Source of the DNA: a virus | DNA: 37,580 bases | Strand: one strand, 5' to 3' | IMG/VR virus record: IMGVR_UViG_3300043446_004071 | Span: 1 to 37,580 of that record | In this document: positions 1-37,580 of the stretch, one piece after another | Position numbering within the stretch: position 1 is the stretch's first letter | How the letters are laid out: every line of letters starts with the position of its first letter | Position numbers and translations under genes: made by a program | Notes under the pieces: model-generated | Seen by the model: only the letters and a program-made list of their open reading frames with translations | What the model was told of the DNA's origin: nothing | The model's database searches: none

Positions 1-1438
1 ATTTTAAATACTTGCCATCATAAGCACTAGGATTAGTGGCAATACCTACAACGTCATCCAGATACTTCAGACGAGTCTCACCACCTCCACCAAGAGTGGA
101 AAGTTGCTGTTGAATGCGATTAATGAAAAGACGATAATGCTGTTGAAGTTGGTCTAAAGTAACAAACTTCTTGTCTAGTGGAGTTAATGGGTCAGAGTTT
201 TTAGTATCAGGTGGTTCATTTAATAAACCTTCAGTTAAATTCTGTTCATTGAACTTTTTAAAGATTTCTTCAAGATATTTAACTTTCTTGGAAAGCTCAT
301 AGTTCTGCTCTTCAATTTCATTAATATGAAGTTTAGAAATTACAGTTTGAATTTCCTCTTGAATATCTTCAATGTATTGATTTTGTTGTTTAACAACATT
401 TTCATTTTGAAGAATTTCTTCCTTTAAGTTAGATACCCTTTGATTAAGTTCTTCTTGGATATCTTCAATATATTGACTTTGAGTCTTAAGATGTTTCTCA
501 TTACGAAGAATATCAACTTCTAAACTTGAAACTTTTTGAGTAATGCTCTCCTTATAAGTTTCATTATTCTTTAATTCATTTTCAAACTCATTCTTTAAAA
601 ATTCAATTTCCTCAATCTTCTCTATTGCTCTTTGTTCAACAATCTGATGTGAGTTCTCAATTGAATCAATTTTATTTGAAATTCCTTCAATTGTTTGATT
701 TAATTTTTCATCAAATTCGTTAAGTTTAGATTCGGTCCTAAGTTCTGTTTCAACAATAAAATCTTTATATTTTGGAATATCATTTTCTTTTATTTGATTG
801 AAATTTTGATTTAATGTTTCAAAATTATCAATAATTTCAGAGACACTTTTCTCATTAATACCTTCAAGTGTTTCAGTTAGCTCTTCGTATTTGGCATCTA
901 CAAACTCTCCAATTCCCTCTAGAGCCTGATTTACATTTTCCTCTAGTTGTTCATACCGATTATAAGTACGAATCTCTGTATCAACGACTAGTTTTTTATA
1001 TTTTGGTACTTCAACTTCAATAAACTCATTTACCTGAGTAGCAAGCCCAGAAACATCTAAACGTATTTCTGTTAGATTTTTTTCATTAATTCCTTGAACT
1101 TTTGATTGAATGTCACGAATACTACTTTCTACAACAAGAAGTTGTGACATCATCGCCCGATCCAGATCTTCTTTTTTTAGAAGAGTTTGAATCTCTTTTT
1201 GAATATCTTCTACTTTATTTGAAATAAAGTTTACTTTTTCAATATTTTCAGCATAATTATCTAGAGTTTCAGAGAACTCAGATATGGTTTCAATTTTATT
1301 TAAATTTCTTTTAAAAGATTCAAATGCGTCAGAAAAGGTATTTAATTCAGGAGTTTGAATTAATTCCTGAACCTTATTATCTATAGAACTGACTTTTTCT
1401 TTTTTATTAAAATATTCTGAAGGTTTTTTAAGTGCCAC
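1..1438 (-). CDS. Coiled-coil, tail-fibre-type virion protein, 3' end outside window
   Basis: The frame is open from a GTG at 1438 to the window edge (479 codons checked, no stop). The start is read as GTG because no ATG lies nearby and an AATAAATA late promoter sits about 26 nt upstream. The protein opens ALKKPSEYFNKKEK and is then almost entirely heptad-like, rich in E, K, I, L and N, so a long parallel coiled coil is likely. It contains internal repeats: QYIEDIQEE occurs twice, GINEK twice, and PKYK followed by V(D/E)TE(I/L)RT twice. Near the visible end comes LGGGGETRLKYLDDV, a glycine hinge plus short motif of the type I associate with cyanophage fibre proteins. Together with the beta-helix genes just upstream this suggests a fibre or baseplate-associated protein. 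No enzyme motif is seen. Confidence 0.72.
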   Translation of the reverse strand, partial: MALKKPSEYFNKKEKVSSIDNKVQELIQTPELNTFSDAFESFKRNLNKIETISEFSETLDNYAENIEKVNFISNKVEDIQKEIQTLLKKEDLDRAMMSQLLVVESSIRDIQSKVQGINEKNLTEIRLDVSGLATQVNEFIEVEVPKYKKLVVDTEIRTYNRYEQLEENVNQALEGIGEFVDAKYEELTETLEGINEKSVSEIIDNFETLNQNFNQIKENDIPKYKDFIVETELRTESKLNEFDEKLNQTIEGISNKIDSIENSHQIVEQRAIEKIEEIEFLKNEFENELKNNETYKESITQKVSSLEVDILRNEKHLKTQSQYIEDIQEELNQRVSNLKEEILQNENVVKQQNQYIEDIQEEIQTVISKLHINEIEEQNYELSKKVKYLEEIFKKFNEQNLTEGLLNEPPDTKNSDPLTPLDKKFVTLDQLQQHYRLFINRIQQQLSTLGGGGETRLKYLDDVVGIATNPSAYDGKYLK

Positions 1439-1463
1439 TATATTCTACAAATTCTTTTAGAAG

Positions 1464-1471
1464 TATTTATT
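1464..1471 (-). promoter_or_regulatory. T4-type late promoter (AATAAATA)
   Basis: The minus strand reads GAGAATAAATACTTC in the gap before the GTG start at 1438. AATAAATA differs by one base from the T4 late consensus TATAAATA. It lies about 26 nt from the start codon, the same range as the other late sites in the window. Confidence 0.6.
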
Positions 1472-1500
1472 CTCCCATTAAAAAGCAAAAATAACAAGTA

Positions 1501-1659
1501 TTATATTCGATACTCTTCTATCTTATCTAATACTTTATTTAAATATCTTTGAGCTAACCCTTTTGGGTCTGAAGTCCAATATGAATCATTATTTAATTCA
1601 TCTTTTATTCGAAGAACTTCATATTTAATTGCTTCTTTAGTAAGTTGAGTTCTTGGCAT
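1501..1659 (-). CDS. Small hypothetical protein, 52 aa
   Basis: ATG at 1659 to TAA at 1501. The product begins MPRTQLTKEAIKYEV and ends KIEEYRI. It is charged and mostly helical, with no signal peptide, membrane segment or Cys pairs. It lies directly after the beta-helix genes and before the coiled-coil gene, so it is probably transcribed late with them. AATTAAG just before the ATG is a poor ribosome site. The family is not recognised; a small chaperone or attachment peptide for the fibres is a guess from position only. Confidence 0.55.
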   Translation of the reverse strand: MPRTQLTKEAIKYEVLRIKDELNNDSYWTSDPKGLAQRYLNKVLDKIEEYRI

Positions 1660-1671
1660 CTTAATTAAAAA

Positions 1672-2025
1672 TTAATTACTAGTTATGTCTGGAGAATCAC
1701 TCAAATTTCTTGAAGTTTTAGTAGCTGTTGAATTTGGGGATATGTTTACAAAACATTCTCCATTATTACATACAATATTACCTAAAACCTCAACGTTATT
1801 TAATATATTTGAATTAAAATTAAATAAATTTACAGGTCTAGTCTGAGGTGTGGCATTTATTGAGTTTAATAGATTTAAATTAAAATAGCTATTATTAATA
1901 GTACTACTTATTCCTACTATTGAACAAGCAGAGTTATTAAACTGTCCAATAAATGAATTTGAGTTTATTCTTAGATTAGAAGCTGGAGTATTAATTGTAA
2001 TAGCTTCTTGATTAGAATATCTAAA
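1672..2025 (-). pseudogene. In-frame continuation of the beta-helix gene beyond its TAA stop
   Basis: Directly after the TAA at 2028-2026 the same frame stays open for 117 codons, to a TAA at 1672-1674. It has no ATG or GTG, and its only TTG is near the very end, so it cannot be translated on its own. Its composition matches the upstream protein: Asn/Ser/Thr/Ile-rich short strands such as NSFIGQFNNSACSIVG and NSNILNNVEVLGNIV, typical of a parallel beta-helix. The likely history is one fibre gene of about 445 codons cut by a nonsense change. Stop readthrough or a sequence or assembly error are the alternatives. Confidence 0.6.
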
Positions 2026-3009
2026 TTAATTTCTTCTAATATTTACATTATTTTTAATAAAATTCCCATCTAAAGTTATACAAGATATGGGCCTTCTTGG
2101 GATAAATGAGTCAGTTTGTGTAGTATTTAGAACATCTCCATTTATTCTATCCGCTCCACTAAAAATATTATCTGAAATTTGTAAGCCATCAATTTGACCT
2201 AAGATATAGATTACTTGTCCATTATTTGGTTCATTAGTTAACCCTCTAGAGTGGTATTCAACAACATTATATTGAATAATACTATTTGATAGAATTTTAC
2301 CATTAGACCAGAGTAATTGGCCACCAATATCTAAAGTATTTTCAATTAAAGATACTTTGCATCCTGTAGTAGAATTATTAACTTTTACTGCTCTCCCTAC
2401 ACCATGATTTAAGTTATTTATAAAATTAACATTAGAACAGGTAGTTTCAGCAAGAAGAGAGGTTCCTTGTCCAGTAAATGAACAATTTGAGCAATGTATA
2501 GTAGTTTGTTCACAAACAATAGCAAAATTATTTTTTGAGTAATTATTAAAGAAACAATCAGAAAAAGAAGATGTAAAATCTCCAACTAATCTAATTAAAG
2601 AGTTGTTTAAAAATCTTTCGTAATTAGAAAATGTAACTCCATTTATAGAAGTAGGCTTTACGAAAGTTATTCTAGACGGGATTTCACTTCCAGATGAGAT
2701 TGAATTATTATGAAAAATAATTTGAGACTTCGAAAAAGTATTATTTAATATATTTACATTTAATGTTCCTTTAAAGTCTGGACTATCTAGATTTTGAACT
2801 ACTGAGGAATAAAAATTTAAAGCGACACCTGGAGAAATATAAATCGAATCCGATGTACTCGCTGTTTGAGTACTAGTTATATTATTAATAGTTACAGTAT
2901 AGTTTCCTTTATCAAATAATCTTTTTAAAATTCGTCCATAATCTATATTTCCATCACTTAATATTTCGCCTGTAGATGGTAAAACTTTATCTAAAAGAAT
3001 ATCAGCCAT
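2026..3009 (-). CDS. Beta-helix fibre/tailspike-like protein (possibly truncated)
   Basis: 327 aa, ATG at 3009. The N-terminus MADILLDKVLPSTGEIL is followed by irregular repeats dominated by N, S, T, I, F and short beta-strand runs with stacked asparagines (FINNLNHGVG, NNSTTGCKV, SNSIIQYNVV). This is the usual look of a right-handed parallel beta-helix. Such proteins form phage tail spikes and fibres that bind or cut surface polysaccharide; no catalytic residues can be named here. It starts 6 nt after the previous beta-helix gene stops, so the two are co-transcribed. It ends in TAA, but the same frame continues for 117 codons of matching sequence, suggesting the 3' third of the gene has been cut off. 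Confidence 0.7.
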   Translation of the reverse strand: MADILLDKVLPSTGEILSDGNIDYGRILKRLFDKGNYTVTINNITSTQTASTSDSIYISPGVALNFYSSVVQNLDSPDFKGTLNVNILNNTFSKSQIIFHNNSISSGSEIPSRITFVKPTSINGVTFSNYERFLNNSLIRLVGDFTSSFSDCFFNNYSKNNFAIVCEQTTIHCSNCSFTGQGTSLLAETTCSNVNFINNLNHGVGRAVKVNNSTTGCKVSLIENTLDIGGQLLWSNGKILSNSIIQYNVVEYHSRGLTNEPNNGQVIYILGQIDGLQISDNIFSGADRINGDVLNTTQTDSFIPRRPISCITLDGNFIKNNVNIRRN

Positions 3010-3015
3010 TTTAAA

Positions 3016-4539
3016 TTAAAGACTATTTTGTATAAAATAAGGTTGAGATATGTAACTTTCTGGAGAAGAGTTGGATAATAGTTGAACATTTGTTCCAGAT
3101 TGTGATTTATTTTTAGTTATAACTACTCTAGAGTGAATTTGACCTGTATTATTTTGTGAATCCCTTAAACTTATAAAATTTGATGAACTAACCCCAACTA
3201 AAGTATTAAATGATATATTCAAATTCTTACTACTTCCTCTTATTGTTATTAAATCCTGAGAGGTTAGACTTTCAAATCTATTATTAGTGATGCAGATTGA
3301 ATCAGTTTTTTTAATTACAAATACATTTTTTCTATTATGGTTAAATGAATTGTTTGAAAATATATTATTATAATTTGTTGTTGTTGCTATAGATACAGAG
3401 ACATCAATTGATCCCGTAAATGTATTATTATTAATAGAATTATCAACAAATAGTCCGTTCGAAATTAATAATGCAGATTTTAAATTTTCGTCGGTAATAT
3501 TATTATTTATTATATTTTGAGTAATTAAAGAGGATTTAATTCCACCAAGACCATTACAAAATAATAACTGTCCATTATTAACTGTATTATTATAGACTAA
3601 CATACCTCGAATTGTTACAAATCCAGTTAAAAATATAGAAGTGAAGCTAGTGTTAAATGTATTTCTAGATATAGAACATTTCCTATGGCCATAGTATCCA
3701 CTTTGATATGGATTAATTATACTTCCAGGCGAAGATAATGTGTCAGTTGGGGGGAACTGTATTTTTATAGAAGTTCCTAAATTATTAAAGATACAAGAAT
3801 CACAGCTTAAGTTACGTCCATAATAATCCACTCCAACTACACTTCTATTTGAATAAGTAGTTAAAGGAGTATTACTCTTAAATGAAAGAGTACATCTAGA
3901 CAATGAAGAATCCATATCAGCTTCATCTTCACCTTGATCTACTAACCATTCATAGGAACTGGAATTATTAGACTCTTCAGAAACTTCAGTTTCATTAAGG
4001 CTAAAAAATGAATAAGCTTCTTTTGGAGTGGTATTACTTGGATTTCTAATCTCAAAATAATATTTTGTAGTAGCTAAAGAATTTATGGAAATTGTGGTTA
4101 TTCCTATGGTTGGACCACTTATTCTAAGAGAATTTGTGTCTATAATATCAACTGTAGGAAGATCTGAAAATGATGACCCAATTCCAACAGATTGATATGT
4201 ATGCGTAAGTATTCTTTTAAATCGTATTCCAATTATATTAATATTACTAGCTAGTAACAAATTAGGATTAAAATCAAATTTTATATTATAAAGTCTAGCT
4301 TTAGATTGAAAATCAAAGCATACTATAGGTGATTGTAATGACCCATTTGGAATATTAGTAAATGTTATTTTTGAAGTTTCATCTATTCCTACTATTTTAC
4401 GGCCTCTTACTTTAGAAATTAATCTATTAGCTGGTAAAGACGCATTAAGTTCATAATTACCTTTAATATAAATTAGTCTATCAGCACTATTGATGGCATT
4501 TACTAAATCGGTTGTTATTCCCGTATCTACAATTATCAT
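3016..4539 (-). CDS. Beta-helix fibre/tailspike-like protein
   Basis: 507 aa, ATG at 4539, first gene of a late unit with AATAAATA about 32 nt upstream. The N-terminus MIIVDTGITTDLVNAINSAD resembles the start of pectate-lyase-fold phage proteins. The body is a ladder of Asn/Ser/Ile-rich rungs (NTVNNGQLLFCNGLGG, SLITQNIINNNITDENL, NNNTFTGSIDVSV). Residues around 175-215 break the pattern with an acidic loop (ETEVSEESNNSSS, DQGEDEADMDSS) that could be an insertion or binding loop. It probably forms a surface-binding spike together with the next gene. Family assignment is by composition and repeat look only. Confidence 0.7.
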   Translation of the reverse strand: MIIVDTGITTDLVNAINSADRLIYIKGNYELNASLPANRLISKVRGRKIVGIDETSKITFTNIPNGSLQSPIVCFDFQSKARLYNIKFDFNPNLLLASNINIIGIRFKRILTHTYQSVGIGSSFSDLPTVDIIDTNSLRISGPTIGITTISINSLATTKYYFEIRNPSNTTPKEAYSFFSLNETEVSEESNNSSSYEWLVDQGEDEADMDSSLSRCTLSFKSNTPLTTYSNRSVVGVDYYGRNLSCDSCIFNNLGTSIKIQFPPTDTLSSPGSIINPYQSGYYGHRKCSISRNTFNTSFTSIFLTGFVTIRGMLVYNNTVNNGQLLFCNGLGGIKSSLITQNIINNNITDENLKSALLISNGLFVDNSINNNTFTGSIDVSVSIATTTNYNNIFSNNSFNHNRKNVFVIKKTDSICITNNRFESLTSQDLITIRGSSKNLNISFNTLVGVSSSNFISLRDSQNNTGQIHSRVVITKNKSQSGTNVQLLSNSSPESYISQPYFIQNSL

Positions 4540-4570
4540 TATTTTTAGTTGTAATGCCCAATTGCTACAT

Positions 4571-4582
4571 TATTTATTTATT
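4571..4582 (-). promoter_or_regulatory. T4-type late promoter (overlapping AATAAATA)
   Basis: The minus strand reads AAATAAATAAATAATG, giving two overlapping AATAAATA boxes, 32 nt before the ATG of the beta-helix gene at 4539. It follows the terminator of the peroxiredoxin operon, so it starts a new transcription unit. Confidence 0.6.
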
Positions 4583-4594
4583 TTAAAACTTTGC

Positions 4595-4626
4595 ATAAAA
4601 AATCCTCCTATATTTAGGAGGATTTA
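4595..4626 (-). terminator. Rho-independent terminator of the hli-prx operon
   Basis: A perfect 10-bp stem (AATCCTCCTA / TAGGAGGATT, 4-nt loop) is followed on the minus strand by TTTTTTA. It sits about 25 nt after the peroxiredoxin stop. Confidence 0.85.
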
Positions 4627-4651
4627 TAATAGTCTATCTTATTACTTTATG

Positions 4652-5179
4652 TCAAACCGTAGCGTATTGAGTAGATAAAGTTTTTACGTATTCAAGGACC
4701 TTCTCTGGAGTAGATTCCTCATAAGGGTCAGTATCTGCATTATCACGCATTCCTGGCTCTACAAACATCTTCTCAATTACTCCATTATTCAGAATGGCAG
4801 CATACCTCCAACTCCTTTCTCCAAAGCCAAGATTTGACTTATTTACAAGGTAGCCCATACCGCGTGTGAAGTAAGCATTCCCATCTGGAATAAGTTTAAC
4901 CTTACCGATGTTTTGGTCCTGAGCCCAAGAATTCATTACGAATCCATCATTTACCGAGATGCAATAAATCTCATCAACTCCTAGTGACTTAAACTCATCA
5001 TAAAGCTCTTCATATTTTGGTAACATGAAATTTGAACAGGTTGGAGTAAAAGCACCAGGAAGAGAAAAAATTACAACTTTTTTGTTTTCAAAAAGTTCAG
5101 AAGATTTGCGAACTACAAATTCTCCACCTTCGCGGAAAACAAAATCAACATTAGGAACTAGATGACCTTCTTTACGCAT
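4652..5179 (-). CDS. Peroxiredoxin (Prx5/AhpC-TSA type)
   Basis: 175 aa from the ATG at 5179, chosen because GGAGG lies 5 nt upstream. An ATG at 5191 forming TGATG with the preceding hli stop would add four residues. The active-site motif PGAFTPTCS places the peroxidatic cysteine at residue 48, the position usual in Prx5 enzymes; the downstream DGNAYFTRGMGY, SWRYAAILNNG and NADTDPYEESTP also match that family. It reduces H2O2 and organic peroxides using thiol or glutaredoxin donors. A longer reading to 5299 only overlaps the hli gene in another frame. It is the last gene of an operon with two hli genes and ends in a strong terminator. It fits protection of the infected cell from photo-oxidative damage. 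The donor is not visible in the window. Confidence 0.88.
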   Translation of the reverse strand: MRKEGHLVPNVDFVFREGGEFVVRKSSELFENKKVVIFSLPGAFTPTCSNFMLPKYEELYDEFKSLGVDEIYCISVNDGFVMNSWAQDQNIGKVKLIPDGNAYFTRGMGYLVNKSNLGFGERSWRYAAILNNGVIEKMFVEPGMRDNADTDPYEESTPEKVLEYVKTLSTQYATV

Positions 5180-5190
5180 AATGCCCTCCA

Positions 5191-5310
5191 TCAAAATACT
5201 CCAGGAATTACTTGACCAGTCACAAGATATGATCCGACCATAGCTAGAAAGCCAAGCATCGCAAGCCTTCCGTTCAGAATTTCGTTTTCGTGAGTCCATC
5301 CAAATTTCAT
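5191..5310 (-). CDS. hli: High-light-inducible protein, short (39 aa)
   Basis: ATG at 5310, with GAGGAG 8 nt upstream, to TGA at 5193-5191. The protein is almost only the chlorophyll-binding helix: ENEILNGRLAMLGF carries the E-x-x-N-x-R-x-A-M-x-G signature, followed by a hydrophobic stretch ending TGQVIPGVF. Hli proteins are single-helix thylakoid proteins that bind chlorophyll and carotenoid and dissipate excess light energy; cyanophages commonly carry them. At 39 aa it is among the shortest possible forms. Its stop overlaps a possible ATG of the peroxiredoxin gene (TGATG), so the two are translationally coupled. It differs from the upstream 69-aa Hli and is not a recent duplicate. Confidence 0.9.
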   Translation of the reverse strand: MKFGWTHENEILNGRLAMLGFLAMVGSYLVTGQVIPGVF

Positions 5311-5320
5311 AATAGTCTCC

Positions 5321-5407
5321 TCAGTAAGTTTCAGAAAGTTGATTGATAGAATGTGCTAGAAGCACTAAGAATGAAATACTCGTAAGAGTAAAAATTACTT
5401 CAGGCAT
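5321..5407 (-). CDS. Tiny predicted membrane peptide, 28 aa
   Basis: The ATG at 5407 overlaps the stop of the upstream hli gene (TGATG). The frame runs 28 codons to TGA at 5321-5323, just before the GAGGAG ribosome site of the second hli gene. The peptide starts MPEVIFTLTS, has a central hydrophobic run (SISFLVLLAHSI) long enough for one short membrane helix, and ends polar (NQLSETY). Size and placement recall small photosynthetic subunits, but I could not match it to a known Psa, Psb or Pet peptide. Support comes from exact coupling on both sides and its place between two Hli genes; codon statistics mean little at this length. Confidence 0.55.
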   Translation of the reverse strand: MPEVIFTLTSISFLVLLAHSINQLSETY

Positions 5408-5616
5408 CAAAAGACGCCGAAGAAAAGTTTACCAGTGAGTGCATAAGAAATAAATCCAGCAAGAATACCAAGCATTGCAGCCCTTGAATTATAAAGTTCT
5501 GCTTTTTCGGCATAGGTTTGCTCTTCGTGTCGTGCCATATCTTCCTCCGTAATGTACATTTGGGGTTCTTTTGCAAAAAGATTTTGTTGACCAAGCTCGT
5601 TTGTAACGACCGTCAT
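5407..5616 (-). CDS. hli: High-light-inducible protein (69 aa)
   Basis: The ATG at 5616 (MTVVTNELGQQNLF) is chosen over an upstream start at 5676, because the promoter -35 and -10 boxes lie between 5676 and 5648. Residues 1-40 are a polar stromal tail (KEPQMYITEEDMARHEEQ). Then AELYNSRAAMLG provides the E-x-x-N-x-R-x-A-M-x-G chlorophyll-binding motif, and one transmembrane helix ends in TGKLFFGVF. It is a thylakoid photoprotective protein, probably supporting photosystem repair during infection. It is the first gene of a four-gene overlapping operon ending with peroxiredoxin. No clear Shine-Dalgarno sequence precedes it, which is common in cyanobacterial systems. Confidence 0.93.
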   Translation of the reverse strand: MTVVTNELGQQNLFAKEPQMYITEEDMARHEEQTYAEKAELYNSRAAMLGILAGFISYALTGKLFFGVF

Positions 5617-5647
5617 AAAATTGTTACGTTTTGTTAACGACCTTAAC

Positions 5648-5676
5648 AATATATAGCAAGGCGGGGAGCTTGTCAA
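5648..5676 (-). promoter_or_regulatory. Host sigma-70 type promoter of the hli-prx operon
   Basis: On the minus strand TTGACA (5676-5671), 17-nt spacer, TATATT (5653-5648). Expected start of transcription is near 5641, about 25 nt before the hli ATG. The region between is noticeably more G+C-rich (GCTCCCCGCC) than the surroundings. Confidence 0.82.
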
Positions 5677-5693
5677 GGGGTCGGGTTTTACTA

Positions 5694-6491
5694 CTATGAA
5701 TCTTGAGTAGCAGATGAAGGTTGAGTTATTCTCCCTAAGTAGGGGTCATAATCCATTAAATATTTAATATCAAGATTTGGTCCATTTGTTTTCCAGAAAT
5801 TTAAAAGGGCATCGTGAGATGCTCTATGGAAAATATCAATGTGTTCTGGGTGAATAGAAGAACCTAATTCTAATTTATATAAAAGTAAAGGAATACTATA
5901 AGTGTTTCCAGAATTATAAACTAAATCATCAGCAACTGCTCTCGGTTTAACTCCATTATCGAGTTTATACTTATCATTCCTAACATGATGCTTTAACAAT
6001 TTTGTTGCATGATGTCTATTAATTACATAACAAGCTGTCGAAAAATCATTCACAAATCTCTTATGTAATTTTGCATGAAGGTCTCCAGTACATATAATTG
6101 CAATTTGCACAACATCCCAATCATACGGGAAACTACGAATAAAATCGTTCCAAGTAAAATTCCAATATTTTACAAGATCAAGATTACAATCATCTTCCAT
6201 AATGATTGCATATGGGCTATCAGATGTATCATACCAGTGTTTAATTGCTTTGAGATGTGATGTAGTACATCCAATTTCGCCAGAAGTCATATCTTTAGGA
6301 TAACATCCGTTTAAAATATGACCTAAATCATCTTCACGTCCATCATATGCTGAAATCCTTGTGTAGTTCTCGACTTCCCAATATTTAAATTGGTCCTCCA
6401 TATATTGCCTTCTTTCTGGCTGGTCATCCAGATTCAGATAATATATTGGACTAAAGTTTTTAAGTTTATATGTTGATTTATTTTTGTCCAT
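5694..6491 (-). CDS. Glycosyltransferase family 25-like
   Basis: 265 aa from the ATG at 6491, which overlaps the upstream stop (TGATG); a GTG at 6494 would add one residue. Family hallmarks: YYLNLDDQPERRQYME near the N-terminus, TSGEIGCTTSHLKAI, the acidic motif YAIIMEDDCNL, and FSTACYVINRHHA. GT25 enzymes (LPS/LOS glycosyltransferases and collagen-type galactosyltransferases) transfer a hexose from a nucleotide sugar. It is the last gene of the glycan cassette, followed without a terminator by the hli promoter. The acceptor (LPS, a virion protein or other) is unknown. Confidence 0.82.
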   Translation of the reverse strand: MDKNKSTYKLKNFSPIYYLNLDDQPERRQYMEDQFKYWEVENYTRISAYDGREDDLGHILNGCYPKDMTSGEIGCTTSHLKAIKHWYDTSDSPYAIIMEDDCNLDLVKYWNFTWNDFIRSFPYDWDVVQIAIICTGDLHAKLHKRFVNDFSTACYVINRHHATKLLKHHVRNDKYKLDNGVKPRAVADDLVYNSGNTYSIPLLLYKLELGSSIHPEHIDIFHRASHDALLNFWKTNGPNLDIKYLMDYDPYLGRITQPSSATQDS

Positions 6492-8038
6492 CACGCAAAA
6501 TACTTAACGATTTTTTCCCTGTCTCCTTTAATATAACTAATACATTCTTTTAAATCATCAGGAAGATTATTCCACAAGTTTACCATTTCTTGACCTGCGG
6601 TTTCTTTATTATAGTTTGTTCCCTGTGCATGTTGAATTTGATGTGCATAATCTCTAATCACAGGCCTCTTCATAATAAAAGAAATTGCATTCATTACAAG
6701 ATCCCAACCCCATCCCATTTTAATTGTTTCTGGCGTCATGATCTTTAAGAGATTTCTCTTATAAAAATCGCCAATTACATCTTTATGAATAAACCATACT
6801 GTTTCATCAGTACAAGCAACCATTTTAATATTTAAATCTTCCGATTGTAAACCATTAATATCGGTTTGATCTGAAGTATACCAGGTGTTAGTTATATCTG
6901 GAGCATAAACTCCCCACTCATAAAGATTATAATACTTTCTTGCATCTTCAACGAGTTGCTTCCAAGCGTCATATTCAGTATCTCCCTGAATATGAAGCAG
7001 AACTTTCTTATCATCCCTAAAAAGTTCCAGTGCCTTAGTGAATTGAGTTGTGAAGTAGGCAGAATCTCCAAGATTAATCCAACCATCCCTAGTATTGTTG
7101 TCATCACTATTGATAACAATGACATCATCAAACACTTCTTTTAGTGTGTCTTCAATAGCACAAGTTTTTTCAAACTGACGATTCCAGTTAAAAATAAATG
7201 GTTGGATATCTTTTACTCTAATTTGAGGAAATCTTTCTAAATAGCCCCTACTATTAAGATCGGCATGATCCCCATAATCATTACTAGTATTTAAATCTTG
7301 ATAAAGAATCTCAACATAAGGATTTAGAATACGTGCATAGTTAGTGATATTTGAAGACTTACCAATAATTGTTTTGCACATTGATAGCGTAGTTGCATCA
7401 ATCAAAACTTCATCACCCGCAAGAATCCTCTCAGAACTATTTGGTTCTGCTTGAATAGAGTAATGCAGACCAGCAGTACTCATGGTACGCTGATGATCAT
7501 AATAATGAATTATAACTTTAGAAAAATAGTTTTTAAACTCACATATCACATTACTTTGATCTGTTGTGAGAAATATACAATCATATTCACCAGAATTAAA
7601 CTCATCTTCTGTTGCTTTTAGATATTTTTCAATGGCAACAAATTCAGTATGCCCTACCCCATCAGTTCCACGATAATGAACACCCAAAGCATTTTTATAT
7701 TTTTCTCTAGGAATACTATTAATTTTTTTCTGCATTCTTTCGTTATAAGGTAAATATTTACGATACTTATCTAAATCAAAATCTTTAAAAGATGCCCAAG
7801 GGTAATCACAATCCCATCCATCTTGAGCATTAAATACCTTGTTAGCATCGTCAGATACACGAGAAGAATCAAACCAATGATCCGGTGTTCCATACAACAT
7901 AAACATTGATGGTGAAACACAGACTTGATTAAGATCAACTCCTTTACTCCCAAGTGTTCTAAAACTTGTCAAAATAGTAAGATAGTTTGAAAGGAATCCA
8001 CGATGCATTCCCTCAACTAATTTAATCTTAAAACTCAT
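6491..8038 (-). CDS. Two-domain glycosyltransferase: FUT8/NodZ-like domain plus second GT-like domain
   Basis: 515 aa from the ATG at 8038; AAAGGAG in the tail of the previous gene supports this start rather than 8122. Residues 1-250 resemble the fucosyltransferase fold of NodZ/FUT8/O-FucT: GVHYRGTDG at 119-127 fits their H-x-R-x-T-D sugar-nucleotide motif, then FLTTDQSN at 156-163 and TIIGKSSNITNYARI. From about residue 278 a different domain starts (FIFNWNRQFEKTCAIEDTL, VLLHIQGDTEYDAW, MGWGWDLVMNAISF), resembling GT-A-type transferases with a D-T-E motif in place of D-x-D. It may be a fusion adding two successive sugars. Domain calls are by eye; the second is weaker. Confidence 0.68.
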   Translation of the reverse strand: MSFKIKLVEGMHRGFLSNYLTILTSFRTLGSKGVDLNQVCVSPSMFMLYGTPDHWFDSSRVSDDANKVFNAQDGWDCDYPWASFKDFDLDKYRKYLPYNERMQKKINSIPREKYKNALGVHYRGTDGVGHTEFVAIEKYLKATEDEFNSGEYDCIFLTTDQSNVICEFKNYFSKVIIHYYDHQRTMSTAGLHYSIQAEPNSSERILAGDEVLIDATTLSMCKTIIGKSSNITNYARILNPYVEILYQDLNTSNDYGDHADLNSRGYLERFPQIRVKDIQPFIFNWNRQFEKTCAIEDTLKEVFDDVIVINSDDNNTRDGWINLGDSAYFTTQFTKALELFRDDKKVLLHIQGDTEYDAWKQLVEDARKYYNLYEWGVYAPDITNTWYTSDQTDINGLQSEDLNIKMVACTDETVWFIHKDVIGDFYKRNLLKIMTPETIKMGWGWDLVMNAISFIMKRPVIRDYAHQIQHAQGTNYNKETAGQEMVNLWNNLPDDLKECISYIKGDREKIVKYFA

Positions 8039-8039
8039 T

Positions 8040-8402
8040 TCAATCTCCTTTAAGTATACGATAACTATCTTCATCAAAATGTTGTGTTGAAAATTCAAAA
8101 AGTTCAGTATCTTCAAGAGCAATCATTTGATGCCTTAATCCACGATAAACATGAAACTTATCTCCCTTATTCAGGATTAGTTCATGCGCTAAAGCAATAT
8201 CATCTTTGTCATAATATTTTAACAAAATTTTTCCAGATTGTAAATAGAAAACTTCATCTTTCAACTCATGAAAATGCCAGGAACATTTTTTTCCCTTTAC
8301 AAAATAAAGAAGTTTTCCACAATACTCTTTAGAGTTTACGATCCATTTTTCAAATCCCCATCCTTTGGGTACAAATTTAATTTCCGAAGAAGTCATTTGC
8401 AT
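8040..8402 (-). CDS. Cupin-fold sugar-metabolism protein (phosphomannose-isomerase-like)
   Basis: About 120 aa. The start is ambiguous among ATGs at 8417, 8402 and 8396; 8402 follows AAAGGA, while 8396 gives MTSSEIKFVPKGWGFEKW. The core GWGFEKWIVN, LLYFVKGKKCSWHFHELKDEVFYLQSG and GDKFHVYRGLRHQM gives the two cupin motifs, with metal-ligand candidates H-x-H, E and a later H. This matches small cupins related to type II mannose-6-phosphate isomerase that accompany nucleotide-sugar genes. It overlaps the HAD gene, and both follow a sugar kinase and a nucleotidyltransferase, so it probably isomerises or epimerises the same sugar phosphate. The reaction is not determined. Confidence 0.72.
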   Translation of the reverse strand: MQMTSSEIKFVPKGWGFEKWIVNSKEYCGKLLYFVKGKKCSWHFHELKDEVFYLQSGKILLKYYDKDDIALAHELILNKGDKFHVYRGLRHQMIALEDTELFEFSTQHFDEDSYRILKGD

Positions 8403-8700
8403 TAATTCCTTTGTCATCTATATAGGCGTCACCAGCAGGTTTACCCATAAACAATTTGTGATATTTACATCCCCATTCTTTAAGTTGCAACTCTGTTATA
8501 TATCTCAAATTTTCCTCTGCTAGTTTTACATTATTATCATATCTACCCATGCCTCTTGCAGTAAAATAAACAATATAGTTTCCATCGTCGTAAAGTTGAT
8601 TGATTACTTTTATCCTATCTATTTTTGGTATAGAAGATAGATAGCTTTTACCATCATCTTTATCACAAATAGTTCCATCAATATCAATGACGTATTTCAT
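8377..8700 (-). CDS. HAD-superfamily sugar-phosphate phosphatase-like
   Basis: 107 aa from the ATG at 8700 (GGAG upstream); an ATG at 8709 is possible. It carries HAD motif I DIDGT (nucleophile D6, acid D8), motif II FTARGMG, and the late motif MGKPAGDAYIDDKG with the metal-binding acidic pair. This small capped-less form is common in capsule and LPS clusters beside nucleotidyltransferases. It lies between the PfkB-type kinase and the cupin and overlaps both. It occupies the place of GmhB, which removes the C7 phosphate in heptose activation, but its sequence is not typical GmhB, so this role is inference from context. Confidence 0.8.
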   Translation of the reverse strand: MKYVIDIDGTICDKDDGKSYLSSIPKIDRIKVINQLYDDGNYIVYFTARGMGRYDNNVKLAEENLRYITELQLKEWGCKYHKLFMGKPAGDAYIDDKGINANDFFGN

Positions 8701-9433
8701 TAATATCATCTCCGTTTAAAACATAAGTCCCAAAGTTCTGAACTGCTATTGCAGCTGCTTTATTGGCATAAGGTATTGCTTTTTCTATTGTACCACACTC
8801 TAAGTAAAAATAAACTAATGCAGATAAAAAGGTATCTCCTGCACCACAAACATCAAATACATTTACCTTTTCTCCAGGATAAGTTACGCCATTATATTCT
8901 GCTCCATCAGAACCTCTTGTAACAATAATATTATTGTGTTTACTTTTTAAAAGTTTTGATTCATTATCATTAATTTTAATAAAACAATTTGAATTTGGTA
9001 GGATTAATTTTTTACTATCAACAAAAACAGGGATTACAGAATTAAAAACGATTTCAAATAATTTTTGTTGAGTAATAAATCCTTTATTATAATCAGAGAT
9101 GACCAATGCATCAAATTTTTCATTTGGCATTTCACATTTCATTGGAGATAAAGTATCTTCAACGTCCACTCTTAATATTTGTTGATTATACTTTTCATCA
9201 ATATATCGTGTTTTATAAATTTTTTCTTTGTTAGTTAGCATGTATACTTCCATGCCAAATGCTTGGAGATTATTTCTAACATTCCATGCCATTCCATTTT
9301 TGCTTTCTTTTTTATGAAACTTAAGAATTGGTACTGGTGCTTCTGGATTCAATCTTTCACAGGCTCCATATACATACTCATCAATACAACTATCTCCGAT
9401 TAATAATATTTTGTATGGTTTTTGTTGTGGCAT
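8684..9433 (-). CDS. PfkB-family sugar kinase, HldE kinase-domain-like
   Basis: 249 aa from the ATG at 9433 (AGGTG upstream). GDSCIDEYVYG at 13-23 and RLNPEAPVPI at 27-36 match the kinase half of HldE/RfaE (D-glycero-D-manno-heptose-7-phosphate kinase). SDYNKGF at 113-119 and the catalytic GAGDTF at 197-202 are the ribokinase-family ATP and base motifs. At 249 aa it is shorter than the roughly 310-320 aa of the HldE domain. The usual GGAANVA motif is replaced by NGMAWNVRNN, so substrate specificity may have changed. The gene overlaps the nucleotidyltransferase by 44 nt; in bacteria the two activities are often one protein with the domains in the opposite order. Confidence 0.86.
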   Translation of the reverse strand: MPQQKPYKILLIGDSCIDEYVYGACERLNPEAPVPILKFHKKESKNGMAWNVRNNLQAFGMEVYMLTNKEKIYKTRYIDEKYNQQILRVDVEDTLSPMKCEMPNEKFDALVISDYNKGFITQQKLFEIVFNSVIPVFVDSKKLILPNSNCFIKINDNESKLLKSKHNNIIVTRGSDGAEYNGVTYPGEKVNVFDVCGAGDTFLSALVYFYLECGTIEKAIPYANKAAAIAVQNFGTYVLNGDDINEIRH

Positions 9434-9788
9434 AATCACCTATCCTATCAAAGAATATTAATTTAGCTGCATAATAAGAGCCTATTACAAACTTATCTCT
9501 CCAATCAGAACCAACAACCATTATATCAGGTTTATAGGATTTTACCAATCCTTCAAGTTCTTCATCACTAGAAAAAAATCTTACTTCATCTACTGACTTT
9601 AAATTTTCCAAAAAGAATTTTCTCTCATTCTGACTATGTATAGGTCTTGTTATTCCTTTTTTTTCTTTTACTCTTTCGTCAGTATCAATACCAACACACA
9701 AATAGTCACCAAGACTTTTTGCGTAGTTCAAAAGTTCAATATGACCTCGATGTAAAATATCAAATGTTCCGTTTACAAAAATATTCAT
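9390..9788 (-). CDS. Cytidylyltransferase-fold nucleotidyltransferase, HldE C-domain-like
   Basis: 132 aa, ATG at 9788. NGTFDILHRGHIELL (6-20) gives the G-T-F-D and H-x-G-H nucleotide-binding motifs. GIDTDERVKEKKG, MVVGSDWRDKFVIGS and the C-terminal YATTKTIQNI match the RfaE/HldE domain II layout. It would join a sugar 1-phosphate to a nucleotide (ADP in the HldE pathway) and release pyrophosphate. It sits next to a kinase of the same pathway type and a HAD phosphatase. No GmhA isomerase to make the heptose 7-phosphate is seen in the window, so the host or another genome region would supply the substrate, or the sugar is different. Confidence 0.86.
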   Translation of the reverse strand: MNIFVNGTFDILHRGHIELLNYAKSLGDYLCVGIDTDERVKEKKGITRPIHSQNERKFFLENLKSVDEVRFFSSDEELEGLVKSYKPDIMVVGSDWRDKFVIGSYYAAKLIFFDRIGDYATTKTIQNIINRR

Positions 9789-9789
9789 A

Positions 9790-10347
9790 TCAGTGCTTAA
9801 AAATAACTAATAAACCACGATGGCATCTTTCATTTGGTAAAGTAGACTTGTTAAATAACTTGTGATGGATATTTTGTTCTTTACACTTATCTAAAATTTC
9901 CACTAAATTAGGGAAACTATCCTCAATTTCTGGAAAAATATTTACGTCATGGTAGATTAAAATACCTTCTGGTAGAAGTAATTCATTATAAACATATTCA
10001 AACCATTCATTTGTATGATGATGGTCAGCATCTGACATTATAAAATCATACTTATCTTGTGAGGAAAAGATGAATTTTTTTTCGTCTGAGGTAACTATGT
10101 TAATTTTTTCAGAATATTTTTGTTTTACTTCATGTGGAATAACAAAACCAAAATCATACCAGTTATCAACAAGAGTGTATTTTGGATTGTTTTGGTTTGT
10201 TTCAACTGACTTTAGAATTTCGTCAGTGACTCTACCCCCACCAATACCAAGTTCTAAAATGTTATCTGGCTTCAAAGAAGCAATCAATCCACCAATAAGA
10301 TGTGCATGAACTAGATCAATCTTTACACTTTCATTTTGTCCGAACAT
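9790..10347 (-). CDS. Class I SAM-dependent methyltransferase
   Basis: 185 aa, ATG at 10347 after GGAGATT. LELGIGGGR (31-39) is the SAM-binding motif I, TLVDNWYDF a motif-II-like acidic turn, and FIMSDADHHHTNEWF the post-motif with metal-ligand-like Asp/His residues, as in O-methyltransferases that act on sugars. It ends 2 nt before the nucleotidyltransferase starts. Within the cassette it could O-methylate a nucleotide-linked or assembled sugar. Acceptor unknown. Confidence 0.75.
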   Translation of the reverse strand: MFGQNESVKIDLVHAHLIGGLIASLKPDNILELGIGGGRVTDEILKSVETNQNNPKYTLVDNWYDFGFVIPHEVKQKYSEKINIVTSDEKKFIFSSQDKYDFIMSDADHHHTNEWFEYVYNELLLPEGILIYHDVNIFPEIEDSFPNLVEILDKCKEQNIHHKLFNKSTLPNERCHRGLLVIFKH

Positions 10348-10349
10348 TT

Positions 10350-11228
10350 TTAATCTCCTACAATAGAATGAATATAATCAGAAACTTCTTGGGGAACAAT
10401 ACTATAAATCCACTTATATTGATCTCCTATTGGTTTGATTGTTTCTATAGTTCCAACACCAGCTCCATGAAGAATGCTAGTTCTTAAAGATTCGCCAGTA
10501 ATGGGATGATCAATAAAGATTTGATTATTCTTTACATATAATTTTTTCCAACTCTCACAGTGATCAATTTCCCCCCAAGAATTTACTATACCATAAGTAA
10601 CACCACTTCCTTCTCTATCAATAATTTCACTAGTGTATTTGTCCTTTGCATGGAAAATATGATTCCAGGTATCTTGTTCATTACGAATCAATGGCCAAGG
10701 TTTAAAAGTAAAAGTTCTGCAATCACTTTGTTCTGCAACAAATTTATTAAAATCTCTCCACTCATACCAAAATTGTTTGTCATTAGATGCAACAAATCCA
10801 GCATTAACAAAATCAGAACCAGCAATAATTCCACCATCACCATATGGTTCATAAAAAGGAACCATGCATGGTTGCGCTGCCCCAGCTTTACCAAGAAAAT
10901 TATTGTTTCTAACACCAATTAAATCTTTGTCAGACTCAATAACTTTATCAAGACTTCCAATACAAATGCAATCAGCATCTAATAAAATAATCATATCATA
11001 ATCTTCAACATATGGAAGACATGTGATTACCTTTATCCAGTCTTGATATTTAATTTTTTCAGACATAATCCAAGGATTTTCTTTTTTAATAATTTCGGTT
11101 TTTTTGGAATCAATAATATAAAAGTCAATCTCTGGATGAAAATGATTGATAGATTTTTTTAACTTTTCAGGTCTTAGATATACTGCATAATCATCAGTAC
11201 ACCATGTTACAGCAGCTATTTTTTTCAT
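10350..11228 (-). CDS. GT-A glycosyltransferase, GT8-like
   Basis: 292 aa; the ATG at 11228 overlaps the upstream stop (ATGA). MIILLDADCICIG puts a D-x-D metal and sugar-nucleotide motif at residues 84-86, preceded by a Rossmann-like first half. DFVNAGFVASN and the late HGAGVG are at the places where GT8 enzymes have their acceptor and second metal-ligand motifs. GT8 members are retaining galactosyl/glucosyltransferases or glycogenin-like. No membrane helix is seen, so it is likely cytoplasmic. The exact sugar is not predictable. Confidence 0.7.
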   Translation of the reverse strand: MKKIAAVTWCTDDYAVYLRPEKLKKSINHFHPEIDFYIIDSKKTEIIKKENPWIMSEKIKYQDWIKVITCLPYVEDYDMIILLDADCICIGSLDKVIESDKDLIGVRNNNFLGKAGAAQPCMVPFYEPYGDGGIIAGSDFVNAGFVASNDKQFWYEWRDFNKFVAEQSDCRTFTFKPWPLIRNEQDTWNHIFHAKDKYTSEIIDREGSGVTYGIVNSWGEIDHCESWKKLYVKNNQIFIDHPITGESLRTSILHGAGVGTIETIKPIGDQYKWIYSIVPQEVSDYIHSIVGD

Positions 11229-12019
11229 TTTTTAAATGGATAGTCAACAACAGTCCAACGATTTCCATTAGAATCGCAATTTATTTGAGTTATGTTATTC
11301 ATGCGAATGTCATGATAAAAAAGTTTTGGTTTTATTTTTTTAGCGACACTATCAACTAAACAAAAGAAACTACTATTGACACAATGAATTTCTTTTGCAT
11401 TTTCAATAAGTTTTATATAAGACAACATATTTGTAGTCTGACCCATTTGAATCTCAATAATTTTTGTATTGGGGACAGACCCGATTTGATTTCTTCTCCA
11501 ATTCCACAAATCAATTGGATAGTCACTTTCTGCGCTAGAGTTCTTATGGAGTATAATATATTCTTTTTCTCCCCCAACTAAGTTATTATAAACTTCATCA
11601 GATCCTGGTATTTGTTTTGGTAGGATAAATTTATCATATCTTTCTTTAAAAAGTATTCCTGCTTGCTCATAAAACTGCCTATCAAAATTAACAGCAAAGA
11701 ATTCTAGAGGAGAATTTAATCTTTGAAGATAACGATAATAAACTTTTTCAAATCCAATTCTAGTCACTGGCCATCCTTTTTCTTGTGCCCAAGGAAACAT
11801 TTCTTGCTCTAGGGTTGCCCAATCATCATTAAATGGATGAACAATAATATTATCAAAATCTTGATATAAGCAACTTACAGTTTCATAGTACCTATGATGA
11901 CAAGGAATATGAAGTCTTTCACATAACTGTTCAGCATAGGTATGAACGATCCCATTGCAAATAAAGTTGTCACCTAATGAGGTATGATGATGAAAAACTA
12001 AATCAGGTATTTTATTCAT
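11225..12019 (-). CDS. GT-B glycosyltransferase, heptosyltransferase-like
   Basis: 264 aa from the ATG at 12019, which overlaps the upstream stop (ATGA); an ATG at 12031 would add four residues. HHHTSLGDNFICNGIV recalls the SLGD start of ADP-heptose:LPS heptosyltransferases (GT9). The C-terminal half has the second Rossmann-like unit with ENAKEIHCVNSSFFCLVDSV, placed like the nucleotide-sugar site of GT-B enzymes. Its presence with HldE-like activation enzymes is suggestive of a heptose-type donor. Similarity is distant and by eye. Confidence 0.55.
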   Translation of the reverse strand: MNKIPDLVFHHHTSLGDNFICNGIVHTYAEQLCERLHIPCHHRYYETVSCLYQDFDNIIVHPFNDDWATLEQEMFPWAQEKGWPVTRIGFEKVYYRYLQRLNSPLEFFAVNFDRQFYEQAGILFKERYDKFILPKQIPGSDEVYNNLVGGEKEYIILHKNSSAESDYPIDLWNWRRNQIGSVPNTKIIEIQMGQTTNMLSYIKLIENAKEIHCVNSSFFCLVDSVAKKIKPKLFYHDIRMNNITQINCDSNGNRWTVVDYPFKK

Positions 12020-12594
12020 TTTATTATACATGTTGCTTGCTCATGAATTGTTCTCGAAATCCATTCTGAAGAGATTTTACTTTTATTACAGAACTCTACC
12101 CAGGCTTTGATTTCATGGTCTGCATATTCTGGATAGTTGTAGATTTCATCAAAAGATATAACTGTTCCTTCAACTATTCTATCACAAAGTTTATCCAAAA
12201 CAAATTTTGTTGAGGAATATAAATCAGCATCTAGATGAAGATAAGCGACTGTATCTTTATGTATTTCCAAAAAAGAATCCAAAGTGTCTTCAAACAATCC
12301 AACAACTAACTCAATATTAGAGTTTACGTTTGGTAAATTTCCATATGTACTATAAGTTCCTTTTTTTTGGTGATTTCCCCAATCTTCTGGAAGACCATAA
12401 AAACTATCAAATCCATATACTGTATTATTAGTACACTCTGATATTAAATTAATAGTTCTTCCGGAACATACCCCAAACTCCAACCAGAGTCCTTCATTCT
12501 GAACATTAGAAGTGACTGTTTTAAAGTATGTATTGTCCCAAGGCGTAGTTTTAAGGGACAAGATTTTTTTTAATTCGCCTTTTACACTAATCAT
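12016..12594 (-). CDS. TylF/macrocin-type O-methyltransferase
   Basis: 192 aa; the ATG at 12594 overlaps the upstream stop (ATGA). LEFGVCSGRT (38-47) is the SAM motif. YGFDSFYGLPEDW (60-72) and HLDADLYSST (120-129) with SFDEIYNYPEY (148-158) match the TylF-type sugar O-methyltransferases, whose acidic residues (D122, D124, D149/E150) bind a metal. This family methylates sugar hydroxyls of macrolides and glycans. It is the best supported of the three methyltransferase-like genes in the cassette, and suggests that the final glycan is O-methylated. Confidence 0.83.
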   Translation of the reverse strand: MISVKGELKKILSLKTTPWDNTYFKTVTSNVQNEGLWLEFGVCSGRTINLISECTNNTVYGFDSFYGLPEDWGNHQKKGTYSTYGNLPNVNSNIELVVGLFEDTLDSFLEIHKDTVAYLHLDADLYSSTKFVLDKLCDRIVEGTVISFDEIYNYPEYADHEIKAWVEFCNKSKISSEWISRTIHEQATCIIK

Positions 12595-13451
12595 ATTAAA
12601 ACTCCATTTTCATTAAATTGATAAACTTTATTTACATTTCCACGATATAAATTAGCAAAAAATGCAACATTGCCTGTGTGATTTACAAGATATTTACATT
12701 CTGCAACACATCTTAATGCTGAATCAAACCACTGAGACCAATCAATAGAATCTTTACCATGATGTTCCATTAAACTCCAGATGACTTTATTTGATTCTGT
12801 TGATGGAGTTTCTTCAAAAGTAACCAGTGCGTCTCCAAGTTGTTCATAAAAGTATTGAATAACTTGAGTTTGATCTGTCTGTAAAAGAACTTTAAAATTA
12901 GGGTTATCTCTTAAAATATTTTTTACAATTTTTAAATATTTAGTTGGGGAACCTAATTTCAACTCCGTTCCTTTATCAGTACCTCTATATAAAACCGAAA
13001 TTGTTTTTTGTGGTTCAAGCTTATACTTATTAATTAAAATATTTTTTCTCTCAGAGATAAGATCATTTGGATTAAAAAATCTATCTCTTATTTTATTATA
13101 AATGTCAAAACGATAAAGATCAAATTGACACTTGTTGGGATCCGGCAAAGGAATATCAACAAATAAATCCAAATCTATTTTTTCATTAATCTTATGAAAA
13201 TCAAGATAAATGTCTTGATTTGGATTTTTTTTAAAATGACGATATCCCAAAGAATAATCTATTCTTTGAGGTACAATTCCATGCCTTAGAAGAATGAGGA
13301 GAGAGTTGAAAACTTGAAATTCATTTGAATAAAATCCGCAATTCCAAAGGCAATATAACTCGTTAACTTCGGGGTGGGCAAGTAAATCACAGCCAGCATA
13401 CCTACCAGTTGTTCCTTTTGCTACAATATATTTACAGTTGTGAAGTTTCAT
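12591..13451 (-). CDS. FUT8/NodZ-like glycosyltransferase
   Basis: 286 aa; its ATG overlaps the preceding stop (TGATG at 13451). VLYRGTDKGTE (153-163) and LLQTDQTQVIQYF (189-201) repeat the signature pair seen in the larger two-domain transferase of this cassette. The C-terminal ECKYLVNHTGNVAFFANL corresponds to the donor-binding helix of the O-fucosyltransferase/FUT8 fold. It is probably a second fucosyltransferase-like enzyme. The H of the usual H-x-R-x-T-D is Y here (L-Y-R-G-T-D). Confidence 0.68.
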   Translation of the reverse strand: MKLHNCKYIVAKGTTGRYAGCDLLAHPEVNELYCLWNCGFYSNEFQVFNSLLILLRHGIVPQRIDYSLGYRHFKKNPNQDIYLDFHKINEKIDLDLFVDIPLPDPNKCQFDLYRFDIYNKIRDRFFNPNDLISERKNILINKYKLEPQKTISVLYRGTDKGTELKLGSPTKYLKIVKNILRDNPNFKVLLQTDQTQVIQYFYEQLGDALVTFEETPSTESNKVIWSLMEHHGKDSIDWSQWFDSALRCVAECKYLVNHTGNVAFFANLYRGNVNKVYQFNENGVLI

Positions 13452-14110
13452 CAGGCACCGACAACATATTTGCGAAGATTTTTTTTATCAGTATCAATAG
13501 GGAAACAAATCAAATATCCTTCTTGAAGATAGGACTCTACAATAATATGGGTTTCATCTAGAAGTTCATAAACAAAATCTAGACTTTCCCCTCCGTGCAG
13601 TGCTTTATTTTGAAAGTTTCCATTCTCATATGGACCCTCTTTGTAAATACGAATATCATCAATAACAATAATATCTTTACTTACATTTCTCTTTTGATGA
13701 ACAATGTGCAGTTCCCCCTCAAGAGGAATTTTGATGTAATCTGGATCATCACGAATTACTTCGTGATTATATTGATCACGATATGAGTCTGGAAAGTGAG
13801 CATCAAGAAAAAACAGTGCTGGGTTTTCATCCAATACATCAAGAACCTTAGGAAGTTCATCATGACTGTTTCCCAAATATATACAGACATTGGAGTTATC
13901 TTTAAAATAATCTACTGCTTCATTATAAATTCTATCAAGAATTTCAATTGAGTGCATCTTTAAGTCAGATTTTTGAAGTTGCGAAACTTGAAGTAAAGAG
14001 TTCTGACCATAAGAATCTAAAATCCCACCTGTTCCAGTTTCAACATAATGTTTAATATTAAAATCTTCAAACGTGGGAAGAAGATGAATTGCGTTTTGTA
14101 ATTTTGCCAT
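13451..14110 (-). CDS. Rossmann-fold, methyltransferase-like protein
   Basis: 219 aa, ATG at 14110. KHYVETGTGGILDSYGQ is in the place of a SAM motif I but lacks the usual G-x-G-x-G. HSIEILDRIYNEA, FFLDAHFPDS and IIVIDDIRIY give the strand-plus-acidic pattern of class I methyltransferases, with an Asp-His pair that could bind metal. It starts the run of overlapping glycan genes and lies 21 nt after the epimerase gene. It could be a methyltransferase acting on sugars or an inactive relative; the family is not named with confidence. Confidence 0.55.
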   Translation of the reverse strand: MAKLQNAIHLLPTFEDFNIKHYVETGTGGILDSYGQNSLLQVSQLQKSDLKMHSIEILDRIYNEAVDYFKDNSNVCIYLGNSHDELPKVLDVLDENPALFFLDAHFPDSYRDQYNHEVIRDDPDYIKIPLEGELHIVHQKRNVSKDIIVIDDIRIYKEGPYENGNFQNKALHGGESLDFVYELLDETHIIVESYLQEGYLICFPIDTDKKNLRKYVVGA

Positions 14111-14131
14111 TTTTATAGAATAATTTACGAC

Positions 14132-15178
14132 TTATTTTTTAATGCTCTGTTCGTTGATCCAAGTGTAGATTTTATGAATACCTTCTTCAAGACTTTGAGA
14201 ATAATCCCAATCCAACTTCTCACGAATTAAATCATTATTAGAATTACGACCACGAACTCCTAGTGGACCATCAATATGCTTCGTCTCAACATTCTTCCCT
14301 GCAACTTTAGCAGTAGTCTCAACAAGCTGGTTGATAGTAACCATTTCTTCAGAACCAATATTTACAGGCCCAATAAAATTGGATTCCATCAAACGACGAG
14401 TTGCTTCAATACATTCATCAACATAAAGGAAAGAACGAGTCTGTTGACCATCCCCCCAAACTTCAATGGTTCCGCCTTCCTTTGGAAGCTGCGCAACCTT
14501 ACGACAGATGGCGGCTGGAGCCTTCTCTCTACCACCATCCCAGGTGCCTTCAGGTCCGAAGATGTTGTGATACCTAGCTACACGGACAGGAATGCCATAG
14601 TTACGGTGATATGCGAAGTAAAGACGTTCTGAGAAGAGCTTTTCCCATCCATACTCAGAATCTGGATTCGCTGGATATGCAGAGTCTTCCCTACAATCTG
14701 GGTTCTCTGGGTCCAGTTGATTGTGTTCTGGGTACATGCAAGCAGAACTTGAATAGAAAATTTTAGTCTTATTTACACCGTCTCTTCTATTACGTTCCTT
14801 TTGCATTTCAAGAACGTTCAGGTTAATCGTAACAGAGTTATGCATAATGTCTGCATCGTTTTCTCCAGTGAAAACAAATCCCGCACCACCCATATCAGCA
14901 GCAAACTGATAGATTTCATCAAATGATTGGATAAGATTATCTGGAACTAATTGATAAAAATTTCCCAAGTAACCTTTGAATTGAAGACATGCTGCAGTAA
15001 ATTTTACATCTCGCAAATCCCCCTGAATAAATTCATGAGCTTCTGTTTCAGAGAACTCAGGGCGTTTAAGATCAACCCCACGAACCCAATATCCTTCAGA
15101 CCGAAGTCGTTTAACCATATGACTTCCAATAAAGCCACCAGCACCAAGTACAAGTGCTGTTTTCTTATAATCACTCAT
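14132..15178 (-). CDS. GDP-mannose 3,5-epimerase-like SDR sugar epimerase
   Basis: 348 aa, ATG at 15178. The extended SDR NAD-binding motif GAGGFIG is at 12-18, and YGWEK gives the catalytic Y176-x-x-x-K180. Two further residues diagnostic of GDP-mannose 3,5-epimerase are present in matching contexts: Cys147 in SSACMYPE and Lys219 in REKAPAAICRK. FAADMGGAGFVF and VDLKRPEFSETEAHEF also follow that family. Plant GME makes GDP-L-galactose and GDP-L-gulose from GDP-mannose; bacterial relatives epimerise other GDP- or ADP-linked sugars. It is the first enzyme gene of the cassette and is somewhat less A+T-rich than the transferases. It likely supplies an L-sugar donor. Confidence 0.85.
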   Translation of the reverse strand: MSDYKKTALVLGAGGFIGSHMVKRLRSEGYWVRGVDLKRPEFSETEAHEFIQGDLRDVKFTAACLQFKGYLGNFYQLVPDNLIQSFDEIYQFAADMGGAGFVFTGENDADIMHNSVTINLNVLEMQKERNRRDGVNKTKIFYSSSACMYPEHNQLDPENPDCREDSAYPANPDSEYGWEKLFSERLYFAYHRNYGIPVRVARYHNIFGPEGTWDGGREKAPAAICRKVAQLPKEGGTIEVWGDGQQTRSFLYVDECIEATRRLMESNFIGPVNIGSEEMVTINQLVETTAKVAGKNVETKHIDGPLGVRGRNSNNDLIREKLDWDYSQSLEEGIHKIYTWINEQSIKK

Positions 15179-15225
15179 AAATTTTATTTAATAAAAATGA
15201 TGTATAGTATATATTTTATATAAAA

Positions 15226-15408
15226 TTATTTAAACTCCTCAATAAGACCTTGTTTTTCCATTCTTTCAATAATTTCATTCTTATAAGGAACTAAAACAAT
15301 TCCTTCACCAGTTGGAGTTCTCACAAGAAACCCTTCTTCGTCAGTCTCTAAACGATTCATAATTTCATCAAAATGTTCTTCAAAGTATTCTAAGGTAATT
15401 TCTTCCAT
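15226..15408 (-). CDS. Phd/YefM antitoxin-like small protein, 60 aa
   Basis: ATG at 15408 immediately after the previous stop. ITLEYFEEHFDEIMNRLETD, then GFLVRTPTGEGIVLVPYKN, follow the Phd/YefM N-terminal fold (helix, helix, strand hairpin ending in a L-V-P motif). Acidic C-terminus, no toxin-binding tail of normal length, and no toxin-like partner beside it. It may be a DNA-binding regulator or a neutraliser of a host toxin. A perfect sigma-70 promoter overlaps the gene junction, with a predicted transcription start inside this gene's ATG, so this gene itself must be translated mainly from upstream transcripts. Confidence 0.65.
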   Translation of the reverse strand: MEEITLEYFEEHFDEIMNRLETDEEGFLVRTPTGEGIVLVPYKNEIIERMEKQGLIEEFK

Positions 15409-15660
15409 TCAATTATATTTTTGATGTTCAATTATGTCAATATAATTACTTGTATCTTTAAATGAAATATCAGTGAGTACTGAAGTTCCATTAATAGTTG
15501 TATAAGTTTTTGTAATCTCAAGAGATAATTGAACAGAGTTAGAGGAAGGTACTACGAAAGAGCCCGTAATTTTATCCTTCCACATATCAGAACAAAAAGT
15601 TACACCATTCTTCAAATCTTTTTGAAGTTCGTACTCATCAAAATATGGAGTTGTGCTCAT
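15409..15660 (-). CDS. Hypothetical protein, 83 aa
   Basis: ATG at 15660 inside an ATGA overlap with the previous small ORF. Sequence begins MSTTPYFDEYELQKDL and has alternating beta-type runs (GSFVVPSSNSVQLSLEITKT, GTSVLTDISF), with no Cys pairs or membrane segment. The gene's last codons overlap the -35 to -10 region of a downstream promoter. Family unknown. Confidence 0.6.
   Translation of the reverse strand: MSTTPYFDEYELQKDLKNGVTFCSDMWKDKITGSFVVPSSNSVQLSLEITKTYTTINGTSVLTDISFKDTSNYIDIIEHQKYN
15412..15440 (-). promoter_or_regulatory. Perfect-consensus sigma-70 promoter before the glycan cassette
   Basis: Minus strand TTGACA (15440-15435), 17-nt spacer, TATAAT (15417-15412): both boxes are exact consensus at optimal spacing. 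It lies within the end of the 83-aa gene. The predicted start, near 15405, falls just inside the ATG of the Phd-like gene, so the first full gene downstream is the epimerase at 15178. Confidence 0.75.
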
Positions 15661-15779
15661 TCTCTACTGTTAATAAAGTGTAGATACATTATTCCATATA
15701 TTGGAACTATTGTCAATCCATAACACAAAAGAAACATAGTAGTGTTATGATGAAAAATAAATGATACAAAGTCTCTCAT
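15657..15779 (-). CDS. Small predicted membrane protein, 40 aa
   Basis: ATG at 15779 and TGA at 15659-15657, both in 4-nt ATGA overlaps with its neighbours. It starts MRDFVSFIFHHNTT and contains one hydrophobic segment (MFLLCYGLTIVPIYGIMYL) sized for a membrane helix, with a short polar end (HFINSRE). Function unknown. A second sigma-70-like promoter overlaps the coding sequence. Confidence 0.6.
   Translation of the reverse strand: MRDFVSFIFHHNTTMFLLCYGLTIVPIYGIMYLHFINSRE
15688..15716 (-). promoter_or_regulatory. Possible sigma-70 type promoter inside the 40-aa ORF
   Basis: Minus strand TTGACA (15716-15711), 17-nt spacer, AATAAT (15693-15688). It would start transcription about 20 nt before the 83-aa gene. 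Exact -35 and good spacing, but it lies in coding sequence and could be chance. Confidence 0.45.
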
Positions 15780-15895
15780 TCAGTGTCGTCCTCCTCTTCT
15801 TCCATATCACCATCATAAGGTTCTGAAAATAATTCATCCATTTTCATTTTTAAAACTTTCTCATAGAGTAGCTTGTAATCTTCATCTGTGTTCAT
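15776..15895 (-). CDS. Small acidic protein, 39 aa
   Basis: The ATG at 15895 overlaps the previous stop (ATGA), and its own TGA overlaps the next ATG. It starts MNTDEDYKLLYEKVLKMKMD and ends in a run of Glu and Asp. No recognised family. Coupling on both sides is the main support. Confidence 0.6.
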   Translation of the reverse strand: MNTDEDYKLLYEKVLKMKMDELFSEPYDGDMEEEEDDTE

Positions 15896-16041
15896 TTAAA
15901 ATGAGTAAACATCTTTTCAAAAGGGTCTTTTTTTGTAATCATAATTTCAACTGCTCTTTTATAAAATTGATTATCAGTTGTTCCTCTTTCCTCCATTTTT
16001 TCTTTAATTTTTTTCCAATTGTTATAAGTTTCTTGGTCCAT
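15892..16041 (-). CDS. Small charged protein, 49 aa
   Basis: ATG at 16041, TGA in an ATGA overlap at 15894-15892. It starts MDQETYNNWKKIKEKMEERG; predicted helical and basic/acidic mixed, without membrane segment. The frame is also open for ten codons upstream (ITVLPHRSIS) but offers no start codon there. Function unknown. Confidence 0.6.
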   Translation of the reverse strand: MDQETYNNWKKIKEKMEERGTTDNQFYKRAVEIMITKKDPFEKMFTHFK

Positions 16042-16067
16042 TGAAATTGAGCGATGGGGTAGAACTG

Positions 16068-16325
16068 TTATCTCACTTCATATTCCAATCTACGAACTTT
16101 TCTCTTTTTACGCTCTTCTTGAAATTGTAAATCTTGAGGAGTTAATACATTTGAAGTTTCATTCTTGCTTTTTGGAATTCCAGAAATGATCTGAACTAAT
16201 GATAGATCATTAGCAGAGATTCTGTCATTTAAAATCATTGTCATATTAGGACATCCACAAGAATGAGCTTTAGACGGATGAGAAGTTAATTCAGTATTGC
16301 AAGCCTTGCATAAGATTTTTAGCAT
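16068..16325 (-). CDS. Zinc-ribbon-like small protein, 85 aa
   Basis: ATG at 16325. Near the N-terminus CKACNTELTSHPSKAHSCGC supplies C-x-x-C and C-x-C pairs with a histidine between them, as in a small zinc finger. A helical middle follows, then a strongly basic tail (EERKKRKVRRLEYEVR). It looks like a nucleic-acid-binding or transcription-related phage protein; similar small Cys-rich proteins are common in cyanophages. First gene of the chain of small coupled genes. A CCTAAATA box lies 27 nt upstream. Confidence 0.65.
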   Translation of the reverse strand: MLKILCKACNTELTSHPSKAHSCGCPNMTMILNDRISANDLSLVQIISGIPKSKNETSNVLTPQDLQFQEERKKRKVRRLEYEVR

Positions 16326-16351
16326 AATATTTTCGAAGCTATAATAAACAT

Positions 16352-16359
16352 TATTTAGG
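16352..16359 (-). promoter_or_regulatory. CCTAAATA box, possible late-promoter variant
   Basis: Minus strand GCCTAAATAATG, 27 nt before the ATG at 16325, inside an imperfect inverted repeat (GAAGC ... GCTTC). The same CCTAAATAAT occurs 26 nt before the gene starting at 24120. Two hits at the same distance suggest a variant of the T4-type late box, but this is not proven. Confidence 0.35.
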
Positions 16360-16372
16360 CTTCAAATATACA

Positions 16373-16403
16373 AAAAAAAGAAGGTATGTCAATACCTTCT
16401 TTT
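16373..16403 (-). terminator. Rho-independent terminator after the porin gene
   Basis: An 11-bp stem (AAAGAAGGTAT / ATACCTTCTTT, 4-nt loop) followed on the minus strand by eight T. It lies about 35 nt after the porin stop. Confidence 0.85.
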
Positions 16404-16438
16404 AAAATATTTAATTTTCTTAACTTATGAGTAGTTTA

Positions 16439-17917
16439 TCAGAAGGTGAACTTTGTTTGAACCACGCCACCCCAACGAGATTCATCTCCTTTGATTCGTT
16501 GGTTATCACTCACATAAAATAGTGCAGGAGTAATACTGATATTATCGGAAACTTGATACTTATAGAAAACTTCTAGCATCGTTGCCTTATCTAGATTCTC
16601 TTCAGTAGGTGCTTGTCCAACTGCAACTCCAGCAGAGTTACGCTTGGCAAATACATCAGACCATTGGAGACCTGCAAACCAAGAGTCGGAATCAGTAGCA
16701 TTACTCTTCACACCACTTACAGTGTTCCAACCATATCCACCAGAGATGGAAGGAAGAATACCAGAAGTCAGTGGTTGCCAATAGGCATTCACAGAGTAAC
16801 TATTGGAGGTTTGACCAGGAACAAGAGTTCCAGAAGCTCCCTGGAAGCCATTGTAAGTACGAACTCGGGTGCCTTCAGTACCATAGCGATAACCAAGACC
16901 TAGACCCCAGTTTGTACCTTGATAACCAACCTGAGCCAGAGTATTCAGAGAACCAGTTTCATCAAAAACTCCAGTTTCGCTATCATCGCCATTTTGAGCA
17001 ACATAGTTTACGCCAGCCAGGAAGCCTGTATTACTCGGCTTCCAAAGAGCACCAAAACCAGAACCAGTAGCTTTATTGTAAACTCCAGGAGCGCCTGCAA
17101 CTTGGAAGAAATCAAGAATCTCAGACTTATATGCAGAAGGAATCCAAGCCATTTCAGTATTACGAACTTTCGCACCAGCAGTCAGAGTTGTGCTATTACC
17201 AAATACTGGGAACTGATAATAGAGTCGGTCAAGAACTACACTATCCCCAACAGTGGTTTGAGTGTTGTCTGCCTTATCAAGTTTAAACAGAGAAGAAGAT
17301 GAACCGAATGGGTCAGCACTGAAGTTTGCAGAACGAAGACGAGTACGTAGAAGGTCTTTGCCAGTAAATGAGGTATCAAAATTCAGACGTACATCATAGT
17401 TAAAAGCAACATTCCCTCGTTCAACTTTATCTCGTGTTTTATATTCTGGAACACCACCAAGAACGAAAGTAGTTTCACCACGAAGACGAGTAGTAGTAGA
17501 GAATTGTTGAGCTTCTAGTTGACCAACTTTAGATTCAAGACCATCTACCCGACCACGAAGAACAGAAAGTTCGTGAGAGAATTCTGTAGTGAGTTTCTTT
17601 AGCTCATCAGTAACTTCAGAAACACGATCAAGGCAAGCATTTAGAAGAGCAGCTGCTTCATAACGAGTCAGTGCTTGGCCACCTTTAAATGTACCAGAGG
17701 GGTAACCAGCAACACATCCATAACGCTCTACTAGAGAGGATAGTGCTTGATATGCCCAATCAGTTGGACGAACATCGGAAAATTGAGCTACGTTTGTTAC
17801 TTGGTCCTGATTTGAATATTGATTAATTGCAGTTAGATTCAGTTCTGATGCTTGAACTGCTGGTGATAGAATTACACCAAGAGCAGCAGGAGCAATCATA
17901 AGTTCTTTAAGAGTCAT
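16439..17917 (-). CDS. Cyanobacterial SLH-domain outer-membrane porin (iron-uptake/OprB type)
   Basis: 492 aa from the ATG at 17917; a TTG seven codons upstream is less likely. The N-terminal signal peptide ends around SPAVQA/S (residue 23). Residues 47-100 are an SLH domain (FSDVRPTDWAYQALSSLVER, YPSGTFKGGQALTRYEAA), which anchors cyanobacterial porins to peptidoglycan-linked polymer. A coiled-coil spacer follows (about 100-138). Beta-barrel strands run from about 140 to the end, closing with VVQTKFTF and the terminal Phe that outer-membrane insertion needs. This is the layout of cyanobacterial SomA/SomB and iron-uptake porins, complete and apparently functional. The gene is less A+T-rich than its neighbours, which suggests capture from a host. 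It follows a secreted lysozyme-like gene by 36 nt in the same unit. Confidence 0.9.
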   Translation of the reverse strand: MTLKELMIAPAALGVILSPAVQASELNLTAINQYSNQDQVTNVAQFSDVRPTDWAYQALSSLVERYGCVAGYPSGTFKGGQALTRYEAAALLNACLDRVSEVTDELKKLTTEFSHELSVLRGRVDGLESKVGQLEAQQFSTTTRLRGETTFVLGGVPEYKTRDKVERGNVAFNYDVRLNFDTSFTGKDLLRTRLRSANFSADPFGSSSSLFKLDKADNTQTTVGDSVVLDRLYYQFPVFGNSTTLTAGAKVRNTEMAWIPSAYKSEILDFFQVAGAPGVYNKATGSGFGALWKPSNTGFLAGVNYVAQNGDDSETGVFDETGSLNTLAQVGYQGTNWGLGLGYRYGTEGTRVRTYNGFQGASGTLVPGQTSNSYSVNAYWQPLTSGILPSISGGYGWNTVSGVKSNATDSDSWFAGLQWSDVFAKRNSAGVAVGQAPTEENLDKATMLEVFYKYQVSDNISITPALFYVSDNQRIKGDESRWGGVVQTKFTF

Positions 17918-17953
17918 ATTTTTATAAGTAAAGGACAAAAAATTTTAAATGAA

Positions 17954-18604
17954 TTATGAAGTTGGTGCTTCATAAGTGAATCTATTGAGGTAGTCATAAG
18001 CATAACGGTCTCGTGGGCCTTTAATTCCCCAACCCAACCAAGAAAAAGCTAGTCTCATATAAAAATTGACTGGCTGATTGGGGAGTTTAAGTTTATCTTC
18101 AATTCGCTTCCATTGTGGCTCGGTAAACACATAATCTAATTGAGTATCAAAAGAAGATGGGTCTCCTCCTACTTTTCTAGCGTGAAGACCTAATCCGTGA
18201 TAACGGTCGGATGAAGTAAATTGAATAATACCATAACCACCACGTCTACAAGAGTGATATGGAATCCTCGCTCCACCTTCGCAAATATTTGAAATAAACT
18301 GACTTTCTTGTTTAATATTTGCCATAATAGTAGCTAAAGCAACTTTGTCAGTAATTCCACGCTCTTGAAGAGAATTAAGGGTAAATAATTCGTTTGAATT
18401 ACAACCTTTACAAGTTAGCCATTTTTCTTTTGGCTTTTCGTCTGGAGCAACCTCTTTGGTCGCTGTCTCCTGAATTTGCATCATTTTTTCTAGCTTATTT
18501 TCTGAATTTGAAATAGATGCTAAACTCGGTGTTGGCAGTGTTGCCGCTGATGTTGCAGCCATTCCTAAAAGAGAAATAGCCACAAGTGTAAGGGTTTTAT
18601 GCAT
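17954..18604 (-). CDS. Secreted lysozyme-like protein (phage tail lysozyme fold)
   Basis: 216 aa, ATG at 18604. A clear signal peptide (KTLTLVAISLLGMAATSA) is followed by a polar linker to about residue 60, then a domain with ANIKQESQF (catalytic-type Glu100), GGYGIIQFTSSDR (122-134) and DTQLDYVFTE (153-162). That order (N-x-x-x-E-S-x-F, G-x-Y-G-x-x-Q-x-T) is the phage tail lysozyme/muramidase pattern. Tail lysozymes usually lack a signal peptide, so this one seems exported by the host Sec pathway, as a secreted endolysin or a periplasmic modifier. It precedes a porin in one transcription unit that starts with a structured leader. Confidence 0.8.
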   Translation of the reverse strand: MHKTLTLVAISLLGMAATSAATLPTPSLASISNSENKLEKMMQIQETATKEVAPDEKPKEKWLTCKGCNSNELFTLNSLQERGITDKVALATIMANIKQESQFISNICEGGARIPYHSCRRGGYGIIQFTSSDRYHGLGLHARKVGGDPSSFDTQLDYVFTEPQWKRIEDKLKLPNQPVNFYMRLAFSWLGWGIKGPRDRYAYDYLNRFTYEAPTS

Positions 18605-18717
18605 TAGTTTAAGGTAACTCTACATCGCAGCTTTGGTGAAGTGTCACTCCCTCTTCCCAGAGGGCATCACCCTGCGCTCTCGTTTCACAAAACTTCACCT
18701 TGAAGTGTGAAGCTCTC
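18605..18717 (-). promoter_or_regulatory. Structured 5' leader RNA candidate
   Basis: About 105 nt between the predicted transcription start (near 18711) and the lysozyme ATG, clearly more G+C-rich than surrounding DNA. On the transcript: a hairpin ACTTCA-agg-TGAAGT at 18706-18692; a hairpin CCCTCT-GGGA-AGAGGG with a GNRA tetraloop at 18664-18649; and an 8-bp long-range match GGTGAAGT (18699-18692) with ACTTCACC (18642-18635) that competes with the first hairpin. Two exclusive folds suggest a switch. No known riboswitch class was recognised. Confidence 0.5.
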
Positions 18718-18746
18718 ATTATGTCTCAGTATTTATCGCCTGTCAA
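18718..18746 (-). promoter_or_regulatory. Host sigma-70 type promoter for lysozyme-porin unit
   Basis: Minus strand TTGACA (18746-18741), 17-nt spacer, CATAAT (18723-18718). The spacer also contains GATAAATA, close to the late consensus, so the unit might fire early and late. The -35 box overlaps the stop codon of the preceding gene. Confidence 0.75.
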
Positions 18747-18928
18747 GTCTTGCTCACACGACGCACAGTGAGAATGGTAGGCTTATCCTTTTCAATTAAC
18801 CATTCACGAATTTCTTCGTGAATGGAACAAGCATCTAGTTGTCGTCCTTCTTCACATAAATCACACATTTGAGAAAGTAGATGCTTTTTTGTTTCCTCAC
18901 AAAGAGAAAGTATTTCCTTTTTCCTCAT
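18743..18928 (-). CDS. Small hypothetical early protein, 61 aa
   Basis: The ATG at 18928 (MRKKEILSLCEETKKHLL) is preferred over 18964, because the promoter -10 box at 18960-18955 puts the transcript start after 18964. It contains CDLCEEGRQLDAC, a loose Cys cluster, in an otherwise helical charged protein; the C-terminus is basic. It has its own consensus-like promoter with direct repeats. Small early phage proteins with such promoters often take over host functions, but nothing specific is recognisable here. Confidence 0.62.
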   Translation of the reverse strand: MRKKEILSLCEETKKHLLSQMCDLCEEGRQLDACSIHEEIREWLIEKDKPTILTVRRVSKT

Positions 18929-18945
18929 TTTAATCTCAAATTCTT

Positions 18946-18974
18946 GACTCTTAAATAGTATCAAGACTCTTAAA
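18946..18974 (-). repeat. Two 10-bp direct repeats over an early promoter
   Basis: TTTAAGAGTC (minus strand) occurs at 18974-18965 and 18955-18946, 19 bp apart. One copy lies in the spacer, the other starts at the -10 box. The placement is that of an operator, but no regulator is known. Confidence 0.45.
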
Positions 18975-18983
18975 CAATGTCAA
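18955..18983 (-). promoter_or_regulatory. Host sigma-70 type promoter for the 61-aa gene
   Basis: Minus strand TTGACA (18983-18978), 17-nt spacer, TACTAT (18960-18955), in the divergent gap between the 61-aa gene and the plus-strand endonuclease gene. Confidence 0.75.
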
Positions 18984-18992
18984 ATTGAACTT

Positions 18993-19418
18993 ATGAACTG
19001 GAAATACAATCAAGAAGATTACCTAGAAGCATCAAAAGAATTTGAAGGATTTGTTTATCTTATTACTAATCTTACTAATAATAAAAAATATATTGGTAAA
19101 AAATCTTTCTGGACTAGAAAAAAAGACCCTAAAACGGGTCGTAGAAAAACTAAAGAAAGTGATTGGAAAAATTACTTTAGCTCTTGTGACCAACTCAAAG
19201 AAGATGTAAAGACTTTAGGTAAAGATAATTTTTCAAGATATATTCTTTATCTTTGTCCTCACAAGAAGTCAATGTCTTACTATGAAACTTATGAACAATT
19301 TAAAAGAAATGTTTTAATGACTGATGATTATTATAATACAAATATTGAAGGTAAATTCTTTACTAGTGAAAGAGAATCCATTTATGAATCCGTATTAAAA
19401 GCTCAAGAAGCTCTATAG
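18993..19418 (+). CDS. GIY-YIG endonuclease (Seg/Hef-like homing endonuclease)
   Basis: 141 aa and the only plus-strand gene of the window. GFVYLITNLTNNKKYIGKK gives the G-x-V-Y and Y-I-G halves of the GIY-YIG motif; a following Arg (FWTR), Glu in SYYETYEQF and Asn in YYNTNIEG are in the right order for the catalytic R, E and N. The domain makes a DNA break at a specific site. There is no obvious C-terminal DNA-binding repeat, so it is a minimal form; related free-standing genes occur in T4 (seg) and in many cyanophages. It lies between a bidirectional terminator and a divergent promoter, as if inserted between two transcription units. Confidence 0.82.
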   Translation: MNWKYNQEDYLEASKEFEGFVYLITNLTNNKKYIGKKSFWTRKKDPKTGRRKTKESDWKNYFSSCDQLKEDVKTLGKDNFSRYILYLCPHKKSMSYYETYEQFKRNVLMTDDYYNTNIEGKFFTSERESIYESVLKAQEAL

Positions 19419-19457
19419 TATTCTTATAGATATAATAATTCCTTCAGTAACAGAAGG

Positions 19458-19485
19458 ATTGTAGCAGTGATTTTATATTTGTCAA
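19458..19485 (-). promoter_or_regulatory. Possible promoter antisense to the GIY-YIG gene
   Basis: Minus strand TTGACA (19485-19480), 16-nt spacer, TACAAT (19463-19458), in the 115-nt gap. A small hairpin (CCTTC / GAAGG) follows directly. Transcription from here would run against the endonuclease gene towards the 61-aa gene. Confidence 0.45.
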
Positions 19486-19486
19486 T

Positions 19487-19511
19487 AAAAAAGACCTCCT
19501 AGGAGGTCTTT
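19487..19511 (-). terminator. Bidirectional terminator between convergent genes
   Basis: A 22-nt perfect palindrome (stem AAAGACCTCCT), flanked on the minus strand by TTTTTT. It ends the minus-strand gene that stops at 19534; in the plus direction it has only a short T run, and may also end the endonuclease transcript. Confidence 0.82.
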
Positions 19512-19533
19512 ATGTATTATTTAAATATTATAT

Positions 19534-20100
19534 TCAAGATAGACCAATTTGGCTTACACCGAATCTTTCACCTTGTTGTCTATTACTAAACTTATTCATA
19601 TTTTTTATAGCATCTATTGCACTCTGAGCTCCTCTATTATAGTCCCTTAGGCCAGGAACGGTTCTGATTGGGCTAGAACCTGGAGACCCTCCTCTGACTC
19701 GAATAGCAGCCGCTTTAAATCTTGGGCTAGCCATAGGACCATACCCTAACCCCATTCTTGAGGGAGGAGTATTTTGAATAGCCAGTCTCATATTAGATCT
19801 TACAGCACCTATCTGTTGACCTCGAACTCTATTACCAGGTCCAGCACCAGTCTGAGAGAACTGTCCTTGTCGGGTAGCTGCTCTATCTCTAGGAGAAGGT
19901 TTAGACCCTCTGGATTTATCCCATTCTACATATTTTTCTACAATATCCTCAAGCCACTCATCACTCATATTTTCAATAATAATTTCAGCACCACCAAGGG
20001 TGTTAGTATAGCCTTCATCAATAAGATATTCTAAAATTAGATCATAAAGTTCTTCTTCATTTAATTGATTTTCTGTGTAATCTTTGTTAGAGTAATCCAT
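19534..20100 (-). CDS. Low-complexity virion-type protein with acidic N-terminal module
   Basis: 188 aa, ATG at 20100. Residues 15-60 form an acidic helical unit (EEELYDLILEYLIDEGY, IIIENMSDEWLEDIVE), also present at the C-terminus of the gene stopping at 21807. The rest is Gly/Pro/Arg/Ser-rich and basic (PGNRVRGQQIGAVRSN, AAAIRVRGGSPGSSPIR), likely disordered. Such acidic-helix plus basic-tail proteins are typical of cyanophage head or internal proteins. It ends before a strong terminator. No enzyme motif. Confidence 0.7.
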   Translation of the reverse strand: MDYSNKDYTENQLNEEELYDLILEYLIDEGYTNTLGGAEIIIENMSDEWLEDIVEKYVEWDKSRGSKPSPRDRAATRQGQFSQTGAGPGNRVRGQQIGAVRSNMRLAIQNTPPSRMGLGYGPMASPRFKAAAIRVRGGSPGSSPIRTVPGLRDYNRGAQSAIDAIKNMNKFSNRQQGERFGVSQIGLS

Positions 20101-20148
20101 ATTTTTTCTAATTAAGTAAATAAAAGGTTTAAAATTATATAAAATAAA

Positions 20149-21729
20149 TCAAACATTATATTCTTTATTACGAACTCTACGAATAGCTTCAGCTCTTGGT
20201 ACTCCAGCCGCTACCATTCTTGCAATCATTACATCTGCAAAATCATTATCACCATCCATATCCTGGTCTACTTTTTTCTTTCCTTCATAAATGCTCTGAT
20301 ATAGATAAGCCATATCGCTTGCAACCTTGCTAGGAGAACTGAAGTCGAAGGATGCAACATCTAATCTTAATCTTTCTCTGTTAAAGACAGAACTTCTAGA
20401 TTGTGGGTTGGATGTTGAAGAAGGTTGGAGTCTTGGTCTTTCACCTAACCTAGCTTTTTGGTCTGCAGCTGACCCAGTAGGTGTTCCCGAGTTTAAACCT
20501 CCTCTAGAGTTAACGTCTGTTCCAGATGGAGTAGATGTCGTCAAATTTGCCCTTAGATTACGTAGATTAAGAGCACTAGCTGACATAGAATTTGAAGGAT
20601 TTTGTGGTTTCTGAGTTCCATCTGAATTTACATTTTTTGCAAGAGTATCTTTATATTTTGCGGCCCATAAAGCTCTACCTGTTGTATCTGCTCCTTTATA
20701 ATCTTTCATTTGTCTTTGTCTAGAATAAACCCCTAGACCTTGCTTTATCTGGTCTGGAAGAGGAGTTTTAGCAGAACTAGCATTAGCCGGAATTGGTTCT
20801 TGCTTAGAAGATGAATTAAGTCTAGCTAAATTTTTTGTGCCTAATGCTTCAACTTGAGAACGACTCATTCCAGACTTCATTTTTGCAAATCCACCTCCAG
20901 CAGTAAATGGGTCCATGGGGTTGGCTTGAGTAGCAGGAGGAGGAGGAGCAGCTGGTCTTGGAGGTGAGTTCGTGCGTCCGAAGTAATCTTCCCAATTACG
21001 AGTGTTAAACCGATTCGAAACGTTCTCACAAAAATACTCAAAAAGACCTTCCCAAGTATAATTGGAAAGGTCATATCCTTCTTCAAATAGAGAATCTACC
21101 CAATACTCGAAATCTTCGGTTTTTAATACTTTGTTATTGTCTTTTGATATTGTCTGCCTTTGAATTTTACCGCCAATATTTTTATATACAACATTAACAT
21201 CCTTTCCACCTAATTTAGCTGCATAACCTTTATTTAAAGTGACTGCTCTTTGTGGTGCATTCTGTAATGATGTTCCAGAAGATGCCGCAGATGCAGCAGT
21301 TCTCGCCATAGCGATTGGCTCACCTTCTGAGGATTTTACCTGTCTACCAGTTGCAGTTCCATATCTTATTCTTTGACCCGGATCTGATGCATGAGCAGTT
21401 CTAGAAAGGGCAGTCAAAAATGCTCTTGTTTCTGGGTTACTTTCTCTAGAGGCGGAAGCAGCAAATCCTCCTTGACCTATAAATTGAGTTGGAGATGTTC
21501 TTGTATTTTTTGTAAACGAAACTCCTCTAAACCCTCCTTTGTATTTGGATGAGTCTGGAGAACTTAGAAGAGTTTTAACTAATGGAGAAGCCTTTGATTG
21601 TCCAGGTAGAATAACACCTTTTTCAGTTAAATACTCCTCATAAATTTCATCCCAAGTGTAGTCACTTAGGTCATACCCCTCTTCGATAAGAGAGTCTACC
21701 CAATACTCGAAATCTTTTTCTATATTCAT
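20149..21729 (-). CDS. Low-complexity virion-type protein with duplicated DFEYWVDSL/EGYDLS module
   Basis: 526 aa, ATG at 21729 behind a perfect late promoter. Residues 6-34 (DFEYWVDSL, EEGYDLS, YTWDEIYEEYL) recur at 206-233, exactly 200 residues later. The rest is Ser/Ala/Gly/Gln/Arg-rich and probably disordered, with a proline run (PPRPAAPPPP) after the second module. The end has YQSIYEGKKKVDQDMDGDN, an EF-hand-like acidic loop, then a helix with AAGVPRAEAIRRVRN. The duplication suggests fusion of two related genes. It probably encodes a head-associated or injected protein. Function unknown. Confidence 0.72.
   Translation of the reverse strand: MNIEKDFEYWVDSLIEEGYDLSDYTWDEIYEEYLTEKGVILPGQSKASPLVKTLLSSPDSSKYKGGFRGVSFTKNTRTSPTQFIGQGGFAASASRESNPETRAFLTALSRTAHASDPGQRIRYGTATGRQVKSSEGEPIAMARTAASAASSGTSLQNAPQRAVTLNKGYAAKLGGKDVNVVYKNIGGKIQRQTISKDNNKVLKTEDFEYWVDSLFEEGYDLSNYTWEGLFEYFCENVSNRFNTRNWEDYFGRTNSPPRPAAPPPPATQANPMDPFTAGGGFAKMKSGMSRSQVEALGTKNLARLNSSSKQEPIPANASSAKTPLPDQIKQGLGVYSRQRQMKDYKGADTTGRALWAAKYKDTLAKNVNSDGTQKPQNPSNSMSASALNLRNLRANLTTSTPSGTDVNSRGGLNSGTPTGSAADQKARLGERPRLQPSSTSNPQSRSSVFNRERLRLDVASFDFSSPSKVASDMAYLYQSIYEGKKKVDQDMDGDNDFADVMIARMVAAGVPRAEAIRRVRNKEYNV
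21031..21717 (-). repeat. Direct repeat encoding the duplicated module
   Basis: Copies at 21031-21114 and 21628-21717 (plus a few flanking bases), 600 bp apart and in frame. Within them 22 bases are identical (21095-21116 and 21695-21716), more than protein conservation alone needs, which points to a fairly recent duplication or gene conversion. Confidence 0.7.
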
Positions 21730-21732
21730 TTT

Positions 21733-21752
21733 ACTAAAAAGTACTTTTTAGT
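21733..21752 (-). repeat. Perfect 20-nt palindrome at the mRNA 5' end
   Basis: ACTAAAAAGT followed at once by its inverse ACTTTTTAGT, lying between the late promoter box (21752-21759, one base shared) and the ATG at 21729. The transcript would begin with or within this hairpin and reach the start codon 3 nt after it. Confidence 0.7.
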
Positions 21753-21759
21753 ATTTATA
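21752..21759 (-). promoter_or_regulatory. T4-type late promoter (TATAAATA, exact)
   Basis: Minus strand TTTATAAATACT, 23 nt before the ATG at 21729. Exact match to the T4 late consensus. Confidence 0.8.
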
Positions 21760-21806
21760 AAATATACTATTTTACTTTGCTTTTTAATAATATAAATTCA
21801 GAAGAT

Positions 21807-22550
21807 TTAGGCACCTTCGATTAAAATATTACCTAACCATTCAGTAGACATAAGTTCCATTAAATGAATACCATCTTCATATGAATTTACATAACCTTCA
21901 TCGAGTAAATAATCTAGTACGTATTCAATATCATTATTTAAGGTACGCTTCTTGCCCCAGTTTTCTTTATCTTTTATAATTTTTTTAATTCTTTCCGCCC
22001 TCGCTCCCATCCTAGAAATATCAGATATATCCATATGTAAATTTGATTTACGTAGATCTTGGTTTAACCTATTAAGACGAGCTTGAGCAAGTCCTTTAGG
22101 TGTAGACCTTTCTCCACGTAATACTCTTTCTGTTGGTTGAATTTGACGGGAAGGTGCCTTTAATCCTTTCCTCTGTTTCCTTTCCTTTGGCTCAGGAATA
22201 GGTTCTCTAGAAGCTTTAGCAGCAGCCTTGAGTCTCTCCACTTCAGATGCTGATACTCTTTGAGGAATTCCCCCAAAACTAGCTCTCTTGGCTTTACCAG
22301 TTGGTACATTTTCGTACAAGTATTCTTCTTTCATTTTATTTAAAATTCTTTCCACAGCTCTTTCTCTCCTTTTGTTTCTTGCTTTGATGTCTTTTTCTAT
22401 TGATTTGGCTCCACTATGGGCCAGAATTTCTTCTGGTGTCATAATCCTTGGATTAGGTCTAACTACCTCAAGTCCTGCATTTTGACGCCCTAATTCCCAA
22501 GCACTTCTGAGTTGTTTACGTAGCTCTTTCTTTTTACCTTCGAGTAACAT
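21807..22550 (-). CDS. Basic, disordered virion-type protein with acidic C-terminal module
   Basis: 247 aa from the ATG at 22550 (GAGG 8 nt upstream; longer starts overlap the HAD gene). The N-terminal two thirds are Lys/Arg/Glu-rich helices and linkers (LEGKKKELRKQLRSAWELGR, KERKQRKGLKAPSRQ). The C-terminus IEYVLDYLLDEGYVNSYEDG, HLMELMSTEWLGNIL is the same acidic unit seen at the start of the 188-aa gene. It lies between the HAD-domain gene and the late-promoter gene. Likely head-associated. Function unknown. Confidence 0.65.
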   Translation of the reverse strand: MLLEGKKKELRKQLRSAWELGRQNAGLEVVRPNPRIMTPEEILAHSGAKSIEKDIKARNKRRERAVERILNKMKEEYLYENVPTGKAKRASFGGIPQRVSASEVERLKAAAKASREPIPEPKERKQRKGLKAPSRQIQPTERVLRGERSTPKGLAQARLNRLNQDLRKSNLHMDISDISRMGARAERIKKIIKDKENWGKKRTLNNDIEYVLDYLLDEGYVNSYEDGIHLMELMSTEWLGNILIEGA

Positions 22551-22560
22551 TTTGGAAGCC

Positions 22561-24120
22561 TCAATCTCTTTCCATTTCATTAGCAGCATATCTTAAGTTT
22601 GCTGCAATTTGCCTTTTTCTTTTTTGTCTTTGTCTTTGTGATATATTGTTTGCTGTTACATTATATGAAGTTTGAACTCTTCTTGGGTCTTGTTCTCCCT
22701 CCTCCTCATCTTCATCTTGCTCTTGAATATTACTTTGAATTGCATAAAGCTTCCAGAGTTCATAAGGAGTTAGCTCGACTTCCTCTTCATACTCTTCTTC
22801 GAGTTCATCATCATTATCATAAGCTTCATTAATATCTTCATCAATAAAAGATTTCCAATAATCATAAGGAGTCAACTCAACTTCTTCTTCAACAGATTCA
22901 TTTATATTTTTATATGGAGAAACATAAGGAATAATAGAAGGTTCATCTTCCATTAGTTCCTCATAGATATCATATAATTCATCGATTGTGAGCTCAGATA
23001 AATCATATCCTTCTGATAATATGTCCTGAATCCAAAGTTCAAAATCTTCTTTGGTAGCTTGATAAGAACGAGTCATAACTTCTCCTTTTTTGTTTGGTTT
23101 TGCTAAATGTGTTTTAATTTTTAATTTTCCACTTTTCTTTTTTTCAGCCTCAAAAGCTTTATGTACTTTTGCTGCGTCATCATACATATGAATTTCTTTT
23201 GAGTCCCCCATCTTTGCAATACCTTTTGCAACTGAGACTTTCTTTTTTCCAATATCTTTTTCGCCTTTCATTCCACCTGTGTAATGAATATTACCAGGTT
23301 TCATATTAATACCATAGCGACTAAAATGTCTTCTAAATTCCTCTGGATTATCAAACTTATCCCGAGCAGTTACTAGATGTACATTTTTTCCTCTCTTCTG
23401 AAGTCTCTTTAATTGACTAATTACTCTTTTATTAGGAGAAGCAGTTTGAGAGAATTTTTTAGAACTTCTAAATTCACTAAAGTCATATGAATGACCTGGC
23501 TCTAATTTATGAGTATTGAACTCTTGATTTGAAAGACTTTTTACTCTTTTTCCAGATGAATCGTTAACGTGTACTTGAACATTAGGTTTACCTTTTACTC
23601 CGTGAGAGAAAAGAGTTTCATCTACATCAAAAGCGTGAACTGCTCCTTTAGACCTACCTTTTTGCTTTTCTTGATTTATTCTTCTCCTTTCAGTTCTTGA
23701 AATTTTAGCTTCATCAAGTTCAAAATCCTCTTTCATTGCTTGTTTTCGAATTGTAGCAAAATATATTTGCTTCCCTTTTTCCGGCCCATATTGAGATATC
23801 ATTGAAGCTTTCATTTCACTATCATCATATTTGGTCTTCAATCTAGCTTCTCTCTTTATTTCAGAAGCTGTCATTTTCCTTTCTTGAATATCATAATCAT
23901 AATCATTTTTTTGGAAAGAAGGCTTCTTAGTTTTTTCAAATTTAGGAAGCTGAGGACCTCTAGCTTTCATCTCAGCTTCTCTTCTTCTACGTTCTCTTCT
24001 TCTTCTCAGTTCATCTCTCACTTTCTTTATAAATTCTTCCTGACCTCTTATATCTGGATGATAGAATTCATCTCGTTCATCCAGATATAAATTATGTTGA
24101 GCTCTTCTTAAAGTTCTCAT
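22561..24120 (-). CDS. Virion-type protein carrying a HAD phosphatase domain
   Basis: 519 aa, ATG at 24120. Order: a very basic N-terminus (RRRRERRRREAE, about 38-50); a unit with QYGPEKGKQIYFATIRKQ; ELDEAK (135-140), fitting a T4-type prohead protease site L-x-E/A; the HAD domain about 158-345 with motif I DVDET (165-169), motif II LVTA (Thr251), a Lys-rich motif III about 292-299, and motif IV YDDA (Asp314/315); then the acidic module EDFELWIQDILSEGYDLS (358-375). VELTPY appears at 414-419 and again at 448-453. HAD enzymes of this type remove phosphates from sugars, nucleotides or polynucleotide 3' ends. An enzyme domain inside a disordered, basic, module-bearing protein suggests packaging in the capsid. 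Confidence 0.75.
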   Translation of the reverse strand: MRTLRRAQHNLYLDERDEFYHPDIRGQEEFIKKVRDELRRRRERRRREAEMKARGPQLPKFEKTKKPSFQKNDYDYDIQERKMTASEIKREARLKTKYDDSEMKASMISQYGPEKGKQIYFATIRKQAMKEDFELDEAKISRTERRRINQEKQKGRSKGAVHAFDVDETLFSHGVKGKPNVQVHVNDSSGKRVKSLSNQEFNTHKLEPGHSYDFSEFRSSKKFSQTASPNKRVISQLKRLQKRGKNVHLVTARDKFDNPEEFRRHFSRYGINMKPGNIHYTGGMKGEKDIGKKKVSVAKGIAKMGDSKEIHMYDDAAKVHKAFEAEKKKSGKLKIKTHLAKPNKKGEVMTRSYQATKEDFELWIQDILSEGYDLSELTIDELYDIYEELMEDEPSIIPYVSPYKNINESVEEEVELTPYDYWKSFIDEDINEAYDNDDELEEEYEEEVELTPYELWKLYAIQSNIQEQDEDEEEGEQDPRRVQTSYNVTANNISQRQRQKRKRQIAANLRYAANEMERD

Positions 24121-24145
24121 AAATTATAATTAAAACTATCCTTAT

Positions 24146-24153
24146 TATTTAGG
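24146..24153 (-). promoter_or_regulatory. CCTAAATA box, possible late-promoter variant
   Basis: Minus strand TTCCTAAATAATAAGG, 26 nt before the ATG at 24120 and just after a terminator, so a promoter is expected here. The same box occurs 27 nt before the gene at 16325. Confidence 0.4.
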
Positions 24154-24160
24154 AAAATAC

Positions 24161-24186
24161 AAAAAAAGAGGGAATTACCCCTCTTT
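24161..24186 (-). terminator. Rho-independent terminator after the nrd genes
   Basis: An 8-bp stem (AAAGAGGG / CCCTCTTT, 6-nt loop) with a run of T on the minus strand. The stop codon of the 39-aa ORF lies within its loop. Confidence 0.82.
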
Positions 24187-24294
24187 AGAAATCATTTCTT
24201 CAATTTTTTGAAAATTTAAAATAGGTTCTAATAGATTTTGTTTTTCTTGTTTTTTCTTTTGATTTTCTTTTTGTTTTTTCTTTCTAGAATTCAT
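24175..24294 (-). CDS. Lysine/glutamine-rich mini-protein, 39 aa
   Basis: The ATG at 24294 overlaps the nrdB stop (ATGA), and the frame runs to a TAA at 24175-24177 inside the terminator loop. It starts MNSRKKKQKENQKKKQEKQ, then LLEPILNFQKIEEMISKEG: a basic half and an amphipathic helix. Supported by coupling to nrdB; composition alone could be chance in this A-rich DNA. Function unknown. Confidence 0.5.
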   Translation of the reverse strand: MNSRKKKQKENQKKKQEKQNLLEPILNFQKIEEMISKEG

Positions 24295-25424
24295 AGTTTA
24301 AATTCAGCAAACTGGTTTTCAACTATGTCGTGTTTAACAGCACCGACAAGGTATGAGGTTTTCTCAGTTTCCATTGGTAGTTCTTGAAGCCCTTTACTAT
24401 TTAGCCAGTGGTCATCTACCCAAGGAAGTGGATTTGTTTTTGCAGAAATATCATAAATCGGTTTAAGCCCAATTGCTTTCATTCTACGATTAGCAATCCA
24501 CTCAACATACATACTCAGAAGTTTATCATTTAATCCAATCATTGAGCCATCCTTAAACAAATAAGAAGCCCATCTTTTTTCTTCATTTACTGTATGCTCG
24601 AACATATGGTATACCCAAGGTTCTTCCTCTTGTGCAATCTTCTGCATATCAGGGTCATCTCCATTCTTCCATTTAGAAAGAATATTTTGAGTAATTGCAA
24701 GATGAAGTCCTTCATCACGAGCGATTAGCTCAATAATTTTAGCAGACCCTTCCATCAACTTAAGTTCACCAAAAGCAAAAGAGCAAGAAAACGAAACATA
24801 AAATCGAATTCCCTCAAGAATATTTACATTTACAATTGCTCTATAAAGTTTTCTTTTAATTTCAAGTAGAGATTGTTTTCCAATTTCTACTCCTTCATTT
24901 CTAAATTTCCACATTTCAGATGAACCATAAGACTGAGCTGAATCAATAAAACTATCGTAAGATTCAGTTACGGATTTAGCTCGTTCTAGAATATTATCAT
25001 CTGTAATGATTTTGTCAAAGACATCGGAAGGATTTGCATATACATTCTTGATGATATGAGTATATGAACGAGAATGTATCATCTCCATAAATTCCCAAGC
25101 AGTCATACAAGATTCAAGTTCAGGAAGAGAGCAGTATGGGAGGAAGGCCATTCCTGGCCCTCGTCCCTGAACCGAATCCAACATAATCTGATATTTCAGA
25201 TTTGAAGTGAATATATGTTTTTGCTCAGGGCGAAGTTGTTGATAATCTAGACGGTCCTTTTGTAGGGAAATCTCTTCTGGTCTCCAAAAGAAACTCAATT
25301 GCTGTTGAGTAAGTTTATCAAAAACTGGATACTTAAATGTATCATATCGTTGAACTCCAAGAGGAGAACCAAAAAACATTGGCTGTTTTGTAACATCTAC
25401 TTGATTGGTATTGAAAACGGTCAT
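24291..25424 (-). CDS. nrdB: Ribonucleotide reductase class Ia, small (radical) subunit
   Basis: 377 aa from the ATG at 25424, after AAGGGA; a longer start at 25490 would overlap nrdA. Diiron ligands are all present: D83 (MLDSVQG), E114 and H117 (EMIHSRSY), a Glu in NILEGIRF, and E-x-x-H in ARDEGLHL. The radical tyrosine is Y121, four residues after H117 as in E. coli NrdB. It generates the tyrosyl radical that NrdA uses to reduce ribonucleotides, feeding phage DNA synthesis from host RNA nucleotides. It lies 10 nt after nrdA, which itself needs intein splicing for activity. Confidence 0.96.
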   Translation of the reverse strand: MTVFNTNQVDVTKQPMFFGSPLGVQRYDTFKYPVFDKLTQQQLSFFWRPEEISLQKDRLDYQQLRPEQKHIFTSNLKYQIMLDSVQGRGPGMAFLPYCSLPELESCMTAWEFMEMIHSRSYTHIIKNVYANPSDVFDKIITDDNILERAKSVTESYDSFIDSAQSYGSSEMWKFRNEGVEIGKQSLLEIKRKLYRAIVNVNILEGIRFYVSFSCSFAFGELKLMEGSAKIIELIARDEGLHLAITQNILSKWKNGDDPDMQKIAQEEEPWVYHMFEHTVNEEKRWASYLFKDGSMIGLNDKLLSMYVEWIANRRMKAIGLKPIYDISAKTNPLPWVDDHWLNSKGLQELPMETEKTSYLVGAVKHDIVENQFAEFKL

Positions 25425-25434
25425 TCCCTTAATT

Positions 25435-28400
25435 TCAGACTGTGCAAGACTCACAAGATTCCTCCTCTTCTGATTGTGTGATTTCGTCAATTAACTTTTG
25501 AATTTCTAGATTTTGTTGGGAGCTGGCTTCAGTCTCATCCTCCATTCCATCCTTTCTTCCATCGTAAATATTACTATAATATGCAGTCTTATGTCCAAAT
25601 TTATAAGCATAGAGAGCATCACTTACAATAACAGAAGTTGGAATCTCTTTATTTGGATAATATTCTGGATTATAACTCCAATCTGCACTAATAGAATGAT
25701 CAAAGAATTTTTGGAATACTGCAACAATGTTAAAATAACTCTTATTATCTTTAAGATTCCAAAGTAAAGTATAATTATTTTTAAGAGTTGAATACTGTGG
25801 AACTATTTGCTTAACTGGACCTTTCTTTGATTTTTTATATGAGATTAGTCCACGAGGAGGTTCGATACTACTTGTTGCATTTGAGATAATTGAGGAACTA
25901 GCTGATGGCATTATCGTACTGAGTGTGGAGTTCCTGAGTCCATACTGTTTAATATCTTCACGAAGAACTTCCCAATCGTGCTGAAGGGGTTCATTACAAA
26001 TTATATCAACTTCCTTCTTGTAAGTATCAATAGGAAGAATGCCATCAGAATATTTAGTTTTGTTAAACCATTTACACGCTCCCCTTTCTTTTGCAAGATT
26101 GTTGGAGGCTTTGAGAAGATAATACTGAATACTTTCAGCAAGACCGTGAGCTGCACTCCAGGCTTCTTTCTGGTCGTATTTAACTCCAAGCTTTGCAAGA
26201 TAATGAGCTAGCCCAATAACGCCAACTCCAAGCATTCTACGATTACGAGTGGAAATTTCTGCAGCTTTAACAAGGTATACCTGATTTTCAATTAGCTCAT
26301 CTAGAAATCTCACAAGAAGTTCAGAAAGCTCTTCTAGTTCTTCATCGGACTTGATAAGTCCAACATTAAACGCCGAGAGAGTGCATAGAGCAACAGCGCC
26401 ATTTTCATCCTCTAATGACTCTAAAGGAGTTGTCGGCTCAACAATTTCAGTACAATTCCCAGTAAGATACCCATTAAACATTCCCAATCCTTTTTTGGGT
26501 TCAGTAAAACAATAGGTTGAATCTCGTCTTCCAGTATACGAAACTTCTTCAACTAAGTGAAATCTTTCTGCATTTCTATTCGGTATTGAATCATTAATTT
26601 TTTTCCTCTTTAAAAACTTTTTAATTCCAAGATTACATAATTTCACTAGTCCATTATTTGAAATTAAAATCCTCCAAATCTTTTTACAATTATATTCTTT
26701 TTCACCTCCTTTACCGTCTGGAAGTAATCTAAGAGAATCATCTCTCATAAATTTAATTTTACTATCAACACCTAATGTATGAAGCATTAGTCTTAGTTCT
26801 TTTAAGAAATTTAAATGAATTGATGCAATTTGAAGAGATTCGGTTTCTCCATTCTTAGCAATATGCCCATCTGAATCAATTAGTCCAGACAGCCACTCAA
26901 GTCGTGAATCAATATTATAGTTAGCGTTAGGAACGAAATATTTCGTATTAAATGGAATATTTAGATATACCCTTATTCTATCTTGAGATTCATTAACATT
27001 AACTGAGTTATAATTTAAATAACCCAAAACATTTTTCTTATCCCCATAAAGATCTAAAATTGGCTTGCCATTAGAATAACTGCCATCTCCGGTATGAAAA
27101 CCTAAAGTATAGGAATCTTCTAATTTCATATCACCTTCTATAATAGGAAGATCAAATTTAATCAATTTATCGCCAGGCTTAAGTTCTATTGCTCGTTTTA
27201 GTTCACAAGTACCATTACGATAATATGCTTGCCCATTTTCCACAACATAAAATTTATGGTATTCAGTGCAATGAATTTCTTCAGAATTAATAACAACTTT
27301 AATTAATTCTTGGTTCTCAGAAGTTTTTTTAACTTGTACTTCAGACCAAGAGTCACCATTCCAAATTTCTATGAATTCATCCTCTAATGTTTCTATTGAT
27401 TGGTATCCATATTTCGTTAAAATTTGAGTTTCCGGCGCAACGCATAAATTACTCATTACTACTTGGTCCTTAAACGGACCGTGAGAATTTGCGTGGTCAA
27501 TGTTCATTAGATAGATACGACCAGTTTCAAATCGTTCCTGAAGAAGAGATAAGAACAATTCTTGAGCCTTAACTACTTTCTTTCGAACTGAGTTGTCGTT
27601 CTCATATTTTACATAAAGTTCATCAAATTCAGGAAGTCCAAATGCATCATAGAGACCTGGAACATCATTCGGGCAAAATAAAGTAATGTCTCCATTCTGA
27701 ATAAATCTCTCATAGAAGATTTTTGAAAGTTGAATATTATAGTCTAGTTTTCGGACTCGATTCTCATCAGTTCCTTTATTATTCTTGAGGACAATTACAT
27801 CCTCAATTTCCTTATGCCAAATGGGAAAGTAGACTGTAGCTGCTGCTGCCCGAACTCCACCTTGATGGCAAGATTTCAGTGAACCTTCAAACTTTTTAAG
27901 AAAAGGAACAACTCCAGTAGATACAACTTCACCTCCACGAATCTTGCTTCCCATTGCTCTTAGTCGTCCGATATTTAAACCAATACCGGCTCTACCTGCA
28001 ATATAACGCATCATTGCACCATCAGTTGCAATAATACTCTCTAATGAATCTCCGCAGTCTAAAAGAACGCAAGATGCTGATTGCTTAAGTGGAGTACGAA
28101 TACCAGCTAGAATAGGAGTTGGAACATTTAGTTTATGCTTTGATATTGCATCATAATATCGCTTTACATAACGAAGTCGAACATTTTTAGGATAATTTGC
28201 AAAGCCTGTAGCTGCAATCATCATATACATAAACTGAGGAGTTTCATAAATTTTTCCAGTACTCCTATCCTGAACGAGATACTTATCCACTACTTGCCTT
28301 AGGCCAGCGTAAGTAAAAATATAATCACGTTCGTGATTAATGTATTCACCTAATTGGTTCAATTCATCTTTAGTGTAATTTTCTAAAATCTCAGGATTAT

Positions 28401-28749
28401 AAAATCCAAAATTTACACAATTTTGAATATGGTCATAAAAACTAGGATGCTCTTGAATCAGACCATATAAAGATTTCCTTAGGGAAAATAAAAGAAGTCT
28501 TGCTGCAACAAATTGATAATTAGGAGATTCTAAAGAAATTAAATCAGCCGCAGACTTAATTAAAATCTCTTGAATTTCTGAAGTGGAAATACCATCATAG
28601 AACTGAATTCCAGACGCCATTTCTACTTGAGATGGAGACACTCCACTTAAACCTTCACAAGCGATTTCAACCATTTTATGAAGCTTGTCTAAATCCAGAT
28701 ATTCAGTATATCCTTTTCTTTTTTTTACATTAATCAGTTTAGAATTCAT
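25435..28749 (-). CDS. nrdA: Ribonucleotide reductase class Ia, large subunit, with intein
   Basis: 1104 aa from the ATG at 28749 (ATGA overlap with the primase stop). Removing the intein (residues 436-765) leaves 774 aa, close to T4 NrdA. Catalytic parts are intact: C227 in SASCVLLDC, the active site N-L-C-T-E with Cys766 (equal to E. coli Cys439), C789 in ALCTLSAFNV, the radical-transfer pair in KTAYYSN, and the C-terminal CESC thiols. An N-terminal ATP-cone-like segment (INVKKRKGYTEYLDLDKLHK) is present. It reduces ribonucleoside diphosphates together with NrdB. Upstream is the gp61 primase and downstream nrdB, one replication-supply unit. Confidence 0.96.
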   Translation of the reverse strand: MNSKLINVKKRKGYTEYLDLDKLHKMVEIACEGLSGVSPSQVEMASGIQFYDGISTSEIQEILIKSAADLISLESPNYQFVAARLLLFSLRKSLYGLIQEHPSFYDHIQNCVNFGFYNPEILENYTKDELNQLGEYINHERDYIFTYAGLRQVVDKYLVQDRSTGKIYETPQFMYMMIAATGFANYPKNVRLRYVKRYYDAISKHKLNVPTPILAGIRTPLKQSASCVLLDCGDSLESIIATDGAMMRYIAGRAGIGLNIGRLRAMGSKIRGGEVVSTGVVPFLKKFEGSLKSCHQGGVRAAAATVYFPIWHKEIEDVIVLKNNKGTDENRVRKLDYNIQLSKIFYERFIQNGDITLFCPNDVPGLYDAFGLPEFDELYVKYENDNSVRKKVVKAQELFLSLLQERFETGRIYLMNIDHANSHGPFKDQVVMSNLCVAPETQILTKYGYQSIETLEDEFIEIWNGDSWSEVQVKKTSENQELIKVVINSEEIHCTEYHKFYVVENGQAYYRNGTCELKRAIELKPGDKLIKFDLPIIEGDMKLEDSYTLGFHTGDGSYSNGKPILDLYGDKKNVLGYLNYNSVNVNESQDRIRVYLNIPFNTKYFVPNANYNIDSRLEWLSGLIDSDGHIAKNGETESLQIASIHLNFLKELRLMLHTLGVDSKIKFMRDDSLRLLPDGKGGEKEYNCKKIWRILISNNGLVKLCNLGIKKFLKRKKINDSIPNRNAERFHLVEEVSYTGRRDSTYCFTEPKKGLGMFNGYLTGNCTEIVEPTTPLESLEDENGAVALCTLSAFNVGLIKSDEELEELSELLVRFLDELIENQVYLVKAAEISTRNRRMLGVGVIGLAHYLAKLGVKYDQKEAWSAAHGLAESIQYYLLKASNNLAKERGACKWFNKTKYSDGILPIDTYKKEVDIICNEPLQHDWEVLREDIKQYGLRNSTLSTIMPSASSSIISNATSSIEPPRGLISYKKSKKGPVKQIVPQYSTLKNNYTLLWNLKDNKSYFNIVAVFQKFFDHSISADWSYNPEYYPNKEIPTSVIVSDALYAYKFGHKTAYYSNIYDGRKDGMEDETEASSQQNLEIQKLIDEITQSEEEESCESCTV
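26455..27444 (-). mobile_element. Intein with LAGLIDADG homing endonuclease, inside NrdA
   Basis: 330 residues inserted between NrdA Leu and the catalytic Cys. Splicing block A starts CVAPETQILTKYGYQSIETL; block B has EIHCTEYHKFYVV (the T-x-x-H pattern). The two endonuclease motifs are LGFHTGDGS and LSGLIDSDG (aspartates present in both). Block F/G is TYCFTEPKKGLGMFNGYLTGN before Cys+1. The penultimate residue is Gly rather than the usual His. The full set suggests a splicing-competent, mobile intein. Confidence 0.93.
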
Positions 28750-29738
28750 ACTTTTTTCCAACCGTAAAATTTAACTTTTGCTTGTAATCCTTTGAATGTG
28801 TTTTCTTGGATGATTTTTATGACAGGGATGTCATTTTTAATCATATCATTCACGTCCTTATCTTTCAAGTCATCTGGCCAAATAACAATTGAATGTCCTT
28901 GATTGATAACTTTTTCCATTCTTTGAATGATTTCTTTTTTTCGTTTTTCATTATCATAGATAAAAATGAAATCGATATCTTTTCTTTGAGTGATTTCATC
29001 AATATTTACATCCGCACCTGTCATTGCAATTGAATTTGGAATAAACATACTATCAAAAGGACCTTCTAGTATGTAAACATTTTTATTCCAATTAATATCA
29101 TCTAATCCATAAAGTTTTGGTATTTTCTCATTTAAAATAATTGTAATGTATTTTAATTTCGAACTTTTAGACAAACTTCTACCTTGAAACCCAAAAATCT
29201 CTTGATTATAAATCAAAGGAATTACAATTCTAGGTTCATCGTGAGTTAATGAGGAGAATGTTTGTTTCTGCGTATTAGTCCAATGTTTAAAACATTCAGT
29301 ATAATATAAAGTATCAAATTTAGCTTTCGGTATTCTTCGATTTTCAAGATACCTCCTGGCCGGATGTTCTATATTTAGGTCCGATATCAAAGGGAGGTCT
29401 AGATACTTTTTTTTTATTTCTATTTTATTCTGTGTCTTAACCGGTGTTAATTTTGGAACTTCTTGATGATTATTTTTAAATTTCTCAAGAATATAACGTT
29501 CAAATAACCGAGGGTCTACATCTTTTAGAAAACTTTTAAATGATATAGATTTACCACAGTTATGACATCGATAGTTAAAACTATCCCCAATCGAATATAA
29601 ATATCCTCTCGCTTTAATTTTATTCTTTTTTGAATCTCCGCAATAAAAACATCTAAAATTATAGGTTTTATTATTTTTTTGTGCAAACATCTGCAATTGA
29701 GATGAAATCATCTCAATATATCTAGATTCAATACTCAC
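28746..29738 (-). CDS. 61: DNA primase, T4 gp61-like
   Basis: 330 aa, ATG at 29738 (T4 gp61 is about 340). A zinc ribbon with C30, C33, C58 and C61 (CFYCGD ... CHNCG) is followed by a linker and a TOPRIM-type catalytic region: IPLIYNQEIFGFQGRS, the acidic VYILEGPFDSMF, then FIFIYDNEKRKKE, and IVIWPDDLKDKDVNDMI. It makes RNA primers for lagging-strand synthesis with the gp41 helicase, whose C-terminus is at the right edge of the window. It overlaps nrdA by 4 nt. Confidence 0.93.
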   Translation of the reverse strand: MSIESRYIEMISSQLQMFAQKNNKTYNFRCFYCGDSKKNKIKARGYLYSIGDSFNYRCHNCGKSISFKSFLKDVDPRLFERYILEKFKNNHQEVPKLTPVKTQNKIEIKKKYLDLPLISDLNIEHPARRYLENRRIPKAKFDTLYYTECFKHWTNTQKQTFSSLTHDEPRIVIPLIYNQEIFGFQGRSLSKSSKLKYITIILNEKIPKLYGLDDINWNKNVYILEGPFDSMFIPNSIAMTGADVNIDEITQRKDIDFIFIYDNEKRKKEIIQRMEKVINQGHSIVIWPDDLKDKDVNDMIKNDIPVIKIIQENTFKGLQAKVKFYGWKKV

Positions 29739-29747
29739 TTTCTGCCC

Positions 29748-30197
29748 TTACTTCTCAGGCTTTACGATAGCAGGGGTACTATTACTTGGCAAGCTGAATG
29801 AAAACCGAAGCTGCTCTTGAGTAAATATAAAAACCGTGAGTAAAATTGCTCCACCAAATAGCCAACGAAATTTGATTAGACTTTCTATTTTTTCGTCTTG
29901 CTCTTTCTCTTTCTCGTTAAATGTTTTTTGAACTTCTTCTATTTTATCAATTACGTTTGCGTGTTCTTTAATATTTTTAGCATCCATATCTTTAATGGCT
30001 TGCATTAAAGATGAATCAGAACTGTTATTTGTTTCAATTCTCTGTTCGTGAATTGCAAGCATTTTAGATATGTCTTGGTATGCTTCACTAATTTTGTGAA
30101 TTGCTAATTCCATTTTATTCATCACCTGCTCATATACAGAGAATTTTTCTTCTAAAATAGCAACTCTGGTATCAACTGGTGTATTTTTGTTGAACAC
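29748..30197 (-). CDS. Coiled-coil membrane-anchored protein
   Basis: 149 aa from a GTG at 30197 (GAAGAGG just upstream); in-frame starts at 30266 and 30296 would overlap the previous gene much more. The N-terminus FNKNTPVDTRVAILEEKF leads into a long coiled coil (EQVMNKMELAIHKISEAYQD ... NEKEKEQDEKIESLIKF). One transmembrane helix follows (WLFGGAILLTVFIFT) and a short Ser/Pro-rich tail. It lies 9 nt before the primase gene. Similar predicted proteins are common in T4-like cyanophages. Role unknown; a membrane tether is possible. Confidence 0.65.
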   Translation of the reverse strand: MFNKNTPVDTRVAILEEKFSVYEQVMNKMELAIHKISEAYQDISKMLAIHEQRIETNNSSDSSLMQAIKDMDAKNIKEHANVIDKIEEVQKTFNEKEKEQDEKIESLIKFRWLFGGAILLTVFIFTQEQLRFSFSLPSNSTPAIVKPEK

Positions 30198-30384
30198 TGG
30201 GACCTCTTCTAAACAATGGCTTTTTCTTTTTGGGTAAAAAAACAGGTGGGCTTTTCCCTTCTTCATTTTTATATTCAGAAGTTCCAGCAATCTCACCGGA
30301 AGCCAAACTCATTGTTGGAGCATTCTCCTTTAAATACTTTCGAATTATATTTAGTGAATTATTTAAAATTCTTTCTTTTTTCAT
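30172..30384 (-). CDS. Small basic hypothetical protein, 70 aa
   Basis: The ATG at 30384 overlaps the previous stop (ATGA). MKKERILNNSLNIIRKYLKE is a basic amphipathic helix, followed by a Gly/Ser/Pro linker and a basic end (LPKKKKPLFRRGPS). It overlaps the next gene by 26 nt. Part of the small-gene run before the primase. Function unknown. Confidence 0.62.
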   Translation of the reverse strand: MKKERILNNSLNIIRKYLKENAPTMSLASGEIAGTSEYKNEEGKSPPVFLPKKKKPLFRRGPSVQQKYTS

Positions 30385-30752
30385 AACTGATTAAGATGAG
30401 ATAAACAATTTAAATCGATAGGAATATCATTTAACTTTGTTTTTGGATATTCTGGAAATCTTCCCAAATATACAATAATAGTTTTTATGAAACTCCAATA
30501 TTCAGAATCTATCTTGAAGAACAAAAGGGGAGTAGCAGCTTCTCCAAAAATATTATATAAAATGAGAAAATGATTGATGAGTAAATGAATATTCATTTCA
30601 CCGTTACTTTTATATTTTTTTAATAATCTCTTTATCCATTTAAATCTTTTCAGATCATCATAAAAATCTTCCTCGGTGACGGCGTGAGGATTTTCATAAT
30701 GTTTAATGGCAAAGAGAATGAAATTATCTTCATTCAACTCATCAAATCTCAT
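30381..30752 (-). CDS. Conserved-looking T4-phage hypothetical protein, 123 aa
   Basis: ATG at 30752. MRFDELNEDNFILFAIKHYE starts a mostly helical protein with aromatic-rich segments (FYDDLKRFKWIKRLLKKYK, LINHFLILYNIFGEAATPLL). I recall similar proteins from other T4-like cyanophages next to replication genes, but no function. No membrane signal or catalytic motif. It precedes the 70-aa gene with an ATGA overlap. Confidence 0.7.
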   Translation of the reverse strand: MRFDELNEDNFILFAIKHYENPHAVTEEDFYDDLKRFKWIKRLLKKYKSNGEMNIHLLINHFLILYNIFGEAATPLLFFKIDSEYWSFIKTIIVYLGRFPEYPKTKLNDIPIDLNCLSHLNQL

Positions 30753-30758
30753 AAATTA

Positions 30759-31766
30759 TCAAGCAATTACTTCTAGCATATTTGTACCAAGGCCCACAGA
30801 GCTAGAAGTACCAGCTCCTCCGATATTATAAACTAAACCAGCTGCTAGTGTTTTACCAACTGCTCCACCACCAGAGAAATCAGTGATTGTTCCTGAAACA
30901 TTGGCTGCAGTATCAACCATTAGTTTAGTTTTGGTGGTTCTGGTGCTGAAATTAACTGCAGTGCCAACTCCAATTACGCTACTTACAGTTGAACCTGCTC
31001 CAATTTGAATAAATGTAGCACCAACTGCAACAACTGGTTTATTTGTAATCACTGCACCAACAGTTATTGAGCTACCAACCGACACTCCTTGAGTACTCGC
31101 AACGAAAATGTTGGTAGACCCTGCAGATACAGTGGCATTAATTGTAGTTGTCAAGAAGTTAACATTTGCAGCTAAAACTGTGCTTGGAGTGGTAAAAGCA
31201 AACGCAATTCTGTTTGAAATTTGACCATTAAAATTCTGAACTTTTACGTATCCATTGTCATTCGTATAAATTGGCAACTCTGCACCTGGAGCAACTGAAG
31301 CTGCAGTTGCAACAATAGCAGTTGATTCATTTGCACCATTAGCATCAAAAGTTCTAATTCTTACTGTTGCTCCAGCACCTGCATATACACTTTCATTCCA
31401 TACAACGTGTACATATGCAGTTGTATTTGTTGCAACTCCAGTAGTTGCTCCACCACCTACTGAAATTGGAGATGCTTTATTTGGATCTTCGAAAAAAACT
31501 GCAGTTGGAGTTGCGCTACCTAGTCCAGTTTCATTTACTCCACCTCCTGCTGTGTTTAATCCAGCAACTGAAACTAGAACTTCATCGTAATAGGATGTGG
31601 AAAGTCCAGAGTTCTCGGAGCTACCATACCATCTTTGAATCCAACCACGTCTATCTGCAAAACAATTATGAGGACTATGTAGTCTATCAGTATTTTTTAA
31701 ATCTTTTGGAATTCCAAAATTATTTTGCGCTGTTTCTGTGGTTGTTGAAATCCCCCAAAGTGCCAT
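30759..31766 (-). CDS. Beta-rich virion structural protein
   Basis: 335 aa, ATG at 31766 with a late promoter 32 nt upstream. The N-terminus MALWGISTTTETAQNNFGIP, then NCFADRRGWIQRWYGSS, resembles cyanophage structural proteins. The remainder is Ala/Gly/Thr/Val/Ser-rich beta sequence with several similar units (GSTNIFVASTQGVSVGSSIT, GATFIQIGAGSTVSSVIGVG, YNIGGAGTSSSVGLG). Its composition is unlike neighbouring genes and fits a surface or decoration protein of head or tail. No enzymatic motif. Confidence 0.72.
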   Translation of the reverse strand: MALWGISTTTETAQNNFGIPKDLKNTDRLHSPHNCFADRRGWIQRWYGSSENSGLSTSYYDEVLVSVAGLNTAGGGVNETGLGSATPTAVFFEDPNKASPISVGGGATTGVATNTTAYVHVVWNESVYAGAGATVRIRTFDANGANESTAIVATAASVAPGAELPIYTNDNGYVKVQNFNGQISNRIAFAFTTPSTVLAANVNFLTTTINATVSAGSTNIFVASTQGVSVGSSITVGAVITNKPVVAVGATFIQIGAGSTVSSVIGVGTAVNFSTRTTKTKLMVDTAANVSGTITDFSGGGAVGKTLAAGLVYNIGGAGTSSSVGLGTNMLEVIA

Positions 31767-31797
31767 TTCGTGATACCTGTATGTATTTTTATACTAT

Positions 31798-31805
31798 TAT
31801 TTATT
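31798..31805 (-). promoter_or_regulatory. T4-type late promoter (AATAAATA)
   Basis: Minus strand GTCAATAAATAATAG, 32 nt before the structural gene at 31766 and directly after a terminator. Confidence 0.65.
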
Positions 31806-31820
31806 GACTTTGATATTTAC

Positions 31821-31850
31821 AAAAAAAGGAGATAAGAATCTCCTTTTTTT
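31821..31850 (-). terminator. Rho-independent terminator, bidirectional
   Basis: A 13-bp perfect stem (GGAGAT / ATCTCC extended by seven A-T pairs, 4-nt loop) with T runs on both strands, 22 nt after the 56-aa gene. Confidence 0.88.
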
Positions 31851-31871
31851 TATTTAATTTTTAAAAAATAT

Positions 31872-32042
31872 TCATTGAGCAGTAAAAAGTTTTTGCTCAA
31901 CTAGTAGAACTATAGTATCATCAATTTGATTATCTGTTGTTTTTACATATTTTTTAAGTAGTTCAATTACAAGTTCTTTAACTGCTTTTGAAGTTAAAAA
32001 CGAAAATAGAACTGGTTTAATTAAAGTAATTGCGGCAGCCAT
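31872..32042 (-). CDS. Small hydrophobic helical protein, 56 aa
   Basis: ATG at 32042, TGA at 31874-31872. It starts MAAAITLIKPVLFSFLTSKA, has an amphipathic helix (VKELVIELLKKYVK) and ends DDTIVLLVEQKLFTAQ. It has its own exact late promoter and its own terminator, so it is a single-gene late unit, which argues that it is real and abundantly made. Perhaps a small virion or membrane-active protein; no family recognised. Confidence 0.7.
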   Translation of the reverse strand: MAAAITLIKPVLFSFLTSKAVKELVIELLKKYVKTTDNQIDDTIVLLVEQKLFTAQ

Positions 32043-32091
32043 TAGAGTTTCCTCAATTAGAATATCTTGGGCATATTTATCACCCTATAAT

Positions 32092-32099
32092 TATTTATA
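32092..32099 (-). promoter_or_regulatory. T4-type late promoter (TATAAATA, exact)
   Basis: Minus strand AATATAAATAATTATAGG, 50 nt before the 56-aa gene. Confidence 0.72.
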
Positions 32100-32102
32100 T
32101 TT

Positions 32103-33188
32103 TCAGCAATTCCATTTCCTTCTAGCTAATCTCAATCTTGAGTTTGGGTCTCTTGCAGCTTTTGGCCACATTTTCATTTGCCCAGCGGATCTAGAACAAA
32201 AACTTTTTCTACGTTTCCAGGATTTACTTCCTTTTTTTAATTTAGAGGGGTCTGTTGTAACCGCCATTGATAATTTAGAGCCTGGATTTTCTCTCCTATA
32301 AGAAGCAATACCTTTACGATTTAACCCACCTTTGACTAAATCCTTACCTTCGCTTCGTGACCAAGCTGGTGTTTTAGCTTCTCCAATATAACCATAATTT
32401 AGCAAATAATTCTTCCTCTTCTTATCATCCATCAGTTTTTTAACTATCATCATCATTAACATTTTTTTATCAATTTCTTCACCTAAAGGTACACGGGAAG
32501 CATTTAAATTAGATTGATAATATTTGTTTCTTTTTTTATTACTTGGTAAATTTTTAGAAAATCTAGATGGCATTAATTTCTCTTGACTATTTCTACCCGA
32601 CCTCCTCTCTCTTCCTATATTAATACCGTGAAGTTTTTCTAATCTAGAAATATGACGAGGTGATCTAGAAATAGAGTTAGATTGAGTTTCGTGAGCTGCC
32701 ATTAATCCCTTATATCGTCTTATTGCATCTGGACTAGGAGATGGGCCTTTAACTTCCCTTTCTAATGATTTCATTTTTGCTCTATTTTTTTCTTCAGGGG
32801 TCCAACCAGATTTCCCAGGATAGATAGACCTACTCCAAGGAATCTTACCTTCTTTTAATTTTCTTTTACGATTTCTAGATGGATGAGATACTCTTCCGTT
32901 ATCTAAATAATCAACTCCAGCTTTACCTCTATTCTTGGCCCACATTTGCATTAAAGCGGCACCAGGAGATTCAATATGACCAGTTCTTACAAAATCTTTT
33001 GGAGATTGGGCTGCACCTAATGCAAATGTGGCTCCTAGAAATGCATTTGCTATTTTTTCTCTCTTGCTTGCTTCAGATACAACTTTAGATTTAACTGAAC
33101 ATAAATCCCAAATTTCAGGTCCAAATGAGCACTCATCTCGGGTCTCAACTTTTTTGCAAGCTATGCAATACTTTGATTCTTTTTTCAT
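32103..33188 (-). CDS. Basic virion-type protein with conserved C-terminal domain (DUF6321-like)
   Basis: 361 aa from the ATG at 33188, after GGAGAGG; the longer start at 33227 would overlap the upstream gene. The N-terminus has two Cys pairs (YCIACKK, then Cys in DECSF and DLCSV) that may bind zinc. The middle is very basic and likely disordered. The C-terminus (AWSRSEGKDLVKGGLNRKG, ASYRRENPGSKLSMAVT, KSWKRRKSFCSRSAG, ending RRKWNC) is a conserved module I associate with phage and bacterial proteins of unknown function. It lies in the late virion block. No activity known. Confidence 0.7.
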   Translation of the reverse strand: MKKESKYCIACKKVETRDECSFGPEIWDLCSVKSKVVSEASKREKIANAFLGATFALGAAQSPKDFVRTGHIESPGAALMQMWAKNRGKAGVDYLDNGRVSHPSRNRKRKLKEGKIPWSRSIYPGKSGWTPEEKNRAKMKSLEREVKGPSPSPDAIRRYKGLMAAHETQSNSISRSPRHISRLEKLHGINIGRERRSGRNSQEKLMPSRFSKNLPSNKKRNKYYQSNLNASRVPLGEEIDKKMLMMMIVKKLMDDKKRKNYLLNYGYIGEAKTPAWSRSEGKDLVKGGLNRKGIASYRRENPGSKLSMAVTTDPSKLKKGSKSWKRRKSFCSRSAGQMKMWPKAARDPNSRLRLARRKWNC

Positions 33189-33189
33189 C

Positions 33190-34527
33190 TTAAAAGCCTC
33201 TCCTTTTTTTCTGATTAGATAACGCAATAGACTTTACATTATATGATTCTGACTTGATTGATTTATTTGAGTCAACATCACTACCATCAGATACGTGCCC
33301 AGATAGATCATAGTTAGAATAGTATCCAGTTCTATCACCTAAAAATAATTTTCTCATATCATCAGAAACTTGCTTTGCACTTTTCTTACCAGGTTGCTTT
33401 GCTAAATGAATATCACTTAATGGTGTAGTTCTTCTTTTCATTGGAGGTGTTGCTTTTGCAAAAATAGAAGCGCCATTGGTTGTTTCATTCAAATTCAAGT
33501 AGTCGTGAACTTCCATCACATTAGGATTTAACTTTATTCTTCCAGTATTTCTACCTCTCATTATATCTACTGGTTTATCGTCTTCGTCTTTTCTTTTTCT
33601 TGATTTTTGCCTCAAACTTACAAGTTCATATATAAACTCCTCCCTCCAACAAGAATATTGCTCATTATTTAATCCCGAAAGGATGTCTCCTGTTTCTTTA
33701 TTTCTGGCTTTTATTTTCCTATATCCTCTATTAATTTCTTGGTCTGTTCTCATTCTCCTATACTCTCTATTAAAGGGAAGTTTTTTACCTCTTCTAAAAA
33801 TAGAAATAGCAGATTGACTTGGTTTATATCCAGGGTCATCCTGCCTCATAAGTTTATTTGTTCTATTTCTTTCTCTCATTCTACGAAATTTCCGATTAAA
33901 AGGTAATCTAGGAGCACCTCTCAATCTTTGACTTATAGATGGGCCACCACTAGATGGACTAGGAGGGTTAGATGAAGAAGTTGCAGGAGAACTTGAAGAA
34001 GAACCACCTGAAGTACTTGGTGGAGAAGTAGATGGAGAAGAGATAGTTCCAGAAGAATTATCTTCAGTAGAGTTAGCCCCCTGAGTCTTTGCTTTCCTAT
34101 GTTGTAGATACGCAGATATTCCAACTTTAGCAATACCTTTCAATGCTCTAGCTGTGTTTCTTAAGTTCTTTGCTGTTGTGATGGAATCGGGGTCTCTTAT
34201 AGAAAGAGCTTCTGGCTCAGGTACATTTCCTAAAAGTTTACCCTGTTCTTTTTCTTTCTCTCTTTTCGCTCGTTCTGTTGCTTTTTCTTTAGACTGTTTT
34301 TGTTGTTCGTTGAACTTTTCTTTTTTATGTTGCAATACATCACGTAAATATTGTCTATATTCTTTAGAACTTCTAGCCGCTATCTTTTTCTGCTTTTCTC
34401 GCTTTAGTCTCTCTTTCTCTTTTTTTTCATTTTCTCTTTCTTTCTTTAATTCAGCTTGAATTTCCGCAGCTGACATTCCTCCTATATTGTTAGTAGGTGT
34501 TTGTCTCCTAGCTTCATTAAGATTCAT
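33190..34527 (-). CDS. Low-complexity basic virion-type protein
   Basis: 445 aa, ATG at 34527. It opens MNLNEARRQ, where L-N-E/A fits a T4-type prohead protease site. Then: a highly charged coiled coil (about 25-95), a Ser/Pro/Gly linker (about 155-198), and a repeated Arg-rich unit (LPFNRKFRRMRERNR and LPFNREYRRMRTDQ). YSCWREEFIYEL follows, recalling a motif frequent in cyanophage virion proteins, then a second disordered half. Probably a capsid-associated or injected DNA-binding protein. It overlaps the upstream gene by 4 nt. Confidence 0.7.
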   Translation of the reverse strand: MNLNEARRQTPTNNIGGMSAAEIQAELKKERENEKKEKERLKREKQKKIAARSSKEYRQYLRDVLQHKKEKFNEQQKQSKEKATERAKREKEKEQGKLLGNVPEPEALSIRDPDSITTAKNLRNTARALKGIAKVGISAYLQHRKAKTQGANSTEDNSSGTISSPSTSPPSTSGGSSSSSPATSSSNPPSPSSGGPSISQRLRGAPRLPFNRKFRRMRERNRTNKLMRQDDPGYKPSQSAISIFRRGKKLPFNREYRRMRTDQEINRGYRKIKARNKETGDILSGLNNEQYSCWREEFIYELVSLRQKSRKRKDEDDKPVDIMRGRNTGRIKLNPNVMEVHDYLNLNETTNGASIFAKATPPMKRRTTPLSDIHLAKQPGKKSAKQVSDDMRKLFLGDRTGYYSNYDLSGHVSDGSDVDSNKSIKSESYNVKSIALSNQKKRRGF

Positions 34528-35732
34528 CTATTCTTCCTTAAGTCTTTTCTTAATTTATTTATATTTTTTGGAACAGTTTCTTTAATTGGTATTCCAGTAA
34601 AAGAATAAGTCGGCTGACCTGGAGTCATATCTTGAAGAAATTTTCTATACTTATCAGTTCCCACTTCATAAACATCTTCTGGAAGATGCACGGATGAAAT
34701 CCAACTCTTAAACATCGTGCCTTCGTTGGTCAAACAAATTAAATAATTAGTACCCCTTCGAATAACTCGACCTCTTAGACCAGTATTCATATTTTCAACT
34801 AATGTTCCAACAGAGTATAAATCATTTTCTTTATATTCCCTCCTCAATTCATCTTTAAATAAATCTGGGGCAATTTTCCAAAAACTATAATTCTCTTTCA
34901 ACTTCATAGACTTAGATACTGAATTAAATAAACTTTCTTTATCTTGAAGTTTCATTCTAGGCGGTAAATTTGAAGAAAATGATTGAAAATCTCCATTTGC
35001 TGCAGAAGTTCTTAAAGCAACTGAAGAACCACTAGAAGCGGTATCGCTATCAGGGTCTTTACCAGAAGCAGCTAATACTTCTAAATTTTGAAATTCATAA
35101 GATTGACCTTCATTTTTATGAACTAAACTTTGGAACTCTCCTACTCTTTCTGCTCCGACTACGATTTTAACATCGGAATAACCATCATTATATAAAGCAG
35201 TTAAAATATCAAAGATAGTTTTCATATCTTCACTATCTAAAATATAATCAGCAAAATCTGGGTACATCATTTGCATATATTGAATCTTCAAAGAGGGGTT
35301 TAATGGATTTGTAGCTTTATCCTGTACTCTACTTGGATAGATTCTATATTCAAATCCCTTCTCTTTAGCTCTTGCATATCCATACTTTAGTACCAACTCG
35401 TGATTCCTAGCTGGTGGATTAAATCGGCCAATTGTTATTACAACTCCTTTTCCACCTTCCTGAGTTGGTTGAGACTGAGCAGTTTGTTGTGCAACTTGAG
35501 AGGTTGGTTGGGATTGCTCAGGTTGTTGAGTTTCAACTGGTTGTTCTTCTTGATCAGATGAACCTTTACGGCCTTTAAAGAATTGAAGTTGGCCTCCAAC
35601 TGTTTTAGCTACTAAATTACCTTGTTGATCATAATAATCACCATGCCCACTCGATTTAAGGCCCATTTGAGCTGCTTTTTTAGAGGCTAATGTACTTCGA
35701 GCTTCCTGAATAAATTGCTGAAATGATTTCAT
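34524..35732 (-). CDS. Capsid-targeted nucleotidyltransferase-like virion protein
   Basis: 402 aa, ATG at 35732. MKSFQQFIQEARS is nearly the capsid-targeting sequence of T4 internal proteins (MKTYQEFIAEA), with a prohead protease site I-Q-E/A at residues 8-11. A Gln/Pro/Glu-rich linker runs to about 93. Residues 96-256 resemble a cytidylyltransferase fold: TIGRFNPPARNHELVL (the N-H-E-L replaces the usual G-H), IVVGAERVGEF, and VALRTSAANGDFQSF in the place of the S-x-T-x-x-R motif. The C-terminus (VGTLVENMNTGLRGRVIRRG, YLICLTNEGTMFKSW) is a separate small beta module. The inferred product is an enzyme packaged with the genome and delivered into the host at infection. The substrate (NMN-like or other) is unknown. 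Confidence 0.78.
   Translation of the reverse strand: MKSFQQFIQEARSTLASKKAAQMGLKSSGHGDYYDQQGNLVAKTVGGQLQFFKGRKGSSDQEEQPVETQQPEQSQPTSQVAQQTAQSQPTQEGGKGVVITIGRFNPPARNHELVLKYGYARAKEKGFEYRIYPSRVQDKATNPLNPSLKIQYMQMMYPDFADYILDSEDMKTIFDILTALYNDGYSDVKIVVGAERVGEFQSLVHKNEGQSYEFQNLEVLAASGKDPDSDTASSGSSVALRTSAANGDFQSFSSNLPPRMKLQDKESLFNSVSKSMKLKENYSFWKIAPDLFKDELRREYKENDLYSVGTLVENMNTGLRGRVIRRGTNYLICLTNEGTMFKSWISSVHLPEDVYEVGTDKYRKFLQDMTPGQPTYSFTGIPIKETVPKNINKLRKDLRKNR
34556..34563 (-). promoter_or_regulatory. T4-type late promoter (TATAAATA, exact), within upstream gene
   Basis: Minus strand AATATAAATAAATTAAG, 29 nt before the ATG at 34527 and inside the end of the preceding coding sequence. Confidence 0.55.
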
Positions 35733-35750
35733 TTTATGGACGTTTTTAAG

Positions 35751-35758
35751 TATTTATT
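35751..35758 (-). promoter_or_regulatory. T4-type late promoter (AATAAATA)
   Basis: Minus strand ATGAATAAATACTT, 19 nt before the ATG at 35732, overlapping the stop region of the upstream gene. Confidence 0.65.
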
Positions 35759-36822
35759 CATTTTATTTCATTAGAAGCTTCCATATATCTGGTGTCATAT
35801 ATACCAATTCTTAAATTTCTGAATAGCTGGGCATCGGTAACACCTTTTGTATTTCTCCCTGCTTGATGGGATGACACAATATATGCATTATCCACAATAG
35901 CTCCTTCTTTATATATTTTAGTAGAAGCCCCAAATGAATTTTGATTAAAAGTAATATTTCCTACTATTATATAATTTACATTATTTAATCCTTTAGGTCC
36001 CCCGTAATTAATACCATACATACTTTTTTGTATTAATGTAGAGCTCTGTATTTTCTTATAGTAACCACTTTTATCACCAGTTATTTTTTCTAATTCATTT
36101 AAAAAATACTCAACTTCTGGTTCACTTTTTAATGACCTTATTCCTGAAAATTGACGATATGTCTCCCCCTTTAAAGAAATATAAACAGAGCCTTGATCTG
36201 TTTTTATTAAAAGGTCAGCTTTAGATGTTTCACCATCTGAATATTTAGTTCCAACTTCGCTTACAAAATAATGTATATCTTTACCTCCGGTTAAAGTTAT
36301 AGAATAACTATCTCCATCTATTTTAAAATTAATAATACCAGATTGTGAACCAGAATCAAATATTTTTTTTAAACAAGACTTAATATAACCAATTTGTTGT
36401 CTTTCCGTTCTAGTTACATCTACAAATAACTTAACTAGTACTATTGTGTCCTTTATTTTAAATTGAGTTTCATTTATTTTTTCTAAACTATATGGAGTAA
36501 ATATATTATCTTTGGAACTTATTTCATTTTGTAAAATAGCAAATAACATATTAGAAAATTTTTCCATATAATCACTAGTTGGGTATCTATTAGACCTTTT
36601 CATTAATCTTACTTCAACCACTTTTCCATTTATTACTACTTTAAATGGGTTTAATGTAGAAAAATAGTTAGAAAAAATCCTAGCAGAAGCTGCACCAAAT
36701 GTTCTAGTTATCATTGAACTTGATATATTTTCAATAAATGATTTTACAGAATTACCATTAATTACTGTCTTTCTAGGTTTTAATTTACTCCAATTATTTG
36801 GAGATATTGACCTATCTATCAT
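35758..36822 (-). CDS. Hypothetical late protein, possible PD-(D/E)XK-like nuclease fold
   Basis: 354 aa, ATG at 36822 behind an exact late promoter. The region KYSDGETSKADLLI, a short turn, then SVYISLKGETYRQFSG (about 193-224) has the D ... (x)-x-K spacing seen in PD-(D/E)XK nucleases of the S-x-K type. An Asn/Gly-rich segment (NYGGPKGLNNVNYIIVGNI) follows. The gene is particularly A+T-rich, and Ile/Ser/Lys-rich in product. It sits next to the capsid-targeted enzyme. Nuclease assignment is tentative; otherwise the family is unknown. Confidence 0.6.
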   Translation of the reverse strand: MIDRSISPNNWSKLKPRKTVINGNSVKSFIENISSSMITRTFGAASARIFSNYFSTLNPFKVVINGKVVEVRLMKRSNRYPTSDYMEKFSNMLFAILQNEISSKDNIFTPYSLEKINETQFKIKDTIVLVKLFVDVTRTERQQIGYIKSCLKKIFDSGSQSGIINFKIDGDSYSITLTGGKDIHYFVSEVGTKYSDGETSKADLLIKTDQGSVYISLKGETYRQFSGIRSLKSEPEVEYFLNELEKITGDKSGYYKKIQSSTLIQKSMYGINYGGPKGLNNVNYIIVGNITFNQNSFGASTKIYKEGAIVDNAYIVSSHQAGRNTKGVTDAQLFRNLRIGIYDTRYMEASNEIK

Positions 36823-36843
36823 TTTTTTCTAACTAATTCAAAA

Positions 36844-36851
36844 TATTTATA
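36844..36851 (-). promoter_or_regulatory. T4-type late promoter (TATAAATA, exact)
   Basis: Minus strand ATATATAAATATTTTG, 22 nt before the ATG at 36822, just after the mazG terminator. Confidence 0.78.
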
Positions 36852-36856
36852 TATTA

Positions 36857-36879
36857 AAAAAGGAGGCATATAACCTCCC
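36857..36879 (-). terminator. Rho-independent terminator after mazG
   Basis: A short stem GGAGG / CCTCC with a 7-nt loop, followed on the minus strand by TTTTTT, 12 nt after the mazG stop. The stem is short, but location and T run are right. Confidence 0.72.
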
Positions 36880-36891
36880 TTTCCTAAAATA

Positions 36892-37296
36892 TTAAATATC
36901 TCCTTCTTTTCTATTTTCAGAATACTCAATACTAAAAGTCCCTTCAGGATATCTAGAACTTAATTTTTCAAAATTCATTTGAATAATTTCTTCGAGAGAA
37001 ATTCCAAGTCCAATACAAGCTTGAGTAAGATACCAAATGACATCTCCCAATTCACGCTTTAGATGAAACAAATTTTCATCATTTACTGGCTTACCTTGGA
37101 AAATAATTTTTTTAATAATCTCTGTAAATTCACCCGCTTCTGCAGACATACCAACAGCAGCTGTAAGAAGCCTTTCTGTTGGGAAATTCTGCTCGTCTAA
37201 ATATTGAATTCTTTTTACAAAATCATTGTAATTTTTACTTGGATTTGATGTGGTAGTATCAACAAATTCAATATACTTATTAAGATCGATAGTCAT
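36892..37296 (-). CDS. mazG: MazG-like nucleotide pyrophosphohydrolase
   Basis: 134 aa; the ATG at 37296 overlaps the helicase stop (TAATG). The metal-binding motifs SAEAGEFTEIIKK (E-x-x-E) and LKRELGDVIWYL (E-x-x-D) define the all-alpha NTP pyrophosphatase fold. Cyanophages usually carry mazG; it has been proposed to lower (p)ppGpp or to clear dNTPs from degraded host DNA. It is the last gene of the replication unit with gp41, ending in a terminator. Confidence 0.93.
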   Translation of the reverse strand: MTIDLNKYIEFVDTTTSNPSKNYNDFVKRIQYLDEQNFPTERLLTAAVGMSAEAGEFTEIIKKIIFQGKPVNDENLFHLKRELGDVIWYLTQACIGLGISLEEIIQMNFEKLSSRYPEGTFSIEYSENRKEGDI

Positions 37297-37580
37297 TAAA
37301 ATTTAAATCCTCCAAATTTATCTTTTGATTTGTGTTTAGAATCCACTTCATTATCATAAGGTTCATTTAGTGCTTCGTCAAGTGCATCAACCTGAGCATT
37401 TTGTTCTACGTCATACAATCTCATTTTAGATTTGTCAATTCCCATCACAAATCTACGATACATAGAGACATCATTATCTCGATTTCGAATCTGCTTAAAC
37501 ATAACTTGATTTAATTGATCAAGTTCATCTGTTTTAATTAAAGCAACCATAGAATCGACGCAAGCTACAATTCCAAAACT
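37296..37580 (-). CDS. 41: Replicative DNA helicase, T4 gp41-like, C-terminal part
   Basis: The frame is open to the window edge (94 codons seen), so an internal ATG at 37550 is not the start. FGIVACVDSMVALIKTDEL, MFKQIRNRDND and RRFVMGIDKSKMRLYDVEQ match the end of gp41-type DnaB-family helicases, where F-G-(L/I)-x-A-x-x-D closes the ATPase core. An acidic and Lys-rich tail ending DKFGGFKF follows. The helicase unwinds DNA at the fork and pairs with the gp61 primase encoded at 28746-29738. Confidence 0.85.
   Translation of the reverse strand, partial: SFGIVACVDSMVALIKTDELDQLNQVMFKQIRNRDNDVSMYRRFVMGIDKSKMRLYDVEQNAQVDALDEALNEPYDNEVDSKHKSKDKFGGFKF

Follow-up and report, generated by a model that had tools for sequence, protein, structure and literature searches.

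The locus studied lies on the minus strand, from position 18746 to position 16373, of the window, by which we mean the whole 37,580-nt stretch of DNA that was analysed (IMG/VR record IMGVR_UViG_3300043446_004071, positions 1 to 37,580). A preliminary description of this DNA had named a promoter, a leader RNA, a signal-bearing lysozyme, a porin with an SLH domain and a terminator, and each of these parts was found in the sequence. Read in the direction of transcription, a promoter-like site is followed by a leader, a lysozyme-like gene, a porin gene and a terminator-like hairpin. The features, with the flanking marker gene, are as follows.

18993–19418, plus strand: segE-like GIY-YIG endonuclease gene, which flanks the locus and serves as a synteny marker (same position in loci L062, L073 and L075)
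18718–18746, minus strand: overlapping promoter, assigned by sequence match (TTGACA at 18746–18741, late-type GATAAATA at 18737–18730, CATAAT at 18723–18718)
18689–18716, minus strand: first hairpin, then a short U run, between promoter and leader core (predicted fold)
18616–18679, minus strand: conserved leader RNA core, assigned by covariance model (GAG, then a P1-P2-P3 hairpin with a GNRA-type loop, then AUGUAGAGUU), 11 nt before the AUG
17954–18604, minus strand: exported lysozyme-like protein (PF18013, phrog_512), 216 aa, signal peptide at about residues 1–29
17918–17936, minus strand: remnant of the porin's usual 5' UTR, identified by eye, GTCCTTTACTTATAAAA (compare GTCCTATAGTACAAAA in relatives), without a TAAATA promoter
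16439–17917, minus strand: SLH/OprB-type porin, 492 aa, with signal peptide, SLH domain (46–89), long helix (85–138), 16 strands and C-terminal Phe
16376–16403, minus strand: terminator-like 12-bp stem with T run, of intrinsic type, shared by both genes in the window

The possibility that the contig is a host-phage chimera was excluded, because the record is that of a phage, also carrying nrdA, nrdB and segE-like genes, and because the same porin gene occurs in the isolated Synechococcus phage S-SRM01 (68% identity over the full length). Intrinsic-terminator-like sites numbered eight in the region, compared with 2.5 in shuffled sequences. Three observations on the surrounding genes can be added. 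Several phage records, and phrog_447, give the segE-like gene of the window and its relatives the label 'NAD synthetase'. At 28761–25435, a LAGLIDADG match (PF14528) forms an in-frame, intein-like insert in NrdA, and downstream of the porin (5694–15178) lies a long block of sugar-nucleotide and glycosyltransferase-like genes, including an epimerase (PF01370) and a cytidylyltransferase (PF01467). The comparisons below draw on sets capped at 80–120 loci, many of which are closely related.

The promoter-like sequence TTGACA-N17-CATAAT at 18746–18718 is an 11/12 match, and its full order is TTGACA-GGC-GATAAATA-CTGAGA-CATAAT. The cyanophage late promoter has been given in a review as NATAAATA, and overlapping early and late promoters have been proposed for middle-type transcription (PMC2984593). 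The GATAAATA element of the window matches this published late promoter, and, judged by its sequence, the site fits such an overlapping early/late (middle-type) arrangement. Among 88 distinct relatives, [CAG]TAAATA occurred within 140 nt upstream of the leader in 82 (12.6% in shuffles), and the composite of TTGAC, TAAATA and a -10 element in 58 (0.05% in shuffles). Thus, the promoter-like site that had been called early-type is present, but we rejected a purely early promoter, since the late-type TAAATA overlaps the early elements here and in the relatives. Comparison by eye showed that many relatives have the hairpin and T run at the corresponding position after the promoter.

Of all the parts of the locus, the leader is the most novel. 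The regions upstream of the lysozyme relatives share the pattern GAGCC-hairpin-GGATGTAGAGTTC-N11-ATG, with an invariant GAG on the 5' side of the hairpin and AUGUNGARUU on its 3' side. A covariance model (R1) built from 18 relatives, with the window left out, gave a sole strong match in the 37.6-kb window, at 18679–18616 (46.3 bits; E = 9.6e-13, a rough value because of the short calibration). In an alignment of 92 leaders (82 distinct), which was fitted to the model and so favours the structure, 12 of the 13 pairs showed two-sided compensatory changes; paired cells amounted to 96.5%, compared with 46–62% for slid versions, and none of 500 shuffles reached the observed score. RNAalifold, run on an alignment independent of the model, found compensatory changes in eight of nine pairs. 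One G-U pair is conserved in 80 of the 82 distinct leaders, which points to an RNA rather than a DNA palindrome. Given the match to a model that had not seen the window and the compensatory changes, the leader RNA named in the preliminary description is real.

Marine lysozyme loci often have a short form of the leader (29–47 nt) with the same flanks. When these were added, the set comprised 120 distinct leaders with 18 P1 sequence pairs, and 476 of 480 P1 cells were paired, the first two P1 pairs of the short forms being partly selected by the search pattern and the other two free of selection. The distance from the leader motif to the start codon was 12 nt in 85 of 92 leaders and 10–13 nt in all 92. 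No Rfam 15 family, such as the glutamine riboswitch or wcaG, matched at the leader, and a likeness of its flanks to a K-turn or a glutamine riboswitch, considered by eye, was unconvincing. Two RNA matches noted elsewhere were a near-threshold glutamine riboswitch in phage DSL-LC03 (L244, 2657–2713) and, in a contig from a freshwater phage, an abiF RNA (L055, 4356–4392).

The gene that lies 3' of the leader was then compared among the 92 leaders, with the downstream proteins classed by motifs. It encodes the lysozyme in 70 cases and an RlpA-like protein in 19, and in the other three it is cut by contig ends (the first residues being RlpA-like in two and lysozyme-like in one). RlpA (PF03330), here an exported lytic transglycosylase found behind the same leader in L008, L009, L075 and many contigs from the pattern scan, is not homologous to the lysozyme; both are exported wall enzymes. 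Locus L075 has the order nrdB-segE-leader-RlpA-porin, and L062, L073 and the window have the same order with the lysozyme instead. Because L075 is collinear with L062 and L073, and further on carries the epimerase of the window at 89% identity, we conclude that the enzyme was swapped in place under the leader. A second RlpA lineage, with different P1 sequences, is found in two diverged contigs (L251 and L324).

Complete genomes have one strong leader match each, before the lysozyme in S-SRM01 and DSL-LC03 and before RlpA in S-PM2 and S-CREM1; S-CREM1 has one further, insignificant match (E = 0.39). No lysozyme of the PF18013/phrog_512 family was found in S-PM2 or S-CREM1. In S-CAM7, one weak match falls at the lysozyme and a further match within nrdA, and the short form was found by pattern in S-RIM8. 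Some marine relatives, among them S-WAM1, L230 and L242, have the lysozyme and no recognisable leader. A host origin of the element was also considered and rejected: the leader was absent from all 151 genomes searched in one family of freshwater cyanobacteria (a search with no positive control, so that its empty result carries little weight), and the single genome match (G005) lies on a contig with a phage-type RlpA gene. The leader is attached to exported wall enzymes as a class, and not to one gene.

The lysozyme-like protein of the window contains a PF18013 domain (42.1 bits; cut-off, 28.2). Its cysteines (Cys 65, 68, 108 and 119) are kept in nearly all aligned members, and a putative catalytic glutamate, E100 in the sequence KQES, is invariant in the family alignment. 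In a profile search against phi29 gp13 (3csr), a PF18013 tail lysozyme, E100 aligned with gp13 E45. In contrast to gp13, the window protein has a signal peptide and the cysteines, and lacks the tail/peptidase domain. Export was judged from N-terminal hydrophobicity, which is present in 75 of 80 distinct relatives, and the signal peptide of the window protein was read by eye. Many marine forms (loci L166–L243) end the signal in a lipobox-like AAC and are perhaps lipoproteins; the freshwater forms, by contrast, appear to be soluble. In the AlphaFold model the core is predicted with confidence; Foldseek against the PDB gave no significant match (none with E < 0.06), the best being GH19 chitinase and MltE-type enzymes.

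The earlier view of the protein as a Sec-exported lysozyme-like enzyme is thus upheld by the signal and four cysteines conserved in the family. Since the signal peptide is conserved, a role as a virion tail lysozyme is disfavoured, and the protein is probably exported and not part of the virion. Relatives of its gene occur in 408 phage records; as in the window, this gene comes after nrdA/nrdB (DSL-LC03, S-CAM7) or after the segE-like gene (S-CAM7, S-SRM01). These features suggest that the product of 18604–17954 is probably an exported murein hydrolase of a T4-like freshwater cyanophage, and likely its lysis enzyme.

We read the leader as a putative cis-regulatory RNA of this exported wall hydrolase. 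From its conservation, covariation and position, and from its presence on two exported wall enzymes that are not homologous, we infer that it would set the timing or the amount of the enzyme, most likely via translation or mRNA stability, so that a Sec-routed enzyme that reaches the wall would not be made too early. One possible form of this regulation, which we put forward only tentatively, is a lysis-timing switch that responds to a metabolite, or to a protein of the phage or host, as a signal of infection or host state, and then allows synthesis of whichever exported wall enzyme is carried. To the same tentative degree, the leader may instead be a 5' stabilising or ribosome-loading element without regulatory input that keeps the message abundant. 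In favour of this, only about 5 nt separate the end of the late promoter from the GAG at several marine loci, which would place the hairpin at the 5' end of the transcript. However, in the freshwater loci the promoter is about 75 nt upstream of the leader, and the strong conservation of the unpaired flanks, the fixed spacing and the restriction to one functional class all argue against this view.

A mechanism like that of T4 gene e was also weighed. In T4, RNA structure keeps the early lysozyme message silent, and late transcripts, which start within the fold, escape this block; the leader is reported to repress about 100-fold and to delay lysozyme synthesis, and gene e is not apparent in S-PM2, syn9, P-SSM2 or P-SSM4 (PMC3014915). 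The cyanophage leader resembles that of gene e in being a structured RNA at the start of a lysis gene of a T4-like phage with early and late promoters, and this precedent, together with the late-type TAAATA sites near the leader, would favour early read-through transcripts that hide the ribosome site and late ones that start inside the fold and are translated. However, the cyanophage hairpin is distinct, and the leader is found on Sec-exported enzymes of two unrelated families. The late promoter is not inside the hairpin as in gene e; TAAATA lies upstream of the entire hairpin, so that late transcripts would retain it. In addition, most predicted folds leave the AUG unpaired (the long fold of the window pairs it weakly), and therefore simple sequestration of the gene e type is not predicted. 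We consider this mechanism rather improbable. Because the late site is upstream of the hairpin and the AUG is mostly unpaired, we propose that the leader would act via the hairpin and its conserved flanks, with some partner.

The second gene encodes a complete porin, as had been described. The OprB (53.9 bits) and SLH (32.7 bits) domains are both above cut-off, and the NCBIfam model por_somb (NF033921) matches over positions 1–485 of 485 with 292.6 bits (cut-off, 100). The predicted structure comprises an SLH part of low confidence, a long helix and a 16-strand barrel; the best Foldseek match was OprB, and the SLH porin OmpM1 of Veillonella was also among the matches. The protein therefore shares with the SomA-SomB-like SLH porins, OprB and OmpM1 the signal peptide, SLH domain, long helix, 16-strand barrel and terminal Phe, but it belongs to a phage-only clade that is tied to PstS. 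Full-length relatives with 71–80% identity were found in at least 80 IMG/VR contigs, among 293 candidate stretches.

The comparison with host porins that had been suggested gave a clear result: the phage porins form a single clade (SH-aLRT 99, UFBoot 100), which includes one contig mis-binned into a Microbacteriaceae genome, and this clade is nested with 15 host porins of Synechococcus and Cyanobium, the nearest of which share about 60% identity with the phage proteins. In comparisons with the window, dN/dS was about 0.15–0.23, which indicates purifying selection. By these sequence comparisons, the porin qualifies as a phage auxiliary gene (AMG) that appears to have resided in phages for a long time. 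Two contigs assigned to a 'Microbacteriaceae' genome in GTDB (L085 and L379) carry cyanophage genes, namely porin, nrdB and hli, and the leader with RlpA, which we ascribe to misbinning. Short phage SLH proteins of about 280–290 aa (4932–5771 in S-PM2, L003; 4935–5813 in S-CREM1, L002) are annotated as S-layer protein or iron uptake porin. Like the window porin, the S-PM2 'S-layer' protein and T4-GC 425 represent phage SLH proteins, and in S-PM2 the gene lies upstream of hli, as porin genes do in many freshwater phages; however, these proteins have about 280 aa and match the window porin only in their first, SLH part.

The preliminary description had regarded lysozyme and porin as a movable, self-contained module, possibly with coordinated wall opening and porin insertion. 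In the window, only 36 nt separate the lysozyme stop from the porin start, the porin has no promoter of its own and the terminator is shared; this gap without a promoter was seen only in the window, and in six other loci hydrolase and porin are at most 300 nt apart. However, a survey of their adjacency found a hydrolase within 5.5 kb upstream of the porin in only 22 of 81 loci (19 lysozyme, three RlpA), so that the pair does not recur as a module, and 43 porin loci for which 4.5 kb or more of upstream DNA is available have none. An hli/prx block follows the porin in 42 of the 81 loci, and no locus has both a hydrolase and hli/prx. In other phages the porin is usually preceded by its own TAAATA promoter, and tRNA genes separate hydrolase and porin in L062 (5512–5583) and L073 (4024–4094), with none in the window. 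The lysozyme gene is common among phages and occupies a fixed, syntenic place after nrdB-segE, and the porin is mostly found in other contexts.

Because of these separate gene contexts and the porin's own promoter elsewhere, the idea of a movable envelope module with a single function fails and is very improbable, and coordinated wall opening and porin insertion found no support. The two genes have separate histories, and the tight pair in the window is unusual. The two genes are probably co-transcribed in the window phage, whose porin may have lost its own promoter and come to be transcribed along with the hydrolase message. A second small hairpin, with the conserved loop GCC[GT]CAACTANT[TC]GC and varying stems, was noted after a TAAATA site before many phage porins (L001 7944, L014 5091, L035 7946, L048 7946 and others); three further copies (L199, L227 and L230) are at places that do not precede a porin.

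As for the role of the porin, phosphate uptake is the best reading, rather than the iron uptake that its family name suggests. Among the 15 host sister porins, nine adjoin pstS and eight adjoin a CHAD protein, compared with none and one, respectively, of 63 other host porins. On the porin's strand, 28 of the 83 loci examined carry a PstS gene after the phage porin, in 25 of these cases no more than 700 nt away (the 83 include the window, the mis-binned contig and several near-copies). Where PstS follows directly (L017, L019, L082, L067, L033 and others), the order is the same as in host Pst clusters. No pstS was found in the 37.6 kb of the window, and a Pho box preceded only six of 55 phage porins and is thus not general. 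SYNW2224, a Som-homologous porin of Synechococcus, is reported to be induced by phosphate stress (PMC3170327), and phage-borne phosphate genes, pstS and phoA, are known in cyanophages (PMC3037559).

The phosphate reading follows from this linkage to PstS in hosts and phages, the induction of SYNW2224 and the known phage pstS genes. The porin may therefore be likened to pstS and phoA as a phage-borne means of phosphate acquisition, but it would differ in acting at the outer-membrane step. In the open literature, the word 'porin' is absent from the paper on those genes (PMC3037559), and the S-SRM01 paper is silent on the porin of that phage. We propose that the phage porin derives from a cyanobacterial porin of a Pst phosphate cluster, and that it would maintain or increase phosphate entry into the infected cell, where phosphate would be passed to the host or phage PstS.

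It is possible, though we think it doubtful, that the protein is instead an iron-uptake porin or a general nutrient pore. The NF033921 model is named 'iron uptake porin', and four of the 15 host sisters adjoin a different ABC transporter, one of the iron or phosphonate type (SBP_bac_6 with an ABC permease). However, the proximity of PstS to more of the host sisters, and its place behind many phage porins, speaks against this. Of the earlier suggestion of nutrient or iron import, nutrient import thus stands, with the PstS neighbourhood favouring phosphate, and iron is less likely. Still less probable is superinfection exclusion, in which the porin would alter the cell surface and exclude other phages by competing with host porins. 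The lambdoid phage PA-2 encodes a porin with a superinfection-exclusion effect, which counts in favour of this idea, as does the protective role suggested for the SLH protein of S-PM2 (PMC2984593), but the linkage to PstS would be unexpected.

Taken together, we think it likely that the locus hosts two independent things, an exported hydrolase with its leader, which probably serves a T4-like freshwater cyanophage as lysis enzyme, and a Pst-derived phage porin that aids phosphate entry. T4-like cyanophages are abundant. A control RNA that is kept while the enzyme changes marks the likely lysis gene in each genome, so that lysis timing becomes testable; if the reading as a switch is true, it is the control RNA that is retained and the enzyme that is exchangeable. 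The phage porin, by its tie to PstS, would add the outer membrane, the first to be crossed, to a phosphate pathway that is already known to be reprogrammed by phages.
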